Shown: positions 1-64,000 of the stretch, one piece after another | Layout of the letters: every line of letters begins with the position of its first letter | Numbering within the stretch: position 1 is the stretch's first letter | NCBI RefSeq assembly: GCF_000981585.1 | Contig: NZ_LN831776.1 | Span: 5,749,187-5,813,186 of the forward strand | Direction of reading: 5' to 3' | From: Paenibacillus riograndensis SBR5 | GTDB taxonomy: Bacteria > Bacillota > Bacilli > Paenibacillales > Paenibacillaceae | Length of the DNA stretch: 64,000 bases | Notes under the pieces: model-generated | What the model was told of the DNA's origin: nothing | What the model saw: only the letters and a program-made list of their open reading frames with translations | Databases searched by the model: none | Translations under genes and position numbers: made by a program

Positions 1-17
1 TCAGAAGCTTAGGCCTA

Positions 18-1358
18 TCACAGCAGCAGCAGTGCCGGGTTTTCCGCATAGGCTTTGATTTTTTGCATAAATTGCGCCGCAACCGCCCCGTCCACAGCTC
101 TGTGGTCAGCGGTCAGGCTGAGGTTCATCAAGGGTCTGATGACGATCTCACCATTGACGGCAACCGGAGTGTCCACGATGGCATTGACGCCCAGAATGGC
201 GACCTCAGGCTGATTGATAATCGGCGAAAAGGACTCCATGCCGTACATGCCCAGATTGGTAATGGTGAACGTGCCTCCGGTCAACTCCTCGGGGGTCAGG
301 CTGTTATTTCTGGCTCCTGCCGCCAGCCGTTTCACTTCCTGCGATATTTCAGCCAGTCCCTTTTGGGCGGCGTTCTTGACCACAGGGACTATAAGTCCTT
401 CCTCCAGTCCCACGGCTACTCCAATGTTGGCATAATTCCGCAGCACAAGCTCCGTTCCTTCAACAGAACAATTCAGGAGAGGGAACTCCAGCAGTACCTT
501 GGCTGCAATGCTGACCAGCAGATCAGTATAAGTAACCTTGAGCGTATCCTTCAGCTGCTGTCTCAGCAGACCCAGGGCGGTTGTATCCAGCTTCATATTG
601 TAGGTCACAGCCGGAGAAACCGCCTGGCTCTCCAGCATCCGCTTGGCGATAATTCTGCGCATGCTGTTCATCGGCACCCGTGTGACTTCCTGTATGGCTG
701 CCTGTACCGCCGGCTGTGCAGTTGTCTTAGTAGAGGCTGCCGCGAAGGAACGGATATCCTCCTTCATAATTCTTCCTTCCTTATGAAGCCCGGAAGGATC
801 AATGCCGAGGGCTGCTGCTTCTTTGGCTGCCGCCGGAGATATTTTCACTTTGGCCGCGGCTCCGCTGCCGCCTTCTGCGGCATGCTTGCGCACATCTCCT
901 GCGGTAATTCTGCCCTGCGGCCCGCTCCCTCTCACCTGCTGCAGCTCAACGGACAACAGCGCGGCTGTCTTCTTCGCATACGGCGAAGCGATGATACGGC
1001 CACCGGCGGCTGGAACCGCCGCCTCACCTACAGCAGCCGCCCCATCCGCCGGGGGGCCTGCCTGCTCAGGTGCGGGCGCCACCGCCGGCGCGCCGCCGCC
1101 AAGCAGAGCGGAGATGTCCTCATTGGCATCGCCGATGACCGCCACCGGCTGGAAGATGCCCACAGTGCCTTCTTCTACAATAATTTTCCGCAGCACTCCG
1201 CCAAGCTTTGCTTCAACTTCATTGGAGATTTTGTCCGTCTCCACATCAAACAGGATTTCCCCTTGGGTCACGGTGTCCCCCTCGGCTTTTCGCCAATTGG
1301 AGATTGTCCCTTCGGTCATAGTGAGCCCTAATTTGGGCATAACGATAAGTTCAGCCAT
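18..1358 (-). CDS. acoC: Dihydrolipoamide acetyltransferase (E2), acetoin dehydrogenase type
   Basis: E2 core of a 2-oxo acid dehydrogenase-type complex; it carries the acyl group on a lipoyl arm and passes it to CoA. Residues 1-80 form a lipoyl domain with the lipoyl lysine in ETDK (about K43). Two E3/E1-binding (PSBD) segments follow, near residues 120-165 and 175-210, joined by Ala/Pro-rich linkers. The C-terminal acyltransferase domain ends with the catalytic DHRAVDG motif. A longer reading frame starts 15 bases upstream, but GGAGG lies inside it, 6 bases before the ATG of MAELIVMPKL, so that ATG is chosen (446 aa). It is the third gene after E1 alpha and E1 beta; an E3 gene would be expected just outside the window. 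Two PSBDs is unusual, since most E2 proteins have one. Confidence 0.85.
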   Translation of the reverse strand: MAELIVMPKLGLTMTEGTISNWRKAEGDTVTQGEILFDVETDKISNEVEAKLGGVLRKIIVEEGTVGIFQPVAVIGDANEDISALLGGGAPAVAPAPEQAGPPADGAAAVGEAAVPAAGGRIIASPYAKKTAALLSVELQQVRGSGPQGRITAGDVRKHAAEGGSGAAAKVKISPAAAKEAAALGIDPSGLHKEGRIMKEDIRSFAAASTKTTAQPAVQAAIQEVTRVPMNSMRRIIAKRMLESQAVSPAVTYNMKLDTTALGLLRQQLKDTLKVTYTDLLVSIAAKVLLEFPLLNCSVEGTELVLRNYANIGVAVGLEEGLIVPVVKNAAQKGLAEISQEVKRLAAGARNNSLTPEELTGGTFTITNLGMYGMESFSPIINQPEVAILGVNAIVDTPVAVNGEIVIRPLMNLSLTADHRAVDGAVAAQFMQKIKAYAENPALLLL

Positions 1359-1402
1359 TGTGCACCTCCGCAAGTTTGCTTATTGACGTTTCTTGGGCCG
1401 GG

Positions 1403-2374
1403 TCAGAACATGCTCTTGATGCCCTGAATAATATCATCCGCATTTGGCAGCACATAAGCTTCCAGGGCCGGAGAATATGGGACGGGGGTGTCCAATGCGC
1501 CAATCCGGACAACAGGAGCGTCCAGCTCATCAAAACACAGCTCTGAGATCATAGCGGACAATTCGCCCCCGTAGCCGCCGCGCTTCACTTCTTCGGTTAC
1601 CACAAGCGCCCGGTGCGTCTTGGCGACTGAGCTGAATATCGCTTCCTTGTCCAGCGGATAGAGTGAGCGCAGATCAATAACCTCTGCTTCAATCCCCTCT
1701 TCAGCCAGTACTTTTGCGGCATTTAGCGCATCATCCACTTGCTTGCCGTACGTAATAATGGAAACGTCGCTTCCTTCTCTCTTGACACTGGCCACGCCAA
1801 AAGGAACCGCAGCAACCGTGTCGTCCACCTCGAATTTCTTCGAATACAGAACCTTGCTCTCGATATAAACCACCGGATTGTCATCTTCAATCGCAGTCAG
1901 CATCATGCCCCAGGCATCCTGGGCATTGGATGGATAGACCACCTTGAGTCCCGGCACATGCGTAACCCAGGCCTCCAGCGACCCGGAGTGCTGTGCCCCC
2001 GCACTGATTCCGCCGCCTGCCGGCAGCCGCAGCACGAGCGGTACGGAGATTTTGCCGCCGAACATGTATCTCATCTTGGCAGCCTGATTTACCAGTCCGT
2101 CCATGCCAAAGGTCAGAAAGTCAATGAACATCAGCTCAGCCACGGGTCTCAGCCCTGTTGCGGCAGCCCCCACGGAAGCTCCGACAATAATTCCTTCAGA
2201 AATCGGGGTATCCCGTACCCGCTCCTCGCCGAATTCCTCCCAGAGTCCCTTCGTTACCCCAAAGGTTCCTCCATACGGCCCGACATCCTCTCCAAGCAAT
2301 ACCACATTCGGGTCCTCCAGCATTTTGCTGCGCATTCCTTCACGGATTCCTTCACCATAGGTCATTTTTCTCAT
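1403..2374 (-). CDS. acoB: E1 beta subunit, acetoin/pyruvate dehydrogenase type
   Basis: Beta subunit of the thiamine-diphosphate-dependent E1 component (323 aa, normal for the family). The N-terminal part has the conserved LLGEDVGPYGGTFGVTKGL stretch and the C-terminal transketolase domain has VVTEEVKRGGYGGELSA. It pairs with the E1 alpha upstream, to which it is translationally coupled by an ATGA start-stop overlap at 2371-2374; a GGAGG sits 10 bases before its ATG. The E2 gene begins 44 bases downstream. The assignment to acetoin rather than pyruvate rests on operon order (alpha-beta-E2) and the sigma-54 promoter, not on the sequence of this subunit alone. Confidence 0.82.
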   Translation of the reverse strand: MRKMTYGEGIREGMRSKMLEDPNVVLLGEDVGPYGGTFGVTKGLWEEFGEERVRDTPISEGIIVGASVGAAATGLRPVAELMFIDFLTFGMDGLVNQAAKMRYMFGGKISVPLVLRLPAGGGISAGAQHSGSLEAWVTHVPGLKVVYPSNAQDAWGMMLTAIEDDNPVVYIESKVLYSKKFEVDDTVAAVPFGVASVKREGSDVSIITYGKQVDDALNAAKVLAEEGIEAEVIDLRSLYPLDKEAIFSSVAKTHRALVVTEEVKRGGYGGELSAMISELCFDELDAPVVRIGALDTPVPYSPALEAYVLPNADDIIQGIKSMF

Positions 2375-3357
2375 CTGCTTCTAGCCTCCTCCACGATATC
2401 GGAATAAATCCCTTGAACCGAAGCCTCCAGAGCCGGATAACCGCTGGCAAAAGCGAAATCAAGCGCCTCCTGGATCTCCCCGTCAACCTCATCCCCGATT
2501 TGTTTTAACTCGTCCGCCGTCATCAGCTTGTTCTCCGTAAGGTACTTTTCAAATCTGGGGATTGGGTCCTTTTGCAGCCAGGCCTCCACTTCTTCCTTCG
2601 GTCTATAAGCTCCGGGATCACCTTCGAAGTGGCCATGCTGTCTGTACGTTTTGAATTCCAGCAGGGTAGGGCCTTCGCCGTTTCTCGCCCGCCGGACCGC
2701 CTCTTGTACATGTTCATACACCGTAATCACATCGTTGCCGTCCGCCGTAAAGGAAGGCATGCAATAGCCCTCGCCCCGTTTCGCAATGTCCTTGATCGTC
2801 TGATGTCTGGCCTGGCTGACCGATATCCCGTAGAGATTGTTCTCGCATACAAAAATAACCGGCAGCTTCCATAGGCTTGCTAAATTCATCGCTTCATGAA
2901 AAGTGCTCTGATTCGTGGAAGCGTCTCCGAAAAAGCACACGCTGACCTGATCGCTTCCCCTGTAACTTGCGCTCCACGCCGCTCCGGTTGCAATCAGGTG
3001 GCCCGCACCGACAATTCCGTTGGCGCCGAGTATGCCCAGCTCCGCATCCGCGATATGCATCGAACCGCCTTTGCCTTTACAGTAGCCGGTTTCCTTGCCG
3101 AACAGCTCTGCCATCATATATTTCAGATTTCCGCCCTTGGCGACGATATGTCCATGCCCCCGGTGGGTGCTCGTAATATAATCGTCATCCCGCAGATTGG
3201 CGCAGGCCCCGACGGCGATGGCCTCTTCCCCGATGTAAAGATGGACAAAGCCCGGTATTTTTCCTTCTGCAAAAAAGGTGGATGCCGTCTTTTCAAATTT
3301 CCGGATACTCAGCATCTTCCGGTACATCCCGCTAAGCAATTCTTTTGAAATACGCAA
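2371..3357 (-). CDS. acoA: E1 alpha subunit, acetoin/pyruvate dehydrogenase type
   Basis: Alpha subunit of the thiamine-diphosphate E1 component. THRGHGH near residue 65 and GDAS followed by ENN about 28 residues later make up the ThDP/Mg-binding motif; KGKGGSMHIAD near residue 94 is typical of acetoin and pyruvate E1 alpha chains. The frame can be read from an ATG 30 bases upstream, but that codon comes before the AGGAGG. The TTG at 3357 lies 7 bases after GGAGG and gives a 328-residue protein of normal length, so a TTG start is chosen. It is the first gene of the operon, with a sigma-54 promoter about 40 bases upstream. In Bacillus the aco operon is driven by SigL and AcoR; the alternative, a branched-chain (bkd) complex, usually has its E3 gene upstream of E1 alpha, and none is present here. 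Confidence 0.85.
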   Translation of the reverse strand: MRISKELLSGMYRKMLSIRKFEKTASTFFAEGKIPGFVHLYIGEEAIAVGACANLRDDDYITSTHRGHGHIVAKGGNLKYMMAELFGKETGYCKGKGGSMHIADAELGILGANGIVGAGHLIATGAAWSASYRGSDQVSVCFFGDASTNQSTFHEAMNLASLWKLPVIFVCENNLYGISVSQARHQTIKDIAKRGEGYCMPSFTADGNDVITVYEHVQEAVRRARNGEGPTLLEFKTYRQHGHFEGDPGAYRPKEEVEAWLQKDPIPRFEKYLTENKLMTADELKQIGDEVDGEIQEALDFAFASGYPALEASVQGIYSDIVEEARSR

Positions 3358-3397
3358 TTGAATCCCTCCTCTTGATTTGGCCCTCACCTATATACAG

Positions 3398-3414
3398 AGC
3401 AATTTCCGTGCCAA
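3398..3414 (-). promoter_or_regulatory. Sigma-54 (-24/-12) promoter of the aco-type operon
   Basis: On the minus strand the sequence reads TTGGCACGGAAATTGCT. It matches the sigma-54 consensus YTGGCACGrNNNTTGCW at every defined position, with GG and GC at the correct spacing. The start site would fall near 3386, about 29 bases before the TTG of E1 alpha. Expression should need an AcoR-like enhancer-binding activator, which is not encoded in the window. Confidence 0.85.
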
Positions 3415-3484
3415 CTTTGCAAAATTCTCTATTTTTATTTTTTCATGCGGATTCTCTGAAATTACAGCCGCCAGAGGGGTTAAC

Positions 3485-3582
3485 CCGCCGGTTGAACGGC
3501 GGATGCACAAAAGCACCCTTTCCCAAAAAGGGAAAGGGTGCGCACGGGTTTTCCCATTCCGGGAAGTTTCCCGAAATGGGAA
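3485..3582. repeat. Three stacked palindromes between the mur and aco operons
   Basis: Three inverted repeats lie side by side. CCGCCG/CGGCGG is at 3485-3502. GCACCCTTTCCC/GGGAAAGGGTGC is at 3513-3541, a perfect 12-bp stem with an A5/T5 loop. TTCCCATTCCGGGAA/TTCCCGAAATGGGAA is at 3551-3582, 15 bp with one mismatch. On the minus strand the middle one is followed by TTTTG and may end the mur operon. The set lies about 85-180 bases upstream of the sigma-54 promoter, which also suits enhancer sites for an activator. Confidence 0.6.
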
Positions 3583-3679
3583 TGCGAAAGCTTTTAAATT
3601 AACCAGCACTTTGGCGAATTTTGTACACCTAATTCCTGCCTGTTCACCACATACGGCCGCTTTTTCGGACTCATTTTAT

Positions 3680-4159
3680 CTAATAATAAATACGTAATAC
3701 AGCATCCTCATCCTGCAAGCCTTCAATCCGCTGAACCTTCTCTTGGCCGCCAGGTACAATTACTGAGGTGATGTCGGATAACCCTGCTTCCTGAATCCTG
3801 GCTATATCAAATTCCAGCAGCAGCTCCCCCTGCTCAACCGTCTGCCCTGTCACAACATGGGGCACAAAACCTTCACCTTTCAGCGATACCGTGTCTACCC
3901 CAACATGAATGAGAATCTGTATGCCGGCTTCATTTTCCAGCAAAATTGCATGATTGCTTCGATTCATGATATGGGATATTTTCCCTGAAAAGGGTGCCCG
4001 CACCTCTCCTTTAATAGGTTGAACAGCAAACCCTTCCCCCATAGCTTTCGTAGAAAACGCTTCATCCGGGACTTGCTCAAGACCCACTACTTGTCCGGGG
4101 ACTGGGGAGATAATATCCAGGGTATTTTCTTCGATTTTGTTTTTTCTCCAGCCAAACAT
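3680..4159 (-). CDS. PTS glucose-type EIIA protein, likely partner of MurP
   Basis: Soluble phosphocarrier of the PTS, crr/IIA-Glc type, 159 aa (full length for a single-domain IIA). It passes phosphate from HPr to an EIIB domain. The phospho-accepting histidine is H85 in ILIHVGVDTV and the second active-site histidine is H70 in SNHAILLENE. It follows murR by 20 bases as the last gene of the MurNAc operon. The MurP protein encoded upstream has EIIB and EIIC but no EIIA, so this protein is the obvious phosphate donor; that pairing is inferred from the context. Confidence 0.85.
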   Translation of the reverse strand: MFGWRKNKIEENTLDIISPVPGQVVGLEQVPDEAFSTKAMGEGFAVQPIKGEVRAPFSGKISHIMNRSNHAILLENEAGIQILIHVGVDTVSLKGEGFVPHVVTGQTVEQGELLLEFDIARIQEAGLSDITSVIVPGGQEKVQRIEGLQDEDAVLRIYY

Positions 4160-4179
4160 TTAATTCTCTCCTCGCTGAG

Positions 4180-5049
4180 TTAGGTCTCCGGCAAGTTTTT
4201 CAATTCATTAGTCGCCTTGCGGGTTCTCGTAATTTTATCAATAGAATCGTTAATATTAATTGAGGCGTATGCATAATACAGCACATCCACGACAAAAAAC
4301 TGGCTATGCTTGGAACTGGTTGCCGCACTTCTCACCTTTGCTTCAGGAGCAAGTGAGGTAAACAGATTGAAATCGCTTATATCCGATAACTCGCTGCGGC
4401 CAAACCCGGTAAAGCTAACGGTGGTCAATCCGCTTTTTTGGGCAAATTTCATCAGCTCCAGCACTTCCTTGGTCGCAGCGCTATACGAAATTCCAATAAA
4501 TACGCTTCCTTTGGGTGCATTAGCCATACTCATGGTGAGTACATGGATATCATGAAACGCATATACATTTTTCCCCATCCGGAGCCATTTTTGGGCAATG
4601 TCCTCTGCAACCAGTGCCGATGCGCCAATCCCGTAGGCAAATATGACGGGGGCCATGTACAGGCTGTGCGCCACTTTTTCAATCATAGCTACGTCAAGCT
4701 GCCCTACGGTATCCTTGAGAGACTGGATCACATTAGATAAAATTTTATCGACGATCTCCGCCGTATTTTCATTTTTATTTAAATCGAAGTAACCGGTTTT
4801 TTGCCCTTGAGCCAGATCTGCCGACAAAGCTACCTTTAATTCGGGGAAGCCCTTCAGGCCGATTGAACGGCAAAAACGCACGACTGACGCACTGCTGGAA
4901 AGAGAACGTGCTGCCATTTCCTGTACGGACATAATCATCGCTTCTTCCGGGGACTCCAGTACAAAGCGCGCTACCTTTTGCTCGGATTGTGTTAATTTTG
5001 GCATCACATTTTCAATTCTTGATAAAATTTGACCCACTCCGACACCCAT
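4180..5049 (-). CDS. murR: MurR/RpiR-family transcriptional regulator
   Basis: 289-residue regulator with an N-terminal RpiR-type helix-turn-helix (residues about 5-80, with SVQEMAARSLSSSASVVRFCRSIG) and a C-terminal SIS sugar-phosphate-binding domain (about 125-265). Regulators of this family sense MurNAc-6-phosphate and repress MurNAc catabolism. GGAGGTG lies 5 bases before the ATG. It sits inside the operon it should control, between mupG and the EIIA gene. Two AT-rich palindromes over the murQ promoter are its likely operators. Confidence 0.85.
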   Translation of the reverse strand: MGVGVGQILSRIENVMPKLTQSEQKVARFVLESPEEAMIMSVQEMAARSLSSSASVVRFCRSIGLKGFPELKVALSADLAQGQKTGYFDLNKNENTAEIVDKILSNVIQSLKDTVGQLDVAMIEKVAHSLYMAPVIFAYGIGASALVAEDIAQKWLRMGKNVYAFHDIHVLTMSMANAPKGSVFIGISYSAATKEVLELMKFAQKSGLTTVSFTGFGRSELSDISDFNLFTSLAPEAKVRSAATSSKHSQFFVVDVLYYAYASININDSIDKITRTRKATNELKNLPET

Positions 5050-5096
5050 ACCAACACCTCCGTAATGACGTGAACAATAAATTTTATACCTTAATA

Positions 5097-6146
5097 TTAT
5101 TCACAATAGGATGCCGTGGCAAGAAACCGAAAGGGAAGCCTGTGCTTATGCAGCAGCGGCAGCAGGGGAATATCCCTTTGGGCGACATAGCCGATGACGT
5201 TAACCCGTTCATCGGCGGGCAAAGGCTGGAGGACAATCTGAAATTCCCCGCGGTACCGTAGATATTTATCATTATCGATCGTTAGCGCTCCGGCTGGACG
5301 TTCCACGGTATGCTCCGGTAGAATGCTTCCCCTAAAGTGATGCCGCGCTTCCTCTGAACGAATTACGTCACGTGCTATATCCGGACGGTTATGGTGGACT
5401 GCCTCCCATACATGTGATGGCCTTTGCTTCTCAACGCCCAGTAACACTGCTCCTTCATTCCAGGCAAGAAATTGCTGCATCGTCCAGGAGCTTACCGATA
5501 AATCGCCAATAAGAACATGATCCACAAAGCACTCCTGCACTAATTCCAAGTAACCGGCAAAAGGAGACAGATGACGATGCTTCTCCAGGCTTGGCAGCCC
5601 CTCATGCAGCGGGCCTCTTAAATCCCCGTCCCCGGGAATAAAGGCAGCAACGGTTAAGCCTTGGGATTGCAGCCAGCGGTTCTGGTTCTGGAAAATGGTC
5701 AGCTCAAGACCTGTCTCCGGTCTCGGATAATAATTATGCCAAGCCTCCAGGGAAGCGAAATTCGCCTGCTGCCCGCGCAAGCCGTCCAAAAATGCCTGAT
5801 CGATCGTACTCGCATTCAAAGCAACACGCCATTCGTGGGTCAGCCCGGCAATTTCAGCAATCTCCATGCCGTTATCAATTCTTAATCCGGTAACCCCGCT
5901 GTCTTTCAATTGCTGCAGCGAGAAATGCTCAAAGGTTCTTGGAGACACATCCACCATGAAAAGCATATTGTGTTTGCGGGCAAACTGCCCGATACTCGTC
6001 AGCGGCTCCAGCAGCTCCCGCGGGTCCTCCTCCGGAATCTGCAGCGAAGTAAAAATCGAATTGAATCCATTCAGCTGCATGTAGCGCAAATATTCCATTG
6101 TCTTATCAAGGCTCTGCTCAGTTAGTGATACCAATACACCACTCAC
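5097..6146 (-). CDS. mupG: 6-phospho-N-acetylmuramidase, MupG (DUF871) family
   Basis: 349-residue DUF871 protein; the Staphylococcus member MupG splits MurNAc-6-phosphate-GlcNAc into MurNAc-6-phosphate and GlcNAc in the cytoplasm. Family features seen are the N-terminal barrel start MSGVLVSLTEQSLDKTMEYL, FTSLQIPEED, MVDVSPRTFE and GLRIDNGM, and a C-terminal beta domain with GSILPEHTVERPAGALTIDND. It lies between murP and murR, the same gene set as the staphylococcal mupG-murQ-murP-murR operon. Its presence implies that the disaccharide, not only free MurNAc, is imported. Confidence 0.85.
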   Translation of the reverse strand: MSGVLVSLTEQSLDKTMEYLRYMQLNGFNSIFTSLQIPEEDPRELLEPLTSIGQFARKHNMLFMVDVSPRTFEHFSLQQLKDSGVTGLRIDNGMEIAEIAGLTHEWRVALNASTIDQAFLDGLRGQQANFASLEAWHNYYPRPETGLELTIFQNQNRWLQSQGLTVAAFIPGDGDLRGPLHEGLPSLEKHRHLSPFAGYLELVQECFVDHVLIGDLSVSSWTMQQFLAWNEGAVLLGVEKQRPSHVWEAVHHNRPDIARDVIRSEEARHHFRGSILPEHTVERPAGALTIDNDKYLRYRGEFQIVLQPLPADERVNVIGYVAQRDIPLLPLLHKHRLPFRFLATASYCE

Positions 6147-6185
6147 TTGCTCACACTCCTTTGTGCCGGATCGTTATTTATTGGT

Positions 6186-7655
6186 TCAGGCTTCCTTTGC
6201 TTGACGGGCTTCCTTTGGCGTACCGAACAAATAGGTACAGATAAATCCAAAGAAGTATGCTGTAATCAATCCCAGCAGGTACACCCACCATTTACCGTCA
6301 GCAATCAGCAGCAGCATTTCGATACCCGACGCGCCAATGGACATAGCGCCTACATTGCCAAAATATCCGATGACCGCACCACCAAACGCACCGCCCAGAC
6401 ACGCAGTTACGAATGGCTTGCCCAAAGGAAGGGTTACGCCATAAATCAACGGTTCGCCGATGCCAAGCACACCTACAGGCAAAGCCCCTTTAATAATGCC
6501 CGTAAGCTGCTTGTTCTTACGGCAGCGGATCCAAAGTGCCAGCCCCGCACCTACCTGACCTGCCCCGGCCATGGCCAGAATCGGCAGCAATATGGTCATC
6601 CCGGTCTGGGCAATCAATTCGATATGAATGGGTGTCATGATGTGATGCAGACCAAGCATAACCATAACCAGCCAGATTCCGCCGAGGAAAAAGCCTGCAA
6701 ACGCACCGCCTACAGATAATATCCAGTTAACGGCTACCAGCAGATTGTCGGCAACAAACCCGGCTAATGGCATGATCAAAAAGATGGTCAGCAAGCCGGT
6801 TGCCAGTACACTCAGAAAAGAAGTAACAATCAGATCGATGGAGTTAGGCATGATTTTATGCAATCTTTTTTCAATCAAGGCTAAAATCCAAACCGCCAGC
6901 ACAACACCAATGATACCGCCTTGCCCGGCGATCAGCGGTTCTCCCGTAAATAAATTGTGGATAGGCAGCTCCGGCTTCATCCCGGTAAGAAGCGTCGCAC
7001 CGCCAATTACACCGCCTAATGACGGGCTTGCACCAAATACTCTGGCAGAGTTGATGCCCACAAAAATCGCCATATAGGAGAAGATGCCGTTTTTGATGAC
7101 ATTGAGGATCAGGTTAAATTGCGCCCAGCCTTCACCGGACAGATGTCCCGCTGTAATGAAATTGCCGATCACGGAGGTAATCCCCGCCAGCAGACCAGCC
7201 GCCACAAATGCAGGTGCCAGCGGAATAAAAATGTTTGAAATCGATTTCAGGAAGTTTTTCACAGGCGTATTGTTTTTTTCCTTATATTTCTCTTTATTCT
7301 TAGCCGCAAGCTGCTCTGCCTTCTCTTTGTCGCTTAATCCGTTTATCCGGCTATCCGGGTTCGGGAATGCATGGGCAGCCTGTAAGGGAACGGGTTCTCC
7401 CAGCTCCACTCCGCTGATGTCGGCAAGCACCCGGGAGACCTTCTCCACCAGGCCGGGGCCGACAATAATTTGCAGTGTAGATTCCTCGATTACGCCTATT
7501 ACACCGGGAACACGCTTCAAATCCTCAATGCTCGCATAGCTTTCGTCCCTTAAAGTGATCCGGACCCGCGTCATACAGTGGGTAATCAATTCCACATTTT
7601 GAATCCCTCCCACCGTACTCAAAATGCCATGTGCCAAATCCTGTTCCTTTGACAT
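6186..7655 (-). CDS. murP: PTS MurNAc transporter, EIIBC (MurP)
   Basis: 489-residue PTS permease. Residues 1-85 are a EIIB domain with the phosphorylated cysteine C27 in HCMTRVRI. After a charged linker (about 105-135) comes a EIIC membrane domain with about ten hydrophobic segments and the conserved GIGEPLIYGVTLPLGKPF stretch. There is no EIIA domain, so a partner is needed; one is encoded at the end of the operon. Its start lies two bases after the murQ stop, so the two are probably translationally coupled. The MurNAc or MurNAc-GlcNAc substrate is inferred from murQ, mupG and murR around it. Confidence 0.87.
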   Translation of the reverse strand: MSKEQDLAHGILSTVGGIQNVELITHCMTRVRITLRDESYASIEDLKRVPGVIGVIEESTLQIIVGPGLVEKVSRVLADISGVELGEPVPLQAAHAFPNPDSRINGLSDKEKAEQLAAKNKEKYKEKNNTPVKNFLKSISNIFIPLAPAFVAAGLLAGITSVIGNFITAGHLSGEGWAQFNLILNVIKNGIFSYMAIFVGINSARVFGASPSLGGVIGGATLLTGMKPELPIHNLFTGEPLIAGQGGIIGVVLAVWILALIEKRLHKIMPNSIDLIVTSFLSVLATGLLTIFLIMPLAGFVADNLLVAVNWILSVGGAFAGFFLGGIWLVMVMLGLHHIMTPIHIELIAQTGMTILLPILAMAGAGQVGAGLALWIRCRKNKQLTGIIKGALPVGVLGIGEPLIYGVTLPLGKPFVTACLGGAFGGAVIGYFGNVGAMSIGASGIEMLLLIADGKWWVYLLGLITAYFFGFICTYLFGTPKEARQAKEA

Positions 7656-7657
7656 GG

Positions 7658-8569
7658 TTATTCCCCCTTGTGGTGTTGTACCGCCTGACGAATAAATCCT
7701 CCCGCTTCCTGCAATCTTTGCTGCGCCTCTTCAAGCCCAAGTCCCGCAAGCAGCATCACTACAGCTACTTTGACCTGATGATGGCTTCTTTCATAATAAA
7801 TGGAGGCTGTATCCATATCGCAGCCTGTGATCTCGCTAATGATCGATTTGGCTCTGATCACCAGCTTCTCATTGGTCGGCTGCACATCCACCATTAAATT
7901 GCTGTAAACCTTGCCTATGCCGATCATGGCTGCGGTGGAAATCATGTTCAGCACCATCTTCTGGGCGGTTCCGGCCTTCAAGCGGGTAGAACCTGTCAAG
8001 ATCTCCGCCCCTGTCAAAATTTCGATCGGGTATTGTGCATATTTACTGATCTCTGCATCCGGATTGCAGGACAAGCTGGCCGTAGACGCCCCAATCCGGG
8101 CAGCATACTTCAATGCACCGATGACATACGGTGTCCGCCCGCTGGCGGCTATTCCCAGTACAGTATCATTATGCGTCAGATTCAGCTGTTTAAGATCAGC
8201 TTCACCTTGTTCCCCTGAATCCTCCGCACCTTCGACTGCCAGTCTGATTGCCGTTTCTCCACCTGCGATCAAGCCCTGCACCATGTCCGGACCGGTTCCA
8301 AATGTAGGCACACACTCTACGGCGTCGAGAATCCCCAATCTTCCGCTTGTTCCTGCCCCGGTATAAATCAGACGTCCACCCTGCTTGAAGCTTCGTACCA
8401 CACAGGTGACTACCTTTTCGATCTCCCCCAGCTTTTCTTTCACTGCCAGGGATACCTTCTCATCCTCCTCCTGCATGAGCTTGAGTACAGCTGCAGGGGA
8501 TAACTGGTCCAGCTCCAAAGTCCGTTGATTCCGTGTTTCCGTGGTTAGATTCTCCAGCAAAATATTCAT
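7658..8569 (-). CDS. murQ: N-acetylmuramic acid 6-phosphate etherase
   Basis: Cytoplasmic etherase that splits the lactyl ether of MurNAc-6-phosphate to give GlcNAc-6-phosphate and D-lactate. It is 303 aa, the normal length. It starts with the family's LTTETRNQRTLELDQLS and carries the SIS motif YTGAGTSGRLGILDAVEC near residue 70. LKAGTAQKMVLNMISTA and LMVDVQPTNEKL are also diagnostic. It is the first gene of the operon and has a promoter with overlapping operator sites upstream. Confidence 0.93.
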   Translation of the reverse strand: MNILLENLTTETRNQRTLELDQLSPAAVLKLMQEEDEKVSLAVKEKLGEIEKVVTCVVRSFKQGGRLIYTGAGTSGRLGILDAVECVPTFGTGPDMVQGLIAGGETAIRLAVEGAEDSGEQGEADLKQLNLTHNDTVLGIAASGRTPYVIGALKYAARIGASTASLSCNPDAEISKYAQYPIEILTGAEILTGSTRLKAGTAQKMVLNMISTAAMIGIGKVYSNLMVDVQPTNEKLVIRAKSIISEITGCDMDTASIYYERSHHQVKVAVVMLLAGLGLEEAQQRLQEAGGFIRQAVQHHKGE

Positions 8570-8613
8570 CCTTTCCTCTAAACTAATCCTTCTTTATTTA
8601 TTTGGCTGGCCCT

Positions 8614-8642
8614 ATTATAGCTCGCGTGTAATTTTATTACAA
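8614..8642 (-). promoter_or_regulatory. Sigma-A promoter of the mur operon
   Basis: On the minus strand TTGTAA (8637-8642) is followed after exactly 17 bases by TATAAT (8614-8619). The start site would be near 8607, about 38 bases before murQ. The -35 box and most of the spacer are covered by the first palindrome of the MurR-type operator. Confidence 0.7.
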
Positions 8643-8673
8643 GATGTTTGTCAACTTCATGTAATATTATTTC
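8628..8673. promoter_or_regulatory. Pair of probable MurR operators
   Basis: Two palindromes occur: GTAATTTTATTAC at 8628-8640 (perfect apart from its odd centre) and GTAATATTATTTC at 8661-8673 (one mismatch). Their centres are 33 bases apart, about three helical turns. Read on the minus strand both fit TTGWAATAAWATTACAYG, the AT-rich form common for RpiR-family operators. The first covers the promoter -35 box, which suits repression by the MurR encoded in the operon. That MurR binds here is inferred. Confidence 0.6.
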
Positions 8674-8733
8674 AAAATTTTCACCCGGTTATAATACCGG
8701 ATAAGGCCTCCATCATGCTTGCATGCAGCCAAT

Positions 8734-8750
8734 CTGTAGTTCGTCTGTAG
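8734..8750. promoter_or_regulatory. CTGTAG direct repeat, possible response-regulator site
   Basis: CTGTAG-N5-CTGTAG, an 11-bp-period direct repeat, within AATCTGTAGTTCGTCTGTAG. The same arrangement is found before the response-regulator gene at 11443-11459. Here it lies upstream of the mur promoter, with its centre about 135 bases before the expected start site, and past the terminator of the vanZ-like gene. Confidence 0.45.
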
Positions 8751-8770
8751 CGGCGGGAAAGGAAGGCGAG

Positions 8771-8801
8771 AAATAAAAAAGACCGGCAGGAATACCTGCC
8801 G
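8771..8801 (-). terminator. Intrinsic terminator after the vanZ-like gene
   Basis: CGGCAGG-aata-CCTGCCG (8784-8801) is a perfect 7-bp stem. Read on the minus strand it is followed by GTCTTTTTTATTT, the uridine tract of an intrinsic terminator. It lies 29 bases past the vanZ-like stop codon. Confidence 0.8.
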
Positions 8802-8829
8802 ATCAAACTTGTATATTCAATAAGGTTAC

Positions 8830-9378
8830 TCAGAGGCGTAATTTCACGAAGAATAACAAATATAATAAATAAGGCAATCCTATTGCGGATAGTATTGTGA
8901 TTACAGCACGTACTTTTTTCTGATCCCGTAATATTAGCAGTAAAAACTTATAACCTATTACACCAACTAATCCACCCACGCAATTTAGAATTATATCATC
9001 AACATCTGCTGCTCCGATGCCTAAAAGCCCCTGAGTAATTTCAACAAATAAACTTACTATAAATATTAATAGCAGATTGGTTGTTGCTCTTTTATCTTTT
9101 TTGAATAATGTCAAATAGGTGCCAAGAGGAATAAAGATCTCTATATTGCCAACCACATTAGCAAATGAGAATTTTTTAATAGCGGCAGAGCTGCTAAATA
9201 AATATTCCATTATGCTATTAAAAGGAATGAGATTGATTGACCTGACTATCGTTCTTTGACTATTAAACAAATCCAAATGCGAAACTCTGGATAATAACAA
9301 TAATTTAGTTAAAAAAAGCATGTAACAAATGAAAACTCCAGATAAAAAGACCGTTTCAATTCTCTCTCGTTTATTCAT
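8830..9378 (-). CDS. VanZ-like family membrane protein
   Basis: 182-residue membrane protein of the VanZ-like family, with about five hydrophobic segments: an N-terminal one (10-30), two central ones, and two near the C-terminus. Family marks are INLIPFNSI near residue 50, NVVGNIEIFIPLG near 75 and DVDDIILNCVGGLVG near 125. The first VanZ was linked to teicoplanin resistance, but most family members have no known function. It starts 18 bases after the histidine-kinase stop, so it is the last gene of the regulator-kinase operon. Confidence 0.78.
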   Translation of the reverse strand: MNKRERIETVFLSGVFICYMLFLTKLLLLSRVSHLDLFNSQRTIVRSINLIPFNSIMEYLFSSSAAIKKFSFANVVGNIEIFIPLGTYLTLFKKDKRATTNLLLIFIVSLFVEITQGLLGIGAADVDDIILNCVGGLVGVIGYKFLLLILRDQKKVRAVITILSAIGLPYLLYLLFFVKLRL

Positions 9379-9396
9379 AATACCTGCTTTCTTTGC

Positions 9397-10746
9397 TTAC
9401 ATCTTCGGCAATTCAATCCAAAATAAGACGCCGTCCGGGGTGTTTTCCAAAGCGAAACCAATGTCCATTGCTTCTAGCGTTCTCTGAACAATGGTCAGTC
9501 CCAGGCCGCTCCGTCCGTTTTTTCGGCTCCGCGCCTGATCTACACGGTAGAATGGGGCAAATAGCTTCGGCAGAACCGCATCGTCAATCCTCGCCCTTGT
9601 GTTCAGTACGCAAAGGCGGTATTGGTCAGCAACAGGCTTGCTCCATATCCGAATCTCGCCGCCTCCAGGAGTATTCTGCACCGCATTCAATATGATGTTG
9701 GAAAGCACCTTCTTTAACATTTGAGGATCAGTAAAGCAGGTCTGACCTTCAAGAATATTCATAACCATACGCTGACCGTTTGCCTCAGACAATGTCCGGT
9801 AATTAGGCAGCATGTCAGCAACTATATGTCTTATATCCAGTCTTTCAGGAACGGGTACGATTTTCCCATTGTTCAGATTCATAATTTCCAGTATTTCAGA
9901 AATCATTTTGCTCTGCGCATCCATCATCTTCACGCATTCGCGCAGGTATTTGGGGTGGTCTTTGTAGTCGCCTACATTTTCAAGCATTCCCTCCAACAAG
10001 ACGCTTGTGGCTGCGATAGGCGTTTTGAGTTCATGGGAAGCTGCCGAGAAAAAATACCGCTGTGTTTCCTCGAGCTCGCGTTCCCGTAAGATTTCGTCCT
10101 CTAATTTGGAGATAGTGTCTTTCAGCTTGTCGTACATGGAATGAATGTCGCGGGCTAATGTGCCAAGTTCATCTTTACGCTCCGGCAGGGGCGGGACTTC
10201 TTCGAGATTAGACATCTTGCTTGTATTATTCGCCAAAGTTTGGATTGGTTTCGTCATCTGCCGGGCAAAGACAAACGCGCCTATGACGCAGACGGCAAGC
10301 ATGGCAGACAACATAACAAGCGCACGCGCAATCCACTTATCATAGTTCACCGCAAAAACGTCATCTCTCAAAGCGTGAAAATTATAGTCTTTGTTGAGAT
10401 TCACAAGAATCGTGGAGTTCTTGCCGCCAGGGGGCTGCTGGCCAATAGCGATGCCGGATATATCGGCACCGGGCGTTTTGTAAATAATGTGTCCGGCTTT
10501 ATCTCTGATATAAAATTGAAAAGATGGGTCTCTTTCATAGAAGCGTCTTGCCAATTCAGTGATGTCGTCTTCCCCTTGCGACTGGTCGGCCATGCGCTGA
10601 AAGGTGTCGCTGATTCCCTCCATTCGGAGACGTGAGAAGTAGAACATAAGCTGTTGCGAAAACAGGGCTGCCGTCGCACCGACCAACAATGCCGAGAAAA
10701 TTATGGTGTATATGAATACCTTGATGAATATACCGCTTCTCTTCAT
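9397..10746 (-). CDS. Sensor histidine kinase, VanS/VncS-like
   Basis: 449-residue membrane kinase. A first membrane segment at about 7-30 and a second at about 140-162 bracket an extracellular sensor of roughly 110 residues. Then come a HAMP segment, a HisKA domain with the phospho-accepting His in SHELKTPIAATSVL (about residue 244), an N box NIILNAVQNTP and a G box GRSGLGLTIV. Its start overlaps the response-regulator stop by ATGA. The pairing with an OmpR-type regulator and a VanZ-like protein hints at a cell-wall signal; the ligand is unknown. Confidence 0.88.
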   Translation of the reverse strand: MKRSGIFIKVFIYTIIFSALLVGATAALFSQQLMFYFSRLRMEGISDTFQRMADQSQGEDDITELARRFYERDPSFQFYIRDKAGHIIYKTPGADISGIAIGQQPPGGKNSTILVNLNKDYNFHALRDDVFAVNYDKWIARALVMLSAMLAVCVIGAFVFARQMTKPIQTLANNTSKMSNLEEVPPLPERKDELGTLARDIHSMYDKLKDTISKLEDEILRERELEETQRYFFSAASHELKTPIAATSVLLEGMLENVGDYKDHPKYLRECVKMMDAQSKMISEILEIMNLNNGKIVPVPERLDIRHIVADMLPNYRTLSEANGQRMVMNILEGQTCFTDPQMLKKVLSNIILNAVQNTPGGGEIRIWSKPVADQYRLCVLNTRARIDDAVLPKLFAPFYRVDQARSRKNGRSGLGLTIVQRTLEAMDIGFALENTPDGVLFWIELPKM

Positions 10747-11408
10747 GTCGCTTCTTCCTCCAACCGGTAACCTACGCCGCGAACCGTCTTGATGATATTA
10801 TCAGGCAACTTCGCCCGCAGGTTTTTGATGTGGGTATGCACGGTGCTGCCGTCACCGTCAAAATCATAACCCCACACGCGGGATAAGATAGTTTCATGAG
10901 ATAGCGTCCTCCCCGTGTTCTGAACCAATAACATAAGGATTTCAAATTCTTTTAATGTCAGGGGCACTTCCGTGCTGCCGTAGATTGCTTTAAAATCCTC
11001 CGGCAGAAGCGTCAGCTTGCCAAAGCGGATTTCCCGCGCCAACGCCCCGCTTCGCCGGAGCAGGGCTTCCACACGTTTCAGCAGAAGCTGGATTTTGAAC
11101 GGCTTTGTCACATAATCGTCCGCTTCGCCGTCAAACGCCCGGATTTGATTATCGTCGTCTGAAAGAGCGGTCATCATCAAAACAGGCGTATTATTCAGCT
11201 TGCGAAACTCCCGTAAAAGCTCGTGACCACTTAGGCCTGGCAGCATGATGTCGAGAATGACAAGGTGGTAAACATTATCATAAAAGTTTTTAAGCGCTTC
11301 GCTGCCATCTAGGCAGGCGTCTACTTTATATCCGGCTTCGCTTAAAAAGGTTTTGACGGTATTACATATATGCTCGTCATCCTCGACAAGCAGAATTCGT
11401 ATGCCCAT
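10743..11408 (-). CDS. OmpR/PhoB-family response regulator
   Basis: 221-residue regulator: a receiver domain (1-115) with acidic pair EDD, phospho-accepting Asp in LVILDIMLPGLSG and conserved Lys in DDYVTKPF, then a winged-helix DNA-binding domain (about 125-218). The frame can be extended 79 codons upstream, but that part has no domain and the ATG at 11408 follows AGGAGGG by 6 bases. It is coupled to the kinase gene by an ATGA overlap. A CTGTAG direct repeat in its own promoter suggests autoregulation. Confidence 0.9.
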   Translation of the reverse strand: MGIRILLVEDDEHICNTVKTFLSEAGYKVDACLDGSEALKNFYDNVYHLVILDIMLPGLSGHELLREFRKLNNTPVLMMTALSDDDNQIRAFDGEADDYVTKPFKIQLLLKRVEALLRRSGALAREIRFGKLTLLPEDFKAIYGSTEVPLTLKEFEILMLLVQNTGRTLSHETILSRVWGYDFDGDGSTVHTHIKNLRAKLPDNIIKTVRGVGYRLEEEAT

Positions 11409-11442
11409 AAATATCCCTCCTGAAAAAAGATAGCACAGTAAT

Positions 11443-11459
11443 CTGTAGTTTGACTGTAG
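11443..11459. promoter_or_regulatory. CTGTAG direct repeat in the response-regulator promoter
   Basis: AATCTGTAGTTTGACTGTAG contains CTGTAG-N5-CTGTAG, the 11-bp-period repeat usual for OmpR-family binding sites. On the minus strand it ends 10 bases before an extended -10 (TGCTATCTT) and there is no good -35 box, which fits a promoter activated by the regulator itself. It matches the element at 8734-8750. Confidence 0.55.
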
Positions 11460-11511
11460 ATTTAAGATTTTTTTCGCCCAAGAGCGCTCAAAGCGCATAT
11501 CGGATTGCCCA

Positions 11512-11540
11512 TTGTGCATTTTTGCCCTTTGGGCAATAAT
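11512..11540 (+). promoter_or_regulatory. Promoter and operator of the TetR-MMPL operon
   Basis: TTGTGC (11512-11517), a 17-base spacer and AATAAT (11535-11540) make a plausible sigma-A promoter. The spacer holds TTGCCC-TTT-GGGCAA (11522-11536), a perfect palindrome placed where a TetR-type repressor would block RNA polymerase. The regulator encoded next is the obvious candidate. Confidence 0.55.
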
Positions 11541-11601
11541 AGAATATATAAAAAAGAGCCCAGGCAGTTGTCTGTGCTCAAGAAAGGAGGACGCATGGAA
11601 C

Positions 11602-12219
11602 TTGAATCCCAAGCCGACGCTGCGTGACAAAAAAAAGGAAGCCACTGCCTATGCCTTGGCTGAAGCTGCCTTTGAGCTTGCGCTTGAACATGGAATGGAC
11701 GGCTTCATCGTTGACGATGTTGTCCTGAAGGCCAACTTTTCCCGGCGGACTTTTGCCAATTACTTCTCTTGCAAAGAGGAAGCGGTAGCGGAGTATTTTA
11801 TCGGTAACGCTTCAAAAGAGGACAGGAATATGCTGCTCAAGGATTTGCCTCCGGATGCAACACCGCTGGACGCCTTGTACAACCTGCTCAAGCTGCAGTT
11901 TACCTCTGAGTTTCTGTATAAATTACGGCAGTTCGTATTGCTCGCGAATCAGTATCCATCTCTGGAGCCTTATATCCTCAGCGTATTCCGCCGCTTGCAG
12001 ATCGCCGCGCAGGAAACGCTCGAACAGTTCTCCCATGGACGCTATGCAGACGGGTATACCCATCTGCTTGCCGGAGCTGTCTACGGAGCATTCGTGCCTA
12101 TTCTGGACGGGCGGCTAAACGTGCTGCTGCCGGGTGAATCACAGGAAGAGGACTCTGGCGCTATGTCATTTGACCAATACTTAAATTCTATGTTTGCTTA
12201 TTTACACAACGGCTTCTAA
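11602..12219 (+). CDS. TetR/AcrR-family transcriptional regulator
   Basis: TetR-type regulator with an N-terminal helix-turn-helix (about 12-60; the recognition part is ...VVLKANFSRRTFANYFSCKEEAV) and a variable ligand domain. The frame is open from 11512, but no domain lies there. The only ATG close to AGGAGG (11595) opens a 10-codon frame that stops at once. The TTG at 11602, 11 bases after GGAGG, gives a protein of normal length (205 aa) and is chosen with some doubt. It ends 28 bases before the MMPL transporter and probably represses it. Confidence 0.8.
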   Translation: MNPKPTLRDKKKEATAYALAEAAFELALEHGMDGFIVDDVVLKANFSRRTFANYFSCKEEAVAEYFIGNASKEDRNMLLKDLPPDATPLDALYNLLKLQFTSEFLYKLRQFVLLANQYPSLEPYILSVFRRLQIAAQETLEQFSHGRYADGYTHLLAGAVYGAFVPILDGRLNVLLPGESQEEDSGAMSFDQYLNSMFAYLHNGF

Positions 12220-12247
12220 ATCAGAGATACAAAGGAGAAACCAATAC

Positions 12248-14608
12248 ATGTCAACTTTTCTGTACCGATTAGGTAAATCGGCTTATTCCAAGCCGTGGTA
12301 TTTCCTCGCGGCCTGGATCGTCATTCTTGGTGTCGTAGGAGCCTTGCTTGGCGCCAATGGCATAAATTCCAGCTCCGAAATGAAAATTGAAGGCACGGAA
12401 TCGCAAAAAGTGCTGGATAAGCTGGCTGCGGAGCTTCCCGCCGCTGCCGGCGGACAGGCGAGCGTCGCCTTCACCGCACCGGATGGCGAACGTCTGGACA
12501 CACCCGAGCGGGTAGCGCTGATCCAGAAGGCTATCAATGATGTCTACAGCATGGACTATATCATCAACCCCGCCGAACTGGCCGCCGAAGCTGCGGCAGC
12601 TGCTGCGGCTCAAGCTGGAGCCGCAGACCCGGCGGAGGCCGGACAAGCGGCGGCGGCGAACCCGGCAGCGGCCGGACAGGCTGCGGCGGCGGACCCGGCG
12701 GCTGCTGGACAAGCGGCTCCGTACGGCCCGCTCATGGCGAACGGCGTTCCGGTTCCCGGTGTCATGCTGTCCGCCGACGGCAGCATCGCGCTGTTCCAGT
12801 TCCAGTTCACCGTACAGCAGACGTCGCTGCCCTCTTCCGTACCGGATAACGTCATCAAAGCTGTGACTGCGGTCGAGCAGGCAGGCTCCGGCATCACTGC
12901 GATTCCGAGCGATTCGCTGAAAAGCACGCCGTCCATCGGATCGACGGAGGCGGTCGGTGTTGTCGTCGCCGCCGTTGTGCTGTTTATTACGCTTGGCTCG
13001 GTTGTTGCCGCCGGGCTGCCGCTGATCACCGCGCTCCTCGGTGTTGCGATCAGCGTTGGGGGCGCTTTTGCCCTCTCTAATCTCATCCAGATGAATGACA
13101 TTACGCCGATTCTTGCGGTCATGATCGGTCTGGCGGTCGGCATCGACTATTCGCTGTTTATCGTGAACCGGCAGCGCCGGTTGATTCTTGATGAGAAATT
13201 AAGCGCCCGCGAAGCGGCAAGCCGGGCGGTTGGCACCGCCGGCAGCGCCGTATTTTTCGCCGGACTGACCGTCATTATCGCCCTCTGCGGTATGCTGGTC
13301 ATCGGCATTGGATTTTTGTCGACGATGGCTCTGGTTGCCGCTGTCAGCGTTCTGGTCAATGTCCTGCTGGCGCTGACCCTGCTGCCTGCGCTGCTGGGCC
13401 TGGTCGGTGAACGGATCTGCACCGCCAAAGCCCGCACGAAAAAAGCGGCTTCAGGTAACAATGCCCACCACGGCTTCTCACACCGCTGGGCAAACGCTAC
13501 GGTGAAATACCGCTGGGTCATCATTATTCTGGTGGTCCTGGTTCTTGGAACGGCGGCGATTCCGGTAACAAAAATGGAGCTGGGCATTCCATCCGGCGCT
13601 TCGGCAAATCTGGACACCCCGGCACGCCAAAGCTATGACATTATCTCCAAAGGCTTCGGCGAGGGCTTTAACGGACCGCTTCTGCTTGTAGCTGAACCGA
13701 AAAACCCATCCGGTAAAATTTCGCTGGAGACGCTGGGCAAGCTGGTTCAGGGGCTGCAAATGCATGATAACGTCACGCTGGTGTCCCCAATGGGCGTCAA
13801 CGCAACCGGCGATATCGCCATCATCAGTCTGATCCCGAAAACCGGCCCGACGGATACAGAGACAAGAGAGCTGGTGCAGGAGCTGCGTGATCCCGCCTCC
13901 AGCCTGGCATCCGGAAATGAACTGACGCTTGGTGTGACCGGCTTCACCGCCATCAACATCGATATGTCCTCCAAGCTTTCCGACGCATTCCCTGTATACA
14001 TCGGTATTATCGTTATCCTGTCGCTGATCATCCTGCTGCTCGTATTCCGGTCGGTCATCGTTCCAATCAAAGCAACGGTCGGCTTTATTCTCAGCGTCCT
14101 TGCCACCTTCGGCCTGACTACAGCTGTCTATCAGTGGGGATGGCTGCACTCTCTGTTTGGTTTTGATACCGGAGGACCGCTGCTCAGCTTTATGCCGATT
14201 CTGGTCACTGGCATTCTGTACGGGCTGGCAATGGATTATCAGGTTTTCCTGGTCAGCTCCATGCGCGAGGCTTACGTCCACGGACGCCATGGCAAGGAAA
14301 GTGTCGTCCACGGCTACGATCTCGCCAGCCGCGTTGTGCTTGCCGCAGGCATAATCATGGTTTCCGTCTTCGCCGGGTTTATTTTTGCCCCTGACGCGAT
14401 GATCAAACAGATCGGCTTCGCGCTGGCCTTCGGCATCCTGATCGATGCTTTCATCATCCGTATGACGCTTGTTCCGGCCGTAATGGCAGTCTTCGGCGAC
14501 AAAGCCTGGTGGCTGCCGAAATGGCTGGACCGCCTGCTGCCGAACCTCGATGTCGAAGGCGATAAGCTGATCGCCAAGCTTCATGCCGAGGGCGGAGATA
14601 CGAAATAA
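12248..14608 (+). CDS. MMPL/RND-family membrane transporter
   Basis: 786-residue transporter of the MMPL group (YdfJ/YdgH-like), which exports lipids or drugs. It shows the expected plan: one N-terminal membrane segment (about 18-38), an external loop, about five segments with the conserved AVMIGLAVGIDYSLFIVNRQRR, then a second loop and a second set of segments with GILYGLAMDYQVFLVSSMREA. The ATG at 12248 follows AAGGAG by 11 bases; the frame is open earlier but overlaps the TetR gene. The first external loop carries an Ala-rich insertion (about 109-157) made of an 11-residue repeat. It forms an operon with the TetR gene. Confidence 0.9.
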   Translation: MSTFLYRLGKSAYSKPWYFLAAWIVILGVVGALLGANGINSSSEMKIEGTESQKVLDKLAAELPAAAGGQASVAFTAPDGERLDTPERVALIQKAINDVYSMDYIINPAELAAEAAAAAAAQAGAADPAEAGQAAAANPAAAGQAAAADPAAAGQAAPYGPLMANGVPVPGVMLSADGSIALFQFQFTVQQTSLPSSVPDNVIKAVTAVEQAGSGITAIPSDSLKSTPSIGSTEAVGVVVAAVVLFITLGSVVAAGLPLITALLGVAISVGGAFALSNLIQMNDITPILAVMIGLAVGIDYSLFIVNRQRRLILDEKLSAREAASRAVGTAGSAVFFAGLTVIIALCGMLVIGIGFLSTMALVAAVSVLVNVLLALTLLPALLGLVGERICTAKARTKKAASGNNAHHGFSHRWANATVKYRWVIIILVVLVLGTAAIPVTKMELGIPSGASANLDTPARQSYDIISKGFGEGFNGPLLLVAEPKNPSGKISLETLGKLVQGLQMHDNVTLVSPMGVNATGDIAIISLIPKTGPTDTETRELVQELRDPASSLASGNELTLGVTGFTAINIDMSSKLSDAFPVYIGIIVILSLIILLLVFRSVIVPIKATVGFILSVLATFGLTTAVYQWGWLHSLFGFDTGGPLLSFMPILVTGILYGLAMDYQVFLVSSMREAYVHGRHGKESVVHGYDLASRVVLAAGIIMVSVFAGFIFAPDAMIKQIGFALAFGILIDAFIIRMTLVPAVMAVFGDKAWWLPKWLDRLLPNLDVEGDKLIAKLHAEGGDTK
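12617..12718 (+). repeat. In-frame 33-bp tandem repeat in the MMPL gene
   Basis: Three copies of a 33-base unit encode AADPAEAGQAA, AANPAAAGQAA and AADPAAAGQAA (acidic/Asn residue at 127, 138 and 149). A short poly-Ala run precedes them. The repeat lies in the first external loop of the transporter and is very GC-rich. Copy number probably varies between strains. Confidence 0.75.
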
Positions 14609-14670
14609 AATCCCCCACAAAGTGGAGCCTGCATAGAAGCTAATTCAGATACTTTGCGGGGACCCAATGT

Positions 14671-14718
14671 AAAGAGCAGAGCCTGCGGACAATGTCTGCC
14701 GGCTCTGCTCTTTTTACA
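14671..14718 (+). terminator. Intrinsic terminator after the MMPL gene
   Basis: AAAGAGCAGAGCC (14671-14683) pairs with GGCTCTGCTCTTT (14701-14713), and the inner GC-GAC/GTC-GC pairs extend the stem. TTTTT follows. A second inverted repeat (CCCCACAAAGT/ACTTTGCGGGG, about 14613-14661) lies between it and the stop codon. Confidence 0.85.
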
Positions 14719-14767
14719 AACTGAAGATAGTCGAGTGTTTATGAGGACTGCACTTTCTGTTTAATTG

Positions 14768-14890
14768 CACTTTGTACAATAGAAAGCCGGGCATTCTGCG
14801 CCGAATCGCATTCTGCTGCATTTCGTGCAGCAGATTCCATTTTCCCGCTGATTTAGGGATCATCTATTGTATAAAGTACAATAGAATGTC
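14768..14890. repeat. Dispersed intergenic repeat family R1, copy near 14.8 kb
   Basis: Three diverged units with palindromic cores: TTGTACAATAGAA (about 14772), CTGCTGCA-tttcg-TGCAGCAG (about 14813-14833) and ATTGTATAAAGTACAAT (about 14868). They share the core layout of the four tandem units near 42.7-42.9 kb (TTGTTGTA...GTGCAAGATT). The last unit runs into the end of the decayed esterase gene. Confidence 0.5.
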
Positions 14891-15410
14891 GGCTAGCCCA
14901 GTCTGAGCTTCAAGTCGTTCGAGCAGGGACAGCTTCCAGACCTGTTTCCCTTCTTCATTGTACGATAGAGTGTTGCGCACAGACTCTATTCCATTGAATG
15001 GTGAATCGGCGGCATCGTGGTCCAGAATATCATTATATTTACCTAAGGTAAGCAGATCTGAAACTCCGTAATAATCAATTATTGCACTCACTTCGTCCGT
15101 CTGTTCACTATAAAGGCCGTTATCATATTCTCCTATGGTAAGACCGGTCATTAATGAAAGGTGTCCGCCGGAGGAATCCCCCCATACCGCGACCCTGTTC
15201 AGATCAATCCCGTATTCTCCAGCATGTTTACGCATAAACAGGATCGCACATTTGACGTCCTCTACAGCGGCTGGGAATTTTGTGATGCCGGTGTCCCTGA
15301 TTTCAACGCTTGCTATCACATTTCCCTTTGCTGCTGTATGGCAAAAATAATCCGGGTTCCTTCCGGTATTTCATTGGCTGCCGCTGTCCGATCCACTTTA
15401 AGACACTCCT
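14864..15410 (-). pseudogene. Remnant of an alpha/beta-hydrolase (esterase) gene
   Basis: The best open stretch (14864-15319, GTG start) encodes about 150 residues of a BD-FAE-like carboxylesterase, with VIASVEIRDTGITKFPAAVEDVK and the nucleophile elbow GDSSGG. The upstream part of the fold (oxyanion HGGG region) is missing. Weak similarity goes on in the same frame only as far as a stop, and some reading in another frame suggests a frameshift. The C-terminal His part is lost where a repeat-family R1 unit begins. It is most likely a dead gene. Confidence 0.65.
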
Positions 15411-15493
15411 TAAAAATGTAAGAAATTCGCTGTATTCAATCAAATTTCTTCATTATATTATAATATAGACATTTCTTGCTAGGAGGGGAAAAG

Positions 15494-16258
15494 ATGGCCC
15501 ATATTCACTATGCTGAATCCAACACCACGCATGCCGGCAATTTTGTTATTGATGTTCCCGTGGGCTATCACTGGCTCCTTGTGATCACCAAGACTCCGGC
15601 GCAATTCTGGGTAAATGGCGGGCTCAAGGAATACCCTGCTCACAGCGCAATCCTCTATCGCCCATTGCAGAAAGTCTATTACCGGGCCTGCACCGATCGT
15701 TTTATCAATGACTGGGTCCGCTTCGAGTCCGATGAACCTTATATTTCCGAATCCCCCCTTCCGCTCGGCGTTCCCTTTGCCCTAAGTGACCCGGACTTCT
15801 GCCACAAACTGTTTGAACTGCTTGTCATCGAACATCATTTTAACCGGGATTGCAAAGAATCTTCCATCGACTATTTGCTCCGGACGCTGTTCAACAAGCT
15901 ATGGGAATCCTACTTCCATGATGATATTACGCCTCAATACTACAAATTACTGAAACTGCGCACCGTTATTCAAAACAACCCCGGCGAATACTGGACGGTT
16001 TCAAAAATGGCGGATTCTCTTGGAATCAGCCCGGGCTATCTACAGAACATCTACAAAAAAACATTTGGAATTTCCTGCATGGATGATGTCATCAACAGCC
16101 GGATTCGTATGGCCAAAGAATACTTGATTCACAACGCCCAAAGCATAGCTGAAGTCGCTTCCCGGTGCGGATATCAAAACGTGGAACACTTCTGCAGGCA
16201 ATTCAAAAAACTGACCGGATATACACCGAGAAACTTTCAGAAGCATATAAAAGGTTAA
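15494..16258 (+). CDS. AraC-family transcriptional regulator
   Basis: 254-residue regulator with an N-terminal cupin-like sensing domain (about 1-140) and two C-terminal AraC helix-turn-helix motifs (about 155-252; ISPGYLQNIYKKTFGISCMDDVINSRI and SIAEVASRCGYQNVEHFCRQFKKLTGYTPRNFQK). The ATG at 15494 follows AGGAGGGG by 5 bases; an in-frame TTG upstream lies before that site and is not used. A TATAAT lies about 30 bases upstream. It ends 22 bases from the convergent carboxylesterase gene. Its target is unknown. Confidence 0.88.
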   Translation: MAHIHYAESNTTHAGNFVIDVPVGYHWLLVITKTPAQFWVNGGLKEYPAHSAILYRPLQKVYYRACTDRFINDWVRFESDEPYISESPLPLGVPFALSDPDFCHKLFELLVIEHHFNRDCKESSIDYLLRTLFNKLWESYFHDDITPQYYKLLKLRTVIQNNPGEYWTVSKMADSLGISPGYLQNIYKKTFGISCMDDVINSRIRMAKEYLIHNAQSIAEVASRCGYQNVEHFCRQFKKLTGYTPRNFQKHIKG

Positions 16259-16280
16259 TGTTCCATTTGGGCAGCACCGC

Positions 16281-17795
16281 TTACTTGAAAAACTGCTGCA
16301 CAAGAAACTTCATGATCTCACCCGGCTGTTGTCTGGAAAACTCGGCCCGATCGGCGAATAGCATCCCATACGGCGCTTCAGGGGTGTAGGGCTCCCATCG
16401 AGGCAATTCTTCTCCTGTCGAGTCCTGGCCGTTCGGGTCTCCAGAACGGATGAAATTGGCCCAATAATTGCACATCTGACGGGCCAAATCATAATGCTTA
16501 CCGACAAACGGTCTCCAGCATTTGGCAAGTGTCTCAAAGAAAAACCAGAGATCCACCGAGTGGAAGGTGCCGGGGTTGTCCCAGCCAGGTATTTCAGCAT
16601 CGAAATTATAATAGTACAGCGGGGTTTCGCCGCCGGTGCCGGCATTGGCCTGCGCAGCTATGCGAATCGCATATTCTATTCCGCTCACCGAAGCTCTTTT
16701 CCTGGCTTCCTCCATATTGTCCGCCCGAACGCCGCAAAGCTCCAGAAATGCAGCAGCATCACCGCCGAACATGCCGACGGCCATCTTTTTGAAGTCGTCA
16801 AATGTCTCAGCATCCGGGACACTAAAAAACTCGGAGGAGGTATGACCGAACATTACCGGCACCTTCCAGCGCTTGTTTTGCAGGAACAAATCAAAAGAAT
16901 TGCCTACGCTGAACACCTGATCTGTGACAGTACCCCAGAATCCCCCATACTCCACCGCCTTGTCCCGAAGATAGACCGCATCCAGCTGCCGGGCTTCCGC
17001 AAGTGAGGATACACCCAGTTCATTAAAAAACGCGATCCCATCCTGTTCAGCTTCTGCCAAATGGCTCCGAAGCGCCGGCATGAGCGTTCCCGGGTAAAGC
17101 TTCGTAAAGATCCCGCTTTCAACAATCGCCCTCTGAAAGAGGCCTTCGTTCTGAGGCGAAGTGAGCTGGCTCATGACGCTTCCGCCGCCGGCGGACTGTC
17201 CGCCGATGGTGATGTTGTCCGGGTCGCCGCCGAATGCTGCAATATTGCGCTTGACCCATCTTGTTGCCGCCTGCTGATCGAGGTTGCCAAAGTTAGCCGG
17301 TGCATCCGGCGCTTCCGCCGTTATTTCGGGATGGCATAAAAATCCGAAGACATTCAGGCGATAGTTGATCGTGACCACCACGATGCCCCGGCGGGCAATG
17401 CGTTCGCCGTCGAATTCCATTTCGGCCGGATGGCCTACCTGCAGGCCCCCGCCAAAATACCATACATATACCGGAAGTTTCTCATCTATACGTTTGGCCG
17501 GTGTCCATACATTCAGGTAAAGGCAATCCTCGCTCATGGCGATATCCGGTTCCACAGCCCATTCCCGGGTATAGATGTTGTTGTCGTCGAGCTCTTGTCT
17601 TACCTGCATTGCAATCGGCGCGAACTCGTATGCTTGCAGCACTCCCTCCCAGTCACTTGCCGGCTGCGGGGCACGCCAACGGTTTTGGCCCGTGGGCGGA
17701 GCAGCGAAGGGTATCCCTTTGAAGCTCGTAATCCGCGGGTCGGCTGCCGGCAGCCCCTTGACCGTCCCATTTTCCACTTTTACAACTCTTAGCAT
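16281..17795 (-). CDS. Type B carboxylesterase (para-nitrobenzyl esterase family)
   Basis: 504-residue serine hydrolase of the carboxylesterase B family, with no signal peptide and so cytoplasmic. The nucleophile Ser is in ITIGGQSAGGGSV (about residue 200), the Glu is probably in FGHTSSEFFS and the His in GTFHSVDLWFF. The oxyanion GGG is in VWYFGGGL. The ATG at 17795 follows AAGGAG; an upstream extension has no ribosome binding site. Next to a xylan-use cluster it may remove acyl groups from imported xylo-oligosaccharides, but that role is an inference. A LacI-type palindrome lies about 80 bases upstream. Confidence 0.85.
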   Translation of the reverse strand: MLRVVKVENGTVKGLPAADPRITSFKGIPFAAPPTGQNRWRAPQPASDWEGVLQAYEFAPIAMQVRQELDDNNIYTREWAVEPDIAMSEDCLYLNVWTPAKRIDEKLPVYVWYFGGGLQVGHPAEMEFDGERIARRGIVVVTINYRLNVFGFLCHPEITAEAPDAPANFGNLDQQAATRWVKRNIAAFGGDPDNITIGGQSAGGGSVMSQLTSPQNEGLFQRAIVESGIFTKLYPGTLMPALRSHLAEAEQDGIAFFNELGVSSLAEARQLDAVYLRDKAVEYGGFWGTVTDQVFSVGNSFDLFLQNKRWKVPVMFGHTSSEFFSVPDAETFDDFKKMAVGMFGGDAAAFLELCGVRADNMEEARKRASVSGIEYAIRIAAQANAGTGGETPLYYYNFDAEIPGWDNPGTFHSVDLWFFFETLAKCWRPFVGKHYDLARQMCNYWANFIRSGDPNGQDSTGEELPRWEPYTPEAPYGMLFADRAEFSRQQPGEIMKFLVQQFFK

Positions 17796-17872
17796 GGTAT
17801 CGTCTCCTTTGACAGGTGTATAAATTGGCGTACATTTAAATCCATGGATTACGCTCTTTACATTTAGCAATC

Positions 17873-17893
17873 GCTTTCAAACGCGTTTGAAGC
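17873..17893. promoter_or_regulatory. LacI/GalR-type operator upstream of the carboxylesterase
   Basis: TTCAAACGCGTTTGAA (17876-17891) is a perfect 16-bp palindrome with the central CG typical of LacI-family operators, flanked by GCT and GC. It is 80 bases upstream of the carboxylesterase start. No LacI-family gene is in the window, so the protein that binds it is unknown. It is not a good cre match. Confidence 0.55.
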
Positions 17894-18003
17894 AATATTA
17901 AATGTATTTCTATAACAATCTTTATCCTTACAATAAAAATTGTAATTTACACCCCTGTCTAAAACAATGATCTAAGCAGAAATATAATTGATGTATTCTA
18001 ATA

Positions 18004-18060
18004 TTACCTGGAGAACGACTCCCACCAATAGTACGGCAACTCCAAGTGGAAAAAGGGGCA
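18004..18060. repeat. Dispersed intergenic repeat family R2, copy near 18.0 kb
   Basis: TTACCTGGAGAACGAC followed by variants of CCCACCAATAGTACGGCAAC and AGTGGAAAAAGG. About 80% of these bases recur at 43062-43118 in the same orientation. It lies just past the 3' end of the permease gene that ends at 18096. It encodes nothing obvious. Confidence 0.55.
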
Positions 18061-18095
18061 CTACTTCAGCTCATTTCGCCATTGGACGAGGAATA

Positions 18096-19013
18096 TCAGC
18101 CCTTCACCCCGCCGACAGTCATCCCCTGAACAAAATATCTCTGCAGGAACGGATAGACCATCAGAATCGGAACACTGGCAATAATCGTCATCGTTGCCCG
18201 CAGCGAAGTAGGCGTAACCCTAACCGTATTTTCCGCAGATTGGTAGGCTTCCACCGCTCCTGCCGTTGCAGAGGTGTTGGTGGTCTGCAAAATTTTCATC
18301 AATTCATACTGCAGCGTGCTTAATTTGATATTCGAGGAATTGTACAGGAATACATCAAACCAGGAATTCCATTGTCCCACAGCCACGAACAAGGATACGG
18401 TCGCCATGGCTGGAATCGTTAGCGGCAATACGACGCGGATAAAGGTAGTAAATTCTCCGGCTCCGTCAATCCGGGCCGATTCCAGAATGCCTTCGGGGAG
18501 GCCTTCAATAAAAGAGCGGATGACAATCATGTTGAACACCCCGATCACCCCGGGAACAATATAGACCCAGAAGGAATCCGTCAAACCCAAATTACGGATA
18601 AGCAGATACCCGGGGATCAGGCCTCCGCTGAAATACATGGTGAACACGAAGAACAGGGTGACAAATTTGCGGAGCACAAACTCCTGGCGGCTGACAGTGA
18701 AAGCCAGCATTGCCGTACAGAAGACGGAAACCGCAGTTCCCATCACGGTGCGCAGAAGTGAAATTAAGGTCGCATGGTAAATATCTGATTCCCCGAAGAT
18801 ATATTTATAATTGTTCAAGGTCCACATCCGGGGCCACAAATAAATGCCGCCTCTCACGGCATCGTTGGCGTCGTTAAGAGAAACGGCGATCATATTAATG
18901 AAAGGGTACATGGTGACGATCATCAGACACACCATAAAAATGATATTGCATATATCAAATATCCGGTCCCCCAGACTGGAATTGCGCAAGCGGGACGCTT
19001 TTCCGGATTGCAT
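18096..19013 (-). CDS. ABC transporter permease, YtcP/LplC type
   Basis: 305-residue inner-membrane subunit of a CUT1-type carbohydrate importer, with six hydrophobic segments and the EAA-type loop ESARIDGAGEFTTFIRVVLPLTIPAMAT that docks the ATPase. GGAGGT lies 8 bases before the ATG, and the gene starts 15 bases after the LplB-type permease. The yesN-yesM-lplA-lplB-ytcP order is that of the aldouronate uptake cluster described in Paenibacillus JDR-2, which suggests methylglucuronoxylo-oligosaccharides as substrate. No ATPase gene is nearby; a shared MsmX-type ATPase is assumed. Confidence 0.88.
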   Translation of the reverse strand: MQSGKASRLRNSSLGDRIFDICNIIFMVCLMIVTMYPFINMIAVSLNDANDAVRGGIYLWPRMWTLNNYKYIFGESDIYHATLISLLRTVMGTAVSVFCTAMLAFTVSRQEFVLRKFVTLFFVFTMYFSGGLIPGYLLIRNLGLTDSFWVYIVPGVIGVFNMIVIRSFIEGLPEGILESARIDGAGEFTTFIRVVLPLTIPAMATVSLFVAVGQWNSWFDVFLYNSSNIKLSTLQYELMKILQTTNTSATAGAVEAYQSAENTVRVTPTSLRATMTIIASVPILMVYPFLQRYFVQGMTVGGVKG

Positions 19014-19028
19014 GACTAAGACCTCCTT

Positions 19029-20006
19029 TTAGAATAATCTGCTTTCTCCCATTCTCTTGGCAATATGATTAGCGGAGAAAAGGAAGATGAAGCTGACTAC
19101 GGTTTTAAATATGCCTGCCGCTGTCCCCAAGGAAAAGTTGCCCATCCCCAAACCATACTTCAGCACAAAAATATCCAGGTTTTCTGAATACTCCAAGTTC
19201 ATCCCGTTGCCCAGCAAATATTGCGGCTCAAATCCGGATTCAAGAATATTGCCCAAATTCATAATCAGCAGGATGATGATAACCGGCTTGAGTCCGGGAA
19301 GCGTAATATTAAGCATCCGCTGAAAGCGGCTCGCTCCGTCGATTTCAGCCGCCTCATATTGGGAAGGGTCGATCGAAGTAATGGCCGCCAAATAGATAAT
19401 GGTGTTCCAGCCTACATCTTTCCATACCTGGGTCACACCGAGAATCCCCCAAAAATAATTTCCTTTCCCCATCCACAGCTCCGGTTTATCCAGGAGATGC
19501 AGCTTCGTCAGCAGCAGATTAATGATGCCGTCCGGCGATAACACGGTCAGCACAATACTGGACGCTACAACCCAGGAGATAAAGTGCGGCAAATAGCTGA
19601 CGGTCTGAACCACACGTTTAAAAATAAGATTTTTCAGCTCATTCAGCAAAAGGGCCAGCGTGATCGCTGTAACGAATCCCAGCACCAATTGAATCGTACT
19701 CATCACTAAGGTGTTTCGCAGCACCCGATAAAAGGTACTGTCCTCAAACAGAATCCTAAAGTGCTTCAGCCCCGCCCATTCCTGCTCCGAGTAGCTTCTG
19801 GCCGGCTTATAATTCTGAAAGGCCATGGTCCAGCCCCAAAGGGGAAGATATTTAAACACGAAGGCCCAAATTACGAAAGGAATACACATAAAAGCCAGTG
19901 TCTTCTGCTGGATAAGGCGTTTGAAGAATAAATGGGTTTGATTCATTCCCGTACCGCTGGCTTGCGGGTCCGAGTTTCGAGAATATAATGGTTTCTCCAC
20001 TTGCAT
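19029..20006 (-). CDS. ABC transporter permease, LplB type
   Basis: 325-residue inner-membrane subunit with six predicted segments; the first is MCIPFVIWAFVFKYLPLWGW. The EAA loop is YEAAEIDGASRFQRMLNITLPGLKPVI. GGGAG lies 3 bases before the ATG. It sits between the solute-binding-protein gene and the YtcP-type permease gene and forms the heterodimeric channel with the latter. Confidence 0.9.
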   Translation of the reverse strand: MQVEKPLYSRNSDPQASGTGMNQTHLFFKRLIQQKTLAFMCIPFVIWAFVFKYLPLWGWTMAFQNYKPARSYSEQEWAGLKHFRILFEDSTFYRVLRNTLVMSTIQLVLGFVTAITLALLLNELKNLIFKRVVQTVSYLPHFISWVVASSIVLTVLSPDGIINLLLTKLHLLDKPELWMGKGNYFWGILGVTQVWKDVGWNTIIYLAAITSIDPSQYEAAEIDGASRFQRMLNITLPGLKPVIIILLIMNLGNILESGFEPQYLLGNGMNLEYSENLDIFVLKYGLGMGNFSLGTAAGIFKTVVSFIFLFSANHIAKRMGESRLF

Positions 20007-20039
20007 TAACTCCCTTCCGGCTCCTTACAGAATAAACCT

Positions 20040-20071
20040 CGGGGCCGAAAGCCTCTCGACATCCGACCCCG
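20040..20071 (-). other. Intercistronic hairpin between lplA-type and lplB-type genes
   Basis: CGGGG (20040-20044) pairs with CCCCG (20067-20071), with further pairs inside, in the 95-base gap after the solute-binding-protein gene. No T run follows on the minus strand. Such hairpins often protect the binding-protein mRNA so that more of it is made than of the permeases. Confidence 0.4.
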
Positions 20072-20101
20072 GGTATCTAACAACCGTTCACAATCATTGC
20101 A

Positions 20102-21799
20102 TTACCATTTGCCTGCGACGCGGTCCTGTACCTTTTTCGTAATGAAATCCTCATACGTTTTCTTATCCAGCTTGTTGAACTGGTTCATGTAGTCGTCCCA
20201 ATTCTTGCTGAAATTGGCCGGTGTATCCAGAATCATCGAAGGCAGATGGTTCCGCTGGAGATCATCTGCTTTGGTGATAAACATCTGTTCAGGTGATCCT
20301 TGTTCAAGGGCGATGGACCAGGCAGGAAACCATGGACGCTCATCCGGATTACTGAATAGCTCACTGAAGGTCTTCACACCGTATGCTGCAAGGAGCTGCT
20401 TGTCACCACCCGTATATCCGAAGGTTGCCACCTCCGGCTGGCTGCCGGGACCATAGGCGTTTCCGTCCTGCAGAACGGAGCTGTTTCCGTAACGCGGCCA
20501 GCTGTAATTGAAGTAGTCGAAGCCGAATTTCATGCTCTTTTCAGGATCTTCGTGGATTTGGCGTTGTTCATCGTTGGCATACGTGAAGCGGCCGTTCTCG
20601 TCAACAGCATAGCTTTGGTCCTTGATGCCCCATTGAACCAGGATCTGATTTTCCTCTTTCAGCAGGTTATCGAAGTACTTAATAATACGGACCGGATCTT
20701 TGGCTTTCACGGTGATGCCAACCCCGTAGTTGTTGACAAATCCAGGCGGGTCAATATACTGATCCTTGATTCCTTTGTCAAATACGATAGGCAGCGCAAC
20801 ATAGCGCTTATCATCGTCACCGGCTTTCTTTAGATTGTTGGTCGCATCCCCAACCTGCCAGGAATAGCTGAAATAACCGAGGACGCGTCCGGAGGTCAGC
20901 TTCGCTAGATACTGGTCTCTGTTCATGGTAAAGGACTCCGGGTCGACCAGGCCCTGGGCATTAGCCTCATTCAGCTTTTGTATCCATCTCTTCTGATATT
21001 CAGAGCCCGCCACCAGCTTGGCCTCATGGGTCTTCATGTCCACCATGGTGCCACCGTCGTTAGGAGAGCCTGCCAAGTGCATAGCCGGATTCTGGAGGGT
21101 AAAGAAGCTTCCCTGTTCACCGGCAAAGGTAGCAAAACCGATGGTATCCTTGCCGTCTACCTGCGGGTGCTTTTCCTTGTACTGCTTGATCAGATCAAAA
21201 TATTCATCCAGTGTGGTGATTTTAGGGTAGTTGAACTCCTTCAATACAGAGCGCTGAATATAGAACCCCGTCTGGAAATTAGGCTCAGAAAGGTAGCCGA
21301 TATTGGCCCCGTACGGGAAAAAGTACAGTTTGCCGTCCTTCTGTCTGAATTTCTCATAGTAAGGGCCGTATACCCGCTTGATGTTGGGTCCATACTTTTC
21401 AATCAGATCATCCAGCGGAATGAAAGCCCCTGCGTCCATAAGCTTGGCCATCTGGCCACTGGAATCGATAATATCAGGGTAATCTCCGCTGGCAATCATG
21501 ACTCCTGCCTTAGTGTCGCCATCTCCCACCAGATATTCAATGTTCCAGTCAACACCGGTTTGTTTCTGCAGTTCTTTCCCAATAGTGGTTTCACTGCCCA
21601 GAACCTGCTTCTTCGGCCCGCCAAAGCTGAAATACTTGTAGGTAACAGGAGAGGTATCCCCGCTTCCGGATGCGGAGTTCCCCTTAGCTGCCGGACTGTT
21701 CGACGCACCGTCAGACGTGTTGCTGCCATTGCCGCAGCCTCCTAAAGCTGCAGCCAAGACGAGTGCCAATCCAGCGGTTAGAATTTTGCCTTTAAACAT
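20102..21799 (-). CDS. Extracellular solute-binding lipoprotein, LplA type
   Basis: 565-residue binding protein of a carbohydrate importer. The N-terminus is a lipoprotein signal (MFKGKILTAGLALVLAAALGGC), with lipidated C22, followed by a Ser/Gly/Asn-rich linker. The length fits the LplA group of long CUT1 binding proteins. The frame extends 42 codons upstream, but the ATG at 21799 has GGGGATG before it and begins the signal peptide. It is the third gene of yesN-yesM-lplA-lplB-ytcP. Substrate by context: aldouronates from xylan. Confidence 0.9.
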   Translation of the reverse strand: MFKGKILTAGLALVLAAALGGCGNGSNTSDGASNSPAAKGNSASGSGDTSPVTYKYFSFGGPKKQVLGSETTIGKELQKQTGVDWNIEYLVGDGDTKAGVMIASGDYPDIIDSSGQMAKLMDAGAFIPLDDLIEKYGPNIKRVYGPYYEKFRQKDGKLYFFPYGANIGYLSEPNFQTGFYIQRSVLKEFNYPKITTLDEYFDLIKQYKEKHPQVDGKDTIGFATFAGEQGSFFTLQNPAMHLAGSPNDGGTMVDMKTHEAKLVAGSEYQKRWIQKLNEANAQGLVDPESFTMNRDQYLAKLTSGRVLGYFSYSWQVGDATNNLKKAGDDDKRYVALPIVFDKGIKDQYIDPPGFVNNYGVGITVKAKDPVRIIKYFDNLLKEENQILVQWGIKDQSYAVDENGRFTYANDEQRQIHEDPEKSMKFGFDYFNYSWPRYGNSSVLQDGNAYGPGSQPEVATFGYTGGDKQLLAAYGVKTFSELFSNPDERPWFPAWSIALEQGSPEQMFITKADDLQRNHLPSMILDTPANFSKNWDDYMNQFNKLDKKTYEDFITKKVQDRVAGKW

Positions 21800-21936
21800 T
21801 TGGACTTCATCCCCCTTTAGATTTCTTAAATCACCTTCAGTCTTGTAAGCTCTTTCAATATAACAAGAAACCGCTTTCTTGATTACCCGGCAAACTATAC
21901 CTTGTACTTTGAAATGCATATCCATCCCGCCGGCAT

Positions 21937-23658
21937 TTAAGGCGCCGCTTCCAGCAGCGGGAGAGAAATCTCAATATAGGTTCCCGTCCCTTCCCGGGCA
22001 TCCATCGCAAACATAAAGCGGTCCTGAAAGCAAAGCTTCAGACGGTAATATGCATTTTTCATGCCGACCCGCTCGCCGATGTCGTCATTCTCTTCCAGAT
22101 ACCCCTTGAGCTCCTCCAGCTTCTCCGGGGACATGCCGATCCCGTTATCCTCCAGCCTGAAGATAAGCCTATCCCTCTGCACGGCGACTGAGATCACGAT
22201 AATCCCTTTATCCGGGCTCGATTCGATACCATGGATACTGGCGTTCTCCACGAAGGGCAGCAGAACCATTTTGGGAATCCGGTGCTCAAGTGCTGCAGGG
22301 TCAGCGACGATACTGTATTCCAGCTTGTCACCGAAGCGGTATTGCTGAATCGTAAGAAAGCTTTCAATCAGCTCCAGCTCCTCGCGGACAGTAACATAGT
22401 TATGGCTCCAGGAGACCGATTTGCGGAACATTTTCGCCATATGCTGAATGATCTTCGCCGTTTCTTTTTCCCCCTTGATGAGGCTTCGCATGCGGACCGA
22501 TTCCAGGGAATTGAACAGGAAGTGGGGATTGATCTGGCTGTGCAGGGCATGAAGCTGCGCCTGCTGCTGCTTCAGCTCCAGATTCTTCTTCTGGATATCT
22601 GCCAGATAGACTTCATTAATCAGACTGTTGACCGTCTCGGTCATCCGGTTGAATTCGATGGTCAGCTGGCCGATTTCGTCTCTGGCCTCTTCGTGGGGAA
22701 TCGTCTGGAAATTTTGCGCCTTCACCTTTTTCATATGCTTGAGAATCCGTACCAGCCGCACGTGGATTGACCTCGACATGGCCGCGATGATGATCGAAGG
22801 CAGCACAAAGTTGATGCAAGCCAGCCAAATGACGAAAGAACGCGACTTCCGGACCTCCTTCAGCACGTTTTCCTCATCAATGACACCCTCCAGTGTCCAT
22901 CCCTCCAGATAATTAATTCCGCTGTAAACATTCTTGAATGCAAGAAAGTTTTTGGGATAGCTGATCTCCTTAAAAGGAACACCTTCCGGCAGCTTCGCCG
23001 TATCGTTCCCGTACTGCACTCTCCCCTGGGGGTCCACCAAATAGACCATGCCATTAAATGCACTTCCAAAAAAGATCTGGTGAATCCGCTCCATGTTCAA
23101 GTCTATTTTGACGAGCTGCTCGATGCCGCTGGTGTGGTAATTGTTTAATTTTTGAATCAGACTGAACTTCTGCTCAGAATAGATAAAGGTCGGATAACGG
23201 GAGGAAGAGGCCTTGGACTGTGTATACCAGCCGGTATCGCGGAGCTTGTCGGTTAACCGGTCAATATAGCCGGAGGCCAATACGGTGGGATTATCCGTAT
23301 ACACCTGATACCAGCGGACCCCCTGCACATTTTGATCGGCAAGAGCCCCCCTCAGGTAGGAATTGAAGGTTTCCACATAGTCCTTTTCGCTGGTAAATTT
23401 GCGGGTAATGGTTTTGTTGAAAATGGAGTCGCCATACAGGGAGTAAGCAAGGCCAACCCCTTGGTCGATAGTTACCCGCAGTTCGTTTTTCAGATTGTCT
23501 AACGCCATGTCCGCATCGCGGATCTTTTGATTCCGCAGATTGGAAGTGGTCACGTTATAGAACACAACATTGGTCAGCACTATGGGAATAAATACCGACA
23601 GCACGTACATCAGCAGCAGCTTGTCGCGCAGCTTCAAATAGTTCAGGAATTTTTTCAT
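21937..23658 (-). CDS. Sensor histidine kinase, YesM family
   Basis: 573-residue kinase. Membrane segments at about 12-35 and 280-305 enclose a large extracellular sensor. Then come a HAMP segment, a short coiled coil, the His_kinase motif with phospho-His in LHSQINPHFLFNSLESVRM, and an HATPase with the G1 motif DNGIGMSPEKL. It lies 12 bases after the AraC-type response-regulator gene and just before the binding-protein gene, so it probably senses the sugar the transporter carries. The ribosome binding site before the ATG is weak (GGGGCGG), so coupling to the upstream gene is likely. Confidence 0.9.
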   Translation of the reverse strand: MKKFLNYLKLRDKLLLMYVLSVFIPIVLTNVVFYNVTTSNLRNQKIRDADMALDNLKNELRVTIDQGVGLAYSLYGDSIFNKTITRKFTSEKDYVETFNSYLRGALADQNVQGVRWYQVYTDNPTVLASGYIDRLTDKLRDTGWYTQSKASSSRYPTFIYSEQKFSLIQKLNNYHTSGIEQLVKIDLNMERIHQIFFGSAFNGMVYLVDPQGRVQYGNDTAKLPEGVPFKEISYPKNFLAFKNVYSGINYLEGWTLEGVIDEENVLKEVRKSRSFVIWLACINFVLPSIIIAAMSRSIHVRLVRILKHMKKVKAQNFQTIPHEEARDEIGQLTIEFNRMTETVNSLINEVYLADIQKKNLELKQQQAQLHALHSQINPHFLFNSLESVRMRSLIKGEKETAKIIQHMAKMFRKSVSWSHNYVTVREELELIESFLTIQQYRFGDKLEYSIVADPAALEHRIPKMVLLPFVENASIHGIESSPDKGIIVISVAVQRDRLIFRLEDNGIGMSPEKLEELKGYLEENDDIGERVGMKNAYYRLKLCFQDRFMFAMDAREGTGTYIEISLPLLEAAP

Positions 23659-23670
23659 AGAACCGCCCCG

Positions 23671-25227
23671 CTATTCTTTGTCCATTAGCATGTTCCGGTA
23701 TTCAGACGGCGTTATCTGTTCCAGCTTTTCGAACTGGGTCACGAAATAATCGGCATTCTGAAAACCGACTCTGCCTGCAATTTCATACATTCTCAGGTCG
23801 CTTTGCCGCAGCAGCTTTTTGGCTTCCTGTATCCTAAGCTCCAGGAGATAATCGTTGAAATAGACGCCGTAAGTTTTGCGGAACAGCCGTCCCAGATATA
23901 CAGCATTCATATAGAACTCGGCTGCTATGCTCTTAAGGCTGATATTCTCGCGGTAGCGGGTATCGATATATCGTTTGACCAGCTTGATCCCTCCCAGGCA
24001 ATACTCCTTGCGGAGCCGGGCAATATATTCTGCCGCTTCTTGTATCGCCCGCAGGAAATGCTCCTGCAGCATTTGCAGATTCCAAGGCCCGTGTCCCCGT
24101 TCAGCCAGTTCCTTCAGCCGCAGGATTTCCTCATCATTGCCGTCCATCTCCTTCATTACGCCAATGATTCCCGTCATGCACCGGGAGAGGGAGCCGGCCA
24201 CGGCTTGCGGGGTGAAACGCTGCTCATGGAACAACCGGAACATGCGGTTCACGGTTTCCAGGTAGTCCTTCTTGTTTCCCTCTTCCAGCTGCATGATCAG
24301 CTGGTTTGCGAGAACCGGACTCATATCAAATACATATAGGGGTTTATCTTTGATGTCCGAATACATAATGACTCCGGTGTTCTCGGCATACTTATGCCTG
24401 GCTGCTTCGTTAGCCTCCGCATACGAGCGGTGAACATGGTCCAGCGTGTCAACGGGATCGCCTGCATAGAGGCTCAAGCCCGTATCCAGCCGTTCCGATA
24501 GGGCCGCACGAAGCCGCTCCAAATGAAGCATAAGACCGCCGTGTCCGCCTGTGATCCCGTCCGTACAGAGCAGCATTCCGAAGGTCCCCGGCTGCTGCTC
24601 AAACACAGGAATGCCGGCACCTCCCTCTTCAAGGGAATGAAGCGCCTCCTGGAACTGCTTCACAGTGGCTGGCTTGTCCCGCCGGCCCGCATGAATCTCG
24701 GTCACAGCGTACAGGAAGCCGCTTTTTCCTTCCAGTCCCAGTGCTGCTGCATAAGGTTCCGCATCCTCCGCCTGAAGATTCTCCTGCACCAGCGCTTCCA
24801 TGATGGCACTGGTTGTGAGATCCTCATTCGTCAGAGCGGCGATCCTCTTCCTGCCCATGGCATAGGACAGCTTCCGCAGCGCTGCGGTCATTTCCTCTTC
24901 ATCAATGGGCTTCAGAATGTAGTCGTGAACACCATAGCGCAATGCCTGCTGGGCATACTTGAAGTCGTGGAAGCCGCTGATAATGATGAATATCAAATCT
25001 AAGCCGGCATGTTCGTTCACGCTGCGGATCAGATCCAGCCCGTCCAGAATAGGCATCCGGATATCTGTAATCACCAGGTCAGGCTCAAGCTGCGTGATCA
25101 TGTCCAGCGCTTCCGCGCCATTGTTCGCCTCTCCCACGATGCTCAATTTGAGCGATTCCCACGGGATTAATTCCAGCAGTCCTTTGCGGACAAATACCTC
25201 ATCGTCTACCAGCAATACTTTGAACAC
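23671..25227 (-). CDS. Response regulator with AraC-type output, YesN family
   Basis: 518-residue regulator. The receiver (1-120) has the phospho-Asp in DLVITDIRMPILDGLDL and Lys in DYILKPID. A middle domain of unknown fold follows, then a C-terminal AraC double helix-turn-helix (about 415-515, ending in FEKLEQITPSEYRNM). The start is a GTG, 7 bases after GGGGAC. A 5' leader of about 70 bases contains what looks like an intrinsic terminator. Its promoter carries the same 21-bp-period direct repeat found before the GH30 gene and the 658-residue protein gene, so it may control itself and them. Confidence 0.9.
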   Translation of the reverse strand: MFKVLLVDDEVFVRKGLLELIPWESLKLSIVGEANNGAEALDMITQLEPDLVITDIRMPILDGLDLIRSVNEHAGLDLIFIIISGFHDFKYAQQALRYGVHDYILKPIDEEEMTAALRKLSYAMGRKRIAALTNEDLTTSAIMEALVQENLQAEDAEPYAAALGLEGKSGFLYAVTEIHAGRRDKPATVKQFQEALHSLEEGGAGIPVFEQQPGTFGMLLCTDGITGGHGGLMLHLERLRAALSERLDTGLSLYAGDPVDTLDHVHRSYAEANEAARHKYAENTGVIMYSDIKDKPLYVFDMSPVLANQLIMQLEEGNKKDYLETVNRMFRLFHEQRFTPQAVAGSLSRCMTGIIGVMKEMDGNDEEILRLKELAERGHGPWNLQMLQEHFLRAIQEAAEYIARLRKEYCLGGIKLVKRYIDTRYRENISLKSIAAEFYMNAVYLGRLFRKTYGVYFNDYLLELRIQEAKKLLRQSDLRMYEIAGRVGFQNADYFVTQFEKLEQITPSEYRNMLMDKE

Positions 25228-25250
25228 GACTTAAGTCCCCTTTCTGACAA

Positions 25251-25285
25251 AAAAATATTCCGCCGGTGGTTCCCCGCCGGCGGAA
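25251..25285 (-). terminator. Terminator-like hairpin in the yesN-type leader
   Basis: On the minus strand TTCCGCCGG and CCGGCGGAA (25258-25285) form a 9-bp GC-rich stem with a 10-base loop, followed by TATTTTTTTG. It lies between the promoter (-10 at 25306-25311) and the GTG start at 25227, so full-length mRNA requires read-through. It cannot be the terminator of the GH30 gene, which has its own further upstream. Confidence 0.65.
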
Positions 25286-25305
25286 CTTGAATAGTTTTTT
25301 ATTGT

Positions 25306-25361
25306 ATTATATTAAGTGTCCGCGATAGTATCTTTGTAAGTTATCGTTAATATATTGCGTG
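25306..25361 (-). promoter_or_regulatory. Promoter module A (yesN-yesM-lplA-lplB-ytcP operon)
   Basis: On the minus strand it reads CACGCAATATA, 14 bases, CAAAGATACTATC and then TATAAT at 25306-25311. GCAA and ACAA are 21 bases apart, as in AraC-type direct half-sites, and CAA lies 25 bases before the -10. No good -35 box is present. Modules B and C have the same spacing at every step. Confidence 0.6.
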
Positions 25362-25377
25362 AATTCCGATATTTCCG

Positions 25378-25435
25378 TAAAAAAAATCTTGGCCTGTAAA
25401 CGCACTAGGTAAGCTGCTGATTTACAAGCCAAGAT
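25378..25435 (-). terminator. Intrinsic terminator of the GH30 gene
   Basis: On the minus strand ATCTTGGCTTGTAAA pairs with TTTACAGGCCAAGAT (one mismatch, loop about 20 bases), followed by eight T residues counting the last T of the stem. It lies 28 bases past the GH30 stop. Confidence 0.85.
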
Positions 25436-25462
25436 AAAATTCATTTATGGTACTACATATTC

Positions 25463-26800
25463 TTACTGGACAGGCACAGTAATACTGGTTTCAGCTTCAT
25501 AAGTAGTTTCGCTGACAGTGCTTCTGCCGTTCCCAAGTGCAGCTACAAAGGTTGTCACACTTTGGGCAGGAAGCTGGGCGGTAAAGGAGTTGTTCGACAC
25601 ATTAATAGATGCGCTGGCGGCAACTTTTCTGCTGGCGTCCGTGATCCAGGTGGATACGCTTGATGCAGTCCCATTCTGCAGGACAAAGTTTTGGCTTACG
25701 GCTGAAGTGCCTCTGTTAATGGCAACAATGACAACCTTGTTGTCGCCTTTGTATGCCGAGGTGTAGACGTTGGTGTTGGGATTCTTCGTGGCGTCAACTC
25801 TTACATATCCCGGACGGATAAATTTGGAGAACTGGGCCATGCTGTCCCCGCGCTTGCTGATTGTCCCATCCTCATTCATCGGACCGTATTGTCTGCGGAT
25901 GTACCACCATACATAGGCCTGGAAATCTGCCTCTGCCATAGCATTGTGCATATGATAAGCAACATCCAGGGCCTCAGGCCAGCGGTTGGCAGAGTTGTTG
26001 TCACTGTTGGGATAGTACACTTCTGTCATCCAGAGCTCTTTCCCTGCCCCTTTTTGCTTAAACAGCGGATACGGAAAGTTGCTGAACGAAGTGCCGTAAG
26101 TGTGCGCACCCAGAATATCCATATTCGCTAGAGCCTGTGTATCATTCAGGATAGGGTCAGACATATTCTTCATGTAAGAGAACGACTCGGGTGCTATAAC
26201 CCTGCAGTTAATAGAACCGGCATTATTTTTCATAAAATTAAGCATTTCCGCCGGCGTCCACCAGGTCCAGGTATGTGCATAATCCGGTTCATTTTGTACA
26301 GAAATCGCATATAGATTCACACCATTATTCTTCATGTACGTAACGAAATCGTTCAGATGCTGCGCATACGCGGCGTACTTATCGTACCTGAGCCGTTTGG
26401 CGGACGTGTCCCCATTGCGGTTGAAGGTCTCCGTCATACTGCTGGGAGGGTTCCAGGGTGAGGCGAAAACGATAGCTCCGTGTGCGATAGCAGATTTGGC
26501 AGTTTCTACTTCTCTGTACCAGTTATTTTTATTATCGTCCACATAGATCCGCAGGACAGAAAACCCTAACTGGTTCGGTCCATTGCCAAAAGCAGTTTCT
26601 CTTTGCGCTGCAGTCAAATCTCCAATCCAAGCCGGGAGGTTGATGCCGCCAAACCCGCGGATCACTTGTTTTTCTGCTGACAAATTAACGGTCACATCGC
26701 TTGCTGCTGAAGCCTTTGGAGGTGCGGGTACCAGCATTACCGACAGCACAGTAACACATGCCAATAATGTACACAGTGATTTTTTTACCCCTGAAATCAT
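25463..26800 (-). CDS. xynC: Secreted GH30 glucuronoxylanase (XynC-like)
   Basis: 445-residue secreted enzyme that cuts xylan next to (methyl)glucuronic acid branches. Signal peptide 1-33 (cleavage near SASAAS-type end KASAAS). The barrel carries the acid/base E171 in VQNEPDY and nucleophile E260 in WMTEVYY. YIRRQYGPMNEDG (about 300-312) matches the GH30 subfamily 8 loop that holds the glucuronate. The side beta domain runs to about 422. The ATG at 26800 is chosen because GAGGAG lies 9 bases before it. The C-terminus ends with TTYEAETSITVPVQ, which looks like the first strand of a CBM6/35/36 module cut off at once. A cre site and promoter module B lie upstream. Confidence 0.88.
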   Translation of the reverse strand: MISGVKKSLCTLLACVTVLSVMLVPAPPKASAASDVTVNLSAEKQVIRGFGGINLPAWIGDLTAAQRETAFGNGPNQLGFSVLRIYVDDNKNNWYREVETAKSAIAHGAIVFASPWNPPSSMTETFNRNGDTSAKRLRYDKYAAYAQHLNDFVTYMKNNGVNLYAISVQNEPDYAHTWTWWTPAEMLNFMKNNAGSINCRVIAPESFSYMKNMSDPILNDTQALANMDILGAHTYGTSFSNFPYPLFKQKGAGKELWMTEVYYPNSDNNSANRWPEALDVAYHMHNAMAEADFQAYVWWYIRRQYGPMNEDGTISKRGDSMAQFSKFIRPGYVRVDATKNPNTNVYTSAYKGDNKVVIVAINRGTSAVSQNFVLQNGTASSVSTWITDASRKVAASASINVSNNSFTAQLPAQSVTTFVAALGNGRSTVSETTYEAETSITVPVQ

Positions 26801-26913
26801 TCTTCTCATCTCCTCATAAAGTAATTTCCGCCAAAAACCTGCTCTTGTCACCTCCTGTCTGATCGAAGCGGCAGCTGTACCAAAAATAAGCTTGTCTATA
26901 CTTCTTGCAGCAC

Positions 26914-26928
26914 TTGCAAGCGCTTCCT
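26914..26928. promoter_or_regulatory. CcpA (cre) site upstream of xynC
   Basis: TTGCAAGCGCTTCCT matches the cre consensus WTGNAANCGNWNNCW at all positions. It lies just downstream of the module B -10 box on the minus strand (about 9 bases further along), where CcpA would block the start of xynC transcription when glucose is present. Confidence 0.7.
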
Positions 26929-26936
26929 TTTCCTGT

Positions 26937-26992
26937 ATTATATTAAGTATCTGCTGAATAATCCTTGCAAATAAACAACATTATATTGCGTG
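26937..26992 (-). promoter_or_regulatory. Promoter module B (xynC)
   Basis: On the minus strand: CACGCAATATA, 14 bases, CAAGGATTATTC and then TACTTAATATAAT with the -10 at 26937-26942. The two GCAA half-sites are 21 bases apart. Spacing is identical to module A; 39 bases separate the -10 box from the first box in both. It also lies 42 bases upstream of the divergent AraC gene at 27034, so it may serve both directions. Confidence 0.6.
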
Positions 26993-27033
26993 GATACTTA
27001 TAATTCCAAAAGATACAATAAAAAGGATTTGAT

Positions 27034-27891
27034 ATGATGAGTCTGGATCTAAACTATATTTTCGCCCCGATTAAAGAGGAATTGATTTGCTTTCATAAAG
27101 CAACAGATACGGAGCTTATCAACCCGGCTTTGCCTTATCACCGCCACGATGCCTATGAAATTTATTTGTTCCTAAGAGGCAATGCCTACATGTACCTTGA
27201 GCAGTCCTGCTACAGATTGGCCCCAGGCGATTTAATCATCATCAGTCCCAGCGAAATGCACCGGTGTATCTGTATCGACAATCAAATGTATGAACGAATC
27301 GGGCTGAATATCAAGAAGTCCGCCTTGCAGAGGCTTTCAAGTCATCGCTCCAATCTTTTATCCTGTTTCGAATCCCATCCCTTCGGGCAGAACAATCTGA
27401 CCCGGCTCTCCCCGGACCAGATTGCGTTGTATTGCGGGCTCGCAGATAAATTGATCTCCTGCCTCCACTCGGAGGCATACGGACAGGATCTTCTGGCGGA
27501 ATCCTATGTTACCCAGCTGCTTGTATTTATTAACTCCCTGTATCAGTCTTCCACATACAAATCGAATAATCTCATGCCCGAGCTGGTCAGCAATACGATG
27601 ACCTATATCAAGGAGCATCTGGTCGAATCTATATCTTCTGAGCAGCTGGAGCAGGAGTTCCATTACAGCGGCAAATATATAAGCCAGCAATTCAGGGAGC
27701 ATACCGGACTGACGATACGCTCCTATATTGTTGACAAGCGCATTTCACTGGCCATGAACCACCTGTCCGCCGGAAAAACCGTGGCCGAAGCCTGTGAGCT
27801 ATCCGGGTTCAGCGACTATGCCAATTTTATAAGAAGCTTCAAAAAAATAGCCGGCATGCCCCCGGGAAAATATAAAGCCATAAAATGCTAA
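27034..27891 (+). CDS. AraC-family transcriptional regulator (first of two paralogs)
   Basis: 285-residue regulator: an N-terminal cupin-type domain (about 20-150, with YHRHDAYEIYLFLRGNAYMYLE) and a C-terminal AraC double helix-turn-helix (about 185-283). It is closely similar along its whole length to the regulator at 30024, including YISQQFREHTGLTIRSYIVDKRISLA and SGFSDYANFIRSFKKIAGMPPGKY. It is divergent from xynC across promoter module B and convergent with the 658-residue protein gene. It is a strong candidate for the activator of the shared promoters; that is an inference. Confidence 0.9.
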   Translation: MMSLDLNYIFAPIKEELICFHKATDTELINPALPYHRHDAYEIYLFLRGNAYMYLEQSCYRLAPGDLIIISPSEMHRCICIDNQMYERIGLNIKKSALQRLSSHRSNLLSCFESHPFGQNNLTRLSPDQIALYCGLADKLISCLHSEAYGQDLLAESYVTQLLVFINSLYQSSTYKSNNLMPELVSNTMTYIKEHLVESISSEQLEQEFHYSGKYISQQFREHTGLTIRSYIVDKRISLAMNHLSAGKTVAEACELSGFSDYANFIRSFKKIAGMPPGKYKAIKC

Positions 27892-27898
27892 CTAACGG

Positions 27899-29875
27899 CT
27901 ACCTGACATCCGCCTCCCAGTAATCGCCAACCAGGCCTTCAATAATACTGCCGCTGGCCCAAGGCATCAGACAGAACCAGGTGCTTGCCGGGGAACCGTC
28001 GCTGTAGGTCTCCGTTAGCAGCCCTTCGGAATGGCAATATCTCTCGGACATCCATCCCTTTTTCCCGTGATCAAATTCCCTGTCATAACGGTTATAGGTC
28101 TGGCATCCCCAACCGATGGTATCGAGCATCCGCTGCCAGACGTAAGGATCTTTACGCTGCTGCACGAAATAATACAGCTCATCCACCAGGTTGCTTGACA
28201 TTGGATGAATATGGGGATTAGCGACAGAGGTAACGCTTCCTCCGCAGCTGGACCAGCCCACGGTGCTGAGCGGCGGCACCTTCACCGGTGAATTGTAAGC
28301 GAACTTGAAGGTGAACTCGTAGCCGATCGCATCTCTCATATGATCAAGATACAGAGCATCGCCAGTGAGGGCGTGCAGATATCTGACTGCCTTGATGTAT
28401 GCCAGAATCCCTTCGGAGTCCACTGCTTTATCCGCATCAAGCGGCGCTCCATAACATTCCATTCGTCTCACATAAGCTTCATAATAATGCTTCTCGCTGC
28501 GCTTCAGGCTGTCCAGATGCGTGCTGTCCCCGGTGAGCCAGCTGTAGTATGCCATAGCAGCCATGCACCATGTTCCGCTGAAGGAATCATATTCAAGCCC
28601 GGCACCGGTCCGCTCGGATAGGATGGACGGGTATTCATCATCCGAATTTTTGCTTTTCTCCAATACCAGGAGAACCTTCTTCACGAAAACCATCCAATCC
28701 CCGTGGAGGATATTATGAAGCCGTTTCTCAAACTCATAGGCCTTCATAATATAAAATAAAGCCTGCGCACACAGATAAGCGGAATGTCCAGGTGTGCGCA
28801 TTCCGTCAAACCACCAGCCGTTAATGCTCCATTTCCCGTTCTGATACGCCTCATAAGGCAGCCCGGAAGCCGGGTTCAAGGAATTTTCGGCAATATTTTG
28901 AATACAGGAAAGCGCCTGGCAGCGCATAGGCTCGTCCCTGAGCCGCAGGGCAGCCATTAGAACCGGAACGGCCACAGGCAATCCGTCCGTCCAGCTGATC
29001 GAGATTATTTTATTGTACCGGTAACCGCCTGTTTCCTTGTCCTCATATACAAACGTTGAATAATTGCGTTCTTCCGGCAGCCATGCATATTGATAAATCG
29101 CCTGAGACAGATCGGCTGCAGCCGTCCGGAGATCACTGCCCGGTCTTGGAGGCTGATGATAGCGGGAATAGATTTCTTCAATTGCAGCATTGATGCCCAG
29201 CTCAGATTCAGCTTCGTACTCATACAAATCCAGTGTGAACTCTACAGACTCCGAAGCCGCCAGTTCAAAACAGTTCTCATCAAGAGGAGCCCGTTCCTTG
29301 ACCAGACGCGATTTGATGAACAAAAGCGGAGCGTTCTCATACCCGAGTGTATACCCGACTGTTCCTTTGGCCAGTGAGCAGGTATACCCGCTGTATTGGT
29401 AGAATTCACCGGCCAGCTCCGGCTTCCATTGGGTTTTGTCCCCTTCCCTGCTTATAAAATACGGACTGGCGCAAAGGCCAAATATTTTGCCGTTGTCATA
29501 TACAAGCGCCGCCGGATGTGACAGCCGGTCGCTTCGTACCATCCACCAAGGAGAGGAAGGGCGTGAGGGACTGCCTTCCCGCAATCTGGGGAACTCATTC
29601 GGAACATTCTGCGGAGCTTCCCCGCAGTTACGGGCATACATAAAAGCCGGCAGAAAAAAGCGCGGATTGGCCTTGGCAAACGGCAGCTCCACATGAATCA
29701 CTCCCGACCACGTTGCGCCGCCTAGATTCGTTATCCGCACCATTGCCTGAAACGGCTGTTTGGCACTGCCTGTACCGCCTGTGATCTCTATGGATGCGTG
29801 TAGTCCATGCCCATTTAATCCGGTATATTCAGTATCTTCCTGAAATTTGCTTCTTGCAGTTATGATCAATTCCAT
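27899..29875 (-). CDS. Unassigned 658-residue protein, possible (alpha/alpha)6 glycosidase
   Basis: I cannot assign this protein to a named family. It has no signal peptide, so it is probably cytoplasmic. The first 230 residues look beta-rich. The rest looks like a helical toroid with many aromatic helices (AYLCAQALFYIMKAYEF, GTWCMAAMAYYSWLTGD, VDSEGILAYIKAVRYLHALTGD), as in six-hairpin glycosidases. SWTDGLPVAVPVLMAALRL and HPMSSNLVDELYYFVQ hold acidic residues that could be catalytic. The ATG at 29875 is chosen over two in-frame upstream ATGs because it is 8 bases after GGAGG. Promoter module C and a cre-like site link it to xylan use. Confidence 0.6.
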   Translation of the reverse strand: MELIITARSKFQEDTEYTGLNGHGLHASIEITGGTGSAKQPFQAMVRITNLGGATWSGVIHVELPFAKANPRFFLPAFMYARNCGEAPQNVPNEFPRLREGSPSRPSSPWWMVRSDRLSHPAALVYDNGKIFGLCASPYFISREGDKTQWKPELAGEFYQYSGYTCSLAKGTVGYTLGYENAPLLFIKSRLVKERAPLDENCFELAASESVEFTLDLYEYEAESELGINAAIEEIYSRYHQPPRPGSDLRTAAADLSQAIYQYAWLPEERNYSTFVYEDKETGGYRYNKIISISWTDGLPVAVPVLMAALRLRDEPMRCQALSCIQNIAENSLNPASGLPYEAYQNGKWSINGWWFDGMRTPGHSAYLCAQALFYIMKAYEFEKRLHNILHGDWMVFVKKVLLVLEKSKNSDDEYPSILSERTGAGLEYDSFSGTWCMAAMAYYSWLTGDSTHLDSLKRSEKHYYEAYVRRMECYGAPLDADKAVDSEGILAYIKAVRYLHALTGDALYLDHMRDAIGYEFTFKFAYNSPVKVPPLSTVGWSSCGGSVTSVANPHIHPMSSNLVDELYYFVQQRKDPYVWQRMLDTIGWGCQTYNRYDREFDHGKKGWMSERYCHSEGLLTETYSDGSPASTWFCLMPWASGSIIEGLVGDYWEADVR

Positions 29876-29903
29876 ATGCATATCCTCCAGTCTGGTGTAT
29901 ACC

Positions 29904-29918
29904 ATAAAACGTTTGCAA
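29904..29918. promoter_or_regulatory. cre-like site before the 658-residue protein gene
   Basis: On the minus strand TTGCAAACGTTTTAT matches the cre consensus except at the C near the end. It lies 30 bases downstream of the module C -10 box and 29 bases before the start codon, a usual place for CcpA roadblock or repression. Confidence 0.45.
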
Positions 29919-29947
29919 TATTTATCCCGGCATGCTAGGATAATGAC

Positions 29948-30003
29948 ATTTTAAAGTAGTTCCAGAGAATAATCATTGCATATCCCGCAGTATTTATTGC
30001 GCG
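29948..30003 (-). promoter_or_regulatory. Promoter module C (658-residue protein gene)
   Basis: On the minus strand: CGCGCAATAAA, 14 bases, CAATGATTATTC and then TAAAAT at 29948-29953. The GCAA half-sites are 21 bases apart and every spacing equals that of modules A and B. The AraC gene at 30024 starts 21 bases away on the other strand. Confidence 0.55.
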
Positions 30004-30023
30004 AATTGACCTGGAGGTACCAG

Positions 30024-30866
30024 ATGAACGAGCCTTTTGAACTTCGTTATGATCCCATCAACAAAGACTTTCTCTACCTGCACCGGACTACTACTTATAA
30101 CATGGGAACTTTTTATCACCGGCATGAAGCATACGAGCTATACTTGTTATTGCGCGGCAACGTCAACTTTTACATTGAAAACAGCTGCTACCATTTAGAA
30201 CGCGGTGATTTGCTTGTGATCAATCCTGAGGAAATGCACCGTTCCTTCAGCCTGGATGAATCCCAGTATGAGCGGATTACTATTAACCTCCAGAAATCCT
30301 ATCTGCACCGCCTCTCTACTCCGGCCACGCAGCTATCCGGGTGCTTTGACTACCGCCCGAAGGGGAAAGGCAACATCGTACACCTGGAAGAATCCCAGCT
30401 GCAGCAATTTCTCAGGCTCACAGGCACACTGGAGGAGGCCCTCTCATCGGATGCATATGGATCAGACATTATAGCCAACAGCGCTATCGCTCAATTATTA
30501 GTTCTGACCAACACTATTTTTCACAATGCGAGCTTTATTCCTGCTGATATCATGCCGGAACTGGTCCGTAAAACTATGGATTATATTGAAGCCCATCTCG
30601 GGCAGAACATCACGCTTGAACAGCTTGCCGGAATCTTTCATTTGAACAGCACTTATATTAGCCGCCAGTTCAAAAAACACACGGGCTTAACACTCCGTTC
30701 CTATATATTGGATCGCCGGGTTTCCTTGGCCAAGTCCTATCTCAGTGAAGGCCTGAGTATTACCGAGGCCTGTTATCAATCCGGCTTCAGCGACTATGCC
30801 AATTTTATCCGCAGTTTTACCAGGATCGCCGGAATTTCACCTGGCAGATTCGTAAAAAAACTTTGA
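30024..30866 (+). CDS. AraC-family transcriptional regulator (second of two paralogs)
   Basis: 280-residue regulator with a cupin-type sensing domain (YHRHEAYELYLLLRGNVNFYIE) and a C-terminal AraC double helix-turn-helix (YISRQFKKHTGLTLRSYI and SGFSDYANFIRSFTRIAGISPGRF). It resembles the regulator at 27034 throughout, so one gene arose by duplication. The ATG at 30024 follows GGAGGTACCAG; an upstream extension of 16 codons is not used. It is divergent from the 658-residue protein gene across promoter module C. Confidence 0.9.
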   Translation: MNEPFELRYDPINKDFLYLHRTTTYNMGTFYHRHEAYELYLLLRGNVNFYIENSCYHLERGDLLVINPEEMHRSFSLDESQYERITINLQKSYLHRLSTPATQLSGCFDYRPKGKGNIVHLEESQLQQFLRLTGTLEEALSSDAYGSDIIANSAIAQLLVLTNTIFHNASFIPADIMPELVRKTMDYIEAHLGQNITLEQLAGIFHLNSTYISRQFKKHTGLTLRSYILDRRVSLAKSYLSEGLSITEACYQSGFSDYANFIRSFTRIAGISPGRFVKKL

Positions 30867-30929
30867 TAGAACATTGAAGTCATGAGGTTATAGAACCTAA
30901 GTAGAAAAGGGTTGCGTTTTATTATTTTC

Positions 30930-30958
30930 TTTACTTAACGAGGATCGAGGCGTATAAT
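30930..30958 (+). promoter_or_regulatory. Sigma-A promoter of rarD
   Basis: TTTACT (30930-30935), a 17-base spacer and TATAAT (30953-30958). The start site would be about 30 bases before the rarD ATG. Confidence 0.55.
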
Positions 30959-30995
30959 CCGTTCAGTCACCGGAGTGAGAAGAGGAGAATCGAAA

Positions 30996-31874
30996 ATGAA
31001 CAACGGATTGCTTAACGCTATTATCGCGTATATTATGTGGGGGGTTCTCCCGCTGTATTGGAAGTTGTTTGATAATGTGCCAGCAGGCGAGATTCTGTCG
31101 CATCGGGTTGTCTGGTCGTTCGTCTTCATGGGTATTCTTATCACTATCCAGCGCCGCTGGGGCGACATGAAACGAATTGCGGCTAACCGCACACACCTGC
31201 AGTCGCTCGCAGCCAGCGGGCTGCTGATCGCCGTGAATTGGCTAATTTTCATCTGGGCAGTCAACAACGGGCATGTAGTCGAGACAAGCCTCGGCTATTA
31301 TTTGAATCCGTTGCTGAATGTGTTATTAGCTGTCGTCTTTCTTCATGAGAAGCCAAACCGTGGCCAATGGATCGCGATTGCTATCGCAGGTGCCGCGGTG
31401 CTCATCATTGCAATAGACTACGGGCGTTTCCCATGGATCGCGATCTCATTGGCCTCATCGTTTGGCTTGTATGGCCTTGCAAAGAAGAAGACTGTACAAG
31501 TCGCTTCTGTAGGTTTGCTGTCGGAGACGGCTGTAGTCCTGCCCATCGCGCTCGGCTACTGGATCTATTTAGCGGCCGCAGGACAGTCGACGGCATGGAC
31601 GCTGCCTCCATCTTTTTTCGTTGAGCTGCTTCTCTCCGGCGTGGTAACGGCTCTGCCGCTGCTGTTTTTTGCACGGGCGGCTGCCCGGATGTCGCTATCC
31701 ACGCTCGGATTCGTACAATACATCGGACCGACAATCATGCTGTTACTGAGCGTGTTTGTGTTTAAGGAAACAGTTTCGCCGGTTCTGCTCGTCGGCTTCG
31801 CGCTCATCTGGACAGCGCTCGTCGTATACGCCGTGTCATCGGTTCGCGGCACAAAACTCGCGAAGGCGAGCTAA
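30996..31874 (+). CDS. rarD: EamA-family transporter RarD
   Basis: 292-residue membrane protein with ten predicted segments in two EamA repeats. It has the RarD hallmarks NGLLNAIIAYIMWGVLPLYWKL at the N-terminus, GHVVETSLGYYLNPLLNVLL near residue 90 and LGFVQYIGPTIMLLLSVFVFKE near the end. The ATG follows GAGGAG by 8 bases. RarD proteins are put with drug/metabolite exporters; the substrate here is not known. It is a single gene that converges with the spore coat operon. Confidence 0.88.
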   Translation: MNNGLLNAIIAYIMWGVLPLYWKLFDNVPAGEILSHRVVWSFVFMGILITIQRRWGDMKRIAANRTHLQSLAASGLLIAVNWLIFIWAVNNGHVVETSLGYYLNPLLNVLLAVVFLHEKPNRGQWIAIAIAGAAVLIIAIDYGRFPWIAISLASSFGLYGLAKKKTVQVASVGLLSETAVVLPIALGYWIYLAAAGQSTAWTLPPSFFVELLLSGVVTALPLLFFARAAARMSLSTLGFVQYIGPTIMLLLSVFVFKETVSPVLLVGFALIWTALVVYAVSSVRGTKLAKAS

Positions 31875-32017
31875 AGGATAAAGTGTATACAATTGGTTAA
31901 GCTCCCTCGGAATAATTCAGTAGGTTCATGCAGAGCTGCCCAAATCATGACGTGAACCTGTTTGACCATACGGAGAAGGAGAACATTTTGTTCTCTGAAG
32001 TTCCGGCTAAAATCAAA

Positions 32018-32060
32018 AACGCGCCTGAACCATTGTGGTTTTGCGCGTTTTGCCGGAACG
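32018..32060. terminator. Bidirectional terminator between rarD and the cotF-like operon
   Basis: AAAACGCGC (32018-32026) pairs with GCGCGTTTT (32045-32053), with ACCA/TGGT pairs inside. TTCCGGC/GCCGGAA just outside can extend the structure. The A and T tracts sit on both sides, so it can end transcription from either strand. Confidence 0.7.
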
Positions 32061-32070
32061 AAATACGGTG

Positions 32071-32367
32071 TCAGGACGGAATGTTCATAGCGGTCTGAAT
32101 GTTTTTCAGATCGAGCTGAATTTGCTCTGGAATATGGTAGGGATGGTAAAGGCCCCGCTGCATGATGTAGATTGTTATCTTTTCATGGGAGTCTATGGCT
32201 TCGTCGAGCTGTTTCATCAAGATTTGCTTGATTTCTGGGGTAGCACATTCGGTCACGGCCATGGCGTAGTTTCTCACTCCGCTCTTTGCATTCATCAAAA
32301 AATCCATGGCGATCACATCGTCAGTCAACGTATGAAGCCCTGTCATGTGTTCTAAGATTGGGTTCAT
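32071..32367 (-). CDS. yraD: CotF-like spore coat protein, YraD type
   Basis: 98-residue protein similar to the C-terminal half of CotF, with DVIAMDFLMNAKSGVRNYAMAVTECATPEIKQILMKQLDEAIDSHEKITIYIMQRGLYHP-type order of motifs. It is a small all-helical, ferritin-like fold. It is the last of five genes (CotF N-part, CotF C-part, adhB, CotF N-part, CotF C-part) in the same layout as Bacillus subtilis yraG-yraF-adhB-yraE-yraD. It should be made in sporulating cells. Confidence 0.75.
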   Translation of the reverse strand: MNPILEHMTGLHTLTDDVIAMDFLMNAKSGVRNYAMAVTECATPEIKQILMKQLDEAIDSHEKITIYIMQRGLYHPYHIPEQIQLDLKNIQTAMNIPS

Positions 32368-32378
32368 GTATTCATCTC

Positions 32379-32579
32379 CTATTGGGTCACTTTAGACAGC
32401 ACTCCACTGAGCTCCTGAAGCTGCTGCTGTGATAATTGCACGTCTTGCTGCAAAATTCGCATGAGCTCCGGGTCGGTCACCAGAGCTTGCATGGTTTTGG
32501 ATTTGGTCATACAAACGGTCTTGAACGCAGCTATTTCATGAACCTCCAGCATCTCATGCAAAGCATAATTGGAATTCAT
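32379..32579 (-). CDS. yraE: CotF-like small spore protein, YraE type
   Basis: 66-residue helical protein related to the N-terminal half of CotF: LHEMLEVHEIAAFKTVCMTKSKTMQALVTDPELM. It is partnered with the gene 11 bases downstream, which encodes a CotF C-terminal-half protein; together they equal one CotF. It starts 31 bases after adhB. It resembles the protein at 34143-34385 (MELHEALNFKTLCLAKSKLMQGLV), so the N-part/C-part pair is duplicated around adhB. Confidence 0.7.
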   Translation of the reverse strand: MNSNYALHEMLEVHEIAAFKTVCMTKSKTMQALVTDPELMRILQQDVQLSQQQLQELSGVLSKVTQ

Positions 32580-32610
32580 TTGGATCGTCCTCCCATGTAT
32601 CTATCCATAT

Positions 32611-33747
32611 TCAAGGCTTTAAGATGACTTTGATGCAATCGTCCATTTTCGTATCGAACACTTCATAGCCGCGTTTGGCCTCGCTAAGCGGAATGACGTG
32701 CGTAACAATGTCCCCAGGGTCCACTTTGCCTGAAGTAACCAACTCGTACATATACGGCATGTAGTGAATGACCGGAGCTTGTCCGGAACGGATATTCACG
32801 TTGCGCTGCATGATGTCACCCAGCGGGAATCCGTTATAGCGTCCACCGTAAACCCCAGTGACTTGGATGGTCCCGCCTTTACGGACAGCCTGAGATGCAA
32901 TGATAAATGCACTCATGGTGCCGCCTTGCAGTTTCATACCGCTGGCTAGAAATTCGAGATCGCTCATCTTGCCGTCCATTCCTACCGCATCAATCACGAC
33001 ATCAGCGCCGCCTTTGGTCATTTCCTTGAGATTGTTGCCGATATTCTTATCCTGTTTGAAGTTTACAATTTCCACATTGTTCGTTCGCTTCGCATGCTGC
33101 AAGCGGTAATCGACATAGTCAACAGCGATGACCCGCTTTGCCCCCTTCAGCCAGCAGAATTTCTGGGCCAGAAGTCCGACCGGACCACAGCCGAGCACGA
33201 TGACCGTATCCCCATTCTTTACGCCAGCGTTATCTACGCTCCAGAATGCTGTCGTCATGGCATCTGCGATCAAGCTTAGCTTCTCGTCCGGTTGTTCGCA
33301 GTTTTCAGGGATTTTGAAGTGGGTAAAATTTGCAAACGGAACCCGTAAATACTCAGCTTGCCCGCCAGGGTATCCGCCGGTCGTTCCGGAGTAGCCAAAA
33401 TATGCGCCCATATCCCCGTGTTCGTTTGAGTTGTCACATTGGCTTTCAAGCTGATTTTTGCAAAAAAAGCATTCTCCGCATGCGATGTTGAACGGGATGA
33501 TCACACGATCGCCTTTCTTTACCTTTGTCACGCCGGGGCCTACCTCTTCTACGATCCCCATCGGCTCATGCCCGATGACATAGTTCTCCTGAAGGTTAGG
33601 GATCATCCCGTGAATAAGGTGAAGGTCTGAACCGCAAATGGCGGTACTGGTGATCTTTACGATCATATCGTCAGGTTTCTCAATCTTCGGATCCGGCACT
33701 TCTTTGACCACGACATTTTTAATCCCTTGATACGTTACCGCCTTCAT
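32611..33747 (-). CDS. adhB: Zinc-dependent alcohol dehydrogenase, AdhB type
   Basis: 378-residue medium-chain dehydrogenase. The catalytic zinc site is C38 (AICGSDLH) and H60-E61 (IGHEPMG). The structural zinc is held by C90, C93, C96 and C104. The NAD-binding turn is [12 protein letters not shown]. It acts on an unknown alcohol or glutathione/bacillithiol adduct. Its start overlaps the upstream cotF-like stop by ATGA. Its place between two pairs of CotF-like genes matches the B. subtilis yra-adhB operon, so a role in the spore or during sporulation is likely. Confidence 0.88.
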
Positions 33748-34130
33748 GCTTTATGTCCTCCAATATGTCCATCTGGGGTCCTGTCAAACATCCCTTTACG
33801 TGACGTATCATCCGGGAACAAATTCATCTGCCCGATCATCACTGTGTTTTTTGCTGAAAGCTGGTCGAGTTGGTACTGTTCATTAAGCTCATAAGGATGG
33901 AACCATTTTTTACGCATCATGAGCTCTGTGATTTCTTGGTGCATTGCAATCCCTTGTTTAAGATGATTGTGCAGCAGCGCTCTAACATCCGGGGAGGCCG
34001 TTTCCGTCAGGGCGATGGATAAATTACGCACACCTTCTTTGGCACGGAGAAGGAAGTCCGTTGCAAAAGTCATATCTGCCATTTCCGGCATATTTAATGA
34101 ATTAATCGGGTCTAAATAATCGGCGTTCAT
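33744..34130 (-). CDS. yraF: CotF-like spore coat protein, YraF type
   Basis: 128-residue protein like the CotF C-terminal half: [38 protein letters not shown]. It is longer than the 98-residue copy downstream because of a charged tail ([22 protein letters not shown]). AAAGGGG precedes the ATG. Its stop overlaps the adhB start. Confidence 0.75.
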
Positions 34131-34142
34131 GGGCGTTCCCCT

Positions 34143-34385
34143 TTAATGAGTTATAGGTGTCGGGCTATTCGGAACAGGCGCTTGGAAAGGAGCTCTTGCA
34201 TAGATGGTTTGCAGCTCGGCGATCTGTTGTGTGGATTGAATTACGTCTTTCTGCATTAATGCTTTTAGCTCTTGGTCAAAGACCAAGCCTTGCATAAGTT
34301 TTGACTTAGCGAGGCAGAGCGTTTTAAAGTTTAACGCTTCATGCAGTTCCATTGATTCGTGCGGCGCTAGTGTCGGCGTATTCAT
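34143..34385 (-). CDS. yraG: CotF-like small spore protein, YraG type
   Basis: 80-residue helical protein like the CotF N-terminal half (ESMELHEALNFKTLCLAKSKLMQGLVFDQELK). First gene of the cotF/adhB operon. The frame extends upstream to 34433 (Lys-rich), but AAAGGAGGTG lies inside that extension, about 11 bases before the ATG at 34385, which is chosen. Directly repeated TGATGAAAAAA lies upstream. Confidence 0.7.
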   Translation of the reverse strand: MNTPTLAPHESMELHEALNFKTLCLAKSKLMQGLVFDQELKALMQKDVIQSTQQIAELQTIYARAPFQAPVPNSPTPITH

Positions 34386-34520
34386 GAAGATATTCTCACC
34401 TCCTTTTTTCATCAACTTTTTCCTTTTTTTCATCAGCGTTATATTTTCCAGCGTTATCCGATCTTATACTAAAATAGATTGCCGGAAATCAGGGACCAGT
34501 ATATTCCCACGCAGTCCCAG

Positions 34521-34550
34521 GAATATAAATAAAATGTAAAACACATACTT
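34521..34550 (+). promoter_or_regulatory. Possible sigma-G promoter
   Basis: GAATA (34521-34525), 18 bases, CATACTT (34544-34550). The sigma-G consensus is GHATR-N18-CATNHTA; only the last base differs. It would drive the 93-residue protein gene in the forespore, which fits the sporulation operon beside it. Confidence 0.45.
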
Positions 34551-34597
34551 ATTTCTGTTTAAAATAATGATCTTTGCTCAAGGGAGGAGGGCTAGCT

Positions 34598-34879
34598 TTG
34601 GCCAATGAAAAGAAAATTAATCTAGCTACTGAAAATGCAAAAAAACCGGCAGAAGATTCACTTAACTCGAGCGGCAATACGCTGGAGCAACATGCATCTA
34701 ACGCGGTTTCTCAGGTAAAAACGGCTTTAAATCAGGCGATAAGCTCGATAAGTGAATCTAATTCGGCAACAAATTCACGGGCATTGGAGACGGCCCGGCA
34801 ACACATAACCCAAGCTGAGGAATTTATAGATCAAGCACAAACTTCAGCAAACGCATTACGTCTGCCAGACCAACAATAA
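34598..34879 (+). CDS. Small helical protein of unknown function, possibly spore-specific
   Basis: 93 residues with no recognised domain. It is polar, has no membrane segment or cysteine, and is rich in Ala, Ser, Asn and Gln, with heptad-like helices (TLEQHASNAVSQVKTALNQAI, ALETARQHITQAEEFIDQAQ). The TTG at 34598 is chosen because GGAGG lies 7 bases before it; no in-frame ATG is available. It has a possible sigma-G promoter and its own terminator, and is divergent from the cotF/adhB operon. A spore role is an inference from this setting. Confidence 0.6.
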   Translation: MANEKKINLATENAKKPAEDSLNSSGNTLEQHASNAVSQVKTALNQAISSISESNSATNSRALETARQHITQAEEFIDQAQTSANALRLPDQQ

Positions 34880-34948
34880 AACGGTCTTGATGCAGATAGG
34901 CGGAGATGTCCTTCTTATTCGGGTAAACAAGGAGATTCACCGTAGAAG

Positions 34949-34980
34949 GCTTCGGCTTATGTCGAAGCTTTTTGTTTTAT
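34949..34980 (+). terminator. Intrinsic terminator of the 93-residue protein gene
   Basis: GCTTCG (34949-34954) pairs with CGAAGC (34963-34968), followed by TTTTTGTTTTATT. Confidence 0.65.
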
Positions 34981-35023
34981 TCCGGCATTAGGAAAAGCCT
35001 TCAACATACTATGAATACTCCCG

Positions 35024-35081
35024 CCACTTACCGATGCTACCGCTTCGGCTGAAGTGGGGGTTTCTGATGTCTCAACCTGAA
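35024..35081 (-). ncRNA. Likely 3' part of the TnpB guide (omega) RNA scaffold
   Basis: Between the tnpB stop and the right end the transcript folds into a CCACTT/AAGTGG hairpin with inner CCG/CGG pairs (35024-35057). In known TnpB systems this region is the scaffold and the flanking host sequence is the guide; the guide here would begin near 35010 on the minus strand (TAGTATGTTGAAGG). The limits are inferred. Confidence 0.4.
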
Positions 35082-36551
35082 TTATTTCAGGATACTTAAC
35101 ACCAGGGGAGTTGACACGTTGACGGACTGGTTACCGTCCAACTCCTCTATCCCATCCGTACTCTTGGCAACTACGTTTGGGAATACTTTGCGCATAATGT
35201 TGGCAGCGCCGTTTACATCGGCATGGATGAACCCTTTATTACTTCGATACAGCCCGCGATGAATTCGCTTGCCGGAAAACGTCCATGTCCCCTCTTCGCC
35301 ATAACGCGGCAAGGGATCGTGATCCAGAAAGCTGGCTTTCGACGTGTATGCTTCTTCCGTCAGTATGACCGCTATTCCCTGTTCAGCCGCCTTATACTGG
35401 ATCATGCGGATCAGCATCTGGTGTGGGATGTGGCAGAACGACTGATTGTTTCGCCGTCCGATCGCCGATGATTGCTTCCATCTATCGTTATGTCCGATGA
35501 CGATCGTGCCGATGCGTTTTTCCACGGCCAACCTAACCAGGCGATGACTGGCTTTGTGAAACAAGTCTTTGATCCGGAGGTAGCGTTTCCGATGCAGACG
35601 TTCCATCCGTTTGGAGGTGTGTAACCCTTCTCTCGGTTCCTTGCCTTGACGAAGAATTCCGGTATAGTGCGCTTTCATCTTGTTGTAATACTGGTTGATC
35701 GCTTTGACGATCTTGCCCTTCACGATCATCGGCTTCGAACCCGTTGTCGTGACGATGGTTGCAAGATTGTCTACACCCAAATCAATGGCCATAAGGTAAT
35801 CAGAACGATTCACGTCCACAAGTAAATCAGAAGGTTTGACGTCTAGCACGTTTTCTTGCGCGGCTTCCTTCTCTTCCATTGGACAAGCGAAGATCAATTC
35901 GACGACATAGTGTCCATGGCTGGGCACTACACGTACCTGTTTCAGTTGTCCGTGGGCACGGCCCAGCTTGCCGATGTTAAGCTGTAGCCTGGTCTTGGGA
36001 AGCTTAAGAAACTTCCGTTCTTTGATCACGCAATCCTGATTGGAGAACACCACTTCTTTCACCGGACTGCGAGCGTAACCCGGTATATTCGGTTTGCCGG
36101 TGTACTTCTCCGGATGTTTACGATAATCCTTCATACTCGTGAAGAAGCCGTTCCAGTTTTGAAACACCACCTTCATGATGCTTTGACTGCTCTGCGTAGG
36201 AAGTGCGCGATAATCGGGTTGATCCATCACTTTGAACAACGCGTCCAGAAAGGGGTAGGACACAAAGGGATTCTCCTGTGAAGGCAGCTCGAACAGGCGG
36301 GAACGATTTTGAAAGCTCCGTCTTTCATTCATTGCTTCGAGCCTTGTTTCCAGTGTGTTCATCACTTGTTGTTGCAATGGCTGAAGGGGCTCATTTCGTC
36401 CAAAAGAAGTAAACACTTGCCGGATGTAAAAGTTGGTCGTATTGTACAGATTTCTGGCGTTCTGACACGCTTCATTTAGATACGTAAACAACCGATGGCC
36501 CGGTTTGATCCATACTTGATGGGTCCTGTACATCATCGTTGAATCCGACAT
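35082..36551 (-). CDS. tnpB: TnpB-type RNA-guided nuclease with altered RuvC-II site
   Basis: 489-residue TnpB/OrfB protein; known members are guide-RNA-directed DNA nucleases. RuvC-I Asp is D257 in AIDLGVDNLATI and RuvC-III Asp is D445 in HADVNGAANIMRK. At the usual RuvC-II place the sequence is TIVIGHNDRWKQ (about 349-360) with Gly where Glu is normal. A Glu pair occurs later in LTEEAYTSKASF (E399-E400) and may stand in for it. The CxxC zinc-finger cysteines are absent. The ATG at 36551 follows AAGGAGGTG by 5 bases. No tnpA is present. Confidence 0.85.
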   Translation of the reverse strand: MSDSTMMYRTHQVWIKPGHRLFTYLNEACQNARNLYNTTNFYIRQVFTSFGRNEPLQPLQQQVMNTLETRLEAMNERRSFQNRSRLFELPSQENPFVSYPFLDALFKVMDQPDYRALPTQSSQSIMKVVFQNWNGFFTSMKDYRKHPEKYTGKPNIPGYARSPVKEVVFSNQDCVIKERKFLKLPKTRLQLNIGKLGRAHGQLKQVRVVPSHGHYVVELIFACPMEEKEAAQENVLDVKPSDLLVDVNRSDYLMAIDLGVDNLATIVTTTGSKPMIVKGKIVKAINQYYNKMKAHYTGILRQGKEPREGLHTSKRMERLHRKRYLRIKDLFHKASHRLVRLAVEKRIGTIVIGHNDRWKQSSAIGRRNNQSFCHIPHQMLIRMIQYKAAEQGIAVILTEEAYTSKASFLDHDPLPRYGEEGTWTFSGKRIHRGLYRSNKGFIHADVNGAANIMRKVFPNVVAKSTDGIEELDGNQSVNVSTPLVLSILK

Positions 36552-36729
36552 GACTTCACCTCCTTCCAATCACGCAATGCGAATGTATGTTCCATTTTTA
36601 TTATACCGCTAATAAAGATGGAAGGAAAGAACATCTTGCGGGCAAGTTCAGGAGGTCGCCGATTGACCTCACCGCTTGCAGAAGCGGGAGTCCTCTCGGC
36701 GAGTGCTGATAGATAATATCATTCAAATA

Positions 36730-37030
36730 TGTTGGGGAGGTTATCATAAAACCTATGTTAGTGTAATTGCTGATGGAAGGGGGACCTTGTGGGTTCTGGA
36801 TACGGCTGCACCAAATTTTTCAGAGCCTATCTTCTGATGGAATGATAACGGATGCACAAGGAAATGTTGATGCTGGAGACTATGAAAACAACAGTATTCG
36901 GAAGATTTTGCCGAATGGAATACTGGAGACCATTGCACATGATCCAAGAATTTTATGGCCGGATACTTTTTCTATTGGTCTGGATCAAACTTTGTATAAA
37001 ATTGATGAATTACCTGCTCCTACCTTTTGA
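36730..37030 (+). pseudogene. C-terminal remnant of an MRJP/Yellow-like protein gene
   Basis: The sequence encodes LWVLDTAAPNFSEPIF in one frame and then ITDAQGNVDAGDYENNSIRKILPNGILETIAHDPRILWPDTFSIG in another. Together they match the C-terminal part of major-royal-jelly/Yellow-like proteins of bacteria. A frameshift lies near 36825 and the coding stops near 37030. The 5' part is missing; the TnpB element lies directly on that side. It is a dead fragment. Confidence 0.6.
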
Positions 37031-37114
37031 TAGATATATCCCACCTTAGAAAGTTGACTCTATTTGCGCAGAAAATGCATATTTAGCACAGTCTATCATC
37101 CTTCTTTTTTTAAA

Positions 37115-37145
37115 ACGCAAGCCTCCCGGAGTAGAAGGCTTGCGT
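37115..37145 (-). terminator. Intrinsic terminator of the kinase-regulator operon ending at 37152
   Basis: On the minus strand ACGCAAGCCT pairs with AGGCTTGCGT across an 11-base loop, followed by TTTAAAAAAAG. It is seven bases past the regulator stop codon. Confidence 0.75.
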
Positions 37146-37151
37146 CAGTGT

Positions 37152-38771
37152 CTAGTTTTTTATCAGCTCTGTAGGGTTCATGCCGGTGATTTTTTTGAAC
37201 AGTGTGCTGAAGTAGGGAATGTTCTTATAGCCGACCCGTTCGGCCACTTCATAGACCAGCATATTCCGCTCCATGAGCAGCTCGCGCGCTTTCTCGATCC
37301 GCACCCGGGTCAGGTAGTTATTGAAGGTTTCGCCGGTAATATTCTTGAAAATAATGGACAAATGGTTCCGCGAAATGAATACCTTATCCGAAAGCTCGGC
37401 AAGCGTCAGCTCTTCCGCATAGTGCTCATGAATGTAACTGGTCATGAAATCGACAACTTGTCTATGCTTGCTGCTGCCCTTCCATTGCCTGCTGCTGCAG
37501 ATCCTGGTGATTTTATCCATCAGCCACCTTGCCAGCTGGTCCGGTACGATCAGGCTGCTGATCTCCTTGGCAATCTGGTCATTGGTGAACAGGTCATCCA
37601 GCACCAATCCGGATTCATATAACGAGTAGGTTATAATTCCCCACAGCTCGCTTCCAAGCATTTGCACGTATCCTTGGGAAAGTCCCTCCTGCTTGTTCAT
37701 TTCCGTGATATAGTCCAGTACAAGCTGGTGGGCTTCGGCCTCCTGCGAGGCCTTCATCGCTGTCGCCAGCTTATACGAGAACTTGACCGGAAAGAGGGCG
37801 ACATTTCCCGGCTCACTGCTGCTGTTCTCCCGGTACATGTACACTTCATGTGCGGAAGCGACCCGCAATGCTCTTTGATCCATTGCGCGGAACGCTTCCT
37901 CCGTGGAGTCGGAGAGCTTCGTCCATGTATCCTTCACTCCCCCGATCCCTATCCGTGTCACCAGCTTAAGATAGCCGCCGATACTTTCATTCAGCCTGAT
38001 CCCCAGTTCCTCCAGCTTCCCCTCTAACTGTTCGGGATGCCCTGAACCCGGATGAATAATCAGTAACGCCCGGGTGCTGTGCAGCTCTGTGTATTCCATT
38101 TCCGGGAACAGCTTGCGCGCTACTTCACAAGCAATATTGCTGACCGCAAACCGGAACAGGTTCCAGTCGGAGACGGACAGACATCTGGCCCGTTCATCAC
38201 GGATCAGCTCGATGCCGACTGTGACATGCTTGCGTTCCTGCCAGTAAAGGTATGACGGCGGAAGGCGTGTACTGTCTTTGTATGCATGGTCCAGAGTACC
38301 GACAGCTGCGGAGCGAACCCACTCTTTTTCCACAAAAGGCTCATACAGCGTTATTTTAAACTCAAGCTCCCACTGCCTGATCCGCTTCTCCTCTTCTTCC
38401 TCAAGCTCCTGTACGACATTGCTTAGAATCGATTTCAATGTCGGCAGACTGATCGGCTTGGAGACATAATCGGTCACATGGAACCTTAGCGCTGCCCTCG
38501 CATGCTCAAAATCCGAATAACCGCTCAAAATTATGATTTTGCCCTGGAAGCCTTCCTTCCTAAGCTGCTCCATCATATCCAGGCCGCTCATCACGGGCAT
38601 ATACAGGTCAGTGATCACAATGTCCGGTTGTGTACGGCGGATTACCTCCAGTCCGTCCTCTCCGTTCATAGCCTCCCCAACCCATTCAGCTCCCAGCTCA
38701 TCCCAGGGAATCGCCCCTTTCATCCCCTTTAGAACTTGGCGCTCATCATCAATGATTGCGATTTTCCACAT
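37152..38771 (-). CDS. Response regulator with AraC-type output, YesN family
   Basis: 539-residue regulator: receiver (1-120; phospho-Asp in DIVITDLYMPVMSGLDMM, Lys in DYVSKPIS), a middle domain, and an AraC double helix-turn-helix (about 435-537; FISRNHLSIIFKNITGETFNNYLTRVRIEKA). GGAGG is 8 bases before the ATG. It follows the kinase gene after 122 bases that hold a cre-like sequence (AGGAAGCGCTTACC near 38833). It is the last gene of a permease-permease-kinase-regulator run and probably controls the SBP-aguA and permease genes upstream. Confidence 0.9.
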   Translation of the reverse strand: MWKIAIIDDERQVLKGMKGAIPWDELGAEWVGEAMNGEDGLEVIRRTQPDIVITDLYMPVMSGLDMMEQLRKEGFQGKIIILSGYSDFEHARAALRFHVTDYVSKPISLPTLKSILSNVVQELEEEEEKRIRQWELEFKITLYEPFVEKEWVRSAAVGTLDHAYKDSTRLPPSYLYWQERKHVTVGIELIRDERARCLSVSDWNLFRFAVSNIACEVARKLFPEMEYTELHSTRALLIIHPGSGHPEQLEGKLEELGIRLNESIGGYLKLVTRIGIGGVKDTWTKLSDSTEEAFRAMDQRALRVASAHEVYMYRENSSSEPGNVALFPVKFSYKLATAMKASQEAEAHQLVLDYITEMNKQEGLSQGYVQMLGSELWGIITYSLYESGLVLDDLFTNDQIAKEISSLIVPDQLARWLMDKITRICSSRQWKGSSKHRQVVDFMTSYIHEHYAEELTLAELSDKVFISRNHLSIIFKNITGETFNNYLTRVRIEKARELLMERNMLVYEVAERVGYKNIPYFSTLFKKITGMNPTELIKN

Positions 38772-38893
38772 TACCCCTACCTCCTTAAACTCCGTAAGTA
38801 CCGAAGCATGACAATATCTGCTCTACAGCAAGGAAGCGCTTACCGTACACCGTTTCGTATCTTATCTACAGCACTGCATCTGAATGATAAGGA

Positions 38894-40630
38894 TCAGTCC
38901 TTCCTGGAAGGAGGTTCTGTCAGCAGCGGCAGCATAATTTCCACCCTTGTTCCGCCCTCTTCACGTTCTTTAAGCGTAATCCCGTAACTCTCCCCGAAAT
39001 ACCCGGCGACTCTCTCCCGCACATTGCGTATTCCATAGCCGCCTGTATGGCGTTGTTGGGAGTTGAGACCGGGCTGCTTCAGTCCGGCTCCGTTATCATC
39101 AATGACAATGTGCAGCGCATCATCAAGTCTCTCCATAACGATAGACACATAGCCGCTGCGCTGCTTGTTGAAGCCATGAACGATGGAATTCTCCACGAAC
39201 GGCTGTAGTGTAAGCTTGGGAATGTATAACTCCTGAAGCTCAGGCGCTGCCTCAATCCTGTATTCAAGCCCTTCTCCCCAGCGCAGCTGCTGGATTTCCA
39301 GATAACACTCTATATGCAGCAGTTCATCTGCTATCGTGATAAAGCTGTTGCCGTTGGACAAGCCGATCCGGAACATACGTCCCATCAGCTCCAGAATACG
39401 GCTAAGCTCATCCTGCCCGGCCTCAATCGCCATCCAGTTAAGCTGATCCAGCATATTATATAGAAAATGCGGATTGATATTGGCCTGAAGCGCCTCAATT
39501 TCAGCTTTCCGCTGCTGTTCATAACGGCGTTCAAGCGAGAGATACAGCTCCTCAATCCGTTCATTCTGCTTGCGGTAGCCGGAGAATAAATAACCGAATT
39601 CATTCTCATAATCCACGGGAAGTTCCACATTATCGCCTCCAACAGAGTACATGCGCATCGCAGTTACAAGGTTTTTGATCGGCTTGGTAAACTGTTTGCT
39701 CAAAAAATGGGTCAGGAGCAATACCAGCAGCACTGCAGCAATACCGATCAGGCCGATCCACTCCGCCAGCTTCAGGCTGCTTGCCGTGATCTGCTTCCAG
39801 GAGGTGAATTCGATCAGGGTCCAGATGGAATTATCCATCCTGGAATAGACAAGCAGCGTATCGCGGGAGCCATCGGTGGCCGGGATATGGACATAACCCG
39901 ATTTATTGCTTTTGAGATCAATCCACCGGGACCAGTCACTCTGGTCCATAGCATCGCCTATTTTCATAATCTGCTGTCCTTCGCTGTCCGCCATAATCCG
40001 GTTAGATCCGTCGGAGTTTCCGGTCAGCAGCTTCCGGATCTCGTTGGCCTTGATGTGGACGACCAGGACACCTAAATAGTCATTCTCACTTATGATTTTC
40101 CGGGAAAAGCTGAGCACCGGAACCTCACCTTGCGCGCTGGGAAAATTATATTCCCTGGACCAGCAAAAATCGCTTTTCTCCAGACACCCGGCCCCTACCT
40201 GCTTGTTAAGATCCGCAAGGTTCCGGAACTGGATATAGCTTTGCCGTTCACTCGGGATAGGGTTATCCATATACAGGTCAATCCCTTGAATCAGCGGAAT
40301 CGCATAGGTCAAATTCGCGAGTGCGCTTTCAACACCTGCACGTCTGCGGTACCTCTCAAATTCATCCTGCCGGTTCAGGAGGAAATTCGTAAGCTCGCTG
40401 TCGCGGGAGCTGGACAGGGAAATCTGCTCAATCATGACCAGCTTGGTCGTAATTTCATTATTCAGCTCATCCAGCAGCTGCTGCTGGTAATGGGAGGTGG
40501 TCTGTACGAGCGCCTTGGATGAATTGCTGTAGCTTGTCCATGCGGTAACAACGATAAGGGCAATAAGGACGATGGCAAAGCTATGAAAGAACAGACGGTC
40601 GATTCTATACTTTTTAAAAGGATTGATCAA
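38894..40630 (-). CDS. Sensor histidine kinase, YesM family
   Basis: 578-residue kinase with membrane segments at about 12-30 and 285-307, an extracellular sensor between them, HAMP, phospho-His in LQANINPHFLYNMLDQLN and ATP-binding DDNGAGLKQPG. The start is TTG, 8 bases after GGAAGG. It lies about 100 bases after the MalG-type permease gene, with a hairpin in between. It should sense the sugar carried by the transporter encoded next to it. Confidence 0.9.
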   Translation of the reverse strand: MINPFKKYRIDRLFFHSFAIVLIALIVVTAWTSYSNSSKALVQTTSHYQQQLLDELNNEITTKLVMIEQISLSSSRDSELTNFLLNRQDEFERYRRRAGVESALANLTYAIPLIQGIDLYMDNPIPSERQSYIQFRNLADLNKQVGAGCLEKSDFCWSREYNFPSAQGEVPVLSFSRKIISENDYLGVLVVHIKANEIRKLLTGNSDGSNRIMADSEGQQIMKIGDAMDQSDWSRWIDLKSNKSGYVHIPATDGSRDTLLVYSRMDNSIWTLIEFTSWKQITASSLKLAEWIGLIGIAAVLLVLLLTHFLSKQFTKPIKNLVTAMRMYSVGGDNVELPVDYENEFGYLFSGYRKQNERIEELYLSLERRYEQQRKAEIEALQANINPHFLYNMLDQLNWMAIEAGQDELSRILELMGRMFRIGLSNGNSFITIADELLHIECYLEIQQLRWGEGLEYRIEAAPELQELYIPKLTLQPFVENSIVHGFNKQRSGYVSIVMERLDDALHIVIDDNGAGLKQPGLNSQQRHTGGYGIRNVRERVAGYFGESYGITLKEREEGGTRVEIMLPLLTEPPSRKD

Positions 40631-40669
40631 TTGCTCTACCTTCCTTCATACTCCCGCTCAGACACAATA

Positions 40670-40708
40670 AACGGTAAAGCTGCGAAGGGTATTCGAAGCT
40701 TTACCGTT
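40670..40708 (-). other. Hairpin between the permease and kinase genes
   Basis: AACGGTAAAGCT (40670-40681) pairs perfectly with AGCTTTACCGTT (40697-40708). On the minus strand only TTTATTG follows, so it is a weak terminator at best and would lower, not stop, expression of the kinase and regulator compared with the permeases. Confidence 0.55.
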
Positions 40709-40732
40709 AACGGACCGATGTTTTTTTACATC

Positions 40733-41578
40733 TTATCCTTTAATTCCTGTGGTTGCAATCCCTTCAACGAAATACTTCTGAAGGAACATGAAGACGATGG
40801 TTGCCGGAAGTATAGATACCAGTGACATGGCAAGCAATTGGCCCCACTCCGCCGCAGATTGCGAGTCATTGATCATGCGCAGCGCGAGTCCGACCGTATA
40901 CTTGTCCACGCTGTTGATGTACAGGAGATGGCCGAGGAAATCGTCCCAGTTCCACAGGAAGCAGAAGATCGTCACGGTAACGATTGCCGGAAAGGCAAGC
41001 GGCATAACGACTCTCCAAAAGATACCGAACCAGGAGCAGCCGTCAATTTTGGCCGATTCGTCAAGCTCTCTTGGAACGCCGCGGATAAATTGAATCAGCA
41101 GGAAGACGAAGAAGCTGCCGCCTGCCCCGGTAGCAAGCAAATGCGGAACAATAAACGGCAAGTACGTATTCACCCAGCCCAGTTGATGGAACAGCGCATA
41201 TTGCGGGATGATCAGCACTTGTCCGGGCATCATCAGGGTCAGCATCAGGATGGAGAACCAGAAGTTCTTGAGCGGAAAGTCCAGTCTCGCAAAACCGAAG
41301 GCCACCAGGGTACAGGATAGCAGCGTTGCGACGATTACCGCGAATTCCAGTCCGAAGGTATTGAGATAGAAATCGGTAAACGTGTGTCCGGGAACCGATG
41401 TCCAGCCTTTGGTGAAGTTGCTCCATTGCGGGGCAGTCGGAAAAATCGACGGCGAACCCAGCTCAGTGCTGTGCTTCAGTGAAGCACCGACCCACCAGAG
41501 CACCGGATAAACCATAATGAGGCTGAAGAGAATCATGAACAGATGACGGAACGCCGGCTTCCATTTTAGAGTGGTCAT
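40733..41578 (-). CDS. Carbohydrate ABC transporter permease, MalG type
   Basis: 281-residue membrane subunit with six segments and the EAA loop ESAKIDGCSWFGIFWRVVMPLAFPAIV. Its start overlaps the stop of the MalF-type permease gene by ATGA (41575-41578). With that permease and the binding protein at 45513-46838 it probably forms an importer for glucuronic-acid-bearing xylo-oligosaccharides, judged by the aguA gene between them. Confidence 0.88.
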   Translation of the reverse strand: MTTLKWKPAFRHLFMILFSLIMVYPVLWWVGASLKHSTELGSPSIFPTAPQWSNFTKGWTSVPGHTFTDFYLNTFGLEFAVIVATLLSCTLVAFGFARLDFPLKNFWFSILMLTLMMPGQVLIIPQYALFHQLGWVNTYLPFIVPHLLATGAGGSFFVFLLIQFIRGVPRELDESAKIDGCSWFGIFWRVVMPLAFPAIVTVTIFCFLWNWDDFLGHLLYINSVDKYTVGLALRMINDSQSAAEWGQLLAMSLVSILPATIVFMFLQKYFVEGIATTGIKG

Positions 41579-42537
41579 TTACGTTTTTTCCCTCCAGTGT
41601 CTGTTTCATAGAATACCCAATACTTCGAGGTGTAAGAGATCAGAACCGTTGCAGCAATAATGGCGACCAGCATAATCCAGGCCAGTGCCGAAGCATAACC
41701 CAGCTCATAACGGCTGAATGCCCTTTCATACAAGTACATCGCATACACATAAGTAGAGTTCATCGGCCCGCCGTTCGTGATCACAAAGGCTGAAGTGAAC
41801 ATCTGGAAGGCGCCGATAACGGCCATAATCAGGTTGAAGTAAAGAATGGGTGAAAGCATCGGCAGTGTGATGCGGAAGAATTGCGTGATTTTGTTGGCCC
41901 CATCCACAGATGATGCCTCGTACAGGTCGTTTGGAATCTGCTTCAGACCCGCCAGAAAAATAACCATGGTGGAACCGAATTGCCAGACCGTCAGCAGGAT
42001 CAGCGTGCTAAGCGCCGTATCGGGACTTGTAATCCAGCCCTTCCCTTCAAAGCCAAAGACGCCAATCAGTTTGTTAAAAATCCCGTCTACCCCAAAAATG
42101 TTGCGCCAGAGCAGCGATACCCCGATACTCCCTCCGATCAGCGACGGAAAATAAATTGCCGTGCGGTAAAAGCTTATTCCTTTTACGGCCCTGCTAAGAA
42201 TTATAGCAACGAAGAGAGCGGCTATAAGCTTCAAGGGTACGGAAGCCAGCACATACATGAAGGTTACCTTGGCGGATTGGATGAATTTGGGGTCCGCTGT
42301 AAAAATACGCTCATAATTGCGGGTCCCGATCCACTTCATTGGCTGCAGCAAGGTGTAGTCTGTGAATGAATAGTACAGGGATAAGAATAACGGATACGCC
42401 GTAAGCGCCAGAAATCCGATCAGCCAAGGCGAAATAAACAAATAGCCTGCAAGCGGAGCGTTCCATCTGCTGCGAAAGTATGAGCTTTTTTTCGTCTTGG
42501 CAGCAGATTGGGCTATAGCGGCTGTGGAACGGTTCAT
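41575..42537 (-). CDS. Carbohydrate ABC transporter permease, MalF type
   Basis: 320-residue membrane subunit with six segments, N-terminal FISPWLIGFLALTAYPLFLSL and EAA loop YEASSVDGANKITQFFRITLPMLSPIL. GAGGTG lies 8 bases before the ATG. The gene is cut off from aguA upstream by 830 bases of repeats, so it probably has its own promoter; TATACT-like sequence is seen about 65 bases upstream of the start. Confidence 0.88.
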   Translation of the reverse strand: MNRSTAAIAQSAAKTKKSSYFRSRWNAPLAGYLFISPWLIGFLALTAYPLFLSLYYSFTDYTLLQPMKWIGTRNYERIFTADPKFIQSAKVTFMYVLASVPLKLIAALFVAIILSRAVKGISFYRTAIYFPSLIGGSIGVSLLWRNIFGVDGIFNKLIGVFGFEGKGWITSPDTALSTLILLTVWQFGSTMVIFLAGLKQIPNDLYEASSVDGANKITQFFRITLPMLSPILYFNLIMAVIGAFQMFTSAFVITNGGPMNSTYVYAMYLYERAFSRYELGYASALAWIMLVAIIAATVLISYTSKYWVFYETDTGGKKRK

Positions 42538-42699
42538 CTGTGGTCACCTCTTGTGGTCAATTTTTATACTTTAAGTATATAATCCGCCCATCGCCCGCTA
42601 AAGGAGGGGAATGCTCGAATTCTTTCAAAATATAACGATAAAAAAACCAATATGTACTTTCTGATATGGAACTAAATCATCTTGGCGGATGAGTAAAGT

Positions 42700-42905
42700 C
42701 TTGGAGGTTACGAAGTCCGCATTTGTTGTACAATATGCAGGATTAGCGTCCATCTGTTGCGGTCAGACCCACATTGTTGTACCATCCGCAGGATTTTTGT
42801 CCATTTCGCGTGCTTAGGACGCAGATTGCTGTATAACGTACAAGATATTCAACCATCCGGCCTGCTTAAGACACACTTTGTTGTATTCCGTGCAAGATAT
42901 TCGCG
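42700..42905. repeat. Tandem array of repeat family R1 (four 51-52 bp units)
   Basis: Four diverged units in tandem, with the core TTGTTGTA (or TTGCTGTA) at 42723, 42774, 42826 and 42878, a period of 51-52 bases. Each core goes on as nn-GCAGGATT or GTRCAAGATATTC and then CCAT. The cores are partly palindromic (GTTGTAC...GTGCAAG). The array lies in the 830-base gap between aguA and the permease genes, whose remainder holds a copy of repeat family R2 and no gene that I can support. Confidence 0.65.
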
Positions 42906-43061
42906 GGATACCCCCTCCCTAAGGGGAACCTAAGCTTCTTATTTATGCTATACTTCCAGGTTGTCCACATTTTTTTGGTATGGCGTAATTTCCTATACGA
43001 CGATAAGCGGAGAAGGCTTTGCCGTCTTCCACGGGACAGTGCGGCCGTTTTGGAGCTAGCG

Positions 43062-43118
43062 TTACCTGGAGAACGACGCCCCCAGTACTACGGAAACTCT
43101 TTAAGTGGAAAAAGCCGT
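43062..43118. repeat. Dispersed intergenic repeat family R2, copy near 43.1 kb
   Basis: TTACCTGGAGAACGAC, then GCCCCCAGTACTACGGAAAC and AAGTGGAAAAAG. It matches 18004-18060 in the same orientation. Flanking bases to about 43330 are also gene-free and include inverted copies of CGGACTGAG/CTCCTCGGTCCG-like words. Confidence 0.55.
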
Positions 43119-43367
43119 TACGGACAGGAAAGTCGTTATTGCAGCAAGATTCGTCTATTCCAGAGGTAAACGGACTGAGATGCCCTTATTTGTCCCTTTC
43201 CCCTTGATTCCAGGCTCCAGCGAACGATATAACGGCTCCTGAGTCCGTAACTGCTGAAAAAGTAAGATTTTTGGCAAAATAAGGGCTCCTCGGTCCGCTT
43301 CAGTCTGCGGATGGGAGCCCAATCCTTCAAAAAGAAGCGGTATTCACCGCCTCTTCATTCCAAAGCA

Positions 43368-45440
43368 TTAATAGATGGTTCTTCCCCATTGATCGGCAAT
43401 GCCGCTCTTCCGAAAAAAGTACGTATTGATTCGGTCCCGCCACTCTTTAGCATGCCCGGCCTGTTCTGCCAGGCGGTCCGCTACCTGCCGGTAGGCCTGT
43501 TCACCCACCTGGTCCTTCACCAGCTCCCAGGCCGCTGCCAGCTGGCTTGCCCGCTCCGCACCGGCAAAATGTGTATCATAAATGTGCTGAATCACGGTTT
43601 TGCCGGAATGGAGCACATGGGTATACGGGACATGGTGGAAAAAGAGCAGCAGCTCATCCGGACAGCTCTCAAGCGACTCGTACAGTTCCATGTTGATACG
43701 GGCATATTGGGAGGTATACCCGGTCCCGGTTGCTGTGGTACGGTCCACACCAATCCCATAACAGTCTGCAAAATGATAGGTACCCCACATTGAATATTCA
43801 TATCCATCCACATTAGGGCCGTAGTGATGGTCAGGATTGACCATGAACCCGACGCCCAGCGGGGCTGTATACGATTCATAAATCTCCCAGGAGTTCATCA
43901 GGATGTCCAGTATGGTCTGAACCAGCAGCTCATGGGTGCCAAAGGTGAGCATAATCCATTCCAGAGCAATCTTCTCGGCAGACATCTCCGGATTCCAGGC
44001 CAGACGGCCGTAGCCGAACAGATTCGCCTGGGCCAGCAGATGGCCCGTCCAATTGGTGTCATTTCCAATATTGGAGACGGCGGCAAACCCGCTGTAGGCA
44101 TTGCCGTGAACACTTCCATCCACAATGCGTTTGACCGTAGCTCCTTCACCTTGGAGATGGGTATCAAAGTTTAGAATTTCCTTCCACTGGGGGACCAGAT
44201 AACACACATGGCGTTGCTGTCCGGTATACTCCTGGGCAATCTGAAATTCAATGACTTGATTGGTCTGCGGCATGGCTCCAAGCAGCGGCGAGACGGGTTC
44301 TCTAACCTGAAAATCAATCGGTCCATTCTTCACCTGCAGGATGACATTATCCATGAAACGTCCATCCAGCGGCTGGAAATGGTCATAGGCCGCCCGCGCC
44401 CGGTCCGTAGTTCGGTCGCGCCAGTCCTGCTTGCAGTTATACACGAAGCAGCGCCAGATGACGATCCCGCCATGCGGCTTCAGCGCTTCGGCCAGCATAT
44501 TGGCGCCGTCGGCGTGATCTCTTCCATAGGTGAACGGCCCCGGCCGGTTCTCCGAATCGGCCTTGACCAGAAATCCTCCGAAATCAGGGATTACAGCATA
44601 TAGTTCCGACGCTGCGGCCTTCCACCATTCCCGGACGTCTGAATCCAGCGGATCTGCCGATAGCAGGCCGCCGATCTCCATCGTGCTGGCATAATTGACG
44701 CTCAGGAACAGCTTGATTGCATAGGCGCGGAAGATCGCTGCCAACTTCGCCACATCCGGCAGGAATTCCGTTAACAGCCGGCTCTCCACCCGGTGGACAT
44801 TCACGTTATTGATCGCGATGGCATTGATCCCGCAGGAGGCCAGCAGGCGGGCATAATCCTGGATACGCTGAAGATTGCCTGTGATCCGGTTAGCTTCATA
44901 AAAAATAGATTCCCCGGCGTATCCCCGCTCCACACTCCCATCCATATTGTCCCACTGGTTAATCATGCGCAGCTGATTGACGGGATTCTCCACTATATTT
45001 AAATGCTGTACAGAGCCGCCTGTTCCCATGATCCGCAGCAGGTGAAATACTCCATACAATATACCAGCGGATGTGACTGCTCCGATGGCAATATTGCCGG
45101 TAAGGCTGTCGGTTTGAATCGCATAGCCTTCCGCTTTGACCGCACTGCTTACCTCTTCATTGAACAGTTCATCTATACCGGTGCCGGTTCCAAAAGTTCC
45201 TATTATAATACCGGGATTATTCTCAGCATTACCTGATACGGACACCTTGGTGCCCGTGATCTCCTCCAGGCCTTGAGACAGCTCGTTCACGGCAGAACGA
45301 ATAACAACATCCTCCTGCGCATCAACTACAATATGTTTGTACACCGCATATTGATCAACATTCGCCCCCGCCCTGTTCCGGCGGTACTGCTGCCAGGCCA
45401 GATACCCGTCTCCGGGGTGATACAACACAGAATTACTCAT
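43368..45440 (-). CDS. aguA: GH67 alpha-glucuronidase
   Basis: 690-residue cytoplasmic enzyme that removes 4-O-methylglucuronic acid from the non-reducing end of aldouronates. GH67 marks are [56 protein letters not shown] and [21 protein letters not shown], which hold the substrate-binding and catalytic acids. There is no signal peptide, so the substrate must be imported. The ATG at 45440 is chosen because GGAGG lies 8 bases before it; 15 upstream codons are dropped. It follows the binding-protein gene by 72 bases with a hairpin in the gap. Confidence 0.93.
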
Positions 45441-45474
45441 GATTAAATCCTCCTTATGCCAAATCAAATGCAAG

Positions 45475-45499
45475 GCCCGGAACAAGGCTTGTTCCGGGC
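45475..45499 (-). other. Intercistronic hairpin between binding-protein gene and aguA
   Basis: GCCCGGAACAAG and CTTGTTCCGGGC form a perfect 12-bp stem with one central base. No T run follows on the minus strand, so it is more likely to protect the binding-protein mRNA or weaken read-through into aguA than to terminate. Confidence 0.6.
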
Positions 45500-45512
45500 T
45501 TCGTCCCTCAAA

Positions 45513-46838
45513 TTATTTTTCGTAAGATTGTGCGGCTTCTTTCAACTGCTCAAAGGCTTTCTCGGGTGTGACTTTTCCAAAGCTAAGCTGATCCCGGACA
45601 AGCACCCAGTCCTTGTCAATAAAGTTCGTCCAGCCTCCTGCTCCAGCAGACCAGGTCTGGCCATCCTTTTCCGTGGCACGGAGGAGTTCTAATCCAACCT
45701 TGTCCAGATCGCTCATGCTTGCTTCCAGGGAAGTGGAAATTTCCTTGTTGGCCGGCAGGCCGCGGAAGGTTTGCAGAATCTTGCCCGCCTCCTGATCATT
45801 CACAAACCAGTTGATGAATTTTTTGGCTTCTTCGGCATGCTTGGAGTTTTTGGAGACAGACAGGTACATCGACGGTTTCAACCATCCGCCTGCTTCTTCC
45901 GCACGCGGCATAGTTACAAGTGCGTAAGCGCCTGGTTTAATACTGTCCCATGTCCCCAGGTTGTTGGAGAAGCTGTACCGGAACAACACTTTGCCCGCTG
46001 CCAGCAAGTCCATTTGCGGATCATTTTCCTTGTCAGATGCGTTTACGTCCGCCGGAGGAACCAGCCCTTCCTTGCGCAGCTCTTCAAATTTCTTGGTCCA
46101 TTCCAGGTAGGCAGCCTGATCTACGTTGAAATGACCATCATCCGTGATAACCTGACCTTTACCTTTGGCGTATTGGTAGGCCGAATACATAAAGTAGTTG
46201 CCTGCATAATCCAGGGTAAAATATTGTCCGCTCGGCAGTTTGGCTTTGGATTCCTTCGCCAAAGCGAAGAAGTCATCCCAAGTCCAGCCATTGGCCGGAT
46301 TCGCAATCCCGAGCTTATCCATAGCGGCTTTGTCATACACCATGCCGAACGCTACCGAACCCAGAGGTACCGCATATTGCTTGCCGTCAAGCTGACCTCC
46401 GGCCAGTAATTTGGAGTCGAATTTGCTGACATCCACCTCAGGTGCCAGCTCAGTTAATTGCTTACGGGACATCCAGTCCGGCACCCAGCCCGGATCAAGC
46501 TGAACGATATCCGGTGCGTTATTAGCCGCAGCTTGAGTCGATAATTTGTCCAGGTATCCATCCATGCCGGAATACTCCGGCTCAAACGTAACATTCGGGT
46601 TGTTTTTTGTGTACAAGTCCAGCGCAGCCAGGGTTGCCTCGTGGCGCGGCTGGGAACCCCACCACATAATGCGCAGCTTAACCGGTTCATTGCTTGGTGC
46701 AGCCGTTGCGGCAGTATTCGTGCCGGCAGGTTCTGCAGAAGATTCTGCATTGTTATTGTTCCCGCCGCCGCATGCTGTCATCGTCCCCAGCAAGGCTGTC
46801 ATGGCCAAGACTGTAAGAGAACGCTTCCATTTCAACAT
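45513..46838 (-). CDS. Extracellular sugar-binding lipoprotein (MalE type)
   Basis: 441-residue binding protein with a lipoprotein signal (MLKWKRSLTVLAMTALLGTMTAC; lipidated C23) and an Asn/Ala/Thr-rich linker. The mature fold is the CUT1 type (IMWWGSQPRHEATLAALDLYTK near the start). It is the first gene of the unit with aguA and is upstream of two permease genes after a gap, so the ligand is probably an aldouronate or xylo-oligosaccharide. This is a second, shorter class of binding protein than the 565-residue LplA-type one at 20.1-21.8 kb. Confidence 0.88.
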   Translation of the reverse strand: MLKWKRSLTVLAMTALLGTMTACGGGNNNNAESSAEPAGTNTAATAAPSNEPVKLRIMWWGSQPRHEATLAALDLYTKNNPNVTFEPEYSGMDGYLDKLSTQAAANNAPDIVQLDPGWVPDWMSRKQLTELAPEVDVSKFDSKLLAGGQLDGKQYAVPLGSVAFGMVYDKAAMDKLGIANPANGWTWDDFFALAKESKAKLPSGQYFTLDYAGNYFMYSAYQYAKGKGQVITDDGHFNVDQAAYLEWTKKFEELRKEGLVPPADVNASDKENDPQMDLLAAGKVLFRYSFSNNLGTWDSIKPGAYALVTMPRAEEAGGWLKPSMYLSVSKNSKHAEEAKKFINWFVNDQEAGKILQTFRGLPANKEISTSLEASMSDLDKVGLELLRATEKDGQTWSAGAGGWTNFIDKDWVLVRDQLSFGKVTPEKAFEQLKEAAQSYEK

Positions 46839-46998
46839 CTTTAACCCTCCAATTTATTCTGTATTATCTTGCTACACCGTTATAGTAACAATTATATATA
46901 GAAGTTTATATGAGAGCGATGCACGATTTGTTTTAAAATCTCACGGAAATGCGGCACTCTGGAAATAAACAGGGATAACTCAACTATAATTCTAAAAA

Positions 46999-47053
46999 GC
47001 CCGCCAACGATGAGCATGGCTGCGTAAAGCACCAGTTGAACATCGTAGCGGGC
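46999..47053 (-). terminator. Intrinsic terminator after uidA
   Basis: On the minus strand GCCCGCTACGATG pairs with CATCGTTGGCGGGC (one bulge, loop about 28 bases), followed by TTTTTAG. It lies 22 bases past the uidA stop. Confidence 0.75.
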
Positions 47054-47074
47054 GTTATGTTGTATTTATTAGGC

Positions 47075-48877
47075 TTATTGTTTCTTCTTATACCCAAAAT
47101 CGGGTATAGCCGTCCATCTTTTGCGCAGCTCATGAGCCGCCGCTTTGGGCTTGCGGTCCCGGGTGAAGATTCCTTTTTTGTTACCCTGTACACGGATAAT
47201 CCCCTGGCTTGTAGCAAAGTCTGCGAAATTCCATACCTGCTCGCCCACAAAATCAGGAAACTCGTCGAAGATCTCATGATTTGCCTTATAGAACGCCACC
47301 TGATATTCTTCCGTGAACATAATCGGCTCCACATCATGAAGTCCGGCTACAGTATCTGTTCCATATTCGGTCATCATCATGGGCTTGCCTGGACAACGCT
47401 TGATCCAGTTTTCAAGTTCCAGCCGCAGCTTGCCTTTAGCCGATTCAAGATCTCCACCATCTACATACCACCCATAATAACGATTGAAGGCGAGCACATC
47501 GATTAGTTCGGAAATTTTATCGTTCGCAGGTGAAGCCTCAATATGTGTCACCAGGGTAACCGGACGATGCTGCGGGTCTTCTTCCCGCATTTGCTCAATC
47601 AGCGGCTTGAAGTATTCATAAGCTCCATCTTCATAGGAGGCCGGTTCATTGGCCACATTCCACATCACTACACATGGATGGTTCTTATCCCGATGAATAA
47701 GTTCCCTGATGACCTGCTGGTGATGTTCGAAGGTTTGTACTTCTTTCCAGGTTTCTTTTTGGGATATGCCCGACAACATCACCAGAAAATTGAGATCCAG
47801 ACCTACAGCCGGAGTTTCATCGATGACAACAAAGCCTTCACGGTCCGCAAGACGCATCACTTCTTCTGCATAGGGATAATGCGCAGTACGGAAGGAGTTC
47901 GCTCCGGTCCATTTCATCAGATTGAAATCCATGATGTTCGCTGCTTCATCCAGGCCTCTGCCATGAAAAGGAGTATCTTCATGTTTGCCGTAGCCCTTGA
48001 AGTAAAACGGTTTGTTGTTGATCAGGAATTGGCCGTCCTTCACTTCGACCGTCCGCACGCCAAACGGCTGCTTGTAGACATCTATCATTTGACCAGACTG
48101 CAGAAGTTCAATCTTCAAGGTATACAAGTAAGAGTTCAAAGGCTGCCATAGTCTGACGCAGGGAATATCGAGTGTGCCGGATCTTCCTGTACCTGAAGAG
48201 ACAGCGTTCCCCTCTTCATCCAGTACAGTGACCAGAATATCAGCTTCTGCGCTAATGTCCACGCTGTAACGGACTATGCCATTCTCTCCGCTGTAATCGG
48301 TTACGATAGTAACGTCCTGAACGAAGATTTGGGGCGTTGAGTAGATTTTCACCGGCCGCTGCAGACCTGCAAAGTTAAAGAAATCGAAGTTCGGCTGATT
48401 TTTCAGCTTTTTCTTCCCTCCGGGAACTTCAATCTCTGTGTAAAGACCTACAGGCAATGTCGTGTAATCCACAACATTATTGACGGCAACCGTCAATCGG
48501 TTCGTTCCAGTGTGAATAAAGTCATTAATCACAGCTTCAAATGGAAGAAAGCCGCCGGAATGCTCCATCACCAAGCTTCCGTTAATGAATACCTTTGCTG
48601 CATGTGTTGCCGATCCGAATCGAAGTACAAGACGTTCATTCATGGCATTCCGTGGAAGAGTCAGCTCCCGCTCGTACCACACCCAGCCGATATGATTGCG
48701 GATCTGCGGATTAACGCCAAGATCATTATAGGCAGAAGGAACCGCCATGGCAATCGTATCTCTCAGATTAGATTCATACCATTTCTCTTCAAATCCTAAA
48801 CCTTGATCCAGCTTGAATTTCCACACCCCGTTAAGATCATATAAACCGCGGGTTTCAGTCATTATTGGATAAAGCAC
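47075..48877 (-). CDS. uidA: GH2 beta-glucuronidase
   Basis: 600-residue enzyme similar from end to end to E. coli UidA. It has the sugar-binding, immunoglobulin-like and barrel domains of GH2. Acid/base E411 is in VANEP and nucleophile E504 in [23 protein letters not shown] and [14 protein letters not shown] carry the NxK motif that recognises the glucuronate carboxyl group, which separates this from beta-galactosidase. The GTG at 48877 lies 8 bases after AAGGAG and is chosen over another GTG three codons upstream. It is the last gene of the permease-permease-binding-protein-uidA operon, so beta-glucuronides are the probable cargo. Confidence 0.93.
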
Positions 48878-48911
48878 AGGCAGCACTCCTTATCTATATA
48901 GCTGTTACGGA

Positions 48912-50255
48912 TCAGGATTTAGAATCAATGATCTTCTGAATCTTTGCTTGTGAATTCTGAATAGTGGCTTCGATATCATGGTTTGAAAGCATCATTTTAT
49001 CAAACTCCTCCAAGAATACCTTCTCAAGCTCAGCGTGATAAGGTACAGCTACGGCTGTAGGAGTAGGTGTGGTATTCTCCAGAACATACAGCAGGGATTC
49101 TTTATCAATCATTTCAGGATTCTTGCTGCCTGCAATGATCCGGTCGATCACATCATTCAGATTGGCTTTTTTCCAGGACGGGATATTTTTCCCCTGCAGA
49201 ACGATCCCTTCGGTAGAAAACCAACGGATAAAGGTGTACGCCTCATCTTTATGTTTAGACTTGCTGTATACGGTCAATACATCTCCGCTGACATTTGAAG
49301 ACATCGGATCACCAGCATTCAGCTTTGGAAGCGGAGCAAACACGGTCTTAAAGCTTGCCGGAATGGTGTCGGTTCCTCCTGCTTCCGGAATAAGGAATGA
49401 GCCGGTTACTATCATGCTTGTATCCTGATTGAAATATTGAGGTCTGTAATTCAGCTTCTGACTGACAACCTCCGAATACGGTGTCGCGGACCCTTCAGTT
49501 TCTCCCTGAAGTCGAAGCTCCAGCGACTTGCGGATGTAAGGATTGTCAATATTAGCTGTCTTTCCATCATCTGTTGTCAGATTAGCGTTAACCGACTGAC
49601 CAAAGTTCTGCACAAGATAACCATATTGAATCCAGCTGTGAAAATAGGTGCCGTACCGGGTTTTTCCGCCATCCGTTGTAGTCATTGCTTTGGCATACTC
49701 CATATACTGATCCCAGGTCCAGTCTTTAGGCAGCTCCAGTCCGGCTTCCTTCAAATGATTTTCATTGATAAAAACAAGACCCTGGGAGGATTTGCCGGGC
49801 AATCCATATACCTTACCATCGATTTTAGTATCGGCATTATATTCATCGGCAAAATTAATTCCGTCCTTCGCCAAAAAATCATCCAGCGGTTCGATCATCC
49901 CAAGCTCCGCCCGTTGGGACAGATACGTCATGTTGCTGAACATGATCACATCCAAATCATCGCCACCGGCAACTGCAAGATCAAGCTTCTTATAAAACTC
50001 GTTGGAGTTGTTATCTTCAGCGGAAGCAAACTCTACTTTAATATTCGGATGCTGTTTTTCAAATTCCTCAATAACAACGTCCCAATTATCCATTTTTTTC
50101 GCATACCAGTTGCTCAGCTTAATGGTCACCACTTCATTCGTTTTCTCCCCGGTAGTTGAAGCCGCCTTTTCTTCCGAATCAGGCGTTCCGCACCCGCTAA
50201 CCAGCAATGCTAACAGCGGTACAATGATGAATAAATTCCGTTTAGCCTTAAACAT
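48912..50255 (-). CDS. Extracellular sugar-binding lipoprotein
   Basis: 447-residue binding protein with signal MFKAKRNLFIIVPLLALLVSGC (lipidated C22) and CUT1-type fold (FEKQHPNIKVEFASAEDN, VYGLPGKSSQGLVFINENHLKEAG). The frame extends upstream, but the ATG at 50255 has GGGGGG before it and starts the signal. It lies 34 bases before uidA in the same operon, so it probably binds beta-glucuronides. Confidence 0.88.
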   Translation of the reverse strand: MFKAKRNLFIIVPLLALLVSGCGTPDSEEKAASTTGEKTNEVVTIKLSNWYAKKMDNWDVVIEEFEKQHPNIKVEFASAEDNNSNEFYKKLDLAVAGGDDLDVIMFSNMTYLSQRAELGMIEPLDDFLAKDGINFADEYNADTKIDGKVYGLPGKSSQGLVFINENHLKEAGLELPKDWTWDQYMEYAKAMTTTDGGKTRYGTYFHSWIQYGYLVQNFGQSVNANLTTDDGKTANIDNPYIRKSLELRLQGETEGSATPYSEVVSQKLNYRPQYFNQDTSMIVTGSFLIPEAGGTDTIPASFKTVFAPLPKLNAGDPMSSNVSGDVLTVYSKSKHKDEAYTFIRWFSTEGIVLQGKNIPSWKKANLNDVIDRIIAGSKNPEMIDKESLLYVLENTTPTPTAVAVPYHAELEKVFLEEFDKMMLSNHDIEATIQNSQAKIQKIIDSKS

Positions 50256-50283
50256 TGTAAAACCCCCCAATATTATATTTGGT

Positions 50284-51114
50284 CTAGCCTTTGACACTTC
50301 CCATAGCAACTCCTTCAATCACCTGTTTCTGGCCAATAATAAAGATGATTAATAGAGGAAGAATGGCGGAAACAGCACCTGCCATCATTAAGGAGTAGAA
50401 TTCACCGCTGAAATCAGCGAACTTCCGGATCCCGAGCTGCAAGGTAAACAAAGAATCGGAGCGAAGAAAAACCAGCGGGTTCTGGTAATCATTCCAGGTC
50501 CATATAAAGCGGAGAATCATATAAGTTGCAAGGGCAGGCTGCACCAAAGGCAAGGCAATCCGGCTAAAGATTGTCCAATGGCCCGCTGCATCAATCCGGG
50601 CTGATTCAATAATTTCATCATGGATTCCCAGGAAAAACTGCCTGAGCAAGAAGGTTCCCAGTACACCTGAAGCGGCAAGCAGCACAAGCCCGATATGACT
50701 GTCAAACAGTCCAAGCCAGCGGTACATAATAAATTGCGGAACAAGAATGGCTTGCGTTGGAATCATAAAGGTTGCCAATACAAGAAGGAATAGAACATCC
50801 CGTCCTTTAAAGATGATTTTTGAGAATCCGTAGGCGGCCATAGCGGAAATTATCAAAGATAACGCTGTCGACATCAAGGTTACCTTTATACTATTCCAAT
50901 AATAAAGTGTGAACGGTACGGCTCCCGCCCATACCTGCTTATAATTCTCAACAATATTCCATTTCGTCGGAATCCACCGGATGGGATACGTCATAACCTC
51001 AAGCTCGGGCTTAAAGGAGGCCGAGAGCATCCATAAGAAAGGCATAATAAACAGTATCCCTGCAAATCCCATGAACAGTGTAACAATAACGCGGCTAAGC
51101 TTGATCGAGCGCAT
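50284..51114 (-). CDS. Carbohydrate ABC transporter permease, MalG type
   Basis: 276-residue membrane subunit with six segments (first LFMGFAGILFIMPFLWMLSASF) and EAA loop ESARIDAAGHWTIFSRIALPLVQPALA. The ATG at 51114 follows AGGAGG by 8 bases; the 15 codons upstream overlap the preceding gene and are not used. It is the second gene of the uidA transporter operon. Confidence 0.88.
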   Translation of the reverse strand: MRSIKLSRVIVTLFMGFAGILFIMPFLWMLSASFKPELEVMTYPIRWIPTKWNIVENYKQVWAGAVPFTLYYWNSIKVTLMSTALSLIISAMAAYGFSKIIFKGRDVLFLLVLATFMIPTQAILVPQFIMYRWLGLFDSHIGLVLLAASGVLGTFLLRQFFLGIHDEIIESARIDAAGHWTIFSRIALPLVQPALATYMILRFIWTWNDYQNPLVFLRSDSLFTLQLGIRKFADFSGEFYSLMMAGAVSAILPLLIIFIIGQKQVIEGVAMGSVKG

Positions 51115-51125
51115 GTCTAAACCTC

Positions 51126-52070
51126 CTAGTAATTGACCCATTTCTTCTGTCCGACCCATTGAATCAAGGTCACCAGCAGGATGAGAATCAGCAGAATAAT
51201 CCCCATAGCAGATGCGTAACCCGACTCCAGGTTAATAAAAGCAACCTCGTATAAATAAAATACAATCACTGAGGTTGAACCTGCCGGGCCACCGTTGGTC
51301 AGCACCATAATCAGATCAAACACTTTGAAGGATCCAACAATCCCTGTAATCAACAGGAAAAAGGAGGTAGGCGATAGCAAGGGTAGGGTAATTCTGAAGA
51401 ATTGTCTGAGCGGTGTTGCACCGTCCACATCAGCCGCTTCATATAAATCCCGCGAAATATTTTGCAGTCCCGCCAGATAAATAACCATATTAAAGCCCAG
51501 CGAAGTCCACACCATGATAATCATGACCGAGATTAGAGCAAACTTGGGATCTGCCAACCACAGGGGAGGGTTCTCCACACCTATAGACCTAAGAAATCCA
51601 TTGATAGGACCATTGTTGGGGTGATACAGCACTCTCCACAATAAAGCAATGGCCACAAAACTCGAAATAAAGGGCATAAAATAAATCACTTTGAAAAACG
51701 TTTTGAAATACGTGGCTTTATTTATCAAAGCAGCCAATACCAAAGCCAGAAACATGGCTACCGGTACCACGGCAATCATGATAAGGTTGTTGATCAACGA
51801 ACGATGAAAAGATTCGTCCTGCATCAGCCGTGTGTAATTGTCTACTCCAACAAAATGAAACCCTTCAATCCCGGATACAAAATTCCAATCTGAGAAACTA
51901 ATCACACCGGATAAGAGAATTGGAATGATCACCAAGGTTGTGGTTAGAATGAGCATGGGTGAAATAAATAAATACCCCGCAATGTTGTCGTAAAAAGATT
52001 GCTTACGCATTCTCCCGGTTCCCGGCTTGCCGAACCGCTTAACCGTCCCCTCTGTAGGAATAACCTCCAT
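51126..52070 (-). CDS. Carbohydrate ABC transporter permease, MalF type
   Basis: 314-residue membrane subunit with N-terminal GYLFISPMLILTTTLVIIPILL and EAA loop YEAADVDGATPLRQFFRITLPLLSP. First gene of the operon permease-permease-binding protein-uidA. A TATAAT on the minus strand lies about 30 bases upstream. The kinase-regulator pair at 52259-55654 is divergent from it and probably controls it. Confidence 0.88.
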   Translation of the reverse strand: MEVIPTEGTVKRFGKPGTGRMRKQSFYDNIAGYLFISPMLILTTTLVIIPILLSGVISFSDWNFVSGIEGFHFVGVDNYTRLMQDESFHRSLINNLIMIAVVPVAMFLALVLAALINKATYFKTFFKVIYFMPFISSFVAIALLWRVLYHPNNGPINGFLRSIGVENPPLWLADPKFALISVMIIMVWTSLGFNMVIYLAGLQNISRDLYEAADVDGATPLRQFFRITLPLLSPTSFFLLITGIVGSFKVFDLIMVLTNGGPAGSTSVIVFYLYEVAFINLESGYASAMGIILLILILLVTLIQWVGQKKWVNY

Positions 52071-52258
52071 TTTTCCACCTCATTTATTTTTGTATCTTCA
52101 TTATAAGAGTGCTCCTTTCCCCGCACATGCAACGAATTTTTCTATACCGAAAAGTTTGTATAACATTATTTTTTCTGAAATGAAAAAATTGTTGGATGAG
52201 GTTTGCTCCGTAATAAAGTACCATAATCATGAGAAGTCTATTACTGGAGGGGATATGA

Positions 52259-54046
52259 ATGAAAGAAAAATATAGATTAAACCACTTATCCTTCCGGCAA
52301 AAACTAATACTGACGTCTATCGCATGTCTGGTTATACCAACGATCGGAATGCTCTATATTACCAATGCTTATTCCAAGCTCATTATCCGGGAGCATTCAT
52401 TGGAAAAAGCCACGCAATCTTTAACGATTGTCCAGTCCCAAATCAATGTTATCCTGGAAGAGATGGTGTCGGTCTCGAACTTTGTCCATTTCGATCCGGA
52501 GATTAAAACCTTGCTGGAAGAGGCCAAAACAAACCCGGTTGCCGCGAGAACCCTGACCAGCCGGCTTGAGCAGGTGGCTGGCGAGACTGCGGATTTGCGC
52601 ATCACTCTTCTGGGCAAGGATGGACATGCTTATTCCGATTATTCCTTCTATGACTTTAATCCGCGCCAATTTATTGAGAAAAGCTGGTTTTCAACATTGG
52701 AGCGGCTCTCGCCGTACGGGACTTTATTTTTGGGGGCGGAAGCGAATTACCTGTCTTCATCCGAGTCTGACAAACCGTTTGTATTCATGACTGCACGGGC
52801 TTTAAGAGAGGGAACGGCGACGGCTCCGTATGCTTACCTTATTGTGAGCCGCAGTGAGGCTTCCATCCGGGAGCGTTTCGCTTCTATGGAGGAAGATGTT
52901 TATTTGCTGGATGAAACGGAGACCATTCTTTCTAACCGGAACCAGGCCCTGATTGGTTCAAATTTCAACACTCTTTTGCCTATAGATGAGCTGGTCTTCC
53001 CTGACATTGTAGAATTTAAGGATGAGAATCAGCTCCTGCTCTCACTGCCGCTTAAATACGCAAAATGGAGGCTGGTCAGCGTAGCTCCATATGAACAATT
53101 GACGGAAAGGTTGAACGGAATCAACCGGACAGGCATCCTACTTCAAGCTGTCTTTGCCATCAGCTTTTTATTTGCTTTAACTTACCTTTTGAGAAGGTTC
53201 ACCAGGCCTGTGCATGTTCTTGGAAAGGTTGCCCGCCGAGTGGAATCAGGGGATATGATGGTGCGCTCCAACATTCGGGGAACAGATGAAATGGGCAGCT
53301 TGGGCTTCTCTTTTGATAAAATGCTTGACCGTGTACAGCTCATGCTTGAACAGGTGGAAACGGAGCAGGAATTAAAACGCCAGGCGGAGATTGCCATGCT
53401 GCAGGCTCAGATTAATCCGCATTTTCTGTTTAACGTCCTAAGCTCGATCCGGCTCAAGCTGCTGATGAAGCAGGATGAAGAAAATGCTTTTATTGTCGGT
53501 TCCCTATCATCCATGCTGAGATCCACCTTTTCCAGTCATGATGAATTTGTATCCGTCGCTTATGAGCTGGAGTCCGCCAAGCAATACATGGAGCTAATGA
53601 GATTTACCATGAGATATCCCACCGACTCATTGGTGAACGTGAACATGGACCTGCTGCTCGAAACCCTTCCCCGATTTATTCTGCAGCCTATTATAGAGAA
53701 TGCCTATAAGCATGGGTTCGCACAGGGCGGGGGCCGGATTATCATTTCTATCGAGAAGATTAAATCCATGCTTCAGATAAGAGTGGAGGATAACGGAACC
53801 GGGATGGATGAGGATACACTGGCTGCGTTAATGCAGCATATTAAACAGAAGGATGCGGAGATAGATACCTTGAAGATTGCCGGGACCCATGGAAGCTCCC
53901 CTTTTCAAGGCATCGGATTGATTAACGTCTATCAGCGGTTGAAGCTAATCTATGGGGACCGTTTTGAAATGGACATCGAAAGCATTCATGGGCACCGAAC
54001 AACCGTACAATTAGTACTGCCTGTTAAACGAATAGGAGTGAATTGA
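52259..54046 (+). CDS. Sensor histidine kinase, YesM family
   Basis: 595-residue kinase with membrane segments at about 16-34 and 285-305, an extracellular sensor between, HAMP, phospho-His in LQAQINPHFLFNVLSSIRL and ATP-binding VEDNGTGMDEDTL. GGAGGGG precedes the ATG. It is followed at once by its response regulator and is divergent from the uidA transporter operon, so a glucuronide is the likely signal. Confidence 0.9.
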   Translation: MKEKYRLNHLSFRQKLILTSIACLVIPTIGMLYITNAYSKLIIREHSLEKATQSLTIVQSQINVILEEMVSVSNFVHFDPEIKTLLEEAKTNPVAARTLTSRLEQVAGETADLRITLLGKDGHAYSDYSFYDFNPRQFIEKSWFSTLERLSPYGTLFLGAEANYLSSSESDKPFVFMTARALREGTATAPYAYLIVSRSEASIRERFASMEEDVYLLDETETILSNRNQALIGSNFNTLLPIDELVFPDIVEFKDENQLLLSLPLKYAKWRLVSVAPYEQLTERLNGINRTGILLQAVFAISFLFALTYLLRRFTRPVHVLGKVARRVESGDMMVRSNIRGTDEMGSLGFSFDKMLDRVQLMLEQVETEQELKRQAEIAMLQAQINPHFLFNVLSSIRLKLLMKQDEENAFIVGSLSSMLRSTFSSHDEFVSVAYELESAKQYMELMRFTMRYPTDSLVNVNMDLLLETLPRFILQPIIENAYKHGFAQGGGRIIISIEKIKSMLQIRVEDNGTGMDEDTLAALMQHIKQKDAEIDTLKIAGTHGSSPFQGIGLINVYQRLKLIYGDRFEMDIESIHGHRTTVQLVLPVKRIGVN

Positions 54047-55654
54047 ATGGTATATAAAGTAGTATTGGCCGACGATCACTTTCCTGTATTGGAATATTTA
54101 TGTGCCTCCATTCCTTGGGATACTCTTGGTCTTGAATTGTCTGCTTCGTGCTCTGATGGCAAACAGGCCTGGGAAGCCTGCCTGCTGCATCAACCTGATA
54201 TTCTGTTGACCGATATCGGCATGCCGGCGATGGATGGATTGGAATTAATCCAGAAGGCCCGGGAAGTGAATCCCCAGCTTCAGACTATTATTTTGTCCTG
54301 CCACGGGGAATTTGAATATGCCCAAAAAGCGGTGAAATTGAATGTTGCCGAATATATATTGAAGGAAAACCTGCAAATCGATCAAGTGATTTCTGTATTG
54401 ACTGAGGCGGTCTCCCGTTTAGAGGTTAAAATGATATCCAAAAATAATTACCTCCAGATGCAGAAGCTGGTCAGTCAAAATCACTCCGCTATCCGGACGA
54501 GGTACATCCGCATGTTCGTGGAGCAGCCGGTCTGGGATGAAGCAGAGTGGTTCGGACAAGCCGAGGTTATGGGGATACGGCTGCAAAAAGGTATTCCATA
54601 CCTGCCTGTGCTGGCAATCCCGGATCGCTCCTATGAACTGGAAAGACGTTTTGGCGGGATCGTGAACATGCAGTTTGTAATGGATAATGTGTTACAGGAA
54701 TTTCTGGAGATTGACGGAATCATCCAATTCGCTTTAACAGAACGGCAGTTCATACTATTCATACCCTTTCCGCGCATTCTCATCCGAAACCTCTATGAGG
54801 ATTTCAGGAATAAATTCCTGCATGTACAAAAGATGTCGAAGCTGCACTTGCGTATGGGTATTTCATTTTTTTACGGCGATGCCACTCCAAGCCTTATCGA
54901 AATAAAGAAACAGATTCTGGCGTTACTGGATTCCCATGCGCTGCGCTTTTATACTGCTGAGGGAGCCATTATGAAGCTGGAACCCGTTAAGACGACCAAC
55001 GAAGACCTGTTTATTCACTACTCTGAAATCCTTCAGCAGCTAAGAGACTGTATCCAGAATGAGGATAGCTCCCGGGTTTCTGCTGCTGTCGCGGATATCA
55101 AAAATGATATCGGAGCCATGAAATACCCGGTAGAAAGCGTAAAAAGCTGGTTACTCAAAATGGTTATGGAGCTGGAATTAAAATATATAGTGATGCAAAA
55201 CTTTGTTAACAATTTCAATAGTGAAAGACATCAGCGCTCTATACGGGAGTTCGAAACGCTGGACCAATTAATGGAATGGCTCGAAGAATTTTTAAAAGAC
55301 AAAATATTGATGCTGAGATCCATATGGAAACAAAATGTCAGAAAGGAAGTGGCCGAAGCAAAACGTTATGTGATGAACCATATTGGCGAGAAGGTCGGAA
55401 TGGATGAAATGGCCAGACGTCTGGGCCTGAACCCGACCCATTTTAGCCGGTTATTTAAAGTCGAGACAGGTCTCACCTTTATTGAGTATGTTACCAAACT
55501 AAAAATGGAGCGTGCCCAGGATCTGTTGAATCAAACTAACAGCACAATAGTGGAAATAGCAGAGCAGTTAGCATATGATAATGTCAGCTATTTCATAAAA
55601 CTCTTCCGTAACTTCTCTGGCATGACTCCGGTGGAATACCGGAAATCCATCTAG
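54047..55654 (+). CDS. Response regulator with AraC-type output, YesN family
   Basis: 535-residue regulator: receiver (phospho-Asp in DILLTDIGMPAMDGLEL; Lys in AEYILKEN, where a Glu replaces the usual Pro after Lys), a long middle domain and an AraC double helix-turn-helix at the end (LGLNPTHFSRLFKVETGLTFIEYV). It starts directly after the kinase stop, with AGGAGTG overlapping the end of the kinase gene. Its likely target is the divergent transporter-uidA operon. Confidence 0.9.
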   Translation: MVYKVVLADDHFPVLEYLCASIPWDTLGLELSASCSDGKQAWEACLLHQPDILLTDIGMPAMDGLELIQKAREVNPQLQTIILSCHGEFEYAQKAVKLNVAEYILKENLQIDQVISVLTEAVSRLEVKMISKNNYLQMQKLVSQNHSAIRTRYIRMFVEQPVWDEAEWFGQAEVMGIRLQKGIPYLPVLAIPDRSYELERRFGGIVNMQFVMDNVLQEFLEIDGIIQFALTERQFILFIPFPRILIRNLYEDFRNKFLHVQKMSKLHLRMGISFFYGDATPSLIEIKKQILALLDSHALRFYTAEGAIMKLEPVKTTNEDLFIHYSEILQQLRDCIQNEDSSRVSAAVADIKNDIGAMKYPVESVKSWLLKMVMELELKYIVMQNFVNNFNSERHQRSIREFETLDQLMEWLEEFLKDKILMLRSIWKQNVRKEVAEAKRYVMNHIGEKVGMDEMARRLGLNPTHFSRLFKVETGLTFIEYVTKLKMERAQDLLNQTNSTIVEIAEQLAYDNVSYFIKLFRNFSGMTPVEYRKSI

Positions 55655-55677
55655 TTCAATGCACTTGGATAGATGCT

Positions 55678-57249
55678 TTAATATGCACCATATTCAAACC
55701 AATCAAAATCCGCAACATTATCAGTGGCCGTACCGTTACCCGTACAATACATTCCTATGCAGCAGCCTACAAATCCGCCTGCCGCCTCGGTACTTAAACT
55801 GCTCGTATCCACATGTTCCGCAACCAGATGATATTGATCTCCATCGGTACTGTAATAGAAGCTCAGCTCCTGGCCTCTCGCAGCCATCTTTAGATACAAT
55901 CGCTGAGCCTCAACATCTGTCTGCGCAACGTTCGTCTCCCCGCCATTGACGCAGGTCACCACACGCAGGGCTTGCCTGCCGTCGTGCAATACGCGCTCGA
56001 ACCGGATATGAAACTTATCATTTTGAATGACAGCAAGCCCTGCCGCTTCATGGATGCTGCGCGCTTCAAACTCCATCACAGCGGCAGCCGTATAATCAAA
56101 ATGCTGTTGCCGCAAACAGACAAAGCTGAGGTTATCCTGATCCTTGAACGTTTGAGGCTTTAGCTTCAACCGCAAATATCCTTTGCGTTCTGTCAATGAA
56201 TACAAATCCGCCTGCGGATTTCTTAAGAACATCCATTTCAGTGCCAGCTTGTCACTGTCAAAATGGTCGCAGCGCAATTGCGGCTCCACCGGAACCGGCG
56301 TCAGCCCCATAACCCCCTGCTCCTCCAGAATTCCCCGGCCCTCATTGACTACAGGCCATCCATCCTCCCAGGTCACTGAAGCAAGGAACGTCTCCCGCCC
56401 CAAATTACTATAGCCGCCCCCGTAAGGACGTGAAGCGAGCATCACCATAAACCATTGACCGTCTTCAGCCTGAACCAGATCGGCATGCCCCACATTAATA
56501 ATCGGATAATGCTTGCCCAGATGGCGGTGCGTAATGATCGGGTTGTTCGGGTTCCCGGCATAGCCTTCAGTCAGCTTCTGGCTGCGTGCAACGGTCACTG
56601 CGTGATTGAGTCCTGTTCCTCCCTCAGCAATCATTAAATAATAGATGCCATCTTTCTTGTACAAATGCGGCCCTTCCGGCCAAATCACATCCACCATGGC
56701 GCCTCTCCAAAGTACATAGCTCTCACCTGCAAGCTCCATGGTCTCCAAGTCCAGTTCCTGAATCCATACTTCCCAGTTGCCGTCGTAGCGTACTCCAGTT
56801 GAGTTGGGCCTTGTACCCAAATAATATGCCCTCCCGTCATCATCAAAGAAAATCGTGGGGTCAATCCCAACCGCGCCTTGAATAAAATGAGGTTCCGACC
56901 ATGGCCCGGCAGGATCGGTTGCGGTAACAACGAAATTCCCCCCATGGGTGACATTAGTCGTTATCATATAGAACTTGCCCTCATGATAACGTATCGTTGG
57001 AGCAAAAATCCCCTGGGAGTGCCCGGCTCCCTGTAAGTTCAATTGTGAAGGGCGGTCCAGCACATTGCCGATCTGCTTCCAATTCACAAGATCACGGCTA
57101 TGAAAAATCGGCACACCCGGAAAATAGGCAAAGGTCGATGTCACCAAATAATAGTCTCCCCCGACCCGGCATACTGACGGGTCCGGATAAAAACCAGGCA
57201 TAATTGGATTATTATATGTGACTGAATCGTGTTTCCTGGCAGTCGTCAT
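55678..57249 (-). CDS. xynB: GH43 beta-xylosidase
   Basis: 523-residue cytoplasmic enzyme, close in length and plan to the Bacillus beta-xylosidase XynB: an N-terminal five-bladed propeller (about 1-310) with general base D23 in GFYPDPSVCR, and acid Glu in IWPEGPHLYKKDGIYY, then a C-terminal beta-sandwich (about 320-522). It turns xylobiose and xylotriose into xylose; some relatives also act on arabinofuranose. A ribosome binding site (TGGAGGAG) precedes the ATG. It is a single gene, divergent from an AraC regulator gene. Confidence 0.88.
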   Translation of the reverse strand: MTTARKHDSVTYNNPIMPGFYPDPSVCRVGGDYYLVTSTFAYFPGVPIFHSRDLVNWKQIGNVLDRPSQLNLQGAGHSQGIFAPTIRYHEGKFYMITTNVTHGGNFVVTATDPAGPWSEPHFIQGAVGIDPTIFFDDDGRAYYLGTRPNSTGVRYDGNWEVWIQELDLETMELAGESYVLWRGAMVDVIWPEGPHLYKKDGIYYLMIAEGGTGLNHAVTVARSQKLTEGYAGNPNNPIITHRHLGKHYPIINVGHADLVQAEDGQWFMVMLASRPYGGGYSNLGRETFLASVTWEDGWPVVNEGRGILEEQGVMGLTPVPVEPQLRCDHFDSDKLALKWMFLRNPQADLYSLTERKGYLRLKLKPQTFKDQDNLSFVCLRQQHFDYTAAAVMEFEARSIHEAAGLAVIQNDKFHIRFERVLHDGRQALRVVTCVNGGETNVAQTDVEAQRLYLKMAARGQELSFYYSTDGDQYHLVAEHVDTSSLSTEAAGGFVGCCIGMYCTGNGTATDNVADFDWFEYGAY

Positions 57250-57378
57250 TCTTTAACTCCTCCAATTGGCTTTATTTAATAGATGATAGTGTTATAATTG
57301 GGATGTTTGCAGCTAGAGAGCATTGACGCAGCTCTGCGGTAAAAATATGAGCTTGATGCAAAGGATACGGTCCAGCCT

Positions 57379-58167
57379 ATGAAATCAATTTGTAAAGCCC
57401 ATGGCTATAAACCGCCAAATTTACATAAATGGGGCCCGGGTGTCCGCGATGTGTATGCCCTGCATTATATTGTAAGCGGAAAGGGCTATTTGAAGACAGG
57501 CCATACAACCTTTCCTGTGGAAACAGGCGAAAGCTTCATTATTTTTCCACATAGGGAAGTGTATTATTATCCTGATCCGCAGGATCCTTGGGAGTATTTT
57601 TGGATTGAATTCAATAACGGTGCTGAGACCGCACGCCTCTTGTCGATGATTGATTTTGCGCCCGATTCCCCGGTTGTGAAGGCATCTCCGCAAGATTTCA
57701 AGCCATTGTTTCATATGGTCACAACCGGTGGACTGGAGCCGTTCGAAAGAGAGCGTTCGGATGCAGGGCTACATCTTTTATTGTCATACTACATGGAGCA
57801 CTACCCCAGTAACAAAGCTTTTCGCAAAAAAGACTACGTATTATCAGCAAGGGAATATATTGAAAGCAACTTTTGGAAGGCTTCCTTATCCGTTCTGGAC
57901 GTAGTCGAATATGTGAAGATTGAGCGCAGCTATTTGTTCCGGCTGTTCAAAGAGGCAACCGGCACATCCATTTCCGGCTACCTAACCGATTTCAGGATTC
58001 AGCGTGCCTGCGAATTGTTGACAACTTCCCAGTTGTCTGTGAAATCGTTAGCCTACTCGGTTGGCTATCAGGACCCGATGTATTTTTCAAAAGTATTCAA
58101 AAAAGCAACCTCGTATACCCCGTCGGAATATAAAAAAGCATTCAACGCCGGAAGTACGGCGACTTAA
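57379..58167 (+). CDS. AraC-family transcriptional regulator
   Basis: 262-residue regulator with an N-terminal cupin (ALHYIVSGKGYLKTGHTTFPVETGESFIIFPHREVYYYPDP) and C-terminal AraC double helix-turn-helix (about 160-255; IERSYLFRLFKEATGTSISGYLTDFRIQRA). The N-terminal half is of the AraC/MsmR sugar-sensing kind. It is divergent from the GH43 gene, which it may activate, and its stop overlaps the end of the small zinc-protein gene by 4 bases (convergent). Confidence 0.87.
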   Translation: MKSICKAHGYKPPNLHKWGPGVRDVYALHYIVSGKGYLKTGHTTFPVETGESFIIFPHREVYYYPDPQDPWEYFWIEFNNGAETARLLSMIDFAPDSPVVKASPQDFKPLFHMVTTGGLEPFERERSDAGLHLLLSYYMEHYPSNKAFRKKDYVLSAREYIESNFWKASLSVLDVVEYVKIERSYLFRLFKEATGTSISGYLTDFRIQRACELLTTSQLSVKSLAYSVGYQDPMYFSKVFKKATSYTPSEYKKAFNAGSTAT

Positions 58168-58367
58168 CGAAACAGCACACAATTCCCGGATTTGCGGAAA
58201 TATTGGATCAATTGCTCAATAGGCTCGCGGCCGCATTTCAGTTGTTCCCCAAGACAGCCTATACACAGGAAGTCCTGCGCACCCCGTGTAACAAGCTTCA
58301 GGTAAATTGCCACATCGTCCGTCATCAGGGGAACTCCGCATTGTCGGCATGTTCTATTCATGTTCAT
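58164..58367 (-). CDS. Small zinc-ribbon-like protein
   Basis: 67-residue protein with CRQC near the N-terminus and CIGC near residue 40, so a treble-clef or zinc-ribbon knuckle pair is likely, plus two more cysteines near the end. I do not recognise its family. AAGGAAG precedes two close ATGs (58367 and 58361); the first is chosen. It starts 8 bases after the GH27 stop, so it is cotranscribed with it, and it converges with the AraC gene. No function can be given. Confidence 0.6.
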   Translation of the reverse strand: MNMNRTCRQCGVPLMTDDVAIYLKLVTRGAQDFLCIGCLGEQLKCGREPIEQLIQYFRKSGNCVLFR

Positions 58368-58375
58368 GCTCTTCC

Positions 58376-59536
58376 TTAGACCAGCTTGGCCCGCACAATC
58401 AGACAATCGTGAGCCGGAACTACAGGAGCATATCTTTCTCTGAATACACCGATTTCTTTATGCTCCCAGCAGTCATACAGTGACAGCGATTTGCCGGAAG
58501 CATAGGGAAGTCCCATATCCCAGAATTGCAGCGACATTTCCCTCTGGCCATCACTCAGATTGAAGAACCCTATCGCAAGGTCTCCGTCCGTTAACACTTT
58601 TACCAGCATAAACACATCATCCGTATGAAACCACTGTGGCTCCGGCTTGATACGATAAGCCCCGCGTCCTTCCACATCCTGATTAATGGCAATCAAATCC
58701 GGGTTCATCAGAATATCCCTGGTAGCCTGGCTGGCTTTACGGATGTCGCTGCCAATCATAAGCGGAGATCCCATCATGCTCCATAAAGAAAAATGGGTCT
58801 TGTACTCCACATCACTGCAACCGCCGATTTGGCTTCCGATAAAATCGCTGTTACTGCCCCCATACATGCCGACAACCAGCATATCCAGATCATTATGGCA
58901 ATAGGCTCCTGTATAGCATGCTTTATCAAGCTGCGATAAAGCCAGGCTTTTGATGGAATCCCAGTTATCTTGAATATCCCCTGTGGACCGGTACATATGC
59001 GCGCCGGATTCACGAATCCAATGATATACATTGTCCTCTCCCCAATTGCATGCCGAGAACAGAATGTCTCTGCCGCAGTTTTTCAGCGCCAGGCTCATAC
59101 GTTTGTACAGCAGCTCTCCCGACATATGTCTGGGCTTAAAGCAGTAATCATACTTTAAAAAATCGACGCCCCATTCAGCCAGTGAGGCCGCATCCTGAAA
59201 TTCATGTTCAAAGCTCCCCGGATACCCGGCGCACGTATGTGTCCCCACACAAGAATACATCCCGAATTTCAATCCCTTGGAATGAATATAATCTGCAAGC
59301 GCCTTCATCCCATTCGGAAATTTGGTTGGATCATGGGCCAGCCTGCCGTCCCCGTCCCTTTCCTTCAGGCTCCAGCAGTCATCAATAACAATGTACTCAT
59401 ACCCCGCATCCTTGTATCCTTCAGCAGCAATGGAATCTGCCGCTTCCCGGATTAACTGCTCATTAATATCCCAGGTAAAGGTGTTCCATGAATTCCAACC
59501 CATTGGAGGCTTCAAACCAAGCAGTTGTTTGTTCAT
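58376..59536 (-). CDS. GH27 alpha-galactosidase
   Basis: 386-residue cytoplasmic retaining glycosidase. GH27 marks are PPMGWNSWNTF at residue 10, IDDCW near 51, nucleophile D130 in LKYDYC and acid/base D187 in RSTGDIQDNW. The C-terminal beta domain is short. It removes alpha-galactose from galacto-oligosaccharides or decorated hemicellulose; some GH27 enzymes act on beta-L-arabinopyranose, which cannot be excluded. It lies at the edge of the hemicellulose cluster with a small zinc protein gene after it. Confidence 0.88.
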   Translation of the reverse strand: MNKQLLGLKPPMGWNSWNTFTWDINEQLIREAADSIAAEGYKDAGYEYIVIDDCWSLKERDGDGRLAHDPTKFPNGMKALADYIHSKGLKFGMYSCVGTHTCAGYPGSFEHEFQDAASLAEWGVDFLKYDYCFKPRHMSGELLYKRMSLALKNCGRDILFSACNWGEDNVYHWIRESGAHMYRSTGDIQDNWDSIKSLALSQLDKACYTGAYCHNDLDMLVVGMYGGSNSDFIGSQIGGCSDVEYKTHFSLWSMMGSPLMIGSDIRKASQATRDILMNPDLIAINQDVEGRGAYRIKPEPQWFHTDDVFMLVKVLTDGDLAIGFFNLSDGQREMSLQFWDMGLPYASGKSLSLYDCWEHKEIGVFRERYAPVVPAHDCLIVRAKLV

Positions 59537-60482
59537 ACAAAGATTCGTCCTTTCGTGTTACCCAAAGAGTAGGTGCAAGAACAGCGGCCGATGTTCATTT
59601 CGTATTTAATCATACACGACTCTTTGAATCTATAGCGTGACGTTGCTTTCATATCGACATTTGTTGCATTTTGCGTAAAAAAGATATCAAATTCCCCCAC
59701 TGTGCTTCAACGAAACTTTGCCGAACAACTTCTGCAGACTTTATATGTGGAGCTTGTTCAACCTATGGTTAAATAGATAATCCTGTCGAATACATAGGTT
59801 ATTTCGTGTCGAATAATGGAATATTATGAGCTATTATACAAAAATACGTTTAGTGACTATGATTCCCATTTATTCCGTGATATTCTTTCATTAATGCAAA
59901 CGTTTGAACCACCTAATAATTGAATCAGAGGAAAGCAGCAGAGTGAAAGGGCTTTTATTTCGTATCCACAGTTTGGGGATTCTCGGACTGAATGGAAATC
60001 ATGCCATTGCTCTGAGTGAGCTCCCAATATATTTAGCGGGCGTTTGCAAAGGAAAAAATATGACCAATTGGTCCAAACAAAGAAGGGGGGCATTGACAAA
60101 TAATAAGTTTTTTGCATCTATACGAGCATGTCAAGTAGTTGAATATGCGAAATTATCCATAAAATGCACATGGTGAGAGCATAAGCTTACGTCTATTCCA
60201 ATCATCATTGGTGACATAGAATCACCACCCGTTGTTTAGAGAATCAAGCAAAACCCGGACCTGGGTGCCCGTGGAAACCACCGACTTCAGCCTCGTCATT
60301 AGCACTCATCTGCAAGCGTCCGACAATTGATGGGATGCTACTTCCCGGAACGTATGCGGCGGCGCAACCAAAGGTTAGAACATGAGTGATGGAAATTCAA
60401 TCCGTTCCTGTTTAGCTGCCCGGATCAGCTGGAAAAAGAACGAAAAGATCTTACAATTACGATATATACGAGGAGAGAGATT
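59537..60482. other. Gene-free stretch before the 816-residue secreted protein gene
   Basis: I see no convincing gene in these 946 bases; short open frames on both strands have no ribosome binding site or family. It holds an AT-rich part with a LacI/cre-like palindrome (GCAAACGTTTGA near 59896-59907). Beyond 60240 is a GC-richer, structured part with small hairpins (ACCCggacctGGGT, GTGGaaaCCAC). The latter is probably the 5' leader of the gene at 60483. Confidence 0.4.
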
Positions 60483-62933
60483 ATGTTGAAAAAGCAAACC
60501 ATACTGCTGTCCCTGTTTCTATTGACAATTGTTTTTTTCGCCAGCTTTTTTTCTATACCTGCTCGCGCTGCGGATACCTCCTATCCGCGTAACTTAGCTC
60601 CAATCGGCACTATCACTGTAAGCGATACGTCGAGTCCTGACGCGGAAACCAAAGAAAATGCGTCGGATCGAAATTATTTCTCAAAATGGCTGGTGTTTTC
60701 GCCAACAGCTTGGATTCAGTACGAATTCCCAGGCCAATCCACATATGCTCTGAATTCTTACAAGATTACATCTGCTAACGATCACCCCGAGCGGGATCCT
60801 CAAGGCTGGACATTGGAGGCTTCCAACGACGGCGTGATTTGGACCGCTGTTGACAGCCGGCAGAATGAGAACTTTTCCTACCGGTTTCAATCGAAATCCT
60901 ATTCATTTAGCAACACGACTGCTTACAAGTATTACCGATTCAATTTCCAATGCCTAAGCGGGACTATTGTGCAGCTGTCGGAAATTGAGTTGTTCGACGG
61001 ATCGCAGGAAACCTATGCAAAGCCGAATCCACTCATTTCAGCAAGTGGCGAAACCCTCCCTGATCATGGCAAAGCCAATGCTTTTGACGGTACCAGCAAT
61101 TCAAATTGGCTGACTCCGCAAAGCAGCGGATGGCTTCAATTTGATTTCGGACAACAGATCGTCATCGACGGTTATGCGTTTAGCGCTGCAAACAGTGCTC
61201 CGGACAGCGACCCGAAAATATGGGATTTGAAAGCTTCTACCGACAATGTGAATTGGATTACGATCGACTCCAGAAACAGCGAAGATTTCCGTTATCGGCA
61301 CCAGCGCAACCACTATGTGCTGCCGACGAATCAAAAGGCGTATCGTTATTACCGCTTTGAATTGTACAATCATTCCGGCGACACACTTCAAATCGGGGAT
61401 GTTGCGTTCAGTCGTCCAGATGACGCATGGCATACTGTTGCGCCTATTATCGACATGCACAATTTGGATACGACCAACGGCTACTTATTTGATCAAGCCA
61501 TTCCGGATCCGCAGAGCGATATCCTAGCCGTCATTCGTCAAGTTTGCAATACGCTATACGCAAGTCCGGCTGATGTACCGATTCGTCCGAGAACTCTGCA
61601 TGTAACTATCGGTAATTATGATGGTGTAGCAAGTGTTAGCGGAGGTCCGACAGATGCGGATCTCACGATAAGCTCCCGCTATCTTAAAAGTTATGCAGAT
61701 TCCGGGAAACCGCTCCGTCAGGAGATTCTAGGTATCTTATATCATGAACTCACACATGTGTACCAGTTCGATGATCGAGGTACGCCGGATATCGGCTATA
61801 TGATCGAAGGGATGGCCGATGCGGTACGTTTTGAGAATGGCTACCATGACCGGTACAGCATGACACCGGGAGGCACCTGGCATGACGGCTACGGAACGAG
61901 CGGCAACTTTTTTCGCTGGATCGATGAGAAGAAGCATACCGGATTTCTGCGTGAGCTGAACGCGAGCTTAAATCCGTTTGACGGCCAAACCTGGACACCG
62001 GCTGTGTTCCAGCAAATTACCGGAACTGACGTAGACACCTTGTGGAACGAATATCAAGTTTCCCTGGATAAAAGTCAGCCGACGGCACCGGGTGATCTTA
62101 CAGCCACAAACACTACGGATACCACCGTCACATTATCCTGGTCTGCATCAACGGACAATCTAGGGGTTGCCGGATATAATATCTATTCTAATGGCATCAA
62201 AATCAGTACTACACAGTCAACCAACTATAAGGTAAACGGACTTACAACCGGATCTTCATATACCTTTATGGTTAAAGCGGTGGATCATTCCGGAAATGAA
62301 TCCTCAGCAAGCAACACGATAACCGTTATCGCCAAGGCCAGCAATACTGCTACAATTTATTACCGGAAAGGATTTGCTACCCCATACATTCATTATCAGC
62401 CTGATGGGGAAAAGTGGACGACCGCTCCAGGCGTAGCGATGGCGGATTCCGAGTACAACGGCTACAGTAAATCCACCATCACTTTGGGCAGCGCAACCGG
62501 GTTGACAGCTGCCTTTAATAACGGTTCAGGTATGTGGGATAACAACGGAGGCGCTAATTATAAGTTCTTGGCCGGCGTATCAACATTCATTAATGGTAAA
62601 ATTACATCTGGCTTCCCGCATCCTGACGGTGTTACCATTGTAATCTCAGTTCCTGCTAACACACCGGCAAACGAGGATCTGTATCTCACTTCGAATCTTA
62701 CGGGCTGGAATACCGCAGATGCCAATTATAAGCTGACTCGAAACGCTGACGGTACCTACAGCATCAAGTTGAACGTTGCCGCCGGTACGAATATTCAATA
62801 CAAAATCACCAGAGGTTCCTGGGCAACGGTGGAAGTAAACAGCAACGGAAGCGATATCGCAAACCGTTCATTGACTACAACAGCTGGAGCTCCTACCGTT
62901 TCAATCAGCGTTCAGCGCTGGAAAGACAAATAA
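60483..62933 (+). CDS. Secreted BSP-type metallopeptidase with carbohydrate-binding modules
   Basis: 816-residue secreted protein. Domains in order: signal peptide (1-29); two discoidin/CBM32-like domains (about 35-172 and 180-310); a basic-secretory-protein peptidase domain (about 318-528) with zinc motif HELTH (421-425) and third-ligand region IEGMADAV (about 441-448); a fibronectin type III domain (about 533-617); a CBM25-like starch-binding module (about 622-712); and a C-terminal CBM20-like module (about 715-812). GGAGAG precedes the ATG. A leader of about 250 bases and a terminator suggest a single-gene unit. The substrate is unknown; the modules point to a plant or starch-granule surface. 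Confidence 0.82.
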   Translation: MLKKQTILLSLFLLTIVFFASFFSIPARAADTSYPRNLAPIGTITVSDTSSPDAETKENASDRNYFSKWLVFSPTAWIQYEFPGQSTYALNSYKITSANDHPERDPQGWTLEASNDGVIWTAVDSRQNENFSYRFQSKSYSFSNTTAYKYYRFNFQCLSGTIVQLSEIELFDGSQETYAKPNPLISASGETLPDHGKANAFDGTSNSNWLTPQSSGWLQFDFGQQIVIDGYAFSAANSAPDSDPKIWDLKASTDNVNWITIDSRNSEDFRYRHQRNHYVLPTNQKAYRYYRFELYNHSGDTLQIGDVAFSRPDDAWHTVAPIIDMHNLDTTNGYLFDQAIPDPQSDILAVIRQVCNTLYASPADVPIRPRTLHVTIGNYDGVASVSGGPTDADLTISSRYLKSYADSGKPLRQEILGILYHELTHVYQFDDRGTPDIGYMIEGMADAVRFENGYHDRYSMTPGGTWHDGYGTSGNFFRWIDEKKHTGFLRELNASLNPFDGQTWTPAVFQQITGTDVDTLWNEYQVSLDKSQPTAPGDLTATNTTDTTVTLSWSASTDNLGVAGYNIYSNGIKISTTQSTNYKVNGLTTGSSYTFMVKAVDHSGNESSASNTITVIAKASNTATIYYRKGFATPYIHYQPDGEKWTTAPGVAMADSEYNGYSKSTITLGSATGLTAAFNNGSGMWDNNGGANYKFLAGVSTFINGKITSGFPHPDGVTIVISVPANTPANEDLYLTSNLTGWNTADANYKLTRNADGTYSIKLNVAAGTNIQYKITRGSWATVEVNSNGSDIANRSLTTTAGAPTVSISVQRWKDK

Positions 62934-62948
62934 GCAAGTTGCAGCAGC

Positions 62949-62979
62949 AAAAATGTCCAAGATCAACTTGGGCCTTTTT
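62949..62979 (+). terminator. Intrinsic terminator after the secreted metallopeptidase gene
   Basis: CCAAG-atcaa-CTTGG, with outer A and T pairs (AAAAAtGt...gCcTTTTT), followed by GTCTTTATT. It lies about 16 bases past the stop. Confidence 0.7.
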
Positions 62980-63036
62980 GTCTTTATTCTTAGATTTGGC
63001 AGGTGCAATGAACATCGGTAAGAAACAAGATGTATT

Positions 63037-63563
63037 GTGTCAACTCCGCAAACGGTTTTCATGTTGTACAGAATCTTGTGTATTGAGCGAAACAGCCCTC
63101 TGAGGGAGATCGCTTCGTATATGGCGGATGCTCTGATTACGGATTTCAGTATACATTTGCATGCCAATTATACGTCCGATCTTCTCAAGATGATCCGCCA
63201 GGAGAGCATTTCACTGGTTCTCCTTAACATTAGAGGCGCCCATTTGCCTGGTATGAGGATCTGCGAGCAAATCCGCAGCGAAAGTTCAGTGCCGATTATT
63301 CAAAGGATCCTGTGGACCCGGAAGAACTGGCTACAAGCCTGGAAACCGTTAAATGGAAGCTTGAATCCCCCAATAGCCCCTATATTCCTGCACATACCGC
63401 CAGGCTGCTGCGGCGCATGGAGAAGGCGAAGCTGCTGCTGGAAACCACCGAAATGAAAATCTATGAGATTGCGGACGCCGTCGGTTATATGGAATTAGAC
63501 TGGTTCTACAAAAAATTCAAAGAATACACGGGAACGAGCGCCAACGAATACCGCAAGCAATGA
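63037..63563 (+). pseudogene. Decayed AraC-type response-regulator gene
   Basis: The first part encodes a receiver-like sequence (MLYRILCIERNSPLREIASYM ... SLVLLNIRGAHLPGMRICEQIRSESSVPII). Then the frame changes. The end encodes DPEELATSLETVKWKLES and an AraC helix-turn-helix tail (KIYEIADAVGYMELDWFYKKFKEYTGTSANEYRKQ). The rear of the receiver and most of the DNA-binding domain are missing, and the phospho-Asp position reads Asn. It has at least one frameshift and one deletion. Confidence 0.6.
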
Positions 63564-63984
63564 TTCATCACGGCCTGAACCGGAAAGCCGCTTCCATCGG
63601 CTGGTATGAATATTAAGGATCACCACACGGCTGCATGGCGTTTACTGGACAATGCAGCCGTGCAAAATCACATCAATAATTTGTAATTATTCAAAATATT
63701 TGAAAAAATAGAGGGTAACTGTTACCTCATCGGGATTTCATCTAATAATAGATCAATAACTGGTGAGGATCGGTCATTGTTTGAATACAGACGATAATTT
63801 ATTATAGTTGCATAGATATGAAAGCGCTAACATTCGAGGGAGATAGGGGAAATAATGTTCGGCAAAGCCCATCGGGCAAGTTGAAAATTGTTTTTCTATT
63901 GGAAGGAGGATGGCATACCGGACAGTATGTTTAAGGGTATAGCAGCTCTGCGAAAGCTTCAATTATACAAAGGGGAGTGAAACG
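63564..63984. other. Gene-free stretch with a GC-rich hairpin
   Basis: No gene is supported here. CACGGCTGCAT (63626-63636) pairs perfectly with ATGCAGCCGTG (63652-63662), but no T run follows on the plus strand, so it is not a normal terminator. The rest is AT-rich and probably holds the promoter of the gene that starts at 63985. Confidence 0.4.
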
Positions 63985-64000
63985 ATGCGCAGCTACAGCA
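63985..64000 (+). CDS. Start of a gene that runs off the window
   Basis: ATG follows AGGGGAGTG by 5 bases; only MRSYS can be read before the window ends. Function cannot be judged. Confidence 0.35.

What the first reader, a model, noticed from the sequence alone, without database searches (positions are those of the whole stretch)
25306..30003. Three promoters share one AraC-type module with identical spacing
Modules at 25306-25361, 26937-26992 and 29948-30003 (minus strand) each read CRCGCAATAWA, 14 bases, CAANGATWMT, then a TATAAT/TAAAAT with CAA 25 bases before it. The (G/A)CAA half-sites are 21 bases apart in all three, the usual AraC spacing, and none has a -35 box. They precede the yesN-yesM-lplA-lplB-ytcP operon, secreted GH30 xynC and the unassigned 658-residue protein gene. 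Observed: motif and spacing. Inferred: one activator (YesN or one of the two AraC paralogs beside them) controls a local regulon.
Basis: partly seen in the sequence, partly recalled or inferred. Interest (0 to 1): 0.78.

Follow-up and report, generated by a model that had tools for sequence, protein, structure and literature searches.

The report
AraC-type xylan promoter switch, Paenibacillus
Three neighbouring promoters, one of them for a xylan-cutting enzyme, carry the same 54-base control element, which in relatives goes with a particular pair of AraC-type regulators, so these regulators, rather than the YesN response regulator, most likely switch the genes on.

Summary
All three modules are exact, and they are the only copies found in the 7.92-Mb genome even with 3 mismatches allowed. 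A scan of 394 genomes of the family found 123 matches in 67 of them, against 3 for the reversed pattern.

The element goes with the two local AraC paralogs. Of 77 distinct AraC1/AraC2-like genes, reaching into Lachnospiraceae and Oscillospiraceae, 75 have the GCAA...RCAA repeat divergently upstream at exactly 21 bp. A close YesN ortholog occurs in 10 of 100 genus genomes, all with AraC1; 17 of 27 module genomes lack it. A different conserved element occurs in exactly those 10 genomes, before lplA where read, and is the better YesN candidate.

Genes behind modules elsewhere include GH30, GH43, GH10, GH115 and GH127 enzymes, so the inducer is probably a xylan oligosaccharide. A cre-like site follows 53 of 77 modules. 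At araC2-type loci an araC promoter faces the target promoter. This predicts AraC activation, CcpA repression and autorepression; none of it was tested.

A specific new site for a known regulator family; moderate interest.

The parts
25306..25359 (-). Module 1 (yesN promoter): box 1 CGCAATATA 25359-25351, box 2 CAAAGATACT 25336-25327, -10 TATAAT 25311-25306
   Evidence: also before yesN in G026, G052, G059, G085
26937..26990 (-). Module 2 (xynC promoter): box 1 26990-26982, box 2 26967-26958, -10 TATAAT 26942-26937
   Evidence: beside AraC1 in the relatives
29948..30001 (-). Module 3 (promoter of the 658-aa gene): box 1 30001-29993, box 2 29978-29969, -10 TAAAAT 29953-29948
   Evidence: a module at this gene in all 19 genus genomes that have the gene, beside AraC2 in 18
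26915..26929 (-). cre-like site AAGGAAGCGCTTGCA (1 mismatch) just downstream of the module 2 -10
   Evidence: a cre-like site in 21 of 22 distinct xynC modules
29904..29918 (-). cre-like site TTGCAAACGTTTTAT (1 mismatch) at +29 from the module 3 -10; contains the predicted araC2 -35
   Evidence: a cre-like site in 14 of 25 distinct modules of this gene family
29913..29941 (+). Predicted araC2 promoter: -35 TTGCAA 29913-29918, 17-bp spacer with TG 29933-29934, -10 TAGGAT 29936-29941; faces the module 3 -10 six bases away
   Evidence: extended -10 in 42 of 45 and TTGCAA in 35 of 45 AraC-adjacent AraC2-type modules
27034..27891 (+). araC1, cupin plus AraC HTH, divergent from xynC
30024..30866 (+). 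araC2, paralog (47% identity); start re-assigned to the ATG after GGAGG
25463..26851 (-). xynC, GH30 glucuronoarabinoxylan endoxylanase (target)
   Evidence: NF052681, 808.7 bits
27899..29875 (-). 658-aa orphan protein (P658): beta-sandwich plus (alpha/alpha)6 barrel predicted at low confidence (target)
23671..25227 (-). yesN response regulator (target of module 1)
21937..23658 (-). yesM histidine kinase
18096..21799 (-). lplA (start re-assigned to 21799), lplB, ytcP: sugar ABC transporter
25249..25286 (-). Terminator-like hairpin and T run between module 1 and the yesN start codon
   Evidence: similar hairpin in G026, G052, G085, seen by eye; not among the terminators listed, perhaps because the stem has a mismatch
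21864..21901 (-). Conserved element upstream of lplA, candidate YesN site, unlike the module
   Evidence: one copy in each of the 10 YesN genomes, none in the other 90, up to 3 mismatches

Best explanation
The modules are binding sites of the AraC1/AraC2 subfamily of one-component regulators. Two protomers sit on two GCAA-type half-sites 21 bp (two helical turns) apart. The proximal half-site covers the position of the missing -35, so it activates sigma-A polymerase at the TAWAAT box (class II activation). Most likely AraC1 serves modules 1 and 2 and AraC2 serves module 3, with cross-binding possible. The inducer is probably a glucuronoxylan or arabinoxylan oligosaccharide bound by the cupin domain. 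CcpA bound at the cre blocks xynC and P658 on glucose. At araC2 the regulator's own promoter faces the target promoter and its transcript runs through the site, so AraC2 should repress itself. YesMN stands below AraC: AraC raises YesN, and YesN probably acts on lplA. Shown here: sequence, spacing, co-occurrence, kinds of target gene. Inferred: binding, activation, ligand, repression, cascade.
For: Genome-wide uniqueness. 26 of 28 AraC-bearing genus genomes have a module at 2 mismatches or fewer against 1 of 72 without; 15 of the 72 carry only a more distant paralog (187-213 bits) and no module at that setting. Both misses are explained: G082 has the site with 1 extra base before the -10, and AraC2 of G029 is truncated. 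75 of 77 AraC genes have the repeat at 21 bp. 123 matches against 3 reversed in 394 family genomes. Both DNA-reading helices are strongly conserved in 77 AraC proteins and alike in AraC1 and AraC2 but not YesN. Genes behind modules elsewhere: GH43-CBM6, GH10, GH115, GH127. AraC1-only genomes G026 and G059 have module 1; AraC2-only genomes G037 and G055 have module 3. cre-like sites at near-fixed offsets in 53 of 77 modules, 0.019 expected each. Facing extended -10 in 42 of 45 AraC-adjacent AraC2-type modules.
Against: No binding, expression or start-site data for this genome. Genomes and loci are related, so the Fisher p (1.4e-20) and the counts overstate independence. L164 has an AraC1-like gene with no site; L144 departs by one base in box 2. 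G020 has a 1-mismatch module without AraC. A module directly before yesN is seen in only 5 of 10 YesN genomes (G000, G026, G052, G059, G085); none there in G030, G066, G083 or, at 3 mismatches, G043 (region not read), and in G084 the module lies before a GH115 gene upstream of yesN. Of 9 distinct yesN modules 4 have a cre-like site, and the window's has none. 24 of 77 modules lack a cre-like site. 10 of 45 AraC2-type loci lack TTGCAA. More distant YesN homologs (50-65% identity) lie beside modules in several genomes outside the genus (L126, L137, L138, L141, L143-L145, L149, L166). The AraC1/AraC2 split rests on few genomes. The target in L162 is a surface-like protein of unknown role.
Confidence: 0.85

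Rival explanations
1. YesN, the response regulator in the operon behind module 1, binds all three modules and autoregulates itself.
For: YesN has an AraC-type HTH; all 10 genus genomes with a close YesN ortholog also have a module; YesN homologs of 50-65% identity lie beside modules in several genomes outside the genus.
Against: 17 of 27 module genomes lack a YesN ortholog at E 1e-150, G020 included, and every genome that has it also has AraC1. Recognition helices differ from AraC1/2. A distinct element goes with YesN in 10 of 10 genomes. Modules persist beside AraC genes in Lachnospiraceae and Oscillospiraceae loci where no YesN was seen in the stretch held.
Confidence: 0.04
2. Only one of the two AraC paralogs reads all three modules; the other regulates something else.
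For: The site is nearly the same at AraC1 and AraC2 loci and the recognition helices are almost identical.
Against: AraC1-only and AraC2-only genomes both keep a module. Flanks differ by type: TATAAT with cre-like site at +7 against TAAAAT with it at about +29.
Confidence: 0.2
3. The AraC proteins act at these sites mainly as repressors, and the promoters work without an activator when derepressed.
For: The proximal half-site covers the -35 position; AraC-family proteins can repress (recalled).
Against: Hexamers at -35 match TTGACA at only 2-3 of 6 positions, so an activator is expected; 21-bp direct repeats next to the -35 are the class II activator layout (recalled from the AraC literature).
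Confidence: 0.1
4. The similarity is inherited from recent promoter duplication and has no function.
For: The three modules lie within 4.7 kb, and modules 1 and 2 resemble each other beyond the boxes.
Against: Conserved boxes with diverged middles at AraC genes of 46-93% identity in three bacterial families; 21-bp spacing in 75 of 77.
Confidence: 0.01

Closest known systems
E. coli AraC at araBAD/araC (class II AraC/XylS activation; recalled)
   Same: Two direct-repeat half-sites 21 bp apart, the proximal one over the -35; regulator gene divergent; autorepression
   Different: Half-site sequence GCAAT-type; no looping operator was looked for; at araC2 the regulator promoter is predicted to face the target promoter, with its transcript crossing the site
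MsmR1 of Paenibacillus polymyxa SC2 (PMC9722767; abstract and two results sections read)
   Same: AraC/XylS regulator in Paenibacillus tied to carbohydrate metabolism, autoregulated
   Different: Described as global (649 ChIP peaks, mostly in coding sequence); its motif is in a figure I could not see; whether it belongs to this subfamily was not tested
XynDC two-component system with the XynEFG transporter (Geobacillus, as cited for Paenibacillus sp. LS1 in PMC10269863; passages and section 9 read)
   Same: Two-component pair in front of a xylo-oligosaccharide ABC transporter
   Different: There the pair is said to control the transporter; here the pair itself carries the AraC module
XydR of Clostridium cellulolyticum (PMC3572039; passages read)
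   Same: Response regulator with AraC-type HTH for straw-induced xylan genes
   Different: Two-component regulator; its binding regions lie 237-599 bp upstream of the genes and no such module appears in the passages seen
XynR and AraC-family local regulons of Caldicellulosiruptor bescii (PMC8579813; passages read)
   Same: Local AraC-family regulators beside glycan loci, sites inferred by comparative genomics
   Different: XynR there is LacI-family; no site like this one in the passages seen

Membership tests
AraC/XylS class II activator site | two direct-repeat half-sites about 21 bp apart | tested here: met
   75 of 77 AraC genes at exactly 21 bp when spacing was left free from 12 to 33; 2 of these also show a 12-bp match
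AraC/XylS class II activator site | proximal half-site overlaps a degenerate -35, fixed distance to -10 | tested here: met
   box 2 begins 25 bases before the -10; hexamer matches 2-3 of 6 in the window (by eye); three AraC1 sites elsewhere have 1 extra base
AraC/XylS class II activator site | regulator with ligand-binding domain plus AraC HTH | tested here: met
   PF02311 plus PF12833 in both
AraC/XylS class II activator site | protein binds the site and activates with a ligand | not testable with these tools
   needs gel shift, footprint, reporter
YesN-type response regulator target | site occurs only where that YesN ortholog occurs | tested here: not met
   17 of 27 module genomes lack it
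CcpA cre | WTGNAANCGNWNNCW (recalled consensus) near or downstream of the start site | tested here: met
   53 of 77 modules within 1 mismatch, 0.019 expected per module; 24 of 77 without. In the window: modules 2 and 3 yes, module 1 no
CcpA cre | CcpA binding and glucose repression | not testable with these tools
   needs experiment
Sigma-A promoter of araC2 | -35, 17 bp, TGn-extended -10 | tested here: met
   extended -10 in 42 of 45 and TTGCAA in 35 of 45 AraC-adjacent AraC2-type modules; TTGCAA matches TTGACA at 4 of 6, and the general scan did not list this promoter
Known glycoside hydrolase family for the 658-aa protein | profile match | tested here: not met
   no Pfam or NCBIfam hit
GH76/GH105-like (alpha/alpha)6 fold for the 658-aa protein | shared fold of the C-terminal domain | tested here: inconclusive

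The most novel reading that the evidence does not exclude
A compact, transferable switch: one stretch of about 115 bp holds an AraC direct repeat, a target -10, a regulator promoter facing it six bases away, and a cre that contains the regulator's -35. Polymerase can occupy only one of the two promoters, so ligand-bound AraC would turn the target on and its own gene off, and CcpA would silence both at one site. The full set is seen at P658 and GH43 loci of Paenibacillus; three Lachnospiraceae loci with GH10-type genes have repeat and facing extended -10 but no cre; the repeat is also used before GH30, GH115 and GH127 genes. In Paenibacillus it also heads a yesMN two-component operon, giving a one-component regulator command over a two-component sensor.
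Probability: 0.4. Interest if true: 0.6.

Novelty: new member of a known kind. Interest (0 to 1): 0.5.

Why it matters
It assigns a precise DNA site to an AraC subfamily found in several groups of xylan degraders, so regulators can be paired with targets by sequence alone. It separates the AraC and YesN inputs in one cluster, which makes a one-component to two-component cascade testable with a few deletions. It also gives the orphan 658-aa protein a likely xylan context and a possible glycosidase fold.

Tried and rejected
Third AraC paralog in this genome (38% identity, L101): no site found upstream. G020 lone 1-mismatch hit, 438 bp before an open frame and with no AraC1/2 in the stretch: treated as chance. 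A 3-mismatch look-alike in seven genomes, before a GH88-family gene in the one examined (L100), was not pursued. Rfam: nothing at the gathering score in the window. Remote relatives of the 658-aa protein: none in 398 genomes of the phylum besides the window's own, no PDB sequence match. Its fold model is weak (pLDDT 53.9), so the GH76/GH105 resemblance is a lead only; the plain Foldseek search could not be run. Expression data: PMC10269863 (passages, section 9) reports xylan induction of several genes in Paenibacillus sp. LS1, whose genome carries modules (L139, L166), but I could not match its tested genes to the module genes. PMC5670726 (passages) maps start sites in P. riograndensis; its lists are in supplements that could not be opened. 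PMC4765114 and PMC10766802 (passages) gave no AraC site for these genes. A paper with AraC-family logos (Schuller 2012, named in PMC3572039) was not held.

Rows dropped before counts: from the 77 AraC genes, L162 (45.6%), L101 (38%), the truncated or partial L096, L140 and L165 and the second fragment of L157, and loci with identical upstream sequence. From 87 modules, 10 identical ones. L165-L196 are distant or partial AraCs; only L166 among them, a partial AraC2, has a module. The named-genome search kept only the best 80 of 89 relatives.
Full report
CHECKING THE OBSERVATION. In the whole 7.92-Mb genome the full pattern has only these three copies, also with up to three mismatches; a looser version with two mismatches adds one poor hit against two for the reversed control. 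The three lie within 4.7 kb. The site is therefore real and strictly local.

WHERE ELSE IT OCCURS. In 100 genomes of the genus, 34 have a hit at 3 mismatches or fewer, 64 hits in all (my count of the table) against 5 for the reversed control. With a shorter pattern at 1 mismatch, 67 of 394 family genomes in 6 of 19 genera have 123 matches (my count) against 3 control matches; genomes with a match have 1 to 3.

WHICH REGULATOR. The two AraC genes of the window are 47% identical. I took as AraC1 or AraC2 orthologs the matches of 270 bits or more (28 of 100 genomes) and compared them with genomes that have a module at 2 mismatches or fewer (27). They coincide in 26; two AraC genomes lack it and one non-AraC genome, G020, has it. 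Fifteen further genomes have only a more distant paralog (187-213 bits) and none of them has a module at that setting. Both misses are explained: G082 has the site with one extra base before the -10, as have the AraC1 sites of G043 and G084, and in G029 the AraC2 gene matches only from residue 41 on and no site was found before it. A YesN ortholog at E 1e-150 occurs in 10 genomes, all with AraC1; 17 of the 27 module genomes, G020 among them, lack it. More distant YesN homologs (50-65% identity) do lie near modules in several genomes outside the genus. Eight genomes have XynC but neither AraC: none has a module at up to 3 mismatches genome-wide or up to 4 in the 18-kb stretch fetched. Fisher p for AraC against module is 1.4e-20, but the genomes are related and it should not be taken literally.

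A DEEPER TEST. A search of named genomes gave 77 loci, from the best 80 of 89 matches. A module at up to 4 mismatches is present in 43 of the 45 loci L120-L164 (missing in L140, a truncated AraC2, and L164) and in 1 of the 32 others, L166. With the genus loci, 77 distinct AraC genes of 46% identity or more could be examined with the spacing left free from 12 to 33: 75 have GCAA-to-RCAA at exactly 21 bp on the divergent strand, two of these also show a 12-bp match, and nothing else appears on either strand. The two misses are L164, which has no site, and L144, one base off in box 2. In one search, with a slightly different fixed pattern, 74 of 76 had it; the misses were L164 and L097, whose module has one changed base. 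The owners include Lachnospiraceae and Oscillospiraceae. The regions of both recognition helices are strongly conserved in the 77 proteins, a slightly different set that includes the distant paralog L101; YesN differs there.

WHAT IT CONTROLS. Of the 77 distinct modules, 25 lie before the 658-aa gene (P658; called P668 in my notes and scripts), 22 before XynC, 9 before YesN and 21 before other genes. Other genes checked by Pfam are GH43-CBM6 (L129), GH10 (L155), GH115 (L163 and G084) and GH127 (L163). The genes in L130-L152 that resemble the L129 one, and those of L154 and L158 that resemble the L155 one, were compared by eye only. L162 has a surface-like protein of unknown role. Apart from that one and the orphan, the theme is glucuronoarabinoxylan.

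A SECOND ELEMENT FOR YESN. The real start of lplA is probably 21799, leaving 137 bp after yesM. This stretch is conserved in all nine loci compared and holds no module. Its core occurs once in each of the 10 YesN genomes and in none of the other 90, at up to 3 mismatches; in nine of the ten it was read before lplA, in G043 it lies 1.8 kb beyond yesN and was not read. Because lplA itself may be limited to those genomes this is not independent proof, but it offers YesN a site of its own. In Paenibacillus sp. LS1 a two-component pair of this kind is described as controlling the transporter genes behind it (PMC10269863, passages).

TWO FURTHER LAYERS. First, a cre-like sequence (recalled consensus, 1 mismatch or none) follows 53 of 77 modules, with 0.019 expected by chance per module; it starts 7 bases after the -10 in 21 of 27 TATAAT-type modules and about 29 after it in 29 of 44 TAAAAT-type. 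By gene: XynC 21 of 22, P658 14 of 25, YesN 4 of 9, others 14 of 21. The window's yesN module has none. Second, in AraC2-type modules the bases 6 to 14 after the target -10 read ATnnTAnCA, the complement of an extended -10 pointing to araC: 42 of 45 AraC-adjacent cases, with TTGCAA 17 bp away in 35 of 45; none of the 27 TATAAT-type or 3 TAGAAT-type modules has it (adjacency checked). In the window this is TTGCAA 29913-29918, TG 29933-29934, TAGGAT 29936-29941. The two TAAAAT modules without an AraC gene beside them (one each in L079 and L098) kept the -10 complement but have neither the TG nor the TTGCAA; with two cases, and TTGCAA also missing from 10 others, this is suggestive only. If right, araC2 would start at about 29947, opposite the target -10, and its leader would carry the AraC2 site. 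The general promoter scan did not list this promoter.

MECHANISM. Shown: sites, spacing, co-occurrence, conserved promoter and cre patterns. Inferred: binding of AraC1 and AraC2, class II activation, a xylan oligosaccharide as ligand, CcpA repression, autorepression and exclusion between the facing promoters at araC2, and a cascade in which AraC raises YesN and YesN drives lplA. AraC1-only genomes G026 and G059 keep module 1 and AraC2-only genomes G037 and G055 keep module 3, hence my split of labour. Against a fixed cascade, only 5 of 10 YesN genomes have a module directly before yesN.

KNOWN OR NEW. The layout is that of AraC/XylS class II promoters, so this is a new member of a known kind. 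Eight literature searches (only the top rows were listed) and the passages read did not show this site. The library is open-access only.

Noticed in passing
25249-25286 (minus): Strong hairpin followed by a T run between module 1 and yesN, as in G026, G052 and G085; G030 keeps the hairpin without the module. Possible attenuation of yesN.
   Followed up: partly
21864-21901 (minus): Conserved element before lplA that occurs once in each of the 10 YesN genomes and not in the other 90; candidate YesN site.
   Followed up: partly
27899-29875 (minus): Orphan 658-aa protein, seen only in Paenibacillus in the searches made, predicted beta-sandwich plus (alpha/alpha)6 barrel at low confidence.
   Followed up: partly
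35082-36569 (minus): TnpB family RNA-guided endonuclease (NCBIfam NF040570, 166.8 bits).
   Followed up: no
37152-40630 (minus): A second YesMN-like pair stays next to araC2 or araC1 in about a dozen of the fetched relatives; no module of its own was seen.
   Followed up: no
L163 1-9000: Oscillospiraceae locus with two modules, one before a GH127 gene and one before a GH115 gene beside its AraC.
   Followed up: partly
L100 (G046) 5303 and six other genomes: Conserved 3-mismatch look-alike of the module; before a GH88-family gene in G046, with no AraC1/2 in the stretch fetched.
   Followed up: no
25463-26851 (minus): XynC length varies: 462 aa here, open frames of 556-592 aa in many orthologs and 440-456 aa in others, suggesting gain or loss of a C-terminal domain.
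   Followed up: no
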